A stretch of DNA of 64,000 bases from Polytrichum commune (lineage: Eukaryota; Streptophyta; Polytrichopsida; Polytrichales; Polytrichaceae), in contig OX485806.1 of assembly GCA_950295325.1 (NCBI GenBank), positions 866,001 to 930,000 of the forward strand. Direction: 5' to 3'. Below the pieces are notes generated by a model that saw nothing but the letters and a program-made list of their open reading frames with translations, did no database searches and was not told the DNA's origin. A program made the position numbers and the translations under genes. Below, piece by piece: positions 1 to 64,000 of this stretch. Within the stretch, counting starts at the first letter, position 1. Every line of letters starts with the position of its first letter.

Positions 1-113
1 CAAAGAGCCTAGTTTGGGTCGATCGACCCAAACCTGCAAAGAGCCTAGTTTAGGTCGATCGACCCAAACCTGCAAAGAGACTAGTTTGGGTCGATCGACC
101 CAAACTGCTTACG
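1..113. repeat. 36-bp tandem array of palindromes, inside an intron
   Basis: Three tandem 36-bp units start at 1, 37 and 73. Each contains a near-perfect 22-bp palindrome (cores at 12-33, 48-69 and 84-105) with arms GTTTGGGTCG and CGACCCAAAC and centre AT; the middle copy has one base change in its left arm. The array lies just beyond a minus-strand splice donor at 133, so it appears to sit in an intron of the neighbouring gene. The array is seen directly; the intron placement is inferred. Confidence 0.9.
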
Positions 114-133
114 AGCTAGAGAAAGTCACTTAC

Positions 134-1405
134 CATAGCAGTATAGACAGGTTTTGAGCCTCCGAAGACGTTGAAGATGCAGTCCCCTCTCCTCGTCAGC
201 GTCCTCATCATTCTCATGTAAAATTCCATCCGCAGCTCATCTGCAGGATAGTTCGCGTATTTAGCCTCGTCGTAGAGGCACTTGTTGGCACCCAACCCTT
301 CTGGAACTTGGAAGAGTTTGTCCATCCGGGATATAGGGTGGTTCGGCACCTTCAGCAACTCCGCTTTGTACACGAAGTACAAACACAAGACGTTGACGAA
401 CTTGGTCTTCTTGTCCTTCAACGTCGTGTAAGCCCCCTCCGCCGGTGCGGCGATGTAGTGAGACTTGGACACTGCATACTCCGGCTGCAGTTTCCGGACA
501 AGCTCGTACACCTGCTCCGCCCTCCTATCCTTGACTATCCAAAGCCAGATATCTACCTCCCTGAACTTAGGGCTTGCATAATCGACGAACTTAGTTAAGA
601 AGGGGTCGTAGAAGAGGGTGCTCATCGTGCCCTCAAATGAGCTTCCAGGTCTGTTTCTAAAATCAATCATCCCAAAAGGAAAGCGGTCCTTTGCTTTCGT
701 CCTTATCGCCATTCTGGCGTCTTGACCTGGCCAGCCCTGAATTTTCAAAGGCTCGAAGGTGACAAGGTTGAAGTAAGCGTCCCCTTCAAACTGGACAATC
801 TTCTTCTCCTTGATGAAGTTCGAGAACGCACGCGCTGTGTGATCCGGAAGCGCCCGGTTCTTCCCACCCTTCACCATCTTGGCCCGCAAAAAGTCGTCCC
901 CCGCTTCCCTTATTAGAGCCGCCATGGACGCACTGGTGAACTTATATTCATCTTTGAATGCTCTCCAGTTAGCCTTATGAACCTCGCCGTCCACGACAAT
1001 ATTCCTCTCTAGTACGAATTTATGCAGCTCCTGCACGATAGTCGTCTTCTTTTTCTTGTTCTCCATCCATTCCTTCATGGTGTAGCATGAAGGAACGAAG
1101 GATTTGGGCTTTACGAAGATAATCTTTGGGTGCACCCAGCACCTCTTGGCCGTGGGTGCCACGTGCAGGATGTACGATGCCGCCTTCTCCACCTCCGTCT
1201 CTGACAGCCCTTGAAGAGTTCTAAAGAACTCTCTCACGAGAGGCTTCATCTGCTTGAAGCGCGAGGCCAGGCTGAAGAAAGCGCCAGTGTCGGGGTCGAT
1301 CAAATCCCCCGTCTTGTGTTTTTCAAACACGGTTTTCCACTTCCTCCAAACTGAGTCCGATGTTGTAATCAAGTAAATCTCCCCCTTGAGGTCGCTGTAT
1401 TTCTT
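134..1405 (-). CDS. Exon of DGQH/ParB-like gene; N4/N6 DNA methyltransferase-like C-terminal segment
   Basis: This long minus-strand open exon has about 50% GC in an AT-rich background. Its right border is near AG|AAGAAATAC (about 1405) and its left border is the donor ATG|GTAAGTGAC at 134/133, so the gene continues outside the window. The last residues read GDCIFNVFGGSKPVYTAM. This resembles the glycine-rich SAM-binding strand of beta-class N4/N6 DNA methyltransferases (usual form DPFxGSGTT followed by AxxxGR). A catalytic (D/N/S)PP(Y/F) motif is not evident; LFYDPF at about 590-640 is only a weak candidate. The middle is basic and aromatic-rich (KDRFPFGMIDF, WLWIVKDRRAEQVYELVRKL) and unrecognised. 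The intron phases of this exon and the one at 1682-3005 do not match with the most obvious acceptor, so either the acceptor differs or a small exon lies between. The methyltransferase assignment is a hypothesis. Confidence 0.45.
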
Positions 1406-1555
1406 CTGCTTGTGGCTCGAATTATCAATGGAGGAAAATTTGTTGATCATTTGATATTTGAAATCATGCACGTGAACAAAACAGAACATTTGAATGCGTG
1501 TTAGATAAGTACATGTGATTTCCAAACCATATCATGACCAACATCTACAACAAGA

Positions 1556-1672
1556 GTTTGGGTCGATCGACCCAAACTAAAAAAATCACAAGATTGCAAC
1601 AGTTGTTTGGGTCGATCGACCCAAACTAAATAAACAAGGCTGCACCAGGAGTTTGGGTCGGTCGACCCAAAC
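1556..1672. repeat. Three palindromes inside the intron
   Basis: Cores lie at 1556-1577 (centre AT), 1605-1626 (centre AT) and 1651-1672 (centre GT), all with perfect GTTTGGGTCG/CGACCCAAAC arms. They fall between the donor at 1681 and the acceptor near 1405 of the minus-strand gene. The sequence between them is AT-rich and unrelated. Confidence 0.9.
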
Positions 1673-1681
1673 AATACTCAC

Positions 1682-3005
1682 CTCCCACTTGGGATTCTTG
1701 TCCTTCGCATTCTCCCTCCTTGGGAGGCCTACCATAGAACTCCCACACCTCCCGCGAGGCTATGATATTCCTTATCCAGAAAGCTTGGTAGGCCCTTTTC
1801 TTATTCCCCATGTTGAAGTAACGGGAGATGTCGCTCAGTCGGGTCTCATCATCAGACCACACCACCAGTGCCTTCCACACCTTCAACTTCTCCTTCTGAT
1901 TGTTGGGATCATCCCACTCATTCATGAGTTGGATTTTCTTGCATGCCTCCACGCTGTGTTGGCCGTCTATCAGCCAAAAATCGCCCTTCTGAATTGTTGG
2001 CCACATTTCAGGTGTAGGCATTTTCTTGAGACCCTGTGGCATCACTACAATCGTTTGCCTGCCGTCTTTAAACTGCTCGCAAACGATCTGCGCGATTATC
2101 CAGTCAACGTAGGCGTCCTCCTTTGTCCGGACACACTTCTCCGGTGGCGCTAGATGGCACTGGCTGATGTTCACGTCGAACTTGAAATCCCTGCCCATGA
2201 AAAAACAGTGGAAGCATTTCGTCGTGAAATTGTTCACGATTTTCTGCAGCTCCCCTGCATCCACCTCTTCGCCGGGCTTCGGCATGCGCAACTCCGGTGA
2301 GACTGGCTCGTCAGTCATCACAGATGACTCTCTCGCCCTCTTGGATGGAGTTGTTTGACGGCTCCCAGAAGGTGTAGGAGCCTCACTATTCGTAGGTGTT
2401 TGGGATGGAGTGGTCCTCCGTGAGTCAGCCGGTACTGGTCGCGGCATCCTCACCGTTTGATGTCTTGACGACCCTGCTCCTTCCTCTGTGGGAGCTTTCC
2501 GCCTCACAGCTTGCTGTGATTTGGTTTTGCTTTGCACGTCCTTGTTCAGCACGGTTATTGCATGTTTTAGTTTTGTGAACCGGCTTGAGACCTTGGTATT
2601 CGATGTACTGTTATCGATGAATATAGACTCCGGTTTGATGACGTCGGGTTCTACACATGTTTCTTTTGCATAGATAGCGTCAAAGGGTTCGGAGAACTGG
2701 TGCATAAACATATGCGCGTTCTGGACAGCCGAGTTCTCGAGGATGACGTCGGTATAGTCTCCAAGAGACTGTACCGATGCGACCTCCCATCCCGTAAGAG
2801 TCGCCCAGGTGTGCTTCTCCACGGTTCCCACCTTGACAACAAAAATCATTTTGTATGTTGAGGCTTTGACTACTTGAATTGACCAAGCGAGGACAAGCCC
2901 GTCCTTAGGGGAATAGGAGTCTTCCTGCGGGGTTTCGTGCTCCTGCCACAACATGTCCGGCGCAGGCATGAACCACCTTTCGCCTGGTCGTTTCTTTGGG
3001 GCTAT
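1682..3005 (-). CDS. Exon encoding a DGQH (ParB/DGQHR-like) domain
   Basis: The exon is bounded by a good acceptor (TTTCTTTCCTTGCAG at 3020-3006) and donor (GAG|GTGAGTATT at 1682/1681) on the minus strand. The first about 150 residues are an unrecognised globular region. Next comes a low-complexity Ser/Thr/Pro/Arg linker (RRTTPSQTPTNSEAPTPSG and neighbours) that looks disordered. The C-terminal part contains GDFWLIDGQHSVEACKKI, followed by a strand (KVWKALVVWSDDE) and a helical segment ending REVWEFYGRP. The DGQH-x-x-EA pattern followed by a W/V-rich strand is the hallmark of ParB-like and DGQHR-domain proteins, in which this loop binds nucleotide or phosphate. ParB-like domains fused to or next to DNA methyltransferases are common in prokaryotic mobile elements, which fits the next exon. 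Upstream exons were not identified. Recognition rests on motif alone. Confidence 0.5.
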
Positions 3006-3031
3006 CTGCAAGGAAAGAAACCCCAATGTTA

Positions 3032-3430
3032 GTTTCGGTCGTTCGACCCAAACTTCTTCAAAATGAATAGAAGTCACGTGATGTAATTGAAATGTAATAA
3101 ATTGCCGCATGTATTTTGGTGGTTTGTGTATTGTTATATGTGAACATCATTTAATGGTGATATTGTATTTTTATTTTTGGGTGGACTTGCATTTTATATT
3201 GTATCTAACATCATGGATTTCTTTATGAGATTAGGGTTTAGAAGACTGTGTTTGGGTCGAGCGACCCAAACATCAGCCTTTGATTGGGTTTAGGGTTTCA
3301 AACAGCAGCCTTTGTTTGGGTTTAGGGTTTCAAACAGCAGCCTTTGTTTGGGTCGAGCGACCCAAACAACAGCCTTTGTTTGGGTCGATCGACCCAAACA
3401 ACAGTCCTTGTTTGGGTCGTCTCCCCAAAG
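3032..3430. repeat. Dispersed and tandem palindrome copies upstream of the DGQH exon
   Basis: A degenerate copy is at 3032-3053 (GTTTCGGTCG left arm, centre TT), inside the intron just 5' of the DGQH exon. Cores with perfect arms are at 3250-3271 (centre AG), 3346-3367 (AG) and 3378-3399 (AT), and a decayed one is at 3410-3430. Between them are copies of a GTTTGGGTTTAGGGTTTC variant in which the right arm is replaced by telomere-like sequence. Confidence 0.85.
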
Positions 3431-3589
3431 TGTTTTTTATTAATATATTTTAAAAATTTGCACGTAGCATAAACAATGCTTATGCGTTGTGTATGCTACA
3501 ACACTAAGAATTAAGAAACATAACACAATACCTTTGAAATTTGTTGTGCAAACACTTTGGAGTAGATGATGTCTCTTTCCAATAACCCT

Positions 3590-3920
3590 CAATAACAACT
3601 CTGGAATCTCTGAAACAACTATTCAATCTCAAACAACTCTGGAATCCCTCAAACAACTCTGGAATCTCTGAAACAACTATTCAATCTCAAACAACTCTGG
3701 AATCCCTCAAACAACTCTGAAATCTCTTAAACAACTCTGAAATCTCACAAACAACTCTGAAATCTCTCAAACAAATACTGGATCTCTCAAAAGACTTCTG
3801 AATCTCTCAAACGACTTCTAAATGTCTCAAGCAACTCCTGAATCTATCACAAAATTACAGAATCGCTCAAACGACTTTGAAATCTCTCAAACTACACAAG
3901 AACTCCTGATACTCACAAGC
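3590..3920. repeat. Degenerate minisatellite, about 20-22 bp unit
   Basis: There are about a dozen imperfect tandem units of the form CAAACAACTCTGGAATCTCT, increasingly diverged to the right. No coding potential is seen. The stretch 3921-4400 that follows is non-coding, with a short (AGAGCA)n run at 4110-4137 and a GC-richer patch at 4170-4330. Confidence 0.8.
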
Positions 3921-4429
3921 ACAATCTCAACCTCCTACACGATGTTCTCCTAACTTCTTGCCGCACTCTTCAACACTCTGCAACACTCTTGAACAACACT
4001 CTTGAAAACTCATCTACTAAGTTCCTCTACCCTCACGCACTAAACCTTTCCTCCGCAAGTTTCTGTGCTTTTCAAGACTCTTCCTAAAACCTAAGATTGG
4101 ATAAGAGTTATGCAAGAGCAAGAGCAAGAGCAAGAGTGAAAAGACAAATAATGAAGAAGAAGCAGAATGGTGGGAATACCGCGCCTGAATCGCCGCGGCG
4201 CTTCAGGAGAGGCGGCGCTTCCAAGCGAGGCGCGGAGGGAATGCTTGGCGCGGAGAGAGAGAGAAGGAATTCGAAAAGGTGACGTTTGGGGTTTTGATCG
4301 CCTCGGGAATTGGCCCCACCCCCGCCAATAGGCGGCCCACAGGATTAGGGTACCCACGTAATTAGGATTTCGGGGAACCCTAAATCCTAAAGCCTAACTC
4401 TAAACCCTTAGCGGGTATAACTTATTTCA

Positions 4430-5862
4430 ATGAACTAAGGTGCTACATGAAATATACTAAGGTGCGGTGCCAATGCATTCTTGCAACAAAACTTTATGCC
4501 AAAGCTTATACTTAACCCCTACTTACATGACACCATACACTAAACTTTCCAAACAAGTTGAAGTCGTTGGTTTCTCTTTTGTTTGAGCATGTTAGAAAAA
4601 TAATACAATTTCGTGACATATAACGATGTAATCATTGACATTTAGACTTTCCCAATGATGCCAACAACTATGCCTTTCACCACGTTTGAAGGCCAAGGAT
4701 TAACCAATTGTTTTTTAAAGCGTTGATTATAAGTTATGAAAGGTTGCTAAAATTCAAATGAGTTTAAGGGTGAAAGTCCTCACCATCTTCTGATTCAACC
4801 TCTACTCTTCCTGCAAGATATAGCCTAAAGATATGTACTTAGGCCAACTAATTTCCCAATTTGAAGAAGGATGAATGGCTAAAATCCTCTCTTTTAAAAA
4901 TTTTGTAGGTAAAATTTCCTACATGTTTTTTATCACATACTAGGTTGATATCTTATGTTCTTAAATTGTGCATAGGCTCTTTGTCCTACACTCTCAAAAT
5001 TTTATATGCTAAGTCACTTATTTTTTAGGCTGCATTTGTATTAATCACTATATTCGTTAATTTGGGATGGTTTAGGTAGGACGACCCAAACATTAGACTA
5101 TGTTGTTGTGGTCCTGCTTTAAAATGGTTCTAAGCCCTTGAAATAATTGGATGACTTTATGGTCATATTTTCAAACCTAAGTTTGATCCAAGACTTCATG
5201 TATAACTCTACTATGATGTATAAAATGCCCCCCACCCCCACCTCGCACCCCACCAAAGCTTTTGTACAAGTTTCTCAAGTTTTCAATCCCTTGTGCTTGT
5301 GATCAATTCCTAATCCACTAGACTATTTTCTCTAATTAGTGTGGCATAACATTCGGAGTTACACATTTCTGTAACATTTAATAGAAAGTATTTTTTCATC
5401 CAAATAACATAAGTAGGTAGTATGCACACGAAAAATTATGATATGACTTAGTTCGTAAAAAACGATAATGTCAGTAAAAAGTTATAGCAAGACATAATTC
5501 TGAAGTGCACAAGTGCACCTCTCGTTCATCCAACATAAAGCCCTTAAATAGTATGTATATAGTATCCAACATAAAGCCCTTAAATAGTATGTACCTTGAA
5601 CTCTGGAGTACACTAAGGTGGTACATAAAATGTGTTATTCTACTAAACTAACCATTTATATAGCCAATGCATTCTTACAACAAAACTTTATGCTAAACGA
5701 ATACTTAACCCTTACTTACATGACACCATACCCTAAATTTTCCAAACACATTGAGGGCATTGGTTTCTCTTTTGTTCGAGCATGTTAGGAAAACCATACA
5801 ATTGCGTGATATTTAACGATGTAATCATTGACATCTAGACTTTACCAATGATGCCAACAACT
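4430..5862. repeat. Pair of about 240-bp direct repeats and spacer
   Basis: About 240 bp at 4430-4672 recurs at 5605-5862 with roughly 85% identity by eye (shared blocks include CCAATGCATTCTTGCAAC and ATGATGCCAACAACT). A 36-bp unit beginning ATCCAACATAAAGCCC is tandemly doubled at about 5528-5600. I see no gene in the whole interval. Confidence 0.75.
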
Positions 5863-6039
5863 CACACGATATTGAATGAATAAAAAAGATTACCCACACC
5901 CCCCAACATGTGGAACAATTTAGAATATTTGAGTGTGGAGCCTATTAAATGAATACATTCCCCAACTGCATTTTGTAAGGGTTTTCAAATGCATGAGCCT
6001 TATTTGAAAATGCTGACATGCTCAAGTTTTAAGTACATC

Positions 6040-6900
6040 CCTGATATTGTGACTTTGATGAATCGCAAAGTGGCCAATAAAACCATGGTTCATGATATAT
6101 TTAATATATATTAGATTGTGATATAAGAGTAAATCGGAGAAGCAGAACATCAAATGGAGCCATTCAAGCAATCATGTTGTTATACATGTTCCCTCCATGT
6201 ATATTAGATGATGGCGCAAGATAAAATAGATGTTGTTTGTATATGGGGGCATCAGTGAACCACAACTACATTTGGTGTTTAGGGTTTAGGGTTTAGGGTT
6301 TAGGAGATATGGTTATAACATATTAACATTGTCAATGTATAACATTGTCTTACTGGTGAGAAGAGTCTTAAAGGAAGGTTATAGGAAAGACGATCTTGAT
6401 TATGTTAATTTGTTATTTGAGACATTTAAACGCGATATATTGATTGCTCTTGTGTTTATTCAAATAACATGAAATGTTGTCACAGTGGATGTTATTAGGG
6501 GTTAGGGGTCGAACTTTGGATGTTTTGCTCAGTTTAGGGAATCGCATAGTCGCTAATAAACCATGGTTTATTATGTATTTAATATATGGATTGTGATGTA
6601 AAAGTAGATCGGAGAAGCACAACATCAAATGAAGCCATTCAAGCAATCATGTTGTTATTCATTGTTCTCTGCACGTGTATTAGATAATGGAGGAAGATAT
6701 AACAAATATTGTTTGCATAATATGAAGAAGAGTCTAATCGGAAGGCCATAGTAAATACAATGTTGATCATGTGAATATGTTATATGGGACGTTTAAACAT
6801 GATATCCTAATTGGTTTTGTATTTAGTCAATATGTATTTCATGTTGTGGATGATATAAGGGTTGAGGGTCCAATTTTTGATGTTTTGCTCACACACATTT
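6040..6900. repeat. Local duplication of about 350-500 bp; no gene
   Basis: The block starting GAATCGCAAAGTGGCCAATA (about 6057) recurs from about 6539 with scattered substitutions. The following block (AAGAGTCTTAAAGGAAGG, about 6360) recurs near 6725. The two copies are adjacent, pointing to an old tandem duplication. No open frame is conserved between them. Confidence 0.7.
6278..6304 (+). repeat. Interstitial plant telomere repeat
   Basis: Nearly four tandem TTTAGGG units lie inside non-coding DNA. TTTAGGG is the Arabidopsis-type telomere repeat of most land plants, so this supports the lineage call. It is too short to say anything about chromosome position. Confidence 0.9.
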
Positions 6901-7108
6901 GTAAACTTGAAGTGAACTTGAGGATGGATTCAAGTAACATTAAAAGATTGAACTAAAAAGGGACATTGGTAGTTAGTATCCCCTTAACAACGTCCACATA
7001 CGTTCGTCATTGCCACACTTGCATGCGAGATAAGAGAACAATGTTCTAGGGTGTAGGGTTTAGTGGAGACAAATAAATAATTTTATTCACCATGACAATG
7101 GCCTCAAG

Positions 7109-7252
7109 CCTTGGAAACTCTCTCATAATTGAAGCCTCCAAATGGACCAAACCCCACCTAAATAGGTTTACACTCGAAAGGCTTGGAAACTCTCTCATAA
7201 TTGCAACCTCCAAATGTCCCAAATCCCACCTAAATAGGTTTACACTTGAAAG
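7109..7252. repeat. Two tandem copies of a 72-bp unit
   Basis: The unit beginning TTGGAAACTCTCTCATAA occurs at 7111 and 7183 with a few substitutions. It keeps a frame open on both strands, but the peptide is simply doubled and resembles nothing known. The flanking region 6,900-7,870 contains no gene I can support. Confidence 0.8.
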
Positions 7253-7871
7253 CATTGAATGGAATTGTGTTTGGCTCTACATATTGGTTAAAATATACCG
7301 TCATGATACTTGAAAAAATTAATGTGGCCGCCACCCTTCCTCCCAATGGTGTATGTCATATCCACACAAAACCCAAAAAATAGATTAAATATCATAGACT
7401 AAGTCATATGACGGCTGGGGTATCAGGGGGGCATTGATAGATGCGCATTTTCTACAATAAACAAAAAACCGGGAATTATGTAAGGAGGTTCGAAATAACC
7501 TCTGCAATAGAAGAAGGCGGGAAAGGCATCCAATGCCTAAGTCTGGGAAGCGGAGGTGGATAGTATAAAGGGGTGCACCCCCCAAAAGTCGGTCTTTTTT
7601 TTCTCCTCTCCCGCTACTGAATTCGTAGAGAGAACTCTTAGTCGGAGCTGTACTGAAAGGTTTGTGCATGCTGCCGTTCATGAGCACTTTTTCCAGAGCA
7701 TGGAATTTGGGTTTAGGGTTTAGGGTGCAAGCCCACCAAGAACTTTGCAATGAGCTCAAATTCAACACACCACGCAATATCCTCCGTATTATACGCCGGA
7801 TTTTGTGGTGTATTTGGGCGCTCTTCATCTTTCCACGAGTGTTGGCGGGTTTTGAGTCTGACCCTTATGAG

Positions 7872-8607
7872 GTTTGGGTCGGTCGACCCAAACCCCTCCA
7901 CTACTGTTTAGGGTTTTTGTCTGACCCTGATGAGGTTTGGGTCGACCGACCCAAACCTGTCCACTACTGTTTAGGGTGCCTGTACGACCCTTATCAGGTT
8001 TGAGTCGGTCGACCCAAAACCCCACCCTAGTGTGTTAGGGTGCCTGTACGACCCTTAGCAGGTTTGGGTCGACCGATCCAAACCCCTACCCCAGTGTGTT
8101 AGGGTGCCTCTCTGACCCTTAAGGGGTTTGGGTCGACCGACCCAAACCCCTACCCCAGTGTAGCGGGGTGCCTCTCTGACCCTTAAGGGGTTTGGGTCGA
8201 CCGACCCAAACCCCTTCCCAAGTGTGTCAGGGTGCGTCTCTGACCCTTAAGGGGTTTGGGTCGACCGACCCAAACCCCTATCCATGTGTTTCAGGGTGCC
8301 TCTCTGACCCTTAAGGGGTTTGGGTCGACCGACCCAAACCCCTAGCCCAGTGGGGGTATATTTACCCTGTGAAGGTTTGGGTCGGTCGACCCAAACCCCT
8401 ACCTCAGCTTGGGCAGATGTAGGTTGAGCATGGGAAGGTTTGGGTCGGTCGACCCAAACTTTTCCCCACAGCGTGATCGAATTCTTGATGGCCCTGAACC
8501 CATCATTGTGCAAGGTTTGAGTCGGTCGACCGAATCCCGACCCCATCCCATGGGCAAGCTGTGGATGAATCCATGGTGCCACAGGGTTTAGGTCGGCTGA
8601 CCCAAAC
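7872..8607. repeat. Array of 12 palindromes with about 57-77 bp spacing
   Basis: Cores start at 7872, 7935, 7998, 8060, 8126, 8190, 8254, 8318, 8375, 8438, 8515 and 8586. Arms are GTTTGGGTCG/CGACCCAAAC, with the two-base centre mostly AC or GT; copies at 7998, 8060, 8515 and 8586 have arm mutations. Between cores is a looser repeat (GGGTGCCTCTCTGACCCTTA). The array ends about 180 bp before the start codon of the putative transposase. It is the same palindrome as in the introns at 1-3.4 kb. Confidence 0.9.
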
Positions 8608-8786
8608 TCCCTCCCAAAATATTTTGTGGAACGTTTTTTGGACTTGCGCACAGTATTGGGAGTTCACATTGTAGTTGTGTTGCTTATGTCTTTATCCTCG
8701 GTGTCCCCATTGATCATGATATCTTGCATTCTCCGATATTTGATTCTTTTGGAACCTTGCATTGTGTCCATGTGTGTTGAGGTTTC

Positions 8787-10309
8787 ATGTGCATGTATGT
8801 AGGCGCAATGGAGGGAGTTGGTGGAAGAGGGGACTCCTTCTCTGAAGACATGGGCAACACCCATTCTTCGTCTGGGGATGAGCTAGACATTGTCGGGGAG
8901 GATAGTTTTGATGACAGTGCAGATGAAGGTCCTTTGGGGAGTCCTTCGCCATCTGCCCTTTTTTGCCCCATTGTGGAATGTGCGGGGCTTTCACGAGCTT
9001 CATGGGTGAATTTGGATGTGGTACTTGTTAATGACAGTGGAGTTGCTGTGGCGGAGGGTATTTGTCGTAACACACATCCACAAGATTGCATTGATGAAAA
9101 CCCCCTTGGAACCGAGGACGTTGGAGTTGTTATATTGGAATCACTCGTACATTCCGAAGTGAATCCAACTCATAGGTTCTCGTTGCGAAGGTGGCCGTTG
9201 AGGAATGTGACAATTGAGGGGGTTAGCTTGCATGACCATGAGCGACGACACATCCAAATCCAACAGGAGCTCCAAGCAAACATTCGGCCACGCAAAGGCC
9301 TACGGAAGTACGATACATTGGCACGTCCTACTCCGTCTGCAAATGAGTGTAAACGTCAAAGGTTGCTCTGTGAGGAGTCTATTAGAGAAGTTGCCACAAA
9401 GGATTGTTGTGTACATCGTTGTTGCCAATTGTTCCCAAGGGATAAATTGAGGGCCATCCGCGAGGAAATGTGGCTTGGAGATTTCCGTCTAAGATCCACC
9501 AAAGAACTTGATGTCCATAGGACGATACATGTGAACGGAGCGGGTCGGAAGGTCATCACCCTTGAGAGCATAGACGTGTGTTGTACGGCATGGTACACCA
9601 TTCACGGTGTGTCGAAAGCAGAATTTTATAGACAAGCCGCGTATGCCAAGGAAGGCCGCCGTTCCCGTCACCATGGGAACACGGGCTTAAAGAAACCAAG
9701 GGAAGCAACCAGACAAGCAACAGCCACTCTGGCAACCATCATTGTCCCCCTTGCCGATGCAATGCCGCACAAAACAGGCACACACGCAACCGGTGAAAAG
9801 GTTGTGGAGAAGGTTCTTCCTACAGGCACGAAATGGAAAGACATATTGTTGGACGTAAACACAGTTGGCGAGAAGGCCGGGTTGGACCCTATTTCGTTGT
9901 CGAAACTGAGTGCTATCAAAAAATTGAACTTTAGCGAATACATCACAAAAAGACGAGGCGACAAATTTGCCCGTTGTTCCAAATGCGAGAAGTTGAAACA
10001 CCTTCGAGATGCACACACGATGGGGACAGAGTCCTATACCGCACATCAAATGAACTATTTCAAGCATGTGAACATGCAAGAGGCACACCGTAATGATTAC
10101 TACACAAATAGAGCTTTGTCCATCTCCAGGCCTTTGGAGGTCCTTACAATTATCCATGACAAAATGGACCATGCCAAAACAGCCTCACCATGTTTTGCAA
10201 ATCGAATAAAAGCCACGGACGGCCTTTTTAAGCTTCCTGTATCGGTTACAGGTGATTTCGATAACAATTGCATTGCATTACCTAAACACAAATTTGTGCT
10301 TTTAGGTTT
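8787..10309 (+). CDS. Putative transposase (DUF7869-like), exon 1
   Basis: This is the N-terminal half of a large protein. In-frame ATGs are at 8787 and 8808; the acidic leader (SSSGDELDIVGEDSFDDSADEG) follows either. Cys pairs (KDCCVHRCCQLF) come mid-exon, a basic stretch follows, and then ARCSKCEKL, which may be half of a zinc-binding site. Near the end, TIIHDKMDHAKTASP supplies a candidate first catalytic Asp of an RNase H-fold (DDE/D) transposase. An 82-bp intron (10310-10391, GTACTT...TTGCAAG) joins this exon in phase to the next, giving LLGLMIAHGRGD across the junction. The palindromic array lies just upstream, possibly in a 5' intron. The family name comes from resemblance to DUF7869 proteins; transposase activity is inferred. 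Confidence 0.6.
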
Positions 10310-10391
10310 GTACTTGGGGCCATAGATGTACACCATGTGAATTTTTTTGATGTTATAGTTGAATATTAAACCATTGGGTTGGCTTTGCAAG

Positions 10392-11682
10392 AATGATTGC
10401 ACATGGACGTGGCGATGTCAAGTATGCTCATTATGCTCTTGATTTGTATCCGGCGGATTCAAACCACACGATAGGGTCATTTACAAAGCTTTTACGTGAT
10501 TTGGAGAAACCGCCGTCCCATTCATCAAGATTGTTATTTGAAAACTCGGGATCAAGACCTCTATATGAAGCGGTCTTGGATGGAAGAGATGTATGCGTGC
10601 ACTCGTTGCCGGAGCCACCAAGTGAAGATGTGATTGCGAAGAATTTGCCCCCAACTTTGCGTGTCCAATTGGACAATTGTGCGAAGGACAATAAAAGTAG
10701 ATATGTTTTTGCATATTGGTCGTTGTTGGTGGCGAAGGGCATTTTCAAGGAGGTTTTTGTGTCCTTTCTATTGGTAGGCCACACGTACGATGATATTGAT
10801 GCATCTTTTGGGCGGTGGAGCATGAAGTTGCGCGAGGAGGATTTTCCAACAATCCCATTGTTGATGAAGTCGTACATGGATTTGGAGAACATTCCCGTCA
10901 TCCCCCATATGATCGAGGAGGTTCCAGACTTCAAGGCATTTATAGAACCGTATATTCGAAGCGGAACTCACCGATTGATCGGGCATACGAAGGCACAACA
11001 ATTTCGGTTCTACGTGCGTGACGATGGTGTTCCCGCCATGTAATACAAGTTGTTGTGCACGTCACAAGACTGGAGCCCGCCGGAGGGTCTCCTTGTATGG
11101 CGTGTTGATGGGGAGGGAAGGACGATGTTGTCTGACGGAGAGCCTAAGCCTTGCAAACCAATAGCCATGAAGAATTTGGAGGATATTTTGAAAGGTATAT
11201 CAGGATTCATACAATATTGGGAGAGTTTGAAGATAGCGGATGTTGGCGGATCATGTTGGCATCGTTATGGGAGTTGGATGCATTATTGGACACGTGTTCG
11301 TGCCGCCTTGGCAGACCTCCACCAAGATAGCCCTCATACTTTGAGGCATGGATTTTGGCCACAAACACGAGTCGATGTACAAGCTTCGGAGGCTAGTCTT
11401 TTGGGAAATGGAGAGGTTCGAGAGGAGTTTGATGTGGACGACCATTACGTGGGGCCTGCTAGTAGTCGTCCCCAACCATCTTTCCGCATTGCAGTGGATT
11501 GTCATGAAGGCTATATGCTTATTTTGCGTCCTGGAGACGAGACATATGCAAAGCCAGTGTGGGTGGCAAGAGCTTTGTCCAAACCCAATTTTGTAACTTC
11601 CAGCCCTCGTTTTCGACAAATACAAGTGGAGTACTACCGACCGACAACAAGGAATGAAGATGTGATTCGGCATTATACAGGC
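10392..11682 (+). pseudogene. Putative transposase (DUF7869-like), exon 2, interrupted
   Basis: The exon carries the most recognisable DUF7869 region: RVQLDNCAKDNKSRY (second candidate catalytic Asp), a hydrophobic helix (FAYWSLLVAKGIFKEVF) and VGHTYDDIDASFGRW (third acidic candidate). An in-frame TAA at 11041-11043 (after DDGVPAM) breaks the frame, and the same frame then runs on for another 213 codons. The stop is one C-to-T change from a Gln codon. At 11682 the reading frame enters the inserted gypsy retrotransposon; the frame resumes at 21647. The gene is therefore dead at least twice over: a stop codon and a 10-kb insertion. Confidence 0.6.
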
Positions 11683-12114
11683 TGTCACGTGAGGTGATAT
11701 CGGGGGCTAAGTCACGTCAATTTAGGAGTAAATGGACTCCACTAGGAGTCCATGTGTGTTAGGATGAGTAACGGACTCCATTGGGAGTCCTAGTTAGTTG
11801 TTCATCCCCTCCATGGATGAACTCCACATAGGATTGGGGTTGTATGGAGAGGAAGGCCTCTTGACTTGCCATTGTTGTCAAGTCAAGTCTTGTGAGTGTG
11901 TTTTGAGAGAGAGAGAGCTTGTTGTTGCTTTCTCATGGCTATGGTGTAGTAGATTATGAGTAAAGCCTTTGCATTCTTTCTCCACCACTTGCACTCTTGG
12001 ATTCTCCCTTCGTGGAGTGAGAGATAGCTTGACTCTTGTGTGTGAATTTTAGAGTTTCTTAAGCTTTGTAAGGAGACATTTTAGTTTCTTAAGCTTGGAG
12101 AGAGAAACCCTCAT
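11683..12114 (+). repeat. Left terminal block of the gypsy element (5' LTR or its remnant)
   Basis: 432 bp beginning TGTCACGTGAGG are identical, base for base, to 21104-21535. The right-hand copy is followed by a further 107 bp (ending CGACA) that is absent here; instead the leader starts at ACTTGACAACAA. I found no clear tRNA primer-binding site (TGG start) directly downstream. Confidence 0.85.
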
Positions 12115-13441
12115 ACTTGACAACAATTGTATTCAAATTTTTCATTTTTGGTTGTATTTCTAAGCTAGAAGGGCCCAGTAGTGGGAGCAAATGAGTGATA
12201 CAAGTGTATGAAAGCTTAGTTTGCAATTCCTTGCAACCCTCAAGAAGATTTTGAGAAAAATCTTCACATTTCTCTTTTGGTGTCTCTTTGTGTTTTCTTG
12301 AATTGTTGATGGTTGAATCTTGAGACCAAATGGAATCTCAAGTCACATCTTTCTTGCTTGCAAATTGTGGAAGCAAAGTTTAATTTTTTTAATCAAATCC
12401 GATTTAGTTTTAATTTTTTAAGTTCAAATCCGATTTGTTTTTAAATTTTGTTGAGCTCCGGACGGATCCGGAGCTCACCGGACCCTCCTAAAGCTTCTGG
12501 AGCTCCTGGAGCTCCGGTTCTGCAAGCCGGGCGGGCGGCGCAGGCCGGGCCGGGAGCGGGCGGGCGCAGGCCGGGCCCACGGGCGGGCGGCGCCAGCCGG
12601 GCCGGGGCGGGCGGGCGGGCGTCAGCCGGGCCGGGGCGGGCGGCGCCAGCCAAGCCCAGGTTAGCCCCCTTCCCCTTCCCTTTTTATTATTTTATTATTT
12701 TAGGTTTTTAGGTTTTTGTTTTTGTTTTTGTTTTTGTTTTTATTTTTTATTTTAAAAATATAAACTATTTTTTTTTATTTTTTTTTATTTTTTTTACATT
12801 TTTTTACTTATACCTTTCAAACTTGGCATTTGACTCTCACAAACTTTGAGGTTCAAATTTGGGGGCATACTAGCTCCGATTGGAGTGAAATTTGAGCCTA
12901 TCTTGTGTGAAATTTGCCAAGGAATCCAATGGTGTAATTGGATTGTTGATTGGGATTCAAAATCATTGCTGAAATTGTTAATTTCAACGCTGATTTTTGT
13001 TTTTGGGAGCAAATTAACTCCGAACGGAGTGAAATTTGAGCCTATTTTGTGTGAAATTTGCCAAGGAATCCAATGGTGTAATTGGATTTTTGATTGGAAG
13101 TCAAAATCATTGCTGAAATTGCTAATTTCAACGCTGATTTTTGTTTTTGGGAGCAAATTAACTCCGATTGGAGTGAAATTTGAGCCTAATTTGTGTGAAA
13201 TCTTCCTAGGAGTCCATTGGTGCACTTAGTTTGTTGATTGGAGTTCATAATCACCTTGGAAATGAACATTTTCAACGCTGATTTTTAATTTTAATTACCA
13301 ATCTCAAACCTTTGCACAATTTTGGAATTCTAGGGGCATAAGCATTTGGCATTTGGCAAGGTATTGCCATTTAGATAGTCCGCAACAGGTGCAGGTTTCC
13401 ATTACCTTGTAGATAGTTGCAGGTACTCAAGGGATTATTTT
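12115..13441 (+). other. Gypsy leader: GC-rich tract, T-rich tract and 144-bp tandem repeats
   Basis: This is non-coding leader before gag. A tract at about 12460-12660 is almost pure G/C (GGGCGGGC-type runs), sharply unlike its surroundings. It is followed by a T-rich run with (GTTTTT)n at about 12715-12800. From about 12850 to 13290 there are three tandem copies of a 144-bp unit (anchor GGAGTGAAATTTGAGCC at 12882, 13026 and 13170). Because 144 is a multiple of three, frames stay open on both strands through the repeats, but I see no protein family in them. Confidence 0.8.
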
Positions 13442-14368
13442 ATGGTGCAAACTAGGAGTCGATATTATCGATCTCCATCACCAGATTACTTGGAGGACGT
13501 GGGCACCACAAATCTTGAGCCAGAGGTAGATACCAACGAGGCTTTTGAGCCTATTTCGGCGTTGGACACTACTAGTAGGCTTCGGATTTGGAGTGTCGGC
13601 ACGTTCGACGACATGGAGGACGATCGCCACAATTCAGTGCGTGATCGGTTTTCAGGTCGAGCTGGGGGCATTTCCTTGCCCGATTGGAAACTCCGGTTTC
13701 GTACCTGGATTAAGGAGAAACGCCAAAGGTCTTCCAATTTCAATGATTGGTATGCCTTTGAACTTCTGCCTCAACATTTGGAGTATGAGGCACTCCAAAC
13801 TTACGAACGATGGACAGAGGGTCATCAACGACAACTTCGGGAGGTGGAGCAGTATTGGGAGGCCCGGGTTGAACTTATTTCAGCCCTTAAAGATGGGGCG
13901 ATTGCCACCTTAGCTCCACCCACCTTAAAGGAGGAGGATCCACCGGAGGAGTCTGAGGACCAAGAACTGGCATTTGGGCCACTGGTGGCTGGCAGTAGCA
14001 CGGCTACCCTTTCACGGATGGCACGTGCTACACAGGCAGCATTGACGGCTGTTGGTCCACCACCTCCATTTAATCCCCTTACTGAATTTGTCGCACATTT
14101 GGAAGTGGAGTATGGTGGGTTTCGGCGAGACCAGATGCAGCGCATCCAGGATTTCCGCCGAGAGAAGGATGATACTCCACGGACCATGTATACGCGACTC
14201 GCGCGATTTGCTGTGGAGTCGGGAGGTGTTTTTGCTGAGAGTCAGCTTGTTAAAATATTTTTGTCTAAGATTGACAAGCGGCTACTTGAGTTGGCATCAC
14301 CTCGGATTATCCTCGACTACGAGGGCCGAGCTACGCTTGCACAAGCGTTTGCCGTGGTTGAGAAATAA
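13442..14368 (+). CDS. gag: Gypsy gag (capsid) region
   Basis: 308 codons from ATG to a TAA that is in frame with everything downstream. A disordered N-terminus with a MVQTRSRYYRSPSPD start is followed by a Trp/Arg-rich helical region typical of Ty3/gypsy Gag (LPDWKLRFRTWIKEKRQR), a Glu-rich linker and a second helical block (FVAHLEVEYGGFRRDQMQRI, TPRTMYTRLARFAVESGG). The terminal TAA at 14366-14368 is probably a nonsense mutation of a longer Gag-Pol frame, since the zinc knuckles lie 34 codons further on in the same frame. Gag forms the particle that houses reverse transcription. Confidence 0.75.
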   Translation: MVQTRSRYYRSPSPDYLEDVGTTNLEPEVDTNEAFEPISALDTTSRLRIWSVGTFDDMEDDRHNSVRDRFSGRAGGISLPDWKLRFRTWIKEKRQRSSNFNDWYAFELLPQHLEYEALQTYERWTEGHQRQLREVEQYWEARVELISALKDGAIATLAPPTLKEEDPPEESEDQELAFGPLVAGSSTATLSRMARATQAALTAVGPPPPFNPLTEFVAHLEVEYGGFRRDQMQRIQDFRREKDDTPRTMYTRLARFAVESGGVFAESQLVKIFLSKIDKRLLELASPRIILDYEGRATLAQAFAVVEK

Positions 14369-14401
14369 GATCGGGCTCTTTGCCAACATGATGCCACGGA
14401 T

Positions 14402-15862
14402 ATGGTATCTTGGATGACAGAGAGTCCGAAACCAAGAAGAATTGTCACAGCTACTAGTAGTTTAGCTGAGACTCAACCCGTCAAGGAGCAAAAGATTTTG
14501 CATTGTTGGGGTTGTGGAGAAGCTGGTCATTCGAAGAATGATCCCAATTGTCCTAAGAAGAAGAAAACTCAGCCTTTGGGAAAATTAAAACAAAAGATGG
14601 AACCAGTAAGGGCAGGGGACAATTCTAAGAAGAGACAATTGAAATGTAGCCATTGTGGTGGCACTAATCACGATGTGGATCATTGTTTCCTACTTCATCC
14701 TGAGATGCGGCCTGCCAGTTATGTCACTGGAAAGTCTCCAAGGGAGCAGAGTCTTGAGGCTAAGGTGGCAGAGCTTGAGCAAAAGCTCAAATCTTCTGCA
14801 TCTTTTGCTCAAATTTCTGAGCCGCATGTGGGTGGTGGCACTTCGGGTTCGGACATGTATATGTTTGGAGCAGCTGGAGAGGTGGTGGCGGCGGCTTCTA
14901 CTCGCTCACAAATATTGGCAGATGCGGTGGCTTCCACGAGTGGTGGTAGCAACGAGGTGCTACATCCTCGCCATGCCGGACCAACTGATCAAATTGGTCA
15001 AACACGTTTACCTCTTTCATTTGGATTGGTAGACACCACTGTTGTTGGGGCTAAAAACCCTGTGCCTTTGAAAGATGGGGATTCCATCTCGAAGGATGTT
15101 ACGCAGGCATTGGCATATAAAATTCTCTATATGCCAATTTTCTCGGGTTCGGAGTTTATGGTTTCGGATTTCAAGCCTGCTGCAGTTTTTCATTTAGCTG
15201 GGAGAATGTTAGAAGGTAAGGCGGATTTGCCATCCCTTCAAGTATCCCAAGCTGTGGTTGACGTACATGTGGCTGAGGAGGTGAAGGACTTAGCCAATTT
15301 GCGAGCGGGTCTTGCGGATGCGGCGATCATTGCTTTTGGTAAGCAAATTGATATTCCTCCAGCATCAATTTCAGCAGTGGATACGTCATTTTCGAATTAT
15401 GCGTCGGGAGCGGCATATCTTGCAGACATTTCTGCAAGGCCTGCTCGCGAACGGCATAATTTGCAACCTGGAGTTGTACGGCTGATGAACGACAAATCGT
15501 TGTTTGTCGTTTTACACACGGATATGCCCACTATCCGTGCTACACCACTGAGAGTTATGATGGATTCCGGTGCTCAACCGGTTATGATTGGCAAAGGACT
15601 TGCTGACAGTCTTGGATTGACGCCAGCAAACTTGGATCCTTGTCCATTTACTATTGTGACTTCAGTAGGGGGCACTGAACGTGCAATAGGTTACACCAAG
15701 GCACCTCTACGTTTGATTTTTCATGTGGGGGCAGGGCCTACTTACACTCATTTGTCAATGAAGTATGTTGTTACTAATGCTACCAACTATGATATACTTG
15801 TTGGTCAGCAAGCTCTTTACCCACTTGGCTTTGGTTTGGATAATTGGACGGAAAAGGCATGA
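14402..15862 (+). CDS. Gypsy nucleocapsid zinc knuckles and aspartic protease
   Basis: This runs in the same frame as gag. Two zinc knuckles are visible: CWGCGEAGHSKNDPNC (Cys35, Cys38, His43, Cys50; CX2CX4HX6C) and CSHCGGTNHDVDHC (Cys82, Cys85, His90, Cys95; CX2CX4HX4C). A coiled-coil-like segment (EAKVAELEQKLKS) follows. The retropepsin-like active site is MMDSGAQPVMIG with catalytic Asp388. Further on, TNYDILVGQQAL fits the second conserved block of retroviral-type proteases. The frame ends at TGA 15860-15862, one C-to-T change from an Arg codon, and open frame continues beyond. Confidence 0.8.
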   Translation: MVSWMTESPKPRRIVTATSSLAETQPVKEQKILHCWGCGEAGHSKNDPNCPKKKKTQPLGKLKQKMEPVRAGDNSKKRQLKCSHCGGTNHDVDHCFLLHPEMRPASYVTGKSPREQSLEAKVAELEQKLKSSASFAQISEPHVGGGTSGSDMYMFGAAGEVVAAASTRSQILADAVASTSGGSNEVLHPRHAGPTDQIGQTRLPLSFGLVDTTVVGAKNPVPLKDGDSISKDVTQALAYKILYMPIFSGSEFMVSDFKPAAVFHLAGRMLEGKADLPSLQVSQAVVDVHVAEEVKDLANLRAGLADAAIIAFGKQIDIPPASISAVDTSFSNYASGAAYLADISARPARERHNLQPGVVRLMNDKSLFVVLHTDMPTIRATPLRVMMDSGAQPVMIGKGLADSLGLTPANLDPCPFTIVTSVGGTERAIGYTKAPLRLIFHVGAGPTYTHLSMKYVVTNATNYDILVGQQALYPLGFGLDNWTEKA

Positions 15863-15931
15863 ATTAGACCGGGATGGTCCACTGGAGATGGCAGGAAGGT
15901 ATTTATTCCTGTCACATTTGCAGCCACTACT

Positions 15932-17539
15932 ATGACTATGGTTGCGGAGGCAATGTTTGGTTGCAGCGGTTTAGTTGCAGATTTGCCTTGTGCTCCAGTT
16001 TTATTGGAGGAAACAATGGACTACACTTGTAATGCGGCAGAACAACAATTTTTACCATCTTTTCAAATTCCTGCTCGACATTTCAAGGATCCACCTCCAC
16101 CATGGCGAACTCCTAAGGAGTTATCCGACCATTGTCGACACATTGTAGCGGATTTGGAGCTTGGAGAGGCATCCCCAACTTCATCCTCATTTCCTTTTGC
16201 TCAACTCATTCGTTGGCAACCATCACATGAAGGTATTGTCCTTGTGGAGATCTTTGGAGGCATTGGCACAGGTTTGGCGGCAGTGTTGGAAGCTGGAATT
16301 ACAGTTTGGCGATATATTCATGTGGACAATGGGTATGCAGCCAACAGAGCCGTCCGACACCACATCCAACAATTGTTGTTGACATACCCCGCACAATTGT
16401 CAGCCTCTGCCATTCATGGATGTTGTGGTCAACTTCCTCAAGATGTCACTATGATTAGTGATGAGGATTTGAGAAGGTTGGGCCACGTGGATTTGATTAT
16501 TGCAGGATGGCCTTGTCAAGGCCATTCGCGGGCAGGAACTGGCTAGGGATTGGATGATCCTAGGTCTAGTTTGTTTGCGGATTTGATGCGATTGACACAA
16601 TTGTGGTTTACCCACCAATCAACTCCGCCATGGTACATTTTCGAAAATGTACCATTATTGGGTGATACCCGACACAAAGTGGTGAAGGATGGTGAGTACA
16701 TTAACCAAATTTTGGGTACTCCAACATTTCTGGATGCTGCATCTTTGGGATCCTTTGCTCATCGGCCTCGTTGGTTTTGGACCAACTTGGTATCACCTCG
16801 GGTGCTGTCAGCGGCGATTGCCCGTATTCCCCGCCTTATGGATCGCAAGGTGGATGACATTTTAAATGATCATCGTGTTTCCTTGGCAGTTACCAAGGAT
16901 GACACCTTGCCATTTGCATTAATTAACAAGGTGGGAATTCCGAGAGGTGCACTACCTACTTTTATGACATATCCACAGTCTTTTGCATTTCGATCTCGTG
17001 GACCTGGCATGGTTTGGGATTCAAAATCCCAAACTTATGAGGAGCCTACGGCAGATGAGCGGGAACGCGCCATGGGTTTTCTTACAGGTACCACGGCTGC
17101 TCACAGGCTTCAGGAAGGTCAGAGACGTTTCCTATTGGGGCAAACTATGGATCTTAATGGCATTGTGTGGATAATTGGAATTTGTCTTGCTGCTCAACAA
17201 CGTATGGATGACCGATTGCTTACTCTGAGAGCAGAGAACAATGGTCAGGGGGCAATGGAGCCGCAATCCAAGGATCACATTGAGGTCAATGACACCGAGG
17301 GATTATTTCCTTTGAAACTTCATGTTGCGGAAGAGCTTCGAGTCCAACGTGGTTTTTCGGCTTTGGCCCAAGAGTTTGGGAAGTTGGAGGCCCATAAAAT
17401 GTTTCCACTTCTACTTCTTGGTGATACTTCATATGTGGATAGCTATTTAGCTACACAAACTGATTGTAGTGGAGAGGATACGCATTTGGATTCAAGTGCA
17501 GATAATGGGGGCAAAGGTGTTGCCCTCTCCACGGACTAG
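15932..17539 (+). CDS. Retrotransposon-encoded C5 cytosine DNA methyltransferase (stop within)
   Basis: This is a complete C5-MTase catalytic domain in the Gag-Pol frame. Motif I is LVEIFGGIGTGLAAVLEAGI with an acidic SAM contact in YIHVDN. Motif IV is DLIIAGWPCQGHSRAG, with the catalytic Cys codon at 16514. Motif VI is YIFENVPLLGDTR (Glu codon at 16643). Motif VIII is AHRPRWFWTNL. A motif IX-like region is ADERERAMGF, and motif X is RRFLLGQTMDLNGIVW. The AHRxRxFWxNL signature and the motif I context favour the DNMT3/DRM branch over DNMT1 or CMT. A TAG at 16544-16546, twelve codons after the catalytic Pro-Cys, interrupts the domain, and another TAG at 17537 ends the frame. Both are one C-to-T change from Gln. 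The domain could let the element write methylation on its own or host DNA; that role is inferred. Confidence 0.88.
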
Positions 17540-17551
17540 CAATCACAGGCT

Positions 17552-18253
17552 GTGCTGGCACCAATTGGCAATCCTTCTATGAAGAAGGAAACTACGGAGT
17601 TTGACGATTGGCCAATTGAAGTGGGGCCAAAGCTTACTGGTGCCGAAGCACGAAAGGTACGGGCATTTATTCGCTCTTACCGTAATTGTTTTGCCTTTAG
17701 TCTTCATGATCTTGAAGGATATAAAGGTAAACCTGTTCGTATTCAATTTGAGGACGACCACCCTATTTTCAGACGGCCATACAGACTTAGTACCTCTGAA
17801 AGGTTGGGTGTTCAAACTCGATGTCAAGAGTTATTGGCAGCGGAATTGATTGAACTCTCCAATGGAGAGTATGCTTGTGCCACGGTTATGCCGTCAAAGA
17901 AGGATATCTTTGGCAACTGGACGGAAAAACGGATGTGTGGTGATTATCGTCCAGTCAACCGCAAGACCAAGTCGGATCGATATCCAATGCCGATGCCGGA
18001 GGAGTTGTTTGATGCACTAGGATTTTCTAGAATCTTCAGTACTTTGGATTTGAGGTCTGGTTATCACCAATTACCGTTGTTGTTGGGTGATCGGGTGAAG
18101 ACCGCATTTTGGGGAATTGATAAAGATGGCAAGGATCAACTTTATCATTGGAAATTTCTGCCATTTGGTCTCAAGAATGCACCAGCTGAATTTCAGCGGG
18201 TGATGGACCAATTATTGGCTGGTTTGCCGTTTGCTAGATGTTATCATCTTTAG
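17552..18253 (+). pseudogene. Gypsy reverse transcriptase, N-terminal part (fingers/palm), truncated
   Basis: Same frame as the methyltransferase, separated from it only by TAG 17537. It shows canonical Ty3/gypsy RT blocks: HPIFRRPYRLS, RMCGDYRPVNRKTKSDRYP, FSTLDLRSGYHQLPL (first catalytic Asp), KTAFWGI and HWKFLPFGLKNAPAEFQRVM. The frame should then reach the YxDD catalytic box, but the sequence turns into ARCYHL and a stop at 18251-18253. The other frame picks up with LDVIIFS. Only one of the two box aspartates survives, so a small deletion has removed part of the active site. Confidence 0.88.
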
Positions 18254-20669
18254 TAATAATCCACAGGATCATGTGAGACATTTGCAAGCGGTATTTGAAC
18301 GACTTCAACGGTGGGGACTCCGTTTACATCATGGAAAATGTAAGTTTTTCCATGATCAATTGCCCTATTTAGGCCACATGATTGTTCATGGCGGTCTTGG
18401 TGTGCAACAGGCGAAGGTGGATGCTTTGCACAAAATTCCCGCACCTAGTGATGTACCACGGCTTCGTGCATTTCTAGGATTGGCAAATTATTATAGGAGG
18501 TTTGTCAAAAACTTTAGTTTGATTGCCAAACCCCTTACCATTCTCACGGGTAAAGACCAACCATGGATTTGGAGTCGGGAACAACAACAGGCATTTGATA
18601 CATTAAAGCAGAGGCTCGGTTCAGCGCCAGTGCTTCGACGCCCGGATGTGTCTAGAGCTTTTCAATTGCACACGGATTGGAGTGCAGTGGGATTGGGAGC
18701 GGTATTGACACAGAAAGATGAAGAGGAAAAGGAATATGTGATGGCTTATGCATCTAGAAGCAATAATAGTGCTGAATCTAATTATTCTTCTTATGAAGGC
18801 GAGGCCTTGGCGGCCGTTTGGGCCATTGCACATTTTCGACCTTATTTGTATGGGCAAAAGTTTACTTTAGTGACTGATCATCAGCCTTTAAAATGGCTTA
18901 TGGAATCAGATAAGCTCACCGGGAAACTTGCTAGGTGGGCATTGTTACTTCAGGAATATGATTTTGAAGTTGTTCACCGAGTAGGAATTGCCAACTTGGA
19001 TGCAGACGGATTGTCTCGCAATCCAAGTCCTTCAGATGAGGATTTAACTGGAGCCAGGTGGCATGGAGATTGTGATCGTGAGGCAGTGCCGGGTTGGCAT
19101 GCTGCCACATATCTCACAATGATGTCGGGATTGGCTGCTGAGATCCTTGTAGAAAAACAGGATGAGGAGGTTGATAAATCTCTCGTTGTTAGTGATGTGT
19201 GGGAAGACCAGGCGGTCTTGTACAAACTTCAACAAGGGATATTTCCTCTTGGACTATCTGCTATGGAGCGAGATAGAGTTAGTCACCGGATAACAAGGTT
19301 TCGTTGGGCAAACAACTTGTTATTTCGTGTGTGGCCGAACGGAACGAGACGCATCGTTCCAAGGCCAGATCAAAGAGCTTCTTTGGTACGGCAAGTGCAC
19401 GAGGAGCTTGGACATTTTGGAGTGCGAAGGACGCACTCTATGTTGCGCAACCAATATTGGTGGACTGGTATGTATCAACAGGTTGCCACTTATGTTTCTC
19501 GGTGTGAAGTATGTGACCGGGTCAGGTCAAGTTTTAATACTTTGTCACCTCAACTTCAGCCTTTACCTATTATGGGCTTGGGATATCGTTGGTCTTTGGA
19601 TTTTGCCGGACCGCTTACTATCACTCCACGTGGTTCCAAGTATGTGCTTGTGATGGTGGAGCATTTTAGTAAGTGGATTGAACTCGTGGCTCTTCCCCAA
19701 AATTCCTCAGAATTGGCGGCTATGGCATTTCTTGATCGAGTTTTGGCACGGTTTGGAGCACCTGCAGAGGTGTTGACGGATCAAGGGAGAGAATTCCTTG
19801 GATCTTTCGAGGCTTTGTGTACCAAGGCTTTGATTGATCATCGGACAACTTCTAGAGATCACCCTGAGGCAGATGGCTTAGCTGAACGAGTTGTTCAGAC
19901 AGTTAAGCGCGGTTTGCGGAAGTATGGATTGCTTCATGGCAACCATCGCGATTGGGACTTGATGTTACCATGGATAGCAATGGGTTATCGTTTCAGCATT
20001 CAAGCATCTTTGGCATCCTATAGTCCTTACCAACTCTTGTATGGACGGGAACCAATTTTACCTAGCTCGGTGCGAGAGAAATTGGCTCCCGTGGTAAACT
20101 TGGATGATCCAGATGTTTGGGCTCAATGTCTTCATGACCGAGTAGCGTTCTTCCAAAAGGCCATGCCTATGGCTATGGAGAACTTAAATATTGCTCAACA
20201 TCGTGATACATTACGGTATGCTCGGATCCGCAGTGGAGCTTATCGACCTCAGGTTCGTAGATTTTCCAAGGGGGATTATGTTTACTTGCAACGGGAGGCG
20301 CCTACGACATTGGATGTCAAGGCTGGGCGCACGATTTTGCGGGTAAAAGATGTCTTGCCAAGTGGTATATTATTGCTTGAAGGCAAGGATGGACGGGAAT
20401 GTCGTGAGCATTCAAAGAATTGTGCTCCATGTCACCTTCCCATCGACGGCTCTGTGCATCCCGAGTTGGCGGTTGTACCACAGGGTCTGCCTTGTTATGT
20501 TTGTGGAGAGAAGACAAGAGCTGCAACAATGTTATTGTGCGACCAATGTCAACGTGGATGGCACATGGCATGTTTGACACCTCCCCTTTTGACTCTTCCT
20601 TCTTGCAATTGGGTTTGTCCTCGTTGTCGGAAAGCCTCTCATTCCGTGGCCGTTAATGGTCATGATTGA
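18231..20669 (+). CDS. pol: Gypsy RT C-terminus, RNase H, integrase and PHD finger
   Basis: 812 codons with no ATG at the start, continuing pol after the frameshift. RT thumb (GLRLHHGKCKFF, FLGLANYYRRFVKNFS) is followed by RNase H with its acidic residues (LHTDWSAVGLGAVL, YEGEALAAVW, VTDHQPLKWLM). The integrase has an HHCC zinc domain (HEELGHFGVRRTH, CEVC) and the D,D-35-E core: Asp457 (SLDFAGPL), Asp517 (LTDQGREF) and Glu552 (GLAERVV). After a basic GPY-like region (FSKGDYVYL), the C-terminus is not a chromodomain but a PHD finger, about residues 755-799: CYVCGEKT, LLCDQCQRGWHMAC and WVCPRC give C4HC3. PHD fingers read histone H3 tails, so this may steer integration, as chromodomains do in chromoviruses (inference). 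Confidence 0.92.
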   Translation: MLDVIIFSNNPQDHVRHLQAVFERLQRWGLRLHHGKCKFFHDQLPYLGHMIVHGGLGVQQAKVDALHKIPAPSDVPRLRAFLGLANYYRRFVKNFSLIAKPLTILTGKDQPWIWSREQQQAFDTLKQRLGSAPVLRRPDVSRAFQLHTDWSAVGLGAVLTQKDEEEKEYVMAYASRSNNSAESNYSSYEGEALAAVWAIAHFRPYLYGQKFTLVTDHQPLKWLMESDKLTGKLARWALLLQEYDFEVVHRVGIANLDADGLSRNPSPSDEDLTGARWHGDCDREAVPGWHAATYLTMMSGLAAEILVEKQDEEVDKSLVVSDVWEDQAVLYKLQQGIFPLGLSAMERDRVSHRITRFRWANNLLFRVWPNGTRRIVPRPDQRASLVRQVHEELGHFGVRRTHSMLRNQYWWTGMYQQVATYVSRCEVCDRVRSSFNTLSPQLQPLPIMGLGYRWSLDFAGPLTITPRGSKYVLVMVEHFSKWIELVALPQNSSELAAMAFLDRVLARFGAPAEVLTDQGREFLGSFEALCTKALIDHRTTSRDHPEADGLAERVVQTVKRGLRKYGLLHGNHRDWDLMLPWIAMGYRFSIQASLASYSPYQLLYGREPILPSSVREKLAPVVNLDDPDVWAQCLHDRVAFFQKAMPMAMENLNIAQHRDTLRYARIRSGAYRPQVRRFSKGDYVYLQREAPTTLDVKAGRTILRVKDVLPSGILLLEGKDGRECREHSKNCAPCHLPIDGSVHPELAVVPQGLPCYVCGEKTRAATMLLCDQCQRGWHMACLTPPLLTLPSCNWVCPRCRKASHSVAVNGHD

Positions 20670-20994
20670 GGATTTTGTGGATGTTTACCACATGTTTTAG
20701 TGGTGAAGTTGTTATTTAGTTGGTTGGAAATTTTATGGGATTGAAAATCACATTGAAAGAGTTATCCAAGAATTCAACATAAATTGTTGAAGGCGATTAA
20801 GGATGGGGCTCAAATTGCACCCAGCCTATAGTTCTTGGATTACTTTGTCAATCATGAGTTTAATTCCCTAGATTACCACTACCCAATTGAATATGTATAG
20901 ATGTAGCAACAACTTGATCATGTTCAACAACTCTACCGATGAGTGTGTTTGTTCCTAGCCGATTGGAGGGGCTCCTTATCTGCTAGTGGGGGCA
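20670..20994 (+). other. Gypsy 3' untranslated region with polypurine-tract-like end
   Basis: Non-coding DNA after the pol stop. It ends with AGTGGGGGCA at 20985-20994, the best polypurine-tract candidate near the 3' end. Directly after it comes the 107-bp block (20995-21101), not the TGTC start of the terminal repeat, which is unusual. Confidence 0.5.
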
Positions 20995-21101
20995 CTTGAA
21001 GAGGTGGTTGTTTAGCATTTTAGTTTGCTATTTTATTTTGCTAATTGATGTTGACGCCGACACTCGATCTGTTGTGTTTAACGATCTTAGTTTACACGAC
21101 A
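20995..21101 (+). repeat. Extra copy of the 107-bp terminal block (A1)
   Basis: The 107 bp from CTTGAAGAGG to CACGACA are identical to 21536-21642. Here they sit between the polypurine-like tract and the right terminal repeat, joined to it by GC, so that the junction reads GACA-GC-TGTC. Confidence 0.9.
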
Positions 21102-21103
21102 GC

Positions 21104-21642
21104 TGTCACGTGAGGTGATATCGGGGGCTAAGTCACGTCAATTTAGGAGTAAATGGACTCCACTAGGAGTCCATGTGTGTTAGGATGAGTAACGGACTCC
21201 ATTGGGAGTCCTAGTTAGTTGTTCATCCCCTCCATGGATGAACTCCACATAGGATTGGGGTTGTATGGAGAGGAAGGCCTCTTGACTTGCCATTGTTGTC
21301 AAGTCAAGTCTTGTGAGTGTGTTTTGAGAGAGAGAGAGCTTGTTGTTGCTTTCTCATGGCTATGGTGTAGTAGATTATGAGTAAAGCCTTTGCATTCTTT
21401 CTCCACCACTTGCACTCTTGGATTCTCCCTTCGTGGAGTGAGAGATAGCTTGACTCTTGTGTGTGAATTTTAGAGTTTCTTAAGCTTTGTAAGGAGACAT
21501 TTTAGTTTCTTAAGCTTGGAGAGAGAAACCCTCATCTTGAAGAGGTGGTTGTTTAGCATTTTAGTTTGCTATTTTATTTTGCTAATTGATGTTGACGCCG
21601 ACACTCGATCTGTTGTGTTTAACGATCTTAGTTTACACGACA
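21104..21642 (+). repeat. Right terminal repeat (3' LTR), 539 bp
   Basis: It starts TGTCACG and ends ACGACA, giving the TGTC/GACA short inverted ends usual for LTRs. It consists of a 432-bp block identical to the left terminus plus the 107-bp block. It is followed by target copy AGGC and then by the resumed transposase reading frame, which proves that this is the outer end. Confidence 0.88.
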
Positions 21643-21646
21643 AGGC

Positions 21647-21841
21647 TGGGATACAAACCCTAACTTTCGGTGGAAGGTGGATTCTGAGCACGGTCCATCT
21701 TGGGTAGATACAAATTCCATATTCATAGCATGGAAACCACGGAAAAACCATAGTAGATCAGTGTCCATCCCTCAAAAGTACATAACTTTTGCAAAAGACA
21801 ACCTTGCTCGGATCGCAGAAGAAGCAACCCACGTTGAATGA
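21647..21841 (+). pseudogene. Putative transposase (DUF7869-like), separated C-terminus
   Basis: 64 codons and a TGA continue the frame of the exon that stops at 11682: WDTNPNFRWKVDSEHGPSWV, then KPRKNHSRSV, ending ARIAEEATHVE. The junction codons (ACA GGC before the insertion, GGC TGG after) restore exactly if the retrotransposon and one AGGC copy are removed. This is direct evidence that a once-continuous gene was split by the retrotransposon. Confidence 0.8.
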
Positions 21842-22608
21842 GAAGTTGGTAGGATTGTGTTAGCATGATTATAGTGTAATATGTAATTCGACGAATATAT
21901 ATTACTCATATGTGTGCTCCTCAAACTTGGGGCAAAGTTTGGGTAGAACTTGCGAATGCTATATTGTTTGGGGTTGGATGAATATCCATTTACTATATTT
22001 CAATACAATTGTGAAGTTCATTTTTTTTATTAAGTTTGGGACTAAATTTTCCATTGAAGAAATATGCATTTATTGCATGCACTTTGTATGTTGCAAGGTC
22101 TATATTTTATTGACCATGCTAATAATAGAAATCGTTTTATATGCTTTTTGGGTGAAACTAGTTTGGAGTGCTCTACCCAAAGTGTTTTTGTTGATGAAGT
22201 TGGTGTTGAGTGCTCTACCATATGTGCTTATGTCCACACATAATAGATTTGGGATATTAGAACATATAATATATTTGAGATTGTTCTCAATATAGTTTCG
22301 GAACACGGAATGTTGTTTGATCCATATATTAATTTGAGACTAGAGAAAGTCTCAATTTAACGAATATAGTGTTTGGTGTATGCAAAGAATTCTAATAGCA
22401 AGTGGTTCTATATGTGGCTTGCTGAGTTTTAGAGGTTTAGTTGGTTCCTCATATCTAGTTATCGCGCACCTCTCCATGCATGAGGACTGACCGAAACATC
22501 ATGGACACGAGGGGGACCCCGGAGTGACATCCGGGACTTGTGACGCCATTGGTGAGAGGGCCCAAGTGATCCTAATGTGGGTGGGGGGCCCAAGTGTTGG
22601 GAACGCCT
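21842..22608. other. No gene seen
   Basis: AT-rich DNA after the transposase stop, presumably the transposon's 3' flank or ordinary intergenic sequence. The last 120 bp become GC-richer and may belong to the repeat that follows. Confidence 0.6.
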
Positions 22609-23438
22609 CCCACCCACAGAGATTAAGAGTCACGAGGATAAGGCCATAAGCTATGCGTAGTTTATGGCGTGAAGATTCTAAAATGCTCAAGAACACCTCA
22701 ATCGGAGGTGTAAGCTAGGAGATATGGCAATTTGAGTGGGGCGTTGTCTCGGGATAGCGCCCTAGTACAACAATGGCCTGGAAGTGGCTCCCGAGACTGC
22801 CAAGGTCTGAACAAGCATAAATTCTTCATTACTTGCCCAAATGAGGCAAGTGGGGACTGCATCGGCATTTACATGTAGCGTAGATAACGATGAAGTGGTT
22901 GCTTGTTAGCATCATACATCATACAAGTAAGTTATGGTGTTCTAAAGCTGGTAGGGCTTCTAGGCCCAGCGGCTAAAGGAAAATGTCCACTTGGCCCCAA
23001 CTCTTGATAGAGAGACAAAAGGTTTCGTGACGGTGGTGTAGGGGCCCTGCCAAAAGTCCTAGAGGCTTATATGGGTGAGGTGGTGTGGCCAAACCCACCC
23101 GAGGCCGAACGGCACGGCCTCCATGGGCATTGGCCCAATGTGAGGGCATAGTTGCCTAGTATGGTGCGGGTTGTTATAGTGTTACTCCGGCAACGCGATT
23201 ATCAACATAAGATTGGACTTCCATAGATGGAAGTCCACATCTAAGAATTAGTTACCGATTAAGGGGTGAGTCCCGAAAGCAAAGGAGGAGGGTTGGTTTC
23301 CCTCCTATGAACTATAAGATCCAGGTTATGGGGAGCTAACCATTCGCATGGCGGAATGCGAAGGGTTAGCACTCGTGACCCTTGCTGAAATTGAAAAATG
23401 ACCAAGTTTGTTAAGGGGAACTAGTGAGGGTTGCGACA
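22609..23438 (-). repeat. TGTCGCAACCC-family repeat, single copy
   Basis: About 830 bp matching 33321-34147 throughout, with scattered substitutions and small indels. On the minus strand its outer end is TGTCGCAACCCTCAC, the same terminus as in the inverted structure at 32775-34147 and the partial copy at 45769. A defined end shared by several copies suggests a terminal repeat of a mobile element. It lacks open frames. Confidence 0.75.
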
Positions 23439-25330
23439 TTAGTGGTATCTGTTGGTATATGAATGATTACATGTGTGTTTGGGAAGGGGCCTATATATGG
23501 GGTGAGATTTTGATACCATTTTATATTTGGGATGGTGAGTATTGTGATGGAATCTGGGTCATGTTTAGGTGCTAACCTAGCCCAATGAATGGTTGTTTGG
23601 GCTTCGTTTTCATTGTGGGGGGTGAGCATAACCTATTTCATGCCATTTGTGTGAGAATGTAGTACCAAGAGATCCGACAATTTTATCTCTGGGAAATGGC
23701 GAGAAGAAATTTGTTAGTCGAGTGGAGCATGTAACTGGTGAGGAGAAGTAGGAATGGGTAATATTAAAGGATGTTGTGATGTAATCTAATAATACTTTGG
23801 GTAGGGTATGGTGTGAGTTTTTGAGTGGGTCATTTTTTGGGATTCTATATTTATATCTTTGATATAACCAAGTTATTTTTATTTTGAATGTTTGGGTTGG
23901 GGGTATTAGGTCATGTGGTTGGTGTAGCATTTGGTTGTATTGGGTCCAAAGCCATGCAAGTCTATTATAAGGAATGGTTATAAGATGTTTATTTGTTTCG
24001 TCATATATGTGGGCGATATCATCTTGTACTTGAATTTTGTTTGTGTTTGTATTGATATCTTTTTTGGGGTTGCATTCGTGTGTTGAAATTTTTATGAGGG
24101 GGATGTTTAGGGGCAAGGATATGTGCCTTGGGTCTTTGTTTTGGGTAGAATAATCATTTTCTCGTATGATATTTTCATATCTAGTGTATGTTGTTTCTTG
24201 GTAAAGTATGTGAGTATTATATTTGTATTGTGTTGTATGACTCTTGGGATGTTATAGGAGAACAATTCTCTTTGTGGGAGTTTTTTGTTATAAGTTATAC
24301 CAGTGGGTAGTATCCATTGGCATAGGTATGTGTACTGTTTTTTTTTTATATATAATTTTATGTTTGTCTTTGATTGGTATCGTATAATGGTCTATTATTG
24401 AGTGTACATGGTATTTTATTGGATTGTATATTATGTGTGTTGGTGTGGGCGGGTGTATTAGATGTGTTTCGGGTTGGTGGTTGTGTGTGGGTATCACTAT
24501 GTAGAGGTTCTATATTATGTCTTGTTATAATGTATTCTTGTTTTAGTGTGCATGGTGGGTAGTGATTTTGGCATGGCTCTTGACAATTCTCATTGCATCA
24601 TGGGTGGAAAAAGAATTGTTTTGCTATTTTCAATGTTTGTTTTTATCATGTGTGTTGGTTTTTTGTAGAAGTTTAAATATTTAGTATAGGACATCAAGTG
24701 TGTGCCATTCCTTAAAGTGAGTTGTTTAATGTCATATATGTTTTCTAAGAGTAGTTTGTGTATGTGTTTTAGGTTTTGAATAGAGATTTTTTGGGGTGGT
24801 GGTGTTGTGGATAGTTTATGCCATTTTTTTCAAGTGGTGTTGCTTCCAAAGGGAATTTTTCTATTTGACTTCTGAGATGGGCTTCACTTGCTATTTTTAT
24901 AAGGTATATTGTTCTAGTGATGGGCGATCGGTTACAGTCGTGGTCTTTGATTTTAGGTATGTTTTTTGCACCTCCATGTTTAGCAAGTATATAGTGTGTA
25001 AGACCCTTGTAGATTGTTCCAAATTTGCCTTTATCATTTAGTGCAATCCTGAGTTGTTCCCTAATACATCTAAGGTAGGCATTTTTTAGTGAAAATGCTT
25101 CTATCCCAAACAACTCATGAGGTAGTCAAGTAACCATGTTTGGTGTGCAGTTGGGGAGTCCACATATTTTCTTCTGAATTGCTATTATTTTTTCATCTAG
25201 TTTTATGATTCCAGGTTGTAAATATGGCACTACATAGATATTGTATGCTATTCTTGCTCTAATTATTGTGTCTACCATACTAATTTTTTGTTTGATTATT
25301 GTTGGACAGTTGCTAAATGACTACATTGGC
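23411..25330 (-). pseudogene. Decayed non-LTR retroelement: post-RT region plus C-terminal domain
   Basis: On the minus strand, conceptual translation from about 25300 downward gives RARIAYNIYVVPYLQPGIIKL, CGLPNCTPNMVT, a stop, then LPHELFGIEAFSLKNAYLRC and GKFGTIYKGLTHYILAKHGG. This pattern (LDxxIxxxQKxICGLP, FGIEAFSL) fits the region following the RT core of LINE-type elements. Further on (24116-23610) comes KVLLDYITTSFNITHSYF, FPRDKIVGSLGTTF and IGYAHPPQ. After a frameshift (23629-23411) there is TIHWARLAPKHDPDSITILT and KWYQNLTPYIG. The PP motif followed by a WA-helix and an ILTxP strand resembles phage-type Dam adenine methyltransferases, but the NPP(Y/F) motif is AHPP here, so that reading is speculative. 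Several stops and shifts make it a pseudogene. Confidence 0.45.
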
Positions 25331-27343
25331 TAATTACCTTAGTGGTTGTGGTATGTATTTGTATTTTTCATTTGAGGGAGGGGACGAGTTGGATATCTAG
25401 ATATACGTATGGTTTGTTTTGGTTTAACACTAGGACAATCTAGTTTCTATATGTAACGCTGGCAGTTTGTAATTCTCTTTTGAATGTTATTTGGTTCATT
25501 TTGGATTTCTGAGCCACTACAACAAATACTACCACTGGTAATAGATATTTTCTAATGGTTGGTCCATGGGAGACCATCATGGCCTCTCAAGGTTGGTGGG
25601 AGTTATTTTCGTTGATTTCAATACTTACATGCTAATTGTACCAATATTGTCAACGCAGTGTACCCGTGATGACCTTAATGAAAGGTTTAAAAAAATAAAG
25701 TTGAAGGTCTATTGACCTATTCAATGTGAAGTGTTGTATATTAAACTTCAAGTTAATATTGCAAGTTCTATATGTGGTACTAGGAAGAGGTGGACACGGT
25801 ACGTATTGAGCATGCCAACATGGTAGACCATATAGTTCCCACGATTCCTTTCTATCATGTTTGCTTGCCATCCCATTCTCACGTTTTCATATGTTGTTTC
25901 CACGTTCCCATATAGTCGTTCTCATGTTCTCATATAGTCATTCCCATGTTCATGTGTAGTCGTTCCCATGTTTCTATATAGATGTTCCCATGTGAGCAGT
26001 TGGCATTCATGTTTTCCCACTTCATTGTTCCCACGTTCCCACAAGCCTACAGTTTGTTCATGTGTGCAATAATTTTTTCCCATATGCACAATACAAACCT
26101 TTTTTCACATTTTGGGACTCCCAAGAATCCCAAAATGTTTAATATAGTGGTTATGATATTTCACTTTAAAGTGTGTTTTTGACAATCTACCATATTTTGT
26201 TGGTTGAATTTGGAGAACTTCCCGTGGAATTACATGCACTTAAGCTAAGGTTTCCAACAACAGGTTGCCCACCTAACTTTCTCACCTATCCTCCTCTTGG
26301 TTAGTGAGTTAAGAAACCTTACTTTTATTGACAAATGGTTGAACAAGGTTTTCACACTTGACACAAAATAACCCGTTGGTGGACTCTTCATTGGGAACCT
26401 AAATAACATGTGTGGGTCACTATGAAATTAAACCCCCTTACATACAAAATTTTTATGGATAAAAACAAATATATATGTATTAACATCATGCTTGAAAATG
26501 GACTCATGCATTTATACTAAGCTTTTCAATCTAATGTCATAAATGCCTCCACTACATATACAAAGACTAAATCATGAATCAAATAGGCCTTTCATAACAT
26601 ACATAATTCATAGTTTGTTTTCAATGAAAAAGTCATTGAACATTGTTTCATCCATAGTATGTAACTCATCAAAACAAGCAAAGCCAACAACACAATTACT
26701 TAGCCACAATCTGAGACAAAAAAAAAACTCAAGGGAGCCCATGAGAGCTCTAAGAGCCTCCAGTTTGTAACAACCTAGAACCCAAATGCAAAATTGTAAC
26801 AAGAACGAACAAGGTAGTCATTGTGGATTATGACCATATGACAACAATGAATGAAATTGTAATTTGGATGAAACTTACATATCTATTATCAATTTATTCC
26901 TTAAACCTTAGGGCCCCCTTTTGCACATCTACCTTTACTTCAAAACTCTTAACAACCTTTCTAAACGTACACACTTGAGGAAAAGAGTACCTCTCCTTTA
27001 TGTGTACTATGTAAGCTAATGCCTCAAATAATTCCCCTTCTTACACTCACGTTAGTTCGTAGTGGTATGAAGAGTCAACCCCTAGTAAGCAAAATAACAA
27101 CCGTGTGGAAGGTATCATGAGGTTTACCTCAATGGGAAACCCATGACATCCCAACTTCACCAAAAATAGCATTTGATGCTCTCAAAAGACGCCTTTCTTG
27201 CTAAAGAGTGGAACTCTTTGTACCTCACGGAAAAAAGAAATAGCTTACCTCAAAGGCATCCCACCCATGGATGTGAAGCGTGTTTGAAGCAACCATTGAC
27301 ACCACTCCAGTCTCCAACGCAAATGCACGTACTTTTAGTCTCA
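25331..27343. other. No gene seen
   Basis: AT-rich intergenic DNA. A short run of CCCATGTTC-like repeats occurs at about 25890-26030. Several short open frames look random in composition. Part of it may be 3' flank of the ankyrin gene, which ends at 27344 on the minus strand. Confidence 0.6.
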
Positions 27344-28801
27344 TCAGTGTTGTACAGCAAGGATCTCCTGATAGTATATTCTCATGCCAAACACGCAAGG
27401 AAATGCTCCAGCCACCGCAGTAGCTAGCATGTACCCCCAATCCTGGGGTATTGAGGGTAAGTCTGCGAAACCGGCACAAATAAACGCCACAACTATGCAA
27501 GCGACTGCGACAATTAAGAAATATGAGGCTCTAGTAACAGCAACGAACATAACATGATTTGTTTCCACCTGGTCCCCAAATCTTTTGGGAAAACCCACAG
27601 CAGCTCCCAAGAGGAAACTCCCGACTGCGAAAAAGAAGGACATACTGTTGAAAATCCAAAATGCTTTCATAGGATTACTACGAAAATACACAAAGGAGCG
27701 ATAAGTGTTCGGTGGAGCGGCGGGGCTCAGCTCCAAGAATTGACTGCTGTAGGTAGGTTGAAACCCAAGGGGAGGCTGCAACCACGATGCGAACGCAATG
27801 CTGGCAATCAATGCAGCGCCCACGAGAATGGCATTGGCTGCGTCTACGCTAGACTGCCGCTCATTTCGCAAGCCTTCCACATCAAATCGCTGCAACATCT
27901 GCATAATTTGAGCAGCATCTTCTCGAGGGCTTTTCTGTGGTGGAAGGCAAGACGGTCTGAACCCGTTTTCGTTTGTCTTGCATGCTTGTCTGGCATACTC
28001 CACAGGTGTGAGGCCCTTCCAATTCGCCTCACTCACTTTCAGATCCTCACTTTCCCGGAGCAACACCCTCACAGTTTCCGAGGAGCCTGACTGGACAGCG
28101 AAGTGGAGAGGAGTGTGCCTCGAAAGCGCGGGTTGGTTCACTGGCAACCCGGCAGCCAGGAGCTTTCTGACTATTTTGTGCCTTCCGTGCAACGCAGCCA
28201 AATGCAGAGGTGAGGCTTGTCTATTGTTATGGGGCGCATTATTAAATCCGTGTAACTTGCAACAGCTCAAGAGCTCCTCCATCACCTCCTCACTCTCGCC
28301 AATCGCAGCGTGATGAAGTGCTGTGCAGCCCGACCTATCTCCAGTGTTGACGTCAATCCTGTGCCTTGAATACAACAACGCTTGGACAATTCCCAATCTT
28401 CCGTTTTCGGCTGCGATGTGCAACGGCGTCTTGCTGTCGTTATGCTGCGCAGTGGCATTAGGGTTAATTTCCCCTCCAGCCAAGAACTCCCTCACCACAG
28501 CCTCGTGCCCTTTCTCAACAGCATAGTGAAGGGGCGTGCTCCCCATGGTGTCTGCAGCGTTGACGTCAAACCCAACACGTCGATTTCCATCTGTTGCTTT
28601 ATACGCCAGCAACGCCCGAACAATGTCTAAGTTTCCAATTTCGGCGGCGACGTGCAACGGCCTCTTCTCATAATCCCCCACGGCATTCACATCTATGCCT
28701 CCTGTAGTCAACAGCCTCTGCACCTCCACGACGTCAATAGCAATAATGGCTTGGTGCAAAGGAGTGTGCACTGTACCATTCGTTGCCGCGTTCATTGCCA
28801 T
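27344..28801 (-). CDS. Ankyrin-repeat membrane protein with PGG-type tail (ACD6-like family)
   Basis: About 485 codons from the ATG at 28801; the longer open frame begins only with GTG and has an upstream in-frame stop, so the first Met is taken. Seven to eight ankyrin repeats are visible by their TPLH/xAA motifs: HTPLHQAI, RPLHVAAEIG, TPLHYAVEKG, TPLHIAAENG, TALHHAAIG, SPLHLAALHG, TPLHFAVQSG and a decayed TPVEYA. A linker then leads to four hydrophobic segments: ILVGAALIASIAFASWLQPP (the PGG-domain start), WIFNSMSFFFAVGSFLLGAA, YFLIVAVACIVVAFICAG and YMLATAVAGAFPCVFGM. Plant ankyrin-TM proteins of this layout (ACD6 and relatives) sit in plasma or ER membranes, often in defence or stress signalling. 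The ALIASIAFA-LQPPLG form of the PGG motif is of the kind I associate with bryophyte and fern proteins. It is intact, intronless as seen, and the best host gene here. Confidence 0.9.
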   Translation of the reverse strand: MAMNAATNGTVHTPLHQAIIAIDVVEVQRLLTTGGIDVNAVGDYEKRPLHVAAEIGNLDIVRALLAYKATDGNRRVGFDVNAADTMGSTPLHYAVEKGHEAVVREFLAGGEINPNATAQHNDSKTPLHIAAENGRLGIVQALLYSRHRIDVNTGDRSGCTALHHAAIGESEEVMEELLSCCKLHGFNNAPHNNRQASPLHLAALHGRHKIVRKLLAAGLPVNQPALSRHTPLHFAVQSGSSETVRVLLRESEDLKVSEANWKGLTPVEYARQACKTNENGFRPSCLPPQKSPREDAAQIMQMLQRFDVEGLRNERQSSVDAANAILVGAALIASIAFASWLQPPLGFQPTYSSQFLELSPAAPPNTYRSFVYFRSNPMKAFWIFNSMSFFFAVGSFLLGAAVGFPKRFGDQVETNHVMFVAVTRASYFLIVAVACIVVAFICAGFADLPSIPQDWGYMLATAVAGAFPCVFGMRIYYQEILAVQH

Positions 28802-29130
28802 TTCCTTCAGATCCGCACTACCATCATCTGACAACCGAAGCAACGGTGCCCGCCACGACGGTGACCTCCTGCCCTCCAAGGTTCTAAGAACAGTCTTCAC
28901 GAGGATCTAGCGTCCGCCGACGACATCACAAGATTCTCACGTCTACCGACCGAAGTTGAATCCGAATTACCCTTGCACAAGCCCCCTCCTGAACACAACC
29001 TGCGACTCATCACAAACGTGCTTTCAGCATCTCCTGAACAGATCAAGTCACAATACCTCCAACACGGCGCGAAAAGATCATTCTGCGCAAACTCCAAGTC
29101 GAGTTCTCCTTGTAGCACAATTAATTCATC
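28802..29130 (-). promoter_or_regulatory. Likely 5' UTR and promoter-proximal region of the ankyrin gene
   Basis: GC-richer than the intergenic DNA beyond it. A short upstream open frame on the minus strand ends MSSADARSS with a TGA at about 28897-28899. No TATA box was identified with confidence. Confidence 0.35.
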
Positions 29131-32100
29131 TCAGCTTACATAGCACAAGTCTGTCAGCGCAATTCCTCTGGGAGATTCCCTCAAGTGCTAAAATGCTCAG
29201 ATTTCAATCACTCCAACGCCATTCACATCTGATCATTGCGTTCATGGTCACTTTCTATGTTGAATCCCTACTGCGTCGCTGCTCCTTACGTTAGGCTGTG
29301 TAGCTTGACTTGGCAGAATTCAAAGCCCCAAAGTTCACAAAGATGTGCCGAGTATTAGTAGGTATACATGGCAGATTGCTTCAAGCTCCCCTGACAACGA
29401 GAAGCCGAGGCATTTTGTCGGTAAAGTATGAAGACCCATTTGATTGCTGCCATACAGTGACACAACTAATTTTAAATCTACTGGCTGACAATTATTTTGA
29501 GGACTGATGCCCTCGCAGAGTTTCGGAGGTCTTTCTTACGGTTGATGCCATTACACTATTTCTGGTATTTACCGTCAGTTACTATTCGGAGTTACATTGT
29601 ACTATAAATTTTAATTATAGATCTTATTCTTTATCAACAAAGGTCAAATTGGTTGTTTGGAAACTATAGAACATTAACATCTTTATTTGGTCAAAAATTA
29701 TGCTAACAATAAATTGTTATAAAGACGCGTAACTTCGAATCGTGAGTGACACTAAATAACATAAACGGTGTAGTGAGAAAAGCAAGGTCATACTTCCACG
29801 GAAATCGGCACTAAAACTATGAAATTATTGTAAACTAACATGTGTAAGGTTCCAAGGACTTGGAGTTGCCATGCAAGGTTACACACCCACCTCTTTGAGT
29901 TGGGGCCCTACCGTTATTGCCCGAGGTGAAAAAGCAGAAAGTTGGATTTTACCATGTAGATTTTTTCTTTTGTGGATAATTTGACCTTGATATTAGCATC
30001 AGAGGTTCTCAAAAAATTATTCTAGTGAGATCCACTTGAGGTAAAACAACCACAACCTTGAGGACTCATGTTTTTTCTAGACCCCCTTTACCTTGGTAAT
30101 AACCTTTACAGTGGGGGCCCAACTCAAAGAGATGGGCGTCTACAGTTTATGTACTTTCAAGATTACATTGTTTTGTCTAATTAGTGGGAGCTACACTAAT
30201 TCCCAATTACCCACACTATTTTATTTGTATTATAATTTGAAGTGGTCCACTATAATTTCCAATGTGAAAAATTAGTGTGGGTTTTTTCGTGTGCTTATTT
30301 GGATGAAAATTCAAGACAAGGCAAGTATTGTAAAATTAACATGGGCCACACTAAATTCCAACCCACATGAATTTCCCACCCACAATAATTAGACAAAACA
30401 ATGTAGTTATGAAGTGGGGACTGTAGTCCTGGCCGGAGTTGGCGTGATTCATGTGGGTTTGCATGTTGTTTTGGGCATTCCATTTGACAAGGGCTTAGAT
30501 GTGTGGATCTATTGGCATAAACCACACAAAAAAGAAAAGAAAAGAAAATAATTGAATAGAAAATGAACTTTGGCAGTTTATGTCGACTTACTTGAGAGCA
30601 CATTTGGCTTGTAATTGTCGGATGGGTTTACCACATATGACTTGATAAAGGTACTTATCGATTGGGGGGGGGGGAATAAACCACAATACCAAGTGAGATG
30701 AAATAAAGAAAAGTAAACGTGCCTAAATCCAACACTACAATAATGTGGACAACCCTTGAGAAATATATTAGTGAGTATATATGTCTTACTTTACTATAAA
30801 TGAATTATTCCCCTCGTTGTTAATTTACACTATATAACTGTTATTTGCACCAAAATCCATGAAACTCATACTATGATGATGTGAATTTATGCTCGGGGGG
30901 GGGGGGGCAGTGTGTTAAAAAAGTTAAGGATATAGGTGTGAACAACCACTATTTTATAGGGGGGTATTACTTTCAATTCTTTTTTTTTCACATGCTATCA
31001 TTATGTAAATTTATACTTTGGGTTAATAGAAAAATGGCTTGCATTACTTATAATTCCAAATTACTTATTATTCCATACCCTATAGTACTTTAAAGATGTC
31101 CAGTGCTATATTTGATACCCTATATTACTCTTAAGTCCATTTATAATTTTTAGCCCCCATGTTTTTAAAATACCCTATCATTTGTTCGCACGTATATTGT
31201 TACTCCAACCAATGACTACCCCCCCACCCCCGAGGAATTTATGACCTCTACTCTAAGTGACAAAGTTCGAGGAGGAGAGTGAGCCAATGCTAGATAGTGT
31301 TGGATAGTGGGTAAATGCAAAGAGTGATTGAGAATGAGCCTCGCTAATTTGATTATCCAACTTGATTCACATATAACGCTTTCATTAAGGTGGCAAGGAG
31401 TTATATTGATGAGTCTCAGAAAGAAAAAGAAAAAGAAAGGATACTTAAGAATATGTTTGTTGAGTCATTGGTATTCATTTTATCAATGTTTATTTCTTAC
31501 CTTAGTTTCCCTTCTTATGACTTTCATTCTTGTGATTGCAAGTATTATTCACTTGGTTTGATGCATATTCCAATAAGATATTTCAAGTGCAAGTTATCAC
31601 TAGATATTTGTGTCAGCCTTTAATTTTGTTTTGAGATTGAGATCATCGTCTTAAGAGGTCGTAAAGCTTGGCATTGATGAAGATAAAAGTATCATCAACT
31701 CCTTAAAGGCCCAGTATTGGAAGTCATGCATTCAACACACGATCAAGGTTTGATGTTTGCATAAATGGTTGACTAAAGCATTAACATCTACCAAGTAATA
31801 AAGATGCTAGAAAGTTGGTGTGTCAATGTCACTACTATAACCATTCATAAATGTTGGAAGCACGTTGGTATGATCCCTAGTGGTCCATTGACATTAGGTA
31901 CCACTATTACATCATCAACAATCACCTCTTAGAATGTTGACCTTGCAGATGCTCAGTGTTGCCCAATAGACTGAGTCTTTTATTTATCAATTAGAGCAAG
32001 GGACAGTAGGTCTATAGTGACAATGAATGCACAAGAATATGTACATTTTGAAGTTCATTTTGAACTTAAACATCCTTATGTTCCAACTAAGGAAGATATC

Positions 32101-32189
32101 TTGAATATACTTAATACATCAAAGGTATGTGAAATCATTGAGGATGACTCATAAATTAGTGAAGTGCAAGTTCCTCATGTCTCATTTTC
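29131..32189. other. No gene seen; scattered homopolymers
   Basis: AT-rich DNA with G-runs of about 9-11 bases at about 30665 and 30896. The phrase GTAAAACAACCACAACC (about 30041) and similar fragments suggest old repeats, but nothing can be delimited. Confidence 0.6.
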
Positions 32190-32774
32190 TCAAGTGCAAG
32201 AAGCAATAGCAACCCTATCTACATTTCTAGACCAATAACAAAGCAATGTAAAGGAACTTAGGACAAAACGTTTGTCTTTAGATAAATCCATCACTATTTC
32301 GTGTGTTCAAGAGTCTCATTATACAACAACAAATTCCTATTTTTGGTCACTAAGTAAGCATAAGTTTATTTTTTAATGAACATATGTGACGATTTCTTAT
32401 AAGTGTTACCAATGACTATATGTTTACCACATAATTGCTATTCTTGTAAGTTTTTTTTTTTTGAAATCCCAACCTCTCTAATTGGTATTGTGTTACGAAT
32501 ACTATTCTCCCAAGAGGTAACACTTATAGAGGGTAGATTGTAAGACCCATTCACCTTAGTACAAACACATATAGTATAGACACACATGGAAGAGTATAGA
32601 AGGAATTACAAGAACACAAAATATAATTATAGATGTATCATGAACAAGCACTTGACCAAGTACAATCTAACTTCTATAAGTGTTAAAATTCCATATGAGT
32701 TAACATTTTTCTACTCCCTACTTTGGGGAGACTACAAAGACGTTAAGTGTTACATGAATGTCTACTACCCTTTA
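32190..32774. repeat. Dispersed repeat, copy shared with about 45205-45768
   Basis: The blocks AAGCAATAGCAACC, ACAAAGCAATGT, ATCCATCACTATTTC and AAGCACTTGACCAAGTACAA occur in the same order here and at 45205-45720. In both places the segment runs up to a TGTCGCAACCC terminus, so the two loci share ancestry across this junction. Confidence 0.75.
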
Positions 32775-34147
32775 TGTCGCAACCCTTGCTAGCCCCTTAA
32801 CAATCTTACCAATTTCCATTTCTAGCAAAGGTTACGAGCGCTAACCCTTCGCATTCCGCCATGCTAATGGTTAGCTCCTCCTACCCCGGACCTTATAGTT
32901 CATAAGAAGGGAACCAACCCTCCTACTTTGCTTTTTGGAATCACCCCCTTAATCGGTAACCAATCCTTAGATGTAGACTTCCATCCATGAAAGTCCACTC
33001 TTATGTTGATCATCGCATTGCCGGAGCAACACTACAACAACCCGAACCATACTAGGCAACTATGGCCTCACATTGGGCCAATGCCCAAGGAGGCCGTGCC
33101 GTTCGGCCTTGGGTGGGTGAGGCCACACCACCTCACCCATATAAGCCTCTAGAACTCTAGGCGGGGCCCCTACACCACTGTCAAGAAACCTTTTGTCTCT
33201 CTACCAAGAGTTGGGGCCAAGTAAACATTTTCCCTTAGCCGCTGGGCCTAGAAGCCCCTAGCAACTTCAGATCATCATAACTTCCTTATGTGATCTTTGA
33301 TGCTAATAAACAATCACTTCCCACGCACGGAGACTAGAAGGCATGAGGGTTAGGCCATGAGCTATGCGTAGCTTATGACATGTAGATTCCATAAAGCTCA
33401 AGAACACCTCAATTGGAGGTGTGAGCTAGGAGTTATGGCAATTTGAGTGGGGCGCTGTCCCGGGACAGCGCCCTGGTACAGCAGTGGCCTGGGAGTGGCT
33501 CCCGGGACTGCCAAGGTTTAAACAAGCATAAATTCCTTAATACTTGCCCGAATGGGGCAAGTGAGTAGTCCATCGGCATCTAAGTGAAGCGTAGATGAAG
33601 ATGAAGTGGTTGCTTGTTAGCATTAGACATCATTCAAGGAAGTTATGATGGTATGAAGCTGCTAGGGGCTTCTAGGCCCAGCGGCTAAAGGGAAAATGTT
33701 TACTTGGCCCCAACTCTTGGTAGAGAGACAAAAGGTTTCTTGACGGTGGTGTAGGGGCCCCGCGTTGAGTCCTAGAGGCTTATATGGGTGAGGTGGTGTG
33801 GCCTCACCCACCCGAGGCCGAAAGGCACTGCCTCCATGGGCATTGGCCCAATGTGAGGCCATAGTTGCCTAGTATGGTTCGGGTTGTTGTAGTGTTGCTC
33901 CGGCAATGCGATGATCAACATAAGATTGGACTTTCATGGGTGGAAGTCCACATCTAAGAATTGGTTACCGATTAAGGGGTGAGTCCCAAAAGCAAAGTAG
34001 GAGGGTTGGTACCCCTTTATGAACTATAAGGTCTGGAGTAGGAGGAGCTAACCATTAGCATGGCGGAATGCGAAGGGTTAGCGCTCGTACCTTTGCTAGA
34101 AATGAGAATTGGCAATATTGTTAATGGGACTAGCAAGGGTTGTGACA
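32775..34147. mobile_element. Foldback-like element with about 545-bp inverted arms
   Basis: Left arm 32775-33320 and right arm 33603-34147 are inverted copies of one another (ends TGTCGCAACCC and GGGTTGTGACA) around a 282-bp spacer. The right half, including the spacer, matches the single repeat at 22609-23438. No coding sequence. A target duplication is not obvious (CTTTA left, GATCG right). It could be a foldback transposon, or two terminal repeats of a larger element left head to head. Confidence 0.8.
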
Positions 34148-35165
34148 GATCGGCCCTTAGTAAGCGAACTTGAATGTTAAGTGTCATGAGGTGACAATTA
34201 TGGTGAAGTTATTAATCCTCAAAGTAACCTAGCATACGCCACAAAATAAGGTAAGTGACACTAAATACCATAAATGATGTAGTGCTCAAAATTCTTGAGA
34301 ATGGTTCTTTTGACTATCGTTTTGTAAGTCAAATTGCATACCATTAGAAAGCTATTAAAATGGCAATTCCAACAGTAACATTATATTGTTGAATCTAACA
34401 ACCAACGAGTGAGTTATGTGTGTTCAAAATCTACCTTCCAAGTACACCCTCACATGAAACAAGGCGCATAGAGTGACCAATGTTTGTGACTTCACAATGC
34501 GTAGGCTGAAGAGGAAATTCTAAAGCTTAGTAATTTTGTGATGTTGGGAGATCAATGGTCCTGAAGTTGCATTCTGAACAGCTATTGACAAACTGTAGAG
34601 CTTGTGTCCTCGGGGGCTATGAGATTTATAGTAGAAGTTGAGGCAGTGGCAGCTGCTTTGCCCACTTTTGGCGGAGGCCTTGCTCTTCTTCTGCAGCCCA
34701 ATTCAGACTCCAATCTTTGCCACACTTTAGCTATTCACATTCTGTCCCATCCTCAAGTTCCCAGCCTCAAGCAGGTCGTCATTTGCGCACACTTGTCGGA
34801 TCAAATCACCATATCTCGGGAAATTGTTCACCACTGTTAAGCTACCCTGAGCGTGGTAAATACTGCGGGCAACACTAATAAGGAGGAATTAACACTCAAA
34901 ACATTAGGGATAATACTGGGGTGCACACTCTTTACCAACCCACAATGTACAAGATCGGAGGTTCAAGAAACGAATGTTGATTATCTTCAATTTTTGTTCG
35001 TTTTTCACAAACAAACAATCCATCATGTAGAAAATCACATTTTCTTTCTAAAGACACCAAGATTGTATCTTATCTCTTTGTTATTGGTTGGAATGACGAT
35101 TTGAAGGTCAACTGCATATATATGTCACCAGAGCCCAACATTTTCCTTTTTAATTGCACCCATAC
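34148..35165. other. No gene supported
   Basis: Mixed composition. A 78-codon frame at 34604-34840 is somewhat GC-richer (LPTFGGGLALLLQP) and could be an exon remnant, but it has no recognisable domain and no convincing splice borders. Confidence 0.5.
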
Positions 35166-35540
35166 CTTGACCATGCCCATCAGCAGTGACCTATGCCCAC
35201 CCATGCCCACCCATAGCATGACATGTGCGCACCCATGCCCACACATAGCATGACATGTGCCCACCCATGCCCACCCATGCTATTCAAATTGCGCCCATGT
35301 ATTCAAAAATTGTGTAATGTGTCTTGTATGATTGTGTAATTGTGCCCCACCCATGCCCACCCATGCCCACCCATTATAATATCAAACCCATGCCCACCCA
35401 TGAACAATAATATCGCAGTCATGCCCACCCATGCCCACCCATGAACAATAATATCGCAGCCATGCCCACCCATGCCCACCCATGAACAATAATATTGCAC
35501 CCATGCCCACCCAAAACCCATGGGCATGGGCATGGGTATG
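35166..35540. repeat. Minisatellite, 10-bp unit CCCACCCATG
   Basis: Tandem and interrupted copies of CCCACCCATG, in places separated by AACAATAATATCGCAG. The C-rich strand could form an i-motif-like and the other a G-rich structure. Gly/Trp/Met-rich open frames on the minus strand are by-products. Confidence 0.9.
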
Positions 35541-38108
35541 GGCACCCAATGTAGGGCTCTGTGTCATACACACTTAAACATATTTGTAAGTAAAACTAGA
35601 CTAAGTCCAAGGCAAAAATTACAACATGTTGAATTCTATTATGGGAGTTTATGATAGGATTGTATGATAAGATCCTCCGACAAAATATATAGAGTTGATT
35701 ATGATATTATAGCAAGAGTCTTGACTGTATGTTCACTATTCAACATTTATTTATTTATACTCAACATCAACAAAAAGATATTTGACTTTTTCTCATCATA
35801 TTTTAATAACATAAAATTCGAGACAGCACTGAGTCTTTCATGTTGAATTTTACATTTCTTCCCTCGATCCTTGGACTTAAAGAAATGAATTTATGCTCAA
35901 GTTTTTATTCAATTTCTCAATTGCTTTTAATTGATACCTTACCCCCATAACATTATTAAGCAGCTAGATGATGATCATTGTCCAAAAAAAGAGGTTGCGA
36001 TTAAAAAACTCTAATAAATTATAGCTACTTGTTGAAAACTCTACAACACACAATCTGAGTGCTCCCCATAAATGGGGAATCCCAAATTTAAAGGAGAATT
36101 ATGCTTGCCCAAGACCTAGTCCCACGGAATGTACCCGAGGAGCTAAGGTAGATACATAGAAAACTGTGAAAATAAGTTGACTCGGCTAGAACAAGTGGCT
36201 TGAAATTTGTGCAATATTTTTTAGAGATGGCGTAGAGGAAATGATGAAGGAATGCAAGTTGTTTCATAATTTTACTCCATGTAAATAATTAGTTAAAATT
36301 TACCAAAGAGGCAAGTAATACAAACCTCCTTAGACTTGTATAGTAGAGTCTCCCTAATTTGAGCATCAAAATATTCTTCTTTGCATACAAATGCACACAA
36401 AATGGTTAACACAATGGCACCAAAAGTGATCACAAGTGGTGTGAAACAACACCTATCTAACCAATCACTGCAACCCACTTATCATTGCATCCTTTTCGGG
36501 CCACCACTTTTATAGTTAGCCATTTTAGGTCCACACAATAATCACTCTACCCCTGGTCTAAGTGCAACAGTACTTGTCATTCACCGTTTTCGGTTTTTCT
36601 ACCTGAAGTAATGTTATTCCACAACCAAGATGGCATGGCCATGATAGGCTTTGTTCCAATAGATCTATTCAATTTGAATAGAATTGGCATAATGGTGGTA
36701 CAATACAATGGTGGTATGAATTGACATTGTAGTATCAATGTAATATTGGTATAGTATTGTACTTTAAGAGCAAGTTTAGCGCCTTTCTACCAAAAAAATA
36801 TTATAAATGAAAAATGATTTGAAATTTCTTAAATGTAAAAGTTAAGCTCTAACAATATACGAATGCCAAATGTGATGCCAAATGGGTTTGAATCAAAATC
36901 AATAGGTTCCAAACATGCAATTAGTAAAGTCTCTTTGGTCATAATCAAATCTCATCATAGGTGCTTACCTCATCATCACCATTTGAGCAATCCACATACT
37001 TCATGCATGCTATGCTTAGGTATTTACTAAAAATTCATATTTTCAGCAATTTGATTCAACAAAATTTAAATAATTTGACATGCATTCTAATAATTACTAA
37101 CACCACATCAACTATAGAACTACAATACCATGATATTAACATATAAATTTAGAATGAATTTCTCATGAAATTCTAATGAATGTTTACTGAAATCTTGAAA
37201 TTCTAAGAAAATTTTGAGAATGCAAAATACATATGAACAATTGATGAAATTTTGAGATACTTCTAAGGAACTTCTGCGAGACTCTTAAGATACCTGGGAA
37301 TTTATGAGAATTCTAGGAAATTTTTGAATTTTTTGGGGAAAATTCAAGAAAAAATCTAGGAAAGTTTTGAGAGATTGCGGATTGAGAACAAATGAATAAC
37401 ATAAATTAGATGATACTAGAAATTGGATGAAATTCTGAACTAGGGATGAAATTGAAAATTGGTTGACGTCAGTAGTTGGATGAAACTGGAGATGGACGAA
37501 AATGAAAGACATGGAATAAGCCCCTAGAGTTCTAGGAAGTGTTAAAAAAGAAGCTTATGTAGAGTTCTAAGCAATTTCTAGGAGTTTCTAGAACCCAAGC
37601 CATGAGCATTTTCCAGAGTCTAGATTTGATGTAGTCTCTAGAATTTGCTTCATAAGAAATTTCTCAAATCTATTTTAAAAGAAGAGTCTAGGGTCTACTG
37701 CTCCAAAGGTTATGAATTCTACATTTAGGAAGATTGGAATATCTACCATTTAGAACATTCTAAATCTTCATCACTGTAAGCATTTAAAACCTAATTTTCA
37801 ATATATTTTGGAATCTCTACTTGTATGAAGATTCCAAAATCTCTTTTTCCATAACGTTCTAGAATCCACATTTTGTTCATATTCTAGAATCTACTCATCT
37901 ACAAGATTCTAAAATTCTCACACACATAGTTTCTAGAATCTATGGTGTAAGAAGTCCTATAACATACATATTAAATTATAGGTTTTGAATTTATGTATCG
38001 GAAAATTTCTAGAACTAACCAATATCAAAAATTTCTATAAGTGAGAGTTCAACCATTCAGACTTCAAAATTTACCACTCTATTTTTACCTTCTTTTACCA
38101 ACTAAGGC

Positions 38109-41100
38109 CCCTATGCAATTTCTGGTTTTTCTGTCAGAATAACTATGCTTGATAGCAATTTTTCTAGAGGATATTGGAAAGAATAGGAGAAAATGAGCCC
38201 AGTTTGACATGTTGATGAATGTAAATGTATTGTGGCTTCCTTGTTTAACTGACAACAATTCAAAGTGGAGGTTGGGGGATTAGATTCAGAATTTTTATCC
38301 ACGCCTGCCCTCAAATTGTGTATAAAGTTTTTGGGGAATGTGAGCGAAGTTAAAAGGAGGACCATGCCTTTAGTTAGTGAATTTTCAATGACAATGTAAC
38401 GATGATGTTCTATCCCAATGTGCTTAAAAGCATTTGAGTTTAGGGTTTAGTTTATGGAGAGATCGAGTTGTGTCTCTTCACACGATTTGAAGTTGTCTTA
38501 TTTGGCAAAATGATAATATGCTCCGTCTGGGGTTATAGGGTTTAGGGCTAAACTTCAAAGTTTGAGAAATTTCTGCAATTTTGTGTTTTGTAAGCTTAAT
38601 GGAGATGTTTCTATTGTCAAACAGAAAGGCGATCTAAGAATGTTGAAGTTAATCATCATCTCTTAGAAGGTTGAACATTTCTACTCTACAGTAATTAACA
38701 TTTTAGCTATAGCTTAAGGCCAACCTGTGTTGTTATTCTTGCCTTGATTGTCTATTCTAGAGATTGTCAACAACATGTAATCTATTTCGTGAGATGTTCC
38801 TCTATGTGTGTTTAGGTAGTTTCATACCATGTACTTGTAACAAGTCTAAAAGATTTTAGCTTATTGCAATTGACATCATCCAAGTTCATGCACAGTTTGT
38901 GTGTAATTTGTTCAGCATTGGTGTTGCTAAAGATTCTTTTTGGATTTTTTAAGTTACAAGAGAGTTGTCTACCATACATGTTTGCTATCACCTCATAAGG
39001 AGCATGTAAGGTTTGTATTGGCCTATTTTATTCTGTTTTCGAGCACAACCGCCAAGTGGGTATCAGCAATTTTGTGCTTCTAGCTCTTCATCAGAGGGTC
39101 CAGTGATTTCTAAACTCAGGAAAATTTCTCATTAGCTGAAGTTGCAGTTGTCTGCAGTCTCCTCTTCTCCCTTAAAGCATGTGGTCCTATTTCGAGCATT
39201 GTTTGAACTCTACAGTCAATTTTGACACTTGGATTTGGACTTCACATCTGGTTAGCAAGTTCAATTTCAAGTTTCACCGTTCATTTCGAAGATTGCCTTT
39301 CTCTTTACATGATCACATATGCCCTACTGAGTCCCAATTGTGCAAACTAGACTGGTATGCACATTTTGAGCACGTAGTTCAATCTTAGTGTAAATTGCAA
39401 ACTAGGTTGGTGTACACATTTTGAGCACATAGTTCAATCTCAGTGTATAATGCATATTTTTGTGTCAATTCATTATCTCAAGCCTTGGGCTATGCCTAAA
39501 CCAATTTCATAGTTTCCTTGGATCTTGGACTTCAATCTCAATATAAACTTCTGGTTAGGGTAAATAGTTCATGGCATCAATTGAATTGTCTTTGGCAGTG
39601 GGAAAAACCTTCTCAATAATTCACAAAATCGATATGAAGATCCGGACTCTACAACAAGATTGTCCCAGTTATATCCAATACGGAATGCTTGGTGTTTGAG
39701 AGGGAGTTGTCTGGGCCTATTGTGGAAACTCTAAACTCCACAAACAATTTTTGTTGGTGGATCGGTTTAGGAATTGTCTCACTCAAGTAGAAATTGCAAA
39801 TCACTAATGTTTTATGAAGATTGAGAAATAATAATGGATGCATCTTCTAAAACCACATGTAATAAATTTCCCACAAACCATGGTACAATCAAATTCCATA
39901 CTTCATTATGTTGTATGGATTTATTATTATTATTATTATTATTATTTTCACATACGCTCTACCAAAGGCTTCGTTCGTTTCATTGACACACCCCAGTCAT
40001 AAGCAACTTCCATTAAGGGATTAGATGGATGTAAATATTTTCTTTGGAAACATTCTCTAAGTTGTAACAATTCAATATGAACCTTCTAAATCTTTAATAC
40101 GGCATATTTTTCAAGTTTTGGATTTGGTTTTACCAACTCTTGTAATATTGTTAGTTCCTCAGATAGTATCTTTGTCTTACATTCTATTCTGCTTGATGAA
40201 GAATGATTCGGTCCTTAACTGATTCTAGAGTAATAATGGATACAAAATGCTTCATGGAATCATCTTAAAGAGAAAAAAAATTCATAATCTATTCATTTTC
40301 AAGAGATGGAGGAAAACACCAATTTCCACCATTTACATATTTATAGAATGAATTACATACTCTGAGAAGTTGTGAATCATCCAAGTCTGTCATGATATGC
40401 AATGTATGTAAAATATGCTTATATATATATTTGTTTGAGATGTTCTAATGCATGTATAAGATGCCCATTCCGAATCCGAATGATAAACCAAATACTTTAC
40501 ATCTTGATCATGATTTCTGTTAGAAATAATAATAGGTTCTAACCTTGAAGTAGGGATTACGACATCATCCATGTTGATATCTTTACTTTTAAGAATTATA
40601 TTGCGAATGAGTTCATCTCTTCAAATGTTTTTTTATATAACCTTGCATTTTTAAGAAATTTATATACCAATAGTGTCTTGTAAGGTCTTCAATAAGAATC
40701 CAAATCAATCACTCAGTGATTTTTGGCTTCAAAGATTTCTTATTCAATCATTGTTTTTGCTTCATGAAACTGTGATAAGATTTTATAGCTGAATTAGTAT
40801 CTTGCCCTAGATTGGGATATTTGCGTGTGACTTTAATTTACATACTTGTCATAAATCATGAATATAATTAATCAATATTATATGAAAATGAACATAATGA
40901 TATACTTATCTGATAGTAAGACAAATATAATTTATTTTAAAATAAAATAAATATAACATGATAAAATGAATAAATTGACATAATAAATTATAAATAGTCA
41001 AACTATATTCGTACCCAAATTGGCCCATCCATGTGATCATAAAATACTGAATAAATTCATTTCTTCGGGATAATTCAGAAATATTTGTAAAAAAATTAGT

Positions 41101-41561
41101 TGAACATCTTTGAACATTTTAATCACTGATTTTTCAAACGTTCTCATATACATGGTTTTTCCAAGCCTCTGCATAATGTCATGTCTCACTTTTTATTATA
41201 TATATTTTTATCAAATAATTGAGCCAACATATTTTTACATATCATAAATACAATATAATAGAAAATAATGCTCCCCATACCATTTTGTATTTTTTAATTA
41301 TATATATTAATTTAAAATAAAAATGAATATTTTAATTAATTAAATAAATAAAATTCAAATTGTACAGTATTGTTCCCAAATAAACTGAGCTCACCTAATG
41401 ACATCAATTTATGTGTTAGCATTGACCACAATAAAATATTAGAATTCTATTCAATATTTAGTCTCTTCATCTTCTGATTAATTGTACTTAACTTAACTGC
41501 TTGGGGCAGGGCGGTGCAGGGCACGGCCTTGGGCAGATGTCATCTAGCCCAAGTCCTCTTG
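38109..41561. mobile_element. 3.45-kb insertion with 26-bp flanking duplication, type unknown
   Basis: Copies 2 and 3 lack this segment. It is bordered by identical 26-bp sequences (38083-38108 and 41562-41587, TTTTACCTTC...CTAAGGC), so it is an insertion with a long target duplication. No terminal inverted repeats, LTRs or poly(A) were seen. The sequence is AT-rich with a (TTA)n run at 39919-39945 and no long open frame. The GC-richer end (about 41505-41560, GCAGGGCGGTGCAGGGCACG) differs from the rest. Confidence 0.65.
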
Positions 41562-41969
41562 TTTTACCTTCTTTTACCAACTAAGGCATTTGCCATGTTA
41601 CAAAGCCTACACATAGGCTTTCCTCCAAGGGGACAAAACCAATAAAGTAGACATGCTTAATTCAATTACTTATCTTTATCATACACCTATATTTGATTGA
41701 TATGTGCCCAATATGTGGTTTGGTGTGGCTCCAAGAATAGATACCAAAAAAACTGCATGGTCAATAGAAGATTACCATTCTAGACTTAATAGTCAAAGAA
41801 AGAAAAAGAAAAAGGAACATCAACGTCTTTTACCCAAACATGCAATGTCCATTCACCGCCTCCCTCTCATGTCAGAGTGAGCATGAGAGTGGGGACGGCT
41901 TAGTGCCTATTTTCGAAGGTGGAGCACGTGGTTAGTGTTAGGGCTATGTGTTCTATGTTAGTTTTGGGT

Positions 41970-43912
41970 CACGGGGAGGTCACTCCTTTTATTAATGCAT
42001 ACACGTGCGCTCATGACCTATTTATCGGGGAGCTATTTACCTTGCAGAAAAAATTATAAGGTATGGTATTTTTCAAAATAAAGGTAAATGCTTGTATTTT
42101 AATACACCCTATCAATAATTATAATTTTTTGGGGAATCGTTTTAAAATACCTTATTTTATTCATACTATAATTTTTTTCTTATACCCCAAATGACCAATT
42201 TTTTTGACTTTATCCCAACTCTTGTTTTTTTTTTCTCTTCTTAAACCACATTTTATTTTGTACACCCTTTTTTTTTTTTGGTTTTGTAAGCAACTTTGTT
42301 TTTCATGAAGGGCGTTTCTCTTTAATAACCATGAATTGTGAAGTTTAGCCATAGTGCTACACTCACAAGAATTAAATCAAAACAAAAACCTAAGACAAAG
42401 GCATGTAACTGAAGCATTGTCTTAGACTATGAAATAAAGTCAAACAAAGCGCCGAAATTTTCCCTCACGGCACGTGAGTTGTGAGCCCAAAATGGTGCCC
42501 ACAATTATTCTTAACCATTATGTTTTTGCTAGTTTGGGTTTTTAAGTGAATCATGCAACTGAAAAACAATAAAAAGAGTGAGGTTTGAGTTGGAATTATA
42601 TTTTAATCTTAGGCTTGTGTGGGTGTGTTAGCGTTAGGAATTACTGGTATTAGTGGTGAGTGATTAAATTAGTGTAGGTATGTTGGTCGAGGGAGAAGGG
42701 TCCGGGGTTTGATGTTCGAATTAGGGCCTCGTGTGTTAGTTTTAGGGGTTAAGGGGGTTATGGATAAGCCTTGGTTCCGGGCTTGGATTAGGAAGGGGGA
42801 GGCAGGAAGAAGAGTAGAGCAAGAGGGGAGGAGGAAGATGGCGAACGCGGCACCGAGATTGAGTCAGGAGCTCCCCGAAGTGGGTTTAGGCTCTCTGGAG
42901 CTCGAATGCGGCACCGAGATTGAGTCAGGAGCTCCCCGAAGTGGGTTCAGGCTCTCTGGAGCTCGAATGCAGCACCGAGATTGAGTCAGGAGCTCCCCGA
43001 AGGTCTCCCAGTCAAGGGGTGAGCCCCTGGGTGTAGCTGCTGGGTGAGCTCCCGAAGTGGGAAGGGCCTGGTGGCCGAAGCAAGTACCGGAGGTTGGTGA
43101 CGGGCAATGACGGGTTGTACCCGGAGCCAAACAACAAACAACCATGACTTAACCACCGAGACTGAAGGCTGATTAGGATAGGGGGGGGGGGGGTAGTATT
43201 AGCATCATTTTATGCTTGGGGTTAGTTGAATGGGTTAAAAACTTATGGATTAGACTAAGGAATTAGGATGGTAGGTAGTTAGAGAGCTACCAAGTGTAAG
43301 GTGGTGATGTTAGGGAGTGAGCTTTGAGAGGGAGGTTGTGTGTGGTGTTATGAGTTGGTGTGTGAAGAGTGTAATAAGAGGGAGAAGCATTTTTCAATGC
43401 TTGTGCTCTCATTGTTGAATAAACCAATGTGCCAATATCGACGGGAAATGCGGTGGAGTTTGATAATGTCTAGGAATGGAATTCTGTGAACAATGCATGT
43501 GAGCACCATGCCCCCACCGGACTACGACGCTTAAGGGTGGGTGGTTTGGCCTCACATGAGTAGAGACCATTAACTCCACATTGGAATCGTTGGTTCAATA
43601 ACGTTCAAGCAAGCTAGCGTGCGAAGTCATCCATCCAAGCATTTTCAACACAATGCCTTTTTCCATCCACTAGCACAAACCCTACCCTAGACCTGCTACC
43701 CTTAGTAATTGTTTCCACACTGTTTTATATGTACTGACTAGATAAAAGAGGCCATTATATGTGATGGTATTTTACATGTAAACATGTTTCATTATTTTTA
43801 AACCCCATGTATAATATGCTTGTTTTTTGCAAAATTTACCTACAATGAATATATTAGACCTTATTCTTTATCACACGTTGTTTCTACAATTTTCGCAAGT
43901 GACCTCCCCGTG
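41970..43912. mobile_element. 1,943-bp TIR element with 8-bp target duplication (hAT-like)
   Basis: Perfect 15-bp terminal inverted repeats CACGGGGAGGTCACT (41970-41984) and AGTGACCTCCCCGTG (43898-43912) are flanked by TTTTGGGT on both sides (41962-41969, 43913-43920). Copy 3 of the surrounding repeat has the uninterrupted site with a single TTTTGGGT near 53070. An 8-bp duplication is the hallmark of hAT elements, though a few other superfamilies share it. No transposase was seen, so it is non-autonomous. Confidence 0.85.
42846..43010 (+). repeat. 61-bp tandem repeat inside the TIR element
   Basis: The block CACCGAGATTGAGTCAGGAG begins at 42851, 42912 and 42973 (period 61, about 2.6 copies). 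Frames stay open through it, but the period is not a multiple of three, so no protein repeat is implied. Confidence 0.85.
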
Positions 43913-44849
43913 TTTTGGGTTTTAGTGTTAGTAAATGTGTTTAGTCAAGTGGGACCGGGGTTTGTTTCTTTTCTAATTTCCTTTTGTTTAGGATTATGTG
44001 TGTTAGGCACTTTATAGCACTTTATTTGGGAGAAAGATTCCATTAGTAAATGGATTTTGGAGTTGGGGATTTGTAGGTCTTGGAGAAGTTTAACAGTTGT
44101 TGTATGTATAATGCCCCTAATTCCTACCGTGATTATAATGAGTGGTAGTACAATCCATCCTAGTTGGGACAAGAGTAGGTGGAGAATGGAGTATTTATCA
44201 AGTTTTGGGTTGGTGGCTTCTATGGGGAACCTATAATATTAGTAAGTGAATTTAATTATTTGTACTTTGAAGTTTGAGGTGGGTGTGGAGGGTGGTTATC
44301 TATAGGTGGAGGTCCTAAGATACATAATACATTGGGTTTCATTCGAGTTGGACATTTACATCTTGGTAGATAGCATGTTCCTGGGAGTAACCATGAGGTT
44401 ATGGTGTTGTCTATAATGTTAATGACTCAATAGTCAACATAAATGGGAGGACTGATATGACCATTTAAATGAGCACAAGAATCTTCACTTTAACAATGAA
44501 GAATTTGACGTCCAAAAAATATGAGGACAATGGCGACGACCTTGATTTGGATTTGCCGACCATCTTGTACTAACCGTGCGTTTTCATATCCTACGAGAAG
44601 TGGGCTAGTCGGAAAACTAACCATTTAAGACCCATCTACCTTAGAAGTGAAAATAGCAAGTGGTTGAAGATCAGTGTAGTGGCTCTGTCTGTTTCTTCTC
44701 AGACGCAAGAGAATCAAAAAAATCAGACATAAGCCCTTCTCATGAGTGATTATGTTTGAGGCAATCACTGACAAGGAATCGCTATTTACTGGAGACAAAA
44801 AGAATCTCCTTCTTTACAAAAAAAATCAAAGGATATGATTACATACTTT

Positions 44850-45204
44850 AGGGCCGGTTTACACTACGGTGGAGAAGGCCTCCGGTCGGTCAAGAATGCT
44901 TGGCCAAGACATGGTTATATGAGGCAAATGGTGGATGTGCCGGAGAAGAATTAAAGGCAATAAAATATTTCTTAAGGAGTCTTGACCGGTTGAAGTCTAA
45001 ACACCTAGAGGAGAAGTTTAGCGGAGAAGTCCACCGGAGAAGTCCACCGGTGAAGAGAAGTTCACCTAATGGTGAAGATTTTTTGTGATGAAAAACCATA
45101 ATTCTCTACATTCACATTGTATCAAAAGACTTCAACAAGAATTGTGTTCATAAGAATTGTGTAATATAATGTTCAATTTTATTCAAAAGATAATGAAAAT
45201 TGCC
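44850..45204. repeat. One-ended relative of the TTA-type TIR elements
   Basis: GGGCCGGTTTACACTACGG at 44850, preceded by TTA, matches the terminal repeat of the elements at 53127 and 54192. No opposite end was found before 45205, so this is either truncated or diverged. The interior contains short GGAGAAGTCCACC repeats. Confidence 0.5.
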
Positions 45205-45942
45205 AAATAAGCAATAGCAATAGCAACTTTATCTACATTTCTAATAGCAACCTTATCTACATTTCTAGACCAACAACAAAGCAATGTCAATGAACTTAGG
45301 ACAAAGCTTTTGTTTTTAGAGAAATCCATCACTATTTCATGTGTTCAAGAGTCTTATCAAACAACAATAGAGTCCTATTATGATCATTAAGTAAGCATAA
45401 ATTTATTTTCATAACAAATGTATGTGATGATATTTTATAAGTGTTACCAATGACTACATGTTTACCACGTAATTGTTATTCTTATAAGTGTTAATTTTTT
45501 AATTGCCCACCCTCTCTAATTGGTATTGTGTTACAAATTCTATACTCCCAAGAGATAACACTTAGAGTGGGTAGATTGTAAGACCCATTCACGTTACTAC
45601 GGACACACATAGTACAGACACACATAGAAGACTATAGAAGGAATCACAAGAACAAAAAATATTATTATAAATGTATCATGAACAAGCACTTGACCAAGTA
45701 CAATCTAACCTCTATAAAGGTGTAAGCATGGTAAAGTGGACCAATAAAGTGCTCCGGTATACTAAAATTGTCGCAACCCTTGCTAGTGCCCCTTAACTAT
45801 CTTGACCATTTCTCAATTCTAGCAATGGCCACGAGCGCTAACCCTTCGCATTCCATCCATGCGAATGGTCAGCTCCCCGTACTACAGACCTCTTAGCTCA
45901 AAGGTGGGTGACCAACCCTCCTACACTTGCATGTACCTTTCG
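45205..45942. repeat. Second copy of the 32190 repeat with a partial TGTCGCAACCC arm
   Basis: 45205-45768 parallels 32190-32774. TGTCGCAACCC begins at 45769 and the homology to the left arm of the foldback structure runs to about 45935, where it stops and copy 2 of the segmental repeat begins. Confidence 0.7.
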
Positions 45943-48900
45943 TACACACTTAACACATATTTGTAAGTGAAACTGGACTACGTTCAAACATGTTGAATTC
46001 TATTTTAGGATCTTGTGACAGGATTGTATGGTAAGATCCCCCAACAGAATATATTGAGTTGATTATGATATTATAGCAAGAGTCTTGATTGCATGTTCAC
46101 TATTCAACATTTATTTATATATACTTAACATCAACAGAAAGATTTATATTTTTTTCCATCATATTTTAATGACACAAAATTCAAAAAAACATTGAGTCTT
46201 TCATGTTGAATTTTATGTTTCTTCCCTTGATCCTTGGACTTAAGAAAGTGAAATTATGCTCAGTTTTTTATTCAAATTCCCAATTACTTCTCATTAATGC
46301 CTTACCCCATAACATTATTAAGCAACTAGATGATGGTCTTTGTCCAAAGAAAGAGGTGATAATTCAAAAAACTCTTATACATTATAGCTACTTGTTGGAA
46401 ACCCTACAACACGCAACTTGAGTGCTCTGCATAAATGGGGATTCCCAAAAGTAAAGGAGCATTATGCTTGCCCAAGACCTAGTCCCACAGATTGTAACCA
46501 AGGAGCTAAGGTAGATACATGGAAAACGGTGAAAATAAGTTGAATCAGCCAAAATGAGTGGGTTGAAATTTGTGCAATATTTTTTTAGAGATGGTGTAGA
46601 GGAAATGATGAGGAATGCAAGTTGTTTCATAATTTTACTCCATGTAAATAATTAGTTACATTCTTCCAAAGCGGCAAGTAATTCAAATCTCCTTAGACTT
46701 GTATAGTAGAGTCTCCCCAATTTTAGAATCAAAATATCCTACTTTGCATACAAATGTACACAAAATGGGTAATTCAATGGCACCAAAAAGTGATTGCAAG
46801 TGGTGTGAAACAACACCTATCTAACCAATCACTACAACCCACCTATCATGCATCATTTTTAGGCCACCACTTTTACAATCAACCATTTTAGATCCACACA
46901 AGAATCATTCTACCCTCGGTCTAAGTGCAACAATACCGGTCATTCGGTTAATGTTTTTTCACAACCAAGATGGCATGGCCATGATAGGCTTTGTCCCAAT
47001 TGGTCTATTCAATTTAATAGAATTGGCATAATGGTGGTACAATGTAATAGTAGTATAAATTGACATTATAGTATCAATGTAATATTGGTATAATATTGTA
47101 CTCTAAGAGCAAGTTTAGCGCCTTTCTACCAAATTATTATTGTAAATGAAAAAGTGATTTGGAATGTTTAAACATAAATTTGAAGCTCTAACAATATAAA
47201 ATTGCCAAATGTGATGCCAAATGGGTTTGAATCCAAATCAATAGGTTCCAAACATGCAACGAGTAAAGTCACTTTGGTCATACCCATAGCTTAAGCAAAC
47301 CTCATCATCACCATCTCATCATCCCACATGCTTCGTGCTTACTGTCCTTAGGCATTTACTAAACTTTCATATTTTCAGCTATTTGACTCAACAATTTTAA
47401 AATAATTTGATATGCATTTGTATAACTATTGAAACTAAACCTATAATAGAACTACAAAACCATTTTATTAACATATGAACCTAGAATGAACTTCTAATGA
47501 ATGTTTGATGAAATCCTGAAATTTTAAAGAAATTTTAAGAATGCAGAATATAGAAAAACATTTGATAAAATTTTGAGAAACTTCTAAGGAACTTTTTAGA
47601 TACTCTTGAGATACTTGAGAAACTCTGAGGAGTTTTGGGAAACTTTTAGAAAAATCTCAGGCAATTGTGGGAAAGTTTTGAGAGACTACAGATTGAGGGA
47701 AAAAAAGAAAAGTAGAAATTAGATGATACTAGAAATTGGATGAAATTGGAAACTAGGGATGAAACAAAAAACTGGTTGACATCAATAATTGGATGAAAGT
47801 TTATTAAATGGATGAGAATGAAAGACATGGAAAAAACTCCTAGAGTTTTAAGAAATGTTCAAAAGGAAGCTTAATAAAGAGTTCTAAGCAATTTCCAAGA
47901 GTTTCTAGAACCCAAGCCATGAGAATTTTCCAAAGTTTACATTTGATGTAGTTTCTAGAATATGGTGCATAACAAGTTTCTCAAATCTAATTTAGAGGAA
48001 GAGTCTAGGGTCTACTTCTCCAAATTTCATGAAATCTACACTTAGAAAGATTTGAATACCTACTTAGAAGATTCTAAATCTTTATCACGTTTAGAATTTA
48101 AAATCTACATTTCAAAAGATTTTGAAGTCTTTATTTGTATGAAGATTCTAAAACCTCTTTTTCCGTAACATTCTAGAATATACTCTTTGTTAATATTCTA
48201 GACTCTACTGTTCTACAAGATTCCAAAATTCTCGCACACATAGTTTCTAGGATCTATGGTGTAAGAAGTTCTATAACATACATATCAAATAGGTTTTAAA
48301 TTTATATATCATAAAATTTCTAGAACTGACCAATATCAAATACTTATATAATTGAGAGTTCAGTCATTCATACTTCAAAATTTACCACTCCTTTTTTACC
48401 TCTCTTTTTTAACCTTGTTTTGCCTTTTTTTACCAACTAAGGCCTTTGTCATGTCAAAATGACTACACCTAGGCTTTCCCCCAATGAGACAAAGCCAATA
48501 AAGTAGATGTGCTTAATTCAATTACCTATCTCTATCAGACACCTAATATATTTGATTGATATGTGTCCAATATGGGGTTTGGTGTGGCTGCAAGAACAGA
48601 TACCAAAAAGATTGCATGATCAATAGAAGATTATCATTCTAGACTTAATATTCAAAGAAAGAAAAAGAAAAAAGAACATCAACGTCTTTTACCTAGATAT
48701 GCGATCTCCGTTCACCGCCTCCCTCTCATGTCCGCGTGAGCATGAGAGTAGGAGCGGCCTAGTGCCTATATTCATAGGTGGACCGTGTGGTTAGTCTTAG
48801 AGTTGTGTGCTCTATGTTTTAGTACTAGTAAGTGCGTTTAGTCAAGTGGAACTAGGGCTTGTCTCTTTTCTAATTTCCTTTTGTTTAGGATTATGTGTGT

Positions 48901-49244
48901 TAAGTATCTTATATCAATTTGGGAGAAAGGTTTCATTAGTTCATGGATTTTGGAATTGAGATTTGTAAGTCTTGGAGGAGATTCACAAATTTTTGTGTGT
49001 ATAGTACCCCTTATTCCTACCATGATTATGATGGTTGGTAGTACAATCCATCCTAGTTAGGATAGGAGTGGATGAAGGATGGCATATTTTTGGTTGGTGG
49101 CTTCTGTAAGGAATCTAACATTATAGTAAGTGAATTCAATTATTTGTACTTTGAAATTTGGGTTGAATGTGGAGGGTGGTTTATCTGTAGGTGGGGCTCC
49201 TAAGATACATAATATGCCGGGTCTAAGTTGAGCTGGGCAAAAAG

Positions 49245-51440
49245 GTAGTAACAGAAGGTAGAATTAAGGGAGTAGTACTACCCGGGGGTAAGAAACAGCA
49301 GCTCATTTCACAATACGCAGATGATTCTTCATTTATGGTTAAAGGGGAAAAGAATGATGTTGACGAGTTGGTTAGGCTTCTTAAAATGTTCAGCGAAGCA
49401 TCAGGCATGGAAATTAACTGGGAGAAGTCGAGCGCGTATTGGTTCGATAAATATACGCATAAGCCGGAATGGCTTAATGGGTACAACTGGAGGTGGGCAG
49501 AGGAGGGCGACCTTTCAAAGCTTTTAGGTACCCCGTTTGGCCTTAACCTTAACACGCCGGATGTGGACAACTTCCTCTATTCCAAAATTTCTAAAAAGCT
49601 AGCCTACTGGAGTACAATGAAGCTCTCCTTGGGAGGTAGGATAGTCATATGTAACCAAGTTCTTTTGTCCACATTGTGGTTTTTTATCACAGTTTGGGGG
49701 GGTTCCAACAAGATTTTATCCAAGATTAGGGGAGCAATCCGGAATTATCTATGGTCCGGAAAGGAACAACTCACGCGGACAAGAGTTAGCTGGAGGGAAT
49801 GTTGTTTAAAGAAGAAGAACGGGGGGTTAGGCTTGGTGGACCCGGAGGGGGCTAAAACTAGCCTATTGTGTAAATGGATAGTGAAAGCAATGGAACCCGG
49901 GGAATCCAACCTTCAACTAATGCTTCGGTATAGGTTGGCAAGATTTAACCCACAAAGGGGAAAAAGGTGGGGGGTAAGCCTGGATTGGTTTACCAATAGA
50001 CAGCACCAAGGCGTCCCGGGCTCTAAGATTTGGGGACACATAAGCAGGGCTTGGAAAATCATGGTTAGAGGGACTTATCAACTTCCCCCTCGCACTAAGA
50101 TGGAACTTCTCCATTCGAATATTTGGTGGGCAGATGGTGTGGAACTACTAGAGAAAGGAATTGACTATGATAGAGGCCTTCACTTATACCGTAAAGGAAT
50201 CCGGTGCGTAGATGATGTATGGGATAGCTCGGAACAAGAATTTCTCACATGGGAGAAAGCTCAAAGGAAATTTAAACTTACGGATCACGAGCGAGGAGAC
50301 TGGGAGGAGGTGACGGATGAAATTTCTCGATACTGGCGCCATCTATTGGATACCGAGGAGGACACTACTTACGCCGGTCAGTGGTTAGGCTTCTATGTGG
50401 GAACCGGGGAAGACCCGGCCTTAGTCATTAGATGTGGTGAGGAATTCACCCCGGAATGCATGCAAATGAAAACTCTTACCCTGCCACTCCCAGTTCAATG
50501 TTACACGGTTGGTACACACTCTAGATGCCTGAGGGAATGGGAACGTCCACAAGGGGAGCTTGAGGGGTTCTTCCACAAAGTTAAGACTATCCACACTAAC
50601 CGGGGGCCTAAGAGAGAGGGGAAAAGGGAGGAAGTTATCTTCTTCTACGGCAAACTTGCCACCCTTGAGTGGGACCCGGATAGGTGGCGATGGATTGATG
50701 GGAGCCACTTCCTTGACTATACGACTAAGGATGGCCGTGACAACATCCTTAATAGGAACCAGGGCACCACGCGGGTGGCGGATAAATGGCAAGGTTACCT
50801 CCCAGGGAATTACAAGTTTTATTGGTCACAAGTATGGGATCCAATGCGATCGGGTAAGGAAGCCGCATTCATTTGGTCCATTTGGCACAAGGCAGTGGCA
50901 GTTAATGAGTGGAGGGCACGCATTGCTCCGGTTTCTATTTCCAAGCAATGTGTGTTTTGCTTACCTAACACTAGCGAATCGGTTAAACATAAATTTTGGG
51001 ATTGTATCCAAGCTAGACGGGCATGGAGATGGGCTACTTACATCATGCACGAAATGTGCGGGGTTAGGTCCGGTAACTATGACTGCTTCAACTGGAAGCA
51101 AGTGGTGTTCGGGGAAAGAATTCCCAAAAGATACGGGAAAGTGATTAAAATCTGGCACCTTCTTAGAGGCATTACTCTTTGGACCATTTGGATTGAACGG
51201 AATGACAAAGTGTTTAACCAGACACAATGGCATGAATCCAAGGTCAAACAACAAATTTGGGATGCTTTGATCATCTACGCTAAGATGGCCTGGAAGAGGG
51301 TGTTGGAACATGTTAAGATTAGCAGCTTCTCCAAAGAGGCGTTGGTGCGTGGTTTCGACAAGACTTGGGGCGCGAGGGGAGTCCTTTGTCGACGTCATGA
51401 TTTACACATGAACTGGAATTGGAAGAGACAGCGTAGGTAG
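49245..51440 (+). CDS. LINE ORF2 C-terminal part: RT palm to zinc-binding domain
   Basis: The frame is open from 49245 with no start codon because the element is truncated. It begins VVTEGRIKGVVLPGG and reaches the RT catalytic box YADD at 49314-49325. The thumb and connection region follows (SGMEINWEKS, LGTPFGLNL, KLAYWSTMKLSLGGRIVICN, WRECCLKKKNGGLGLVDP), typical of plant L1-type LINEs. Near the C-terminus is the zf-RVT domain: AAFIWSIWHKAVAVNEWRAR, then CVFC...HKFWDC...ARRAW. The endonuclease and RT fingers are missing, so it cannot be self-mobile. Confidence 0.92.
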   Translation, partial: VVTEGRIKGVVLPGGKKQQLISQYADDSSFMVKGEKNDVDELVRLLKMFSEASGMEINWEKSSAYWFDKYTHKPEWLNGYNWRWAEEGDLSKLLGTPFGLNLNTPDVDNFLYSKISKKLAYWSTMKLSLGGRIVICNQVLLSTLWFFITVWGGSNKILSKIRGAIRNYLWSGKEQLTRTRVSWRECCLKKKNGGLGLVDPEGAKTSLLCKWIVKAMEPGESNLQLMLRYRLARFNPQRGKRWGVSLDWFTNRQHQGVPGSKIWGHISRAWKIMVRGTYQLPPRTKMELLHSNIWWADGVELLEKGIDYDRGLHLYRKGIRCVDDVWDSSEQEFLTWEKAQRKFKLTDHERGDWEEVTDEISRYWRHLLDTEEDTTYAGQWLGFYVGTGEDPALVIRCGEEFTPECMQMKTLTLPLPVQCYTVGTHSRCLREWERPQGELEGFFHKVKTIHTNRGPKREGKREEVIFFYGKLATLEWDPDRWRWIDGSHFLDYTTKDGRDNILNRNQGTTRVADKWQGYLPGNYKFYWSQVWDPMRSGKEAAFIWSIWHKAVAVNEWRARIAPVSISKQCVFCLPNTSESVKHKFWDCIQARRAWRWATYIMHEMCGVRSGNYDCFNWKQVVFGERIPKRYGKVIKIWHLLRGITLWTIWIERNDKVFNQTQWHESKVKQQIWDALIIYAKMAWKRVLEHVKISSFSKEALVRGFDKTWGARGVLCRRHDLHMNWNWKRQRR

Positions 51441-51684
51441 GGAGGGGACCCTTGTTTGGGTCCCGGGGGGTTTTGGTGGGTAGGGGGTTGTCCTTGGTTG
51501 GTGGGGTGGGGGTTGTCCTTGGTTTGGGTGGTCCGGGGGTTGTCCTTGGGTGGGGTCGGTGTTTTCTTTTCTCTTTTACGTGGCGGTGTTCACGCGTCCG
51601 AGGGGCCCGCCTCCCCTCTGTGAGGGCGCGTGTTTTTCTTTTGTGGTATCCATTTTGGCGCTGGCCGTTTGGCCTTCTGTCTCC

Positions 51685-51712
<28 letters not shown>
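51685..51712 (+). other. LINE poly(A) tail
   Basis: Uninterrupted run of about 28 A between the 3' UTR end (CTTCTGTCTCC) and the right target duplication. Confidence 0.95.
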
Positions 51713-51715
<3 letters not shown>

Positions 51716-53126
51716 GAGCTGGGCATTTACATCTTGGTAGATAGCATGTGCATGAAAATAGCCATGAGAGTATGGTGTTGTCTTTAATGTTACTAACTCA
51801 ATAGTCAACATAAATGGGGGGACTTATATGACCATTTAAATAAGCACAAGCATCTTCACTCAAACTTCATACGACGTCCAAAAATATGTAGACAATGGCT
51901 ACAGCCTCGATTTGGATTTGCCAACCACCTCATACTAACCGTGCATTTTCATATCCTAAGAGAGAAGTGGGGTAGTCGGACAACTAGCCATTTAAGACCC
52001 ATCTACCTTGGAAGTGAAAGCATGAGCACATAGCAAGTGGTTGAAGATCAGTGAAGTGACACTCTCTGTTTCTTCTCAGACGCAAGAAAAACGAAAAATT
52101 CAGACATAAGCAGGTCTGACGAGTGATTATATTTGAGGCCATCACTGACAAGGATTCGCTATTTACTGGAGGAAAAAGAATCTCCTTCTTTACAGAAAAA
52201 TCAAAGGATGTGTAGGAGGCAAGAATTGCAAAGAACGATGACAATTCAGTTGTCAGACAGAGTTCCATATACATGGACATTGAGCACAATAAGTTAGATG
52301 GTTTAGATTTTCTTTTAACAATTCCAGTCTGCCATAAACTGACCACTCTGTCTGTTGTGAAGCATAGAGAATAAACTGTTGCACTGTAAGGTTTTAAAAT
52401 CTTCTTTTCAATATATTTTGGAATCTCTACTTGTATAAAGATTTTGAAATCTCTTTTTCCAAAACATTCTAGAATCTACATTTTGCTAATATTCAAGAGT
52501 CTACTGGTCTACAAGATTCTAAAATTCTCGCACATATAGTCTCTAGAATCTATTATGTAAGAAGTTCTATAACTTGCACATTAAATAGGTTTTGAATTTA
52601 TGTATCATAAAATTTCTAGAACTGACCGATATCAAATACTTATATATAATTGAGAGTTCAGCCATTTACACTTTAAAATTTACCACTCATTTTTTACCTT
52701 CTTTACTAAGGACTTTGTCATGTCAGAATGCCTACACACAGGCTCTCCTGCAAGGGGACAAAGTCAATAAAGTAGATGTGCTTAATTTAGTTATTCAATC
52801 AGATACCTACATTTGATTAATATGTGCCCAATATGTGGTTTGGTGTGGTTGCAAGAACAAATACCAAAAAGACTGCATGCTCAATAGAAGATTACTATTC
52901 TAGAATAGTAAAAAAAATAAAATAAAAAATCAACGTCTTTTACCCATACATGCGATGTCCATTCACCGCCTCCCTCTCTTGTCTGCGTGAGCATGAGAAT
53001 GGGACTACGTAATGCCTATATTCATAGGTGGATCATGTGGTTAGTGTTAGGGCTATGTGTTCTATGTTAGTTTTGGGTTTTAATGTTAGTAAATATGTTT
53101 AGTCAAGTGGGGTTGGGGTTTGTTTA

Positions 53127-54173
53127 GGGGCGGTTTACACTATGGATCATGAAGTTGGACCAGGGCTCTGCAAGGCAGTTGATTGGTTGTTGAAGTTCTC
53201 CCGGGACAACTTCGGTTTACACTAAGGAAAAAATGGCAGAGGGACCATGGAGGTTGAGGTCCCCAAAATATAATTTTTAAGGCCTAATAAATGCACTGAC
53301 ATGGTCCAACGGGTTTTGCGTTGAGGGAGGCAAGAGAGGTGGTCTGGTAGGAAAAGGCAAGGGCCCATGTCAAAGAAATACCATTTCAATAAATTTTTAA
53401 TGAATCTACCTTTTAAGCGCCTTAATTATACCATAGCCCATGAGACATACCAACACTACCTTGCCCTACCCGTTAAACCGGCTCACACGTGTTTCACCAA
53501 ACAACGCGGGACATCTAGAACTCAAGAATTCAAGTGCAGATTTTTTTTTTGGTCTACCAAATGCAATGTTTGGAAATTTGGGGCTTGTAATATACCGTTA
53601 GAAAGGTCTTGAAAATACCTTTCCAACGGTATATTACACACCCAATATGCTTACAAAATGCAGTTGCAAAAAAAAAATAAAAAATTGTAGTGGTTTAGTG
53701 ATTGTAGATCAGGGTAGTCAAAAGAAGTGCAATGGGAAATCTTCTAACATTAATTATCAAAGAATTGAAAATTAGTGTTGAGCAAGGTAGGGTGGTAACA
53801 ACATTAAATATAATCAAACACTAAATATCCTATTTAGTGTAGTGACAACACAAGGTACATGTCACATGTAAATTACATTGAGCATGTACAAATTAAATTG
53901 CTCGTTTTATTTTATTTAAAAAAATTGTTGTGAGAAGATTTGCAAGCCACATCTACCTTTTTTTTTAATATTAAAAAAAATCAGCACCTCCACTTTTTGG
54001 TGCATGGTCATTCTTCATGGTCCACATTCGGTTTACACCTAGTGAAGGGCCCATGAACCATGAAAACTAATATTTTAGTAACTCGGACCATGGAAGTCGT
54101 CCCATGAAGTCGTCCCACGCAAAATAGGCCTCTTACGTGGGACGACTTCATGTTCCATAGTGTAAACCGCCCC
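53127..54173. mobile_element. 1,047-bp non-autonomous TIR element, TTA target duplication
   Basis: Terminal inverted repeats GGGGCGGTTTACACTATGG (perfect over 19 bp, about 28 bp with one mismatch) are flanked by TTA on both sides. The empty sites in copies 1 and 2 read GTTTAGGATTATG. Its left about 250 bp and right about 770 bp match the ends of the 8.7-kb element next door, so it is an internal-deletion derivative. It has no coding capacity. Confidence 0.92.
53587..53638. other. Perfect-stem hairpin shared by both TIR elements
   Basis: TAATATACCGTT...AACGGTATATTA arms enclose GAAAGGTCTTGAAAATACCTTTCC, which itself pairs. The equivalent hairpin at 61988-62042 in the large element has different but still pairing arms. 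Confidence 0.75.
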
Positions 54174-55206
54174 TTAGGATTATGTGTGTTAGGGCCAATT
54201 TACATTATGGACCAGGAACTCGGACCAGGGCATTGTAAGAGCGTTGATTGGTTGCTAAACTTGTCCGGGGACCACTTCAGTTTACACTAAGGAAAAAATG
54301 GCAGAGGGACCATAGAGGTCAAGGTCCTCATAATACAATTTTCAAGGCCTAATAAATGCACTGACATGGTCCAATGCGTTTTGCGGTGAGAGAGGCGAGA
54401 GAGGTAGTTTGGTAGGAGAAGGCAAGGGCCCATGGTAGAGAAATGTTGTTATAATATTATTTTTTAATGAAATTGGTTTAGGGGTTCATCTCAAAGACGG
54501 CAAATGCTTGTTTCATTGAGATTTTTTTGTCAAAACAATATTGTTCCATTTATTTCGGGGAACAATATAATAACATCAAGTCAACAATATGGAGACAATA
54601 GAAAATGTACCAATGTAGAAACAATGGAGAAACAAAGCTTTGTGAAACAATGCATTCACAATGCCTAAACAACATTCATTGTCACAAAGTAAACACAATA
54701 TTGTAAGCATGATGATTTTTTATGTCAATTGCTTATTGAAACATCACTGTTACATTTTACATTGCAATAATATAAAAACAACTTTGCATTTTTGAATCAC
54801 GGTTTCTATGTTGATATTAAATTGAAGTGATGTTGATTACATTATCAAATGCAGGATTGTCATCTTACAAATGGCACGTCCCTTGACCTTCCAGGTAGTT
54901 ATTTTGAAGTAGTTCATGGAGTAAATAGGAGTAACAAATTATAAATTGAAACAATGACCTACAAACTAAGAGCTTCAGCCAAATGAAGATGCAAACCGTA
55001 ATGTAACTCTTCATACAAACACAAAGTATTTTTTGCAATTTGCAATTTCAACAAAACACAACAAATGTTTGATTAAAGGTTGTGTTCAATCATCTGCATT
55101 GTACACTACATACAAAATTTCAAACTGTACACACTAAGTAAGTTCTATCAAATCAATGGCACAAACACTTGAATTTCTATTACAATCTCCTGCATATAGC
55201 CTATTT

Positions 55207-57280
55207 TCACCGATCAACGTCAGCTTTAACTATGATAACCCGCGACATCCGCCAAAGATTTTTCTTGATCTCATCTTCAGCACACTTCATAGCACGGATG
55301 TGCATGGATGCATGGCCTTCTGTCAAATTTTTTCCATGCATGGCCAAATTCATCTGCAATAAGAATTATAGCCAATTTATATTAATTGGAGGTAATTACA
55401 TCATTTAATATTAAAAATTTAGAGGATGCCAGGTTAAGAATAATTTGACTCACCACGTGGTAAAAGAAACCACATTGCTCCAAAGTCACACAAGCAGTGC
55501 CCTTTCGATCATACCTCCTACCCAATACAACCTTAGCAATTGCACCATAAAAAGCTTGTGATCCATAAGGATCTGGCACTCCATTTGAGCCACTTCCAAA
55601 CCTCCAACGATCTCCTATACACACAATTCAGTACATGTCATAAGTGATTTAATAAAAGTTTTTTTTATCAATACTCATCTACATTTTAAGTACTTCAACG
55701 TTATGCATGGAAATTCATATGAACTAAATTAACAAATCCACATACCTTCACACAGTGTTCGTAACTGTGTTGCATATGTTTGCAAATCTTGAGGTGTAGC
55801 ATCTACTTCTGGTTTTGTTACCCCAAGAACCTTATACAACTCATTTCTCAAATCTCTTGTTATAGAACCTCTTCTCTCACGAATGTTGCGTGTGGCAAAC
55901 GAATGTAAGCTGGATTCTTCATCTCCAAGAGGTCCCCATTCTTTCATAAACTTTTCACGTATTGTGTGGTCATCAGGGGGTATGTTAAAGGCAGCCAAGA
56001 TGCATTCAACCAAAGTGTCCTCTGTTGGATACATAGTTGAAAAGACAAAATTTCCAAGAAGAATCTTTGTTGCAACATCGGTCATAACTTTCTGCAATAA
56101 ATAAAAAGTTATTCTCAGTTGTAATACCCAAAAAAAAAACATTCATTAACAAAGAAATGGCCATATTTTTAATTTAAAATATATTGACATACCTTTACAT
56201 GCTTCAATTGGCAACATTTCGGTTTTGAAGCGGTAGTCTCTTGGAACCTTTTCAGGGATTCTACGAGAACAAGGTTTTCTTTTGTGAGTTCTCTGGCTTT
56301 TTTCCTCCACGGATCATCTCTAAGCCGTTGTAATGCACTTCTCTCCAATGTAATGTGATCACCGGAAGCTTCAACTCCATTTTGTCTTTCAGCCACATGG
56401 CCTGCAACTTTCATCTTGTCTTCCCTCTAAATGGTCTTCCAATACCGGTACATCATGGCTGATACAGACAAATGTAAATCAATGTCTTGTAAACCACATT
56501 AAACATATACATGAGTTATATACCAAGATGCAGCACTGGGCATTGAATTAATATGAGTTTCACATAACAAACTTGTGTTCAGAAAGAGGGTTTCGCCTTG
56601 CTTCTGCATCTCTCATCATTTGATCTTGGCATCCACCGCCAACAACATGCTCTTTTGCTCCCAGACTACAACAATCATGGTTGCAATTACAACAAATTAG
56701 AGACAACTACTTTGCATTAAAATCATGTGAAATTAACATTAAATCAACCATCTTATACTAATATAATATATACAAGTGATACCTATGTCCAGGATGATTC
56801 ATCCTTCTTGTACTTGGACCAGGATGACCTCTATTGCCAGCCAAAGCTTGTTCTCCTTGCAAACTACTCAAATATAGCCTGAAAGTACCAATGTTATGAT
56901 CAAAACATTGATTAAAATTATGTGCACAAAGAACAAGGTAACTTAAGATTCAAGAGGAATGTGTAAATGAAAGAGTAGCTTCTAATAGAAATAGAAAGCC
57001 GTTCAATTTATGCTTGCCTGTCCAGAGGAGTTCCCAGTATCGTATCTGGCTGGTTGCCATGGGCATTGATCTCATCACAACCTCCATTTGAAGACTGGCT
57101 CAACCTCCTAACATTCTGGCTTAGAACAACCCTTCTATTCCGGCCTGCAAGCCTTTTGAATGCATTTGTGTAACAAAGTTGTGAACTGTTCCTTGCGCCT
57201 GTCATGGTTCCACTGAAACTAACCTGCCAAGCAACCTCTCCACAAAATGTTCCTGAAACTCTTAAAGGAAGGAAAGGCAC
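55207..57280 (-). CDS. Unrecognised spliced gene of the TIR transposon, about 7 exons
   Basis: Good minus-strand splice borders define exons at about 57020-57280, 56783-56880, 56579-56670, 56193-56430, 55746-56091, 55454-55614 and 55207-55353 (ending KADVDR and TGA at 55207-55209). Peptides include ALQRLRDDPWRKKARELTKE (basic helix), DVATKILLGNFVFST, IREKFMKEWGPLGDEESS, RGSITRDLRNELYKVLGV and YDRKGTACVTLEQCGFFYHVV. No domain is recognised; it has no MYB/SANT motif as expected for a Harbinger partner gene. The evenly short exons and conserved-looking peptides argue that it is a real gene of the element. Its start is uncertain. Confidence 0.55.
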
Positions 57281-58708
57281 GTGAAAGAGGCTAATAAATC
57301 AGAGTTGACTTATTATCCAACCTCAACAACACACGCACACAGCGAAAATTCGAATTGAATTATCCCTTCCGACTTATGCTGCGACGTCTCCCAAATTTCA
57401 CGAGAGAAAATCGGATTGTTCAGATTGTTCAGGATTGTGGAGAAAGAGGCATGTTCTGAAGGGAGACTCCATAATTCATTTCGAAGTGCCTTTCTCACTT
57501 CATTAGCATGTCGAAGCCACAGAGATTAAACCACAATGTGTGACAAAAGATAGCTCACCTTGAGCAAGAACAGACAACGAGTCTTCAAATTTTCACCGCG
57601 CCTTATGCAACGCACATTCGCTTTGCCTCCTACAAAAGCTTCTTGCAATCCTCCAAAGTGTCATTTCGTTTGCCTCCTCATTTCGTCATGTAAGACCAAA
57701 CATAACGATTTCATTTCTCAAAGTACAGCGCCAATACTACGCAAATTCTCCAAACCAAATGAAACACACATGAAAGAAACTGGACGATGAGTTAACTGGG
57801 CGTCGGTGGTGAGGCACAGTAGGCGGGTGATGGACGGAGCTTCGTAGTGGCAGCTATGGCGATTGCAATTTCTACAACAGCAACGCAAGCGAGACAGGGA
57901 CTCCACAAGAGCAAAAATGGTTGAATCGTGATCGGGAGGTGGTGCCATGTGCCCTCCCGCAAAGAAAAAAAACTCGGGCATGGCCATGGGATGGAAATTT
58001 ACTCTGCCCGGAGAAAGTCGCAAGAGATGGGCCTGCCCATAGGGCGGCCATAAGGCGGAGGTGGAGGCGGGCAGGGGAGGGCAGGGGAATGAAAACATTA
58101 CATTTTCTGCCCGTCCCCGTGCTTCTTGAGAGTCCCTCCGCGCGCTCTCTCCGGCTGAGCTAGCCTGGCCAGGCTTCTAGCATTGCATTCCTGCGCTGGC
58201 GATCGCCTTCCTTCTCTAATCCGGCGCCTCAATCTGCGCTTAACTTAGCTCAATCTCTGCGACCTCTTTGGTACCTCAATCGTCGCGTTGTTTGCATCTT
58301 CTCACGCACTCCTCGCAGGGAAGCAGACAGACAGAAGAGGTGGTAGTAAAGATCGATCGTAAAACGAGAGATAGAGAGAGAGACCGACCAGAGAATAGGA
58401 AAAAGAAGAAGAAGAAGAAGAAGAAATGGTTAGGTCTTGGCAAGATCGGGAGTCTCGTGTCGTCACTAGTACCAATCGAGAAGGAGGGAATGAGTAAAAT
58501 GGTAAATTTTCTTATCTGTAGCTATTGTCTCCTTGTGACGGATTTATTTATTTTTGCGTCTTGGAGATGATTTTCTTTTGCATCATGATTGGAAGGTGGA
58601 TTCTTCTTTCATCAAGAAGCTCGCAGCGGAGGTGTTTTCAATTTTATGGATTTAATGAGATTGGTTTGATGATATGATCCAAAATATAATCCAATAAATT
58701 GTTTGCAG
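57281..58708. promoter_or_regulatory. Divergent intergenic region of the TIR transposon
   Basis: GC-richer stretch (notably 57900-58260) between the head-to-head genes, with a purine-rich run (GAAGAAGAAGAAG, about 58402-58425). It probably holds both promoters and untranslated leaders. No N-terminal transposase exons were identified in it. Confidence 0.4.
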
Positions 58709-61346
58709 TGGCCTTCGACTTGTGGATCCATGGGGCTCTTCTCATTGGGTTTTCCCATTGCTATTCTCTTACATATGTGACCATCCTGAAGGGTGTAAGG
58801 TACTTGACTTTTCTATTGTGATTACAATTGATGAGAGTAACAATGAGAGTGTTATGTTCCTTATCCCCATTGGATTGTAGAAAAGATAAATTAAGTGATG
58901 ATGGTTCACTTGAATTATTCATTGATCCCTAACTAATGTTTTGAAATTTGATGTGTCAGGTGACGTGTACCTACGACACCAACAAGTGTCAATCACCTTG
59001 TAGCGTTTGTATGTGTGGAAAAGACCATCTTAGCGATGTTGACAAGAGGTTTTCAATGCGTACAGAGGAAGAAATGGAGAAGATATATCTTACAATGATG
59101 GAGGCAAGGAAAAATTCAAACACCAAAAAGGATTCTGATAACTTGTCTAAGGCGTGGTCACTCCATCCTGTTGCGGTAAGTTTGTTTTTACTTTAAGCAT
59201 CTTCAATGCCTCAAATACTTAATTGTTCAGTATTGTTGAAAACTTAATTGTTGAAAACTAATAGCCTACAAATGAAATTATGATAAAACAAAATCATGTC
59301 ATGATAACATCAAATAAAGAATTAAGGAAAGTCATGTCTTGAGGGGTTAGCATCAAATAAGGGGTTAATGCATACTGATGGTTTACTTGGTATGTGTATT
59401 CTTACAGAGTGCTCTCTGGGGGTTCAATGGGGGAACTACTAAACTTGGCAATCCATATGCAGCTATCAATGTTGATGTACTCCACCAAACAGATATTGGG
59501 ATTTTTAAAACCTTGGTTTCAATTTTGAGAGATATGTCTAGTGAAGGGGCAGTCTGCACTTCTAAGGCCATTTTTGAATTGGACAAGCGTTTGGCAACAA
59601 TACAAAAAGAATCAAGGTACTCTCATTACAGAGTTCCAGGCACTGATAAAGGAGGCTACTTCAACTCCAACGCTAACTTTGCTGCTTTTGAGCATCGGGC
59701 TGTAATGCAGGTAAGGTCTACATGTATTAGTTTTGTTTCTTACTTGGTTATTTTTTTTAGTATGCATTGTTTCTATAACACTTACAAAGATATTATTGTA
59801 TGTGTTTTGAACAGGTGATTGTGTTTTGTCTTATCAATCTCTTTGAGGATAATGTCATCAAGGCTTTTGTAATGTTTTTGAAATGGTACAAGTTGGCAAG
59901 TCGAAGCCATGAGCACACCAACAACTCATTGGAGCTCATGGATGACACCATGAACAGGTAATATTAATTCACTTGTTTAGTGCAACAATAATGTATATGT
60001 GTAAAATTCTCGTAATATTTCAAGAAAATATGTGTTGGTATATAAGTTTTTACTAATGAATATTGTTTGTTTTGATTCCAGGGCTGTTATGACTTTCAAA
60101 CAAGCTATGGGAAGGTGGCAAAAATCAGGCTTCAAAACAATCAAAATTCATGCTATGTCACATTTTTCAGATTGTATACGCAGATCAGGACTTCCGTGGG
60201 AGTATAGCACTAACCAATATGAACAACTTCATATTACACTAATGAAGAGGGGTTACAGAGCAAGTAACAAAAGGAATGCAACATCTCAAATTTTAAAACA
60301 CAACTACAGATTAAATGCTTTGCAAAAACTATCAATGAACAAGGATGGATATGAGGAAGACCAAGGCTGAAAAATACACTGCACTTGATGAGGTGAATGC
60401 TTCAACTTCCCTACACTTGATGAACTGAATACTGCAACTTCCTTTCCATCTAGAGGTTATTTTAGAAATTTTAAAATGGGTTTATGATTTTATAAGGTGT
60501 TGAGGAAAAACAATCTACTAACCTTATTAACATATTATGTCTAAGGCTGTTGCAACAGGAGCCAATATACTATCTGGAGATCGGGTCAACATGCAATTAT
60601 CTTGGATGAAAGAAGATTTTCAATTTTCTTATGCTTCAACACAATTAAATTTTGTACCCAAAAGTGCACAAAGGATCTTGATGGAGCAGCCTGAGTTACG
60701 TCAACAATTTATTGGAGCATTTGACCTATATAAAATGGATAACAAGTTGGTTTCAGATGAGGTAAATGTAAAATCATGATAGGCTTGTTTACTTAACCTT
60801 TAATAGTTTGTATGTCTGTAATATTCATAGAAGAATCAATGAAAGTAGTGTGTCGATTCAATCTTGTAATTATGTTACAAGAAACATTATTAACCAATGC
60901 ACGGATTCTAATGCAGGTCATCCGAATTTTTACATCCTTGGCCATACCATCAGGGTCTTCTAATCGCTTTGCTGATTGGCCTATGTACGCAAGAGCAGTA
61001 CATTCCTTTCATCACAGACCTTGGTTTAGTAGTGTAGCCGTTCAAATGGAAGCAAGTGGCCAAGATGAAGTGACATCATATGGACAGATAAGGCTTCTCT
61101 TTAAGGTAAATGTGATAAGTGAAGATGGGCAAAAACTTTGCAAAGAATTGGTATTTCTTAGAATGTACAGGGAAGTGCCTGCAAATCACCTTTCTAGCTA
61201 GACTAGTTGGTTGTCCTGAGCTTGTGTGGCAATCTTTGCCTACAGCCTATGTTGTTTTTGAAGTTGCTAGTGTATTACGTGCAATACATGTAGTACCCAA
61301 CTTTTCTAAGGTAGGACATTTCTTTCTCAATAAATACAAATTTTGA
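58709..61346 (+). CDS. Plavaka/KDZ-like transposase, C-terminal exons
   Basis: Spliced exons join in phase: 58709-58799 (SSHWVFPLLFSYICDHPEGCK), 58960-59175 (VTCTYDTNKCQSPCSVCMC), 59408-59710 (PYAAINVDVLHQTDIGIFK), 59815-59957 (FLKWYKLASRSHEHTNN) and 60082-60368 (KIHAMSHFSDCIRRSGLPWE, YEQLHITLMKRGYRASNKRN). Further pieces are at about 60490-60761, 60917-61200 (RIFTSLAIPSGSSNRFADWP) and up to 61346 (RAIHVVPNFSKVGHFFLNKY). The order DVLHQxxxGxFK, KIHAxxH, then HIxLxKxxYRASNKRN and a C-terminal HVVPNF-FxNKYxF is that of Plavaka/KDZ-type transposases (DUF6830-like region). Apparent frame breaks occur near 60365 and 61190, and the N-terminal half with the first catalytic residues was not found. 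The copy may therefore be defective. Confidence 0.7.
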
Positions 61347-62883
61347 TACAAAATTCATACTTTTTGACTGAGTATTTTCTTTTGTATTCACACAATATTG
61401 TATCTATATTGAATAACAGTAGAACTTTCCAACATTGAAACAATTGAGCATTGTAAAGGCAAAGAATCAACAGCCACTGACAAACCATTGTTTCAAGACC
61501 AATTTCCAACCATAGTATTACAATCATGTACGAAATTCGCATTGAACATGTTCAATTTGAATCAACATTGTGACATACTTCAATTGCAACAACATTGAGA
61601 TATTCTCTATTGAAACATTACATATTTAGTCATTGTTTTTTTAAATTTACAATGCCTTTACAATGGTTGATTGTGAATAGATTGTCACAATACAACAACT
61701 CATAGAAGGCAAATTTGAGATGTTGTATATACAACTCTTCCCACTAGGTAAGGCTCACAAGGCATACTTTTCAACATCTATATAATGTAATGAATCTTAA
61801 AGGCCAATATGCCCTCTATGTGCCTAGATCATATCATAACCCATGAAACATACCATTTCTACCATGTCCTACCACTTAAACTTGCTTCCACATGTTTCAT
61901 CAAACAATGTGGACATCTGGAACTCAAGAATTTGAGTGCATATTTGTTTTTTTGGTCTACCAATTGAAATGTTTGGAATTTGGGGGGCTTATCATGTACC
62001 GTTGGAAAGGTCTTGAAAATGCCATTCCAACAGTACATGATACGCCCCAATTTTCTTTTAAATTACACTTAAAAAAAATTTGTAGTTGTTAAGCAATTGT
62101 AGATCATGGTGGTCAAAAGAACCGCCATGGGAAAACGACTGCGGTTCTTTTTTGCATAGTTTTCTACTACACTAAATAGGATATTTAGTGCTTGATACAC
62201 TAAATATCAATAACCCTATGAAAGTCGATAACATTAAATGTAAACTCAAACACTAAATATCAACTATGGTAATATGTGGAAGTTACATGTTTTAATTTAG
62301 TGTTAGTAAGGATATGAAAAAAAAAAACAATGATTAGAGGAGAATTCCAACATATCCTCTAGCAAATCTTTTAACATTAATCATCAAAGAATTGAAAATC
62401 AGTGTTGAGCAAGGTACAGTGGTAACAACATTAAATATAATCAAACACTAAATATCCTAGTATTCAGTGTAGTGACAAAACAAGGTACATGTCACATGTA
62501 AATTACATTGGACATGTACAAATTAAATTGCCCATTCTTTTGTAAAAATTGTTGTGAGAAGATTTGCAAGCCATATCTTCAACACATTTAACAAGAAGTG
62601 AAGACAAGTGAAGCCCAAGAGAAGACAAGAGAATGGTGAAACTTGATTTTTTTTTAAATTGCCGTTTTTGGGCATGTATTATAAAAAATGAGCACATTCA
62701 CTTTTTGGTGCATGGTCATTCTTCTTGGTCCACATTCGGTTTACACCTAGTGAGGGGCCCAAAGCTTTCAAAACTAATTTTTTAAGAAGTCGGACCATGG
62801 AAGTTGGACCATGAACTCGGACCATTGAAAAAGGCCCTCTTCCATGGTCCGACTTCGTGGTCCATGGTGTAAACCGGCCCTTA

Positions 62884-63080
62884 CATACTTTATAGCAATT
62901 TGGGAGGAACATTCCATTAGTTTATGGACTTTGGAGTTGGGGATTTGTAGGTCTTGAAGGAGTTTAACAGTTGTTGTATGTATAGTGCCCCTTATTCCTA
63001 CCATGATCATAATGGGTGGTAGTATAATCCATCCTAGTGGGACAGGAATGGGTGGAGAATAGAGTATTTATCAAGTTTTA
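62884..63080. repeat. Right end of segmental repeat copy 3
   Basis: Matches 44018-44200 of copy 1 (CATTAGTTTATGGACTTTGG, then TGTATGTATAGTGCCCC and the following block). Non-coding. Confidence 0.7.
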
Positions 63081-63104
63081 ATAGTTGTTAGATTAGTGTC
63101 CTTT

Positions 63105-63435
63105 TTGTGTGGGAAAGGACCCCCATTCCTTCTAGTGTGTGAAGGTGCCAATATATGTCAGCTATGGCATCTGGCTTCAATGTCGTATCTTCTTTCCTGT
63201 CAACAAGCTTGTCATGCACCGACCAAATGAAGAGGGGTCATGTCAAGCTTCTTGAATTTCAATAACTTTTCTGATAGCTTTAACAGAAGCACAAGATCAG
63301 GATCTCTACAGCATAGCAGAATCATGTAATTGCACACCTTGGAGCCTCGATGTGGCCATCCATGACAACATTTGTGACATGAATGCCCTGTGGTTGATAC
63401 TCCTTCGCCAGGGACTGCGCAAGTGCTAGAAGTGC
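63105..63435 (-). pseudogene. Short-chain dehydrogenase/reductase remnant
   Basis: The minus strand reads LALAQSLAKEYQPQGIHVTN then VVMDGHIEAPR, ending at a donor AAG|GTGTGC. This is the region after the SDR active site (ALxxxLAxEFxPxGIHVxxVVIDG). Further on, in a different frame, it reads KPDAIADIYWHLHTLE, the usual C-terminal DPDAIAxxYWxLH motif. The frame changes and intervening stops indicate a decayed or partly retained gene fragment. The Rossmann N-terminus is absent. Confidence 0.5.
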
Positions 63436-64000
63436 TCAAAACAAATCTACCAATGTGTATGTCCTCCGGAGGGGAAGCGTGTGGCTATCAATTACCAGTC
63501 GGATGACTGGCCGAACCTTCAGGCCTGACTCGATATTGAGCAATCTTTGTTTACGAAGACACAGAGAATCGGTGCTTGTGCATGATGTACTTCAGAAATT
63601 CATTCCATAATATTGAAATGCCTTGATAAATTATAAGTTCTATAGGAGCTGTTTTTGTTTGTGGGATCAAAATAATACTAGCATATGAGTTATTGGAACC
63701 GGCGTCATCTTTTTGGAGTTCTTGTCATGCCTTCGAGGTGTCGATCCGAGTTCTTATGTTATTTGTCAACCTTGAAGATGTGTTGGGAGCATCCCGTGTC
63801 TGCCCCCAGCCCATGGAAAAATGTTTTGTTGGGAAGAGTGCAAGCTTTGGCGGTGGTGGGCATGGCATTCTGGCTCGGGTTGTCTGAGATGGGTTGGAGA
63901 TGGTTTTGATCTTGATTACGGTTTCCAATTTGGGAATGCCTGGAATATTCAGTGTCGTGTGGTATTTAATGGCACCTGGTAACTTCTCTAATGCCACTTC
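63436..64000. other. No gene assigned
   Basis: A plus-strand frame around 63693-63887 (RVLMLFVNLEDVLGASRVCP) and an overlapping minus-strand frame are open, but neither is recognised. The window edge may cut an exon. Confidence 0.4.

What the first reader, a model, noticed from the sequence alone, without database searches (positions are those of the whole stretch)
15932..20669. Gypsy retrotransposon that carries both a DNA-methylation writer and a histone-tail reader
Between protease and RT the single Gag-Pol frame holds a complete C5 cytosine methyltransferase (GWPCQ, ENV, AHRPRWFW, motif X), and after the integrase it ends in a C4HC3 PHD finger, not a chromodomain. Retrotransposon-borne cytosine methyltransferases are known from dinoflagellates and charophyte algae. 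The insertion position inside pol combined with a PHD tail suggests an element that both writes DNA methylation and reads chromatin, for example to pick sites and set its own epigenetic state. Domains are seen; the joint role is inferred.
Basis: partly seen in the sequence, partly recalled or inferred. Interest (0 to 1): 0.88.

Follow-up and report, generated by a model that had tools for sequence, protein, structure and literature searches.

The report
Methyltransferase- and PHD-carrying Gypsy retrotransposon
A jumping element of a probable moss carries its own DNA-methylating enzyme and a histone-reading finger, the same pair turns up in related elements of green algae and a liverwort, and here the enzyme is encoded with the coat protein ahead of a stop codon that looks leaky.

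Summary
The domains are real: a DNMT3-like cytosine methyltransferase lies between protease and RT, and a PHD finger closes the integrase. Three corrections follow. (1) There is no single Gag-Pol frame. ORF1 (Gag-PR-MTase) ends at UAG followed by CAR-YYA, the tobamovirus-type leaky-stop context, in 21 of 21 host-genome copies read and in one relative from elsewhere; the MTase sits on the Gag side. One other relative (P0250) has MTase and RT in one frame, so the stop is not universal. (2) This copy is broken (three premature stops, one in the MTase, and loss of the RT YxDD motif); intact sisters exist. (3) The element is 11683-21642, with split repeats A-coding-B-GC-A-B, a 4-bp target duplication and a PBS complementary to its own leader. 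It is a family: 201 MTase places in the genome, at least 140 with a PHD downstream; both domains are constrained between two old subfamilies. PHD-integrase relatives occur in Marchantia, Calypogeia, Klebsormidium and volvocine algae; in algal-type relatives the MTase lies between RNase H and integrase. KnitGypsy-Dnmt3 (2018) is the closest published element. I did not find the PHD partner or the leaky stop in the papers searched. Self-methylation and PHD-guided targeting remain inferences.

The parts
11679..11682 (.). Target site duplication AGGC, left copy
   Evidence: 9 of 9 copies with both ends visible have a 4-bp duplication; joining the flanks across the element gives a longer ORF.
11683..12114 (+). 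Repeat A1 (TGTCACG...), left terminus; taken as the R-U5-like part of a rotated LTR (inference)
   Evidence: A and B repeats of this copy differ at 2 of 544 bases.
12115..12130 (+). Primer binding site candidate, complementary to a segment inside A1 (about 11868-11883): self-priming (inference)
   Evidence: motif-directed: 13 of 16 sequences examined have 0-3 mismatches of 16; L026 has 7 (segment outside the fetched piece), L019 and L025 gave no motif match. The partner changes with it in three lineages (two subfamilies; L060, undirected scan).
12858..13253 (+). 144-bp tandem repeat, 2.8 copies, in the leader
13442..17539 (+). ORF1: Gag, zinc knuckles, protease, MTase; in this copy interrupted by premature stops at 14366, 15860 and 16544
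   Evidence: Sister copy L021 has one open frame of 1386 codons.
15542..15682 (+). Aspartic protease (weak match)
   Evidence: PF13650 E 3.6e-4, below cut-off
16178..17212 (+). DNMT3-like C5 cytosine methyltransferase domain, motifs in un-rearranged order; premature TAG at 16544 in this copy
   Evidence: fold of an 80%-identical relative closest to DNMT3A/3B
17537..17545 (+). Native ORF1 stop UAG followed by CAA UCA: leaky-stop (CAR YYA) context
   Evidence: 21 of 21 copies; also in L060; consensus from PMC2754532 (passage)
17540..20669 (+). ORF2: RT, RNase H, integrase, PHD; frame and YxDD motif lost near 18231-18250 in this copy
   Evidence: 1047 open codons in L021
20493..20627 (+). PHD finger at the integrase C terminus
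   Evidence: (E 1.3e-8)
20986..20994 (+). Polypurine-tract-like run just before B1
   Evidence: Sequence; same place in L021, L026 and L060
20995..21101 (+). Repeat B1 (...TTACACGACA), taken as the U3-like part (inference)
21102..21103 (+). GC spacer in the palindrome CGACA-GC-TGTC between B1 and A2
21104..21535 (+). Repeat A2
21536..21642 (+). Repeat B2, right terminus
21643..21646 (.). Target site duplication AGGC, right copy

Best explanation
The window holds a recently inserted but broken copy of a Ty3/gypsy-type retrotransposon of a bryophyte, from a green-lineage group marked by a PHD finger on the integrase. Shown by sequence: two in-frame ORFs in intact sisters. ORF1 encodes Gag-protease-DNMT3-type MTase and ends at UAG CAR YYA; ORF2 encodes RT-RNase H-integrase-PHD in the same frame. 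Inferred: most ribosomes stop and a minority read through, so the MTase is made in Gag-like amounts and enters the particle, while RT and integrase-PHD are made in small amounts. RNA primes reverse transcription on itself. The MTase then methylates the element's own double-stranded DNA in the particle or on the way to the chromosome, so new copies arrive marked; the PHD ties the integrase to a histone H3 tail and biases the insertion site. The DDE integrase inserts DNA whose ends are the internal B-GC-A site of the repeat, with 4-bp duplications, giving A-coding-B or A-coding-B-GC-A-B. Anatomy about 0.95, readthrough about 0.85, writer-plus-reader role as stated about 0.45.
For: Domains. DNMT3 class: a nine-row profile scores PDB chains of DNMT3B/3A at 98 bits, 4onj (labelled only DNA methyltransferase; a tobacco DRM as I recall) at 49, DRM2 at 43, HhaI at 46; all 50 structures listed for the predicted fold are DNMT3 entries. 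Leaky stop: 21 of 21 copies, with three hexamer variants inside CAR YYA (12 CAATCA, 7 CAATTA, 2 CAGTTA), plus L060. None of the 69 MTase relatives lists an RT domain (PF00078). Family: 201 distinct MTase places; 140 have a listed PHD 2-7 kb downstream; of the 150 best RT places (of 1400 candidates) 125 have a listed MTase, 129 a PHD, 106 both, 2 neither. Conservation between subfamilies: MTase Ka 0.28 with Ks near saturation (ratio 0.107, 24 pairs), PHD 0.117 (32 pairs), RT-RNase H 0.035 (12 pairs). DDE-type insertion: 4-bp duplication in 9 of 9. Self-priming. Published: some retrotransposon DNMTs (SymbioDIRS) methylate CG de novo in yeast (PMC5890265, section read).
Against: This copy cannot make a whole MTase or RT. 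No methylation, RNA or protein data. The stop is not universal among relatives: of the 120 proteins listed, two list RVT_1; P0250 runs from MTase into RT without a stop, and P0243 has RT-RNase H before the MTase. In 9 of 97 relatives where the motif was read, all of algal type, PCQ reads ECQ, so activity there is doubtful. CpG observed/expected is 0.68 in the element and 0.55 in the rest of the window; the 49 transitions between repeats are not enriched at CG (6 of 49, background 20 of 229). The K. nitens Gypsy DNMT did not methylate yeast DNA, which its authors call inconclusive. Histone binding by this PHD was not tested; its sequence fits several PHD classes. Within subfamilies PHD Ka/Ks is 0.66 (broken copies included). 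23 of 150 RT places have a PHD but no listed MTase, 19 the reverse (capped lists). Ks between subfamilies could not be computed for Gag, PR and IN.
Confidence: 0.5

Rival explanations
1. The MTase works in trans on the host genome or rival elements (for example restraining the element or helping it share heterochromatin), and methylation of its own cDNA is incidental.
For: Over 200 MTase places, many with long open frames, could supply enzyme; PMC5890265 discusses accidental effects of such DNMTs on the Symbiodinium methylome (read in part).
Against: Fusion to Gag-PR ahead of the probably leaky stop predicts packaging with the element's own nucleic acid. No host methylome was available.
Confidence: 0.2
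2. The MTase fold is kept mainly as a structural or nucleic-acid-binding part of the particle, or acts on RNA, not as a DNA methylase.
For: The K. nitens relative gave no methylation in yeast, inconclusively; CpG is not depleted; 9 of 97 relatives read have ECQ instead of PCQ.
Against: PCQ, EN and HR are invariant in the 9 rows, and 88 of the 97 relatives read keep PCQ (the pattern used required the CQ), which a mere scaffold would not need. The profile match is to DNMT3 (98 bits), with DNMT2, the tRNA enzyme, at 38.
Confidence: 0.15
3. ORF2 is expressed by re-initiation or from a separate transcript, not by readthrough.
For: ORF2 has a methionine 14 codons after the stop in the window (translation).
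Against: ORF1 and ORF2 share one frame in the intact copies (L011, L021, L026) and in L060, and UAG CAR YYA is kept in 21 of 21 copies and in L060.
Confidence: 0.12
4. MTase and PHD are chance passengers in a decayed copy without function.
For: The window copy has three premature stops and an RT lesion.
Against: Fixed-spacing pairs genome-wide, intact sisters, constraint between subfamilies, and recurrence in other genera and in algae.
Confidence: 0.03

Closest known systems
KnitGypsy-Dnmt3 of Klebsormidium nitens (de Mendoza et al. 2018, PMC5890265; two parts of the text, two sections and passages seen)
   Same: Gypsy domain set; DNMT3-type, un-rearranged MTase in the element's coding region; repeats arranged as in DIRS elements (A-coding-B-A-B); purifying selection.
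   Different: The paper puts the DNMT in the Pol polyprotein ORF; here it ends ORF1, ahead of a probably leaky UAG. 'PHD' and 'readthrough' do not occur in the paper's main text. Here also 4-bp duplications, a self-complementary PBS and an algal form with the MTase next to the integrase. Its sequence could not be compared directly.
SymbioDIRS-Dnmt3 and SymbioLINE-Dnmt (same paper)
   Same: DNMT carried in a retrotransposon; the DIRS type has split repeats.
   Different: The DIRS type uses a tyrosine recombinase and the LINE type an endonuclease; this element has a DDE integrase and 4-bp target duplications.
Chromoviruses (Ty3/gypsy with a C-terminal chromodomain), incl. the Tcn1 clade of mosses (PMC6317226, passages read)
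   Same: Gypsy pol order; a chromatin-reader-type module at the integrase C terminus; self-priming in Tcn1.
   Different: A PHD instead of a chromodomain; an added MTase; rotated repeats. Neither 'PHD' nor 'methyltransferase' occurs in that paper's main text.
Tobamovirus-type (Type I) UAG CAR YYA readthrough (PMC2754532, passages read)
   Same: The six bases after UAG fit the consensus in 22 of 22 sequences read.
   Different: Only the motif is shared; readthrough here is not measured.
Tf1/Sushi self-primed retrotransposons (details recalled; self-priming in this group also stated in PMC6317226)
   Same: PBS complementary to the element's own leader, directly after the A repeat.
   Different: Here the complementary segment lies well inside the repeat (from about base 122 or 185), so the RNA start is predicted there; not tested.

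Membership tests
KnitGypsy-Dnmt3-like elements | Gypsy protein domains with DDE integrase | tested here: met
   RVT_1, RNase H, H2C2, rve
KnitGypsy-Dnmt3-like elements | DNMT3-type, un-rearranged MTase in the coding region | tested here: met
KnitGypsy-Dnmt3-like elements | DIRS-like repeat order A-coding-B-A-B | tested here: met
   for copies; in the window. Two of nine whole copies are A-coding-B only
KnitGypsy-Dnmt3-like elements | DNMT inside the Pol ORF together with RT | tested here: not met
   A UAG stands between MTase and RT in 21 of 21 copies; ORF1 is Gag-PR-MTase in open copies
KnitGypsy-Dnmt3-like elements | Common descent with the K. nitens sequence | not tested
   No K. nitens MTase was named; K. 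nitens integrase-PHD proteins were found (P0084, P0088), not known to belong to KnitGypsy-Dnmt3
Ty3/gypsy LTR retrotransposon | RT-RNase H-integrase order | tested here: met
Ty3/gypsy LTR retrotransposon | Identical LTR at each end of the insertion | tested here: not met
   Left end is A, right end is B; the LTR-like unit B-GC-A is rotated
DIRS/PAT tyrosine-recombinase elements | Tyrosine recombinase and no target duplication (second part recalled) | tested here: not met
   DDE integrase and 4-bp duplication in 9 of 9
Chromovirus | C-terminal chromodomain on the integrase | tested here: not met
   PHD there instead; no chromodomain at E 0.1
DNMT3 methyltransferases | Best match to DNMT3 by profile and fold, motif I before motif IV | tested here: met
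DNMT3 methyltransferases | De novo DNA methylation activity | not testable with these tools
   Needs expression
PHD finger histone readers | C4HC3 zinc-binding pattern | tested here: met
   across 29 relatives seven of the eight ligand columns are invariant and one (C451) nearly so
PHD finger histone readers | Binding to a histone tail | not testable with these tools
   No binding data; nearest PDB chains are CHD4, KMT2D, KMT2C, PHF21A, KAT6A, ATXR5

The most novel reading that the evidence does not exclude
A green-lineage retrotransposon group carries a matched chromatin kit: a DNMT3-type writer packaged with Gag through a tobamovirus-type leaky stop, and a PHD reader on the integrase. It marks its DNA before insertion and inserts it by a DDE integrase acting on the repeat-internal B-GC-A palindrome, possibly on circles (one-repeat circles give A-coding-B, two-repeat circles A-coding-B-A-B).
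Probability: 0.3. Interest if true: 0.88.

Novelty: new variant of a known kind. Interest (0 to 1): 0.72.

Why it matters
Retrotransposons are targets of DNA methylation, so why some keep a DNA methyltransferase is an open question. Here the question becomes testable in land plants: a young, high-copy family with intact and broken copies in one chromosome-scale genome, a specific prediction about where the enzyme goes (the particle, by the leaky stop), and a paired histone-reader module on the integrase. The repeat layout also suggests that some DDE-integrase elements insert DNA opened inside the repeat, which standard LTR finders, built to expect equal LTRs at both ends, could miss (inference).

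Tried and rejected
Another genetic code for the in-frame stops: not needed, since intact sisters use the standard code with only the ORF1 stop. Read as ordinary equal LTRs: rejected, the repeat starts at A on the left but is followed by a second B on the right; nine 4-bp duplications fix the ends. Random opening of two-repeat circles: not supported, since it predicts A-B-A-coding-B as often as A-coding-B-A-B, yet of 40 A|B junctions (best 40 of 300 candidates, subfamily 1 only) 32 have the element body upstream in the listed places, 8 neither side, 0 downstream; why the rotation is one-sided is unexplained. CG self-methylation scar: not seen. PHD specificity from sequence: left open. MTase tree (80 rows): algal-type MTases form a supported clade (17 rows, 100/98; named members only Volvox and Tetrabaena) apart from bryophyte types, but no cellular DNMT3 was available, so one capture or two is undecided; long rows P0049 and P0050 meet and their place is unsure. 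A host DRM-like exon was seen in L030 and not used. IMG/VR scan: 29 loci at 24-55% identity in the best segment, 28 of them over only part of the MTase; set aside unread. Literature: 10 searches used; one search did not run. Among the titles, abstract starts and passages seen I met no report of an integrase PHD together with a DNMT; most hits were not opened, and subscription papers and preprints are mostly not held. Host identity: one search did not settle it.
Full report
What is there. The window contains one element of this kind, 11683-21642, on the plus strand. Its ends are fixed by repeats, by the 4-bp duplication AGGC, and by the empty site: joining the flanks in a script extends the interrupted flanking ORF from 215 to 275 codons. 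Pfam finds a weak protease, DNA_methylase, RVT_1, RNase H, integrase zinc-binding and core domains and a PHD finger, in that order.

What is not as described. The coding region is not one frame. Frame 2 has stops at 14366, 15860, 16544 and 17537; RT continues in another frame from about 18231, and the RVT_1 profile positions 142-154 are missing, where L021 has its YxDD. In 20 copies fetched from the same genome (the first 20 by score of 123 listed), the copies with long open frames show two ORFs in one frame: 1386 and 1047 codons in L021, 1366 and 1048 in L026, 1203 and 1048 in L011. The first three stops and the RT lesion are therefore damage of this copy; the stop at 17537 is native.

The leaky stop. 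At the ORF1 end, 21 of 21 copies (20 and L029) have TAG followed by CAATCA (12), CAATTA (7) or CAGTTA (2). All fit CAR YYA, the six bases reported as essential for readthrough of the tobacco mosaic virus UAG (PMC2754532, passage read). L060, a relative from outside this genome (MTase 63% identical), has TAG CAATCA at the same place; its contig is filed under a cyanobacterial genome, probably as plant contamination. None of the 69 MTase relatives lists an RT domain, as expected if an ORF ends between MTase and RT. Against a universal stop: of the 120 listed, P0250 runs from MTase into RT without a stop, and P0243 has RT-RNase H before the MTase. Readthrough itself is inferred. If it happens, the MTase is a Gag-side product in this family.

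The methyltransferase. P0001 matches DNMT3A best in the PDB (E 4.7e-8). A nine-row profile scores DNMT3B/3A at 98 bits, 4onj (a tobacco DRM as recalled) at 49, DRM2 at 43, HhaI at 46, DNMT2 at 38. Motif I precedes PCQ, ENV and HRxR, so it is not a rearranged DRM. The predicted fold of P0002 (80% identical; mean pLDDT 80) matches DNMT3 entries in all 50 listed structures. In 9 of 97 relatives read, all of algal type, PCQ is ECQ.

The family. The genome (408 Mb, 64 contigs) has 201 distinct MTase places in two capped searches; 140 have a listed PHD 2-7 kb downstream. Of the 150 best RT places (of 1400 candidates), 125 have a listed MTase, 129 a listed PHD, 106 both, 23 PHD only, 19 MTase only, 2 neither. 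Because lists are capped, missing partners are not proof of absence. In the first comparison 61 of 123 MTase places had a PHD downstream on the same strand, 39 of them at 4017-4018 or 4067-4068 bases, against one pair in another arrangement. Between the two subfamilies synonymous sites are near or at saturation; MTase Ka is 0.28 (Ka/Ks 0.107, 24 pairs), PHD 0.117 (32 pairs), RT-RNase H 0.035 (12 pairs), counting only pairs without stops in the domain; Gag, PR and IN ratios could not be computed. Within subfamilies, broken copies included, the ratios are 0.32 (MTase) and 0.66 (PHD). Repeats within 13 copies differ by 0 to 2.8%; the window copy by 2 of 544, so it inserted recently and may have been broken already when copied.

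Wider spread. A search with the integrase tail and PHD gave 221 proteins, 120 listed, with names including Marchantia, Calypogeia, Klebsormidium, Volvox, Gonium, Tetrabaena, Pleodorina, Haematococcus and Chrzof1 (Chromochloris, as recalled). Of the 120, 25 also match the MTase profile; one, P0075 of Marchantia, is of the bryophyte type with the RT part missing from the gene model. In P0129 the order is RNase H, MTase, integrase, PHD, and in P0159 MTase, integrase, PHD; in the moss element it is protease, MTase, stop, RT. The MTase tree separates the two types, without cellular DNMT3 for reference.

Ends and replication. Of nine copies with both ends visible, two are A-coding-B (L018, L021) and seven A-coding-B-GC-A-B, all nine with a 4-bp duplication. 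The B-GC-A site is a palindrome, CGACA-GC-TGTC, also in L060. The sequence right after A1 is complementary to a segment within A: 0-2 mismatches of 16 in subfamily 1, 1-3 in subfamily 2; L026 has 7 because the segment is outside the fetched piece, and L019 and L025 gave no motif match (16 sequences examined). In L060 an undirected scan finds 13 of 13 at the same place. The two sides change together in these three lineages. Taken together, the LTR-like unit is B-GC-A with a PPT before and a self-priming PBS after it, and the integrated form is that unit rotated (inference). Of 40 A|B junctions, 32 have the body upstream and none downstream; the one-sidedness is not explained.

How it most likely works. 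Shown: anatomy, conserved leaky-stop context, domain conservation, DDE-type insertion marks. Inferred: packaging of the MTase with Gag, methylation of the element's DNA before or at insertion, and PHD-guided site choice. Against: no CpG depletion and no CG excess among repeat differences, and the K. nitens DNMT gave no methylation in yeast, called inconclusive by its authors.

Known or new. KnitGypsy-Dnmt3 is the nearest published element and shares the DIRS-like repeats with Gypsy domains (PMC5890265). Its main text has no 'PHD' and no 'readthrough'. A plant LTR-retrotransposon survey has neither 'PHD' nor 'methyltransferase' in its main text (PMC6317226). A 2025 study mentions DNMT3 embedded in retrotransposons of the Copia and DIRS families, citing the 2018 work (PMC12344493, passages). 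In ten searches of a partial library I met no report of the pair, though most hits were seen only as listings. I rate it a new variant of a known kind.

Host. Named relatives of the MTase include Calypogeia, Marchantia and Sphagnum; seven contigs of 42-78 Mb suggest seven chromosomes. A moss is likely; a Polytrichum relative is a recalled guess from chromosome number, not tested.

Noticed in passing
L060 (CADCWO010000201.1, 9285 bp): A DNMT-Gypsy element sits in a public genome labelled as a Synechococcales cyanobacterium; the contig ends overlap by 127 bases. P0005, labelled Candidatus Obscuribacterales, looks like the same kind of misbinning.
   Followed up: partly
P0111, P0046, P0157, P0144, P0182, P0126, P0159, P0112, P0114: Algal-type element MTases with ECQ in place of the catalytic PCQ; whether they are active is unclear.
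   Followed up: no
P0250 and P0243: Relatives with other layouts: MTase running straight into RT, and RT-RNase H before MTase.
   Followed up: partly
window 11050-11697 and 21647-21840: The element interrupts an ORF downstream of a DUF7869 ORF (10393-11043, E 3e-39); the empty site gives 275 open codons.
   Followed up: partly
window 1-105, 1548-1672, 3249-3419, 7857-8352: Tandem repeats sharing the palindromic core TTTGGGTCGATCGACCCAAA or close variants, with different periods (36, 46, 32, 64).
   Followed up: no
window 27344-28900 (-): Ankyrin-PGG protein ORF of 518 codons, probably a host gene.
   Followed up: no
window 49335-51440 (+): ORF of 701 codons with a weak zf-RVT match (below cut-off), LINE-like.
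   Followed up: no
window 23610-24116 (-): ORF matching PCIF1_WW, E 8e-9, outside the element; PCIF1 as an RNA m6Am writer is recalled.
   Followed up: no
window 116-1525 (-) and 1626-3110 (-): Two long ORFs without Pfam match.
   Followed up: no
L030, 965-1555 (-): Exon with the SPCNNL motif of a DRM-type methyltransferase, probably the host's own gene (class recalled).
   Followed up: no
P0050: Protein with an RT-like region followed by a DNMT, resembling the SymbioDIRS-Dnmt3 order (by eye).
   Followed up: no
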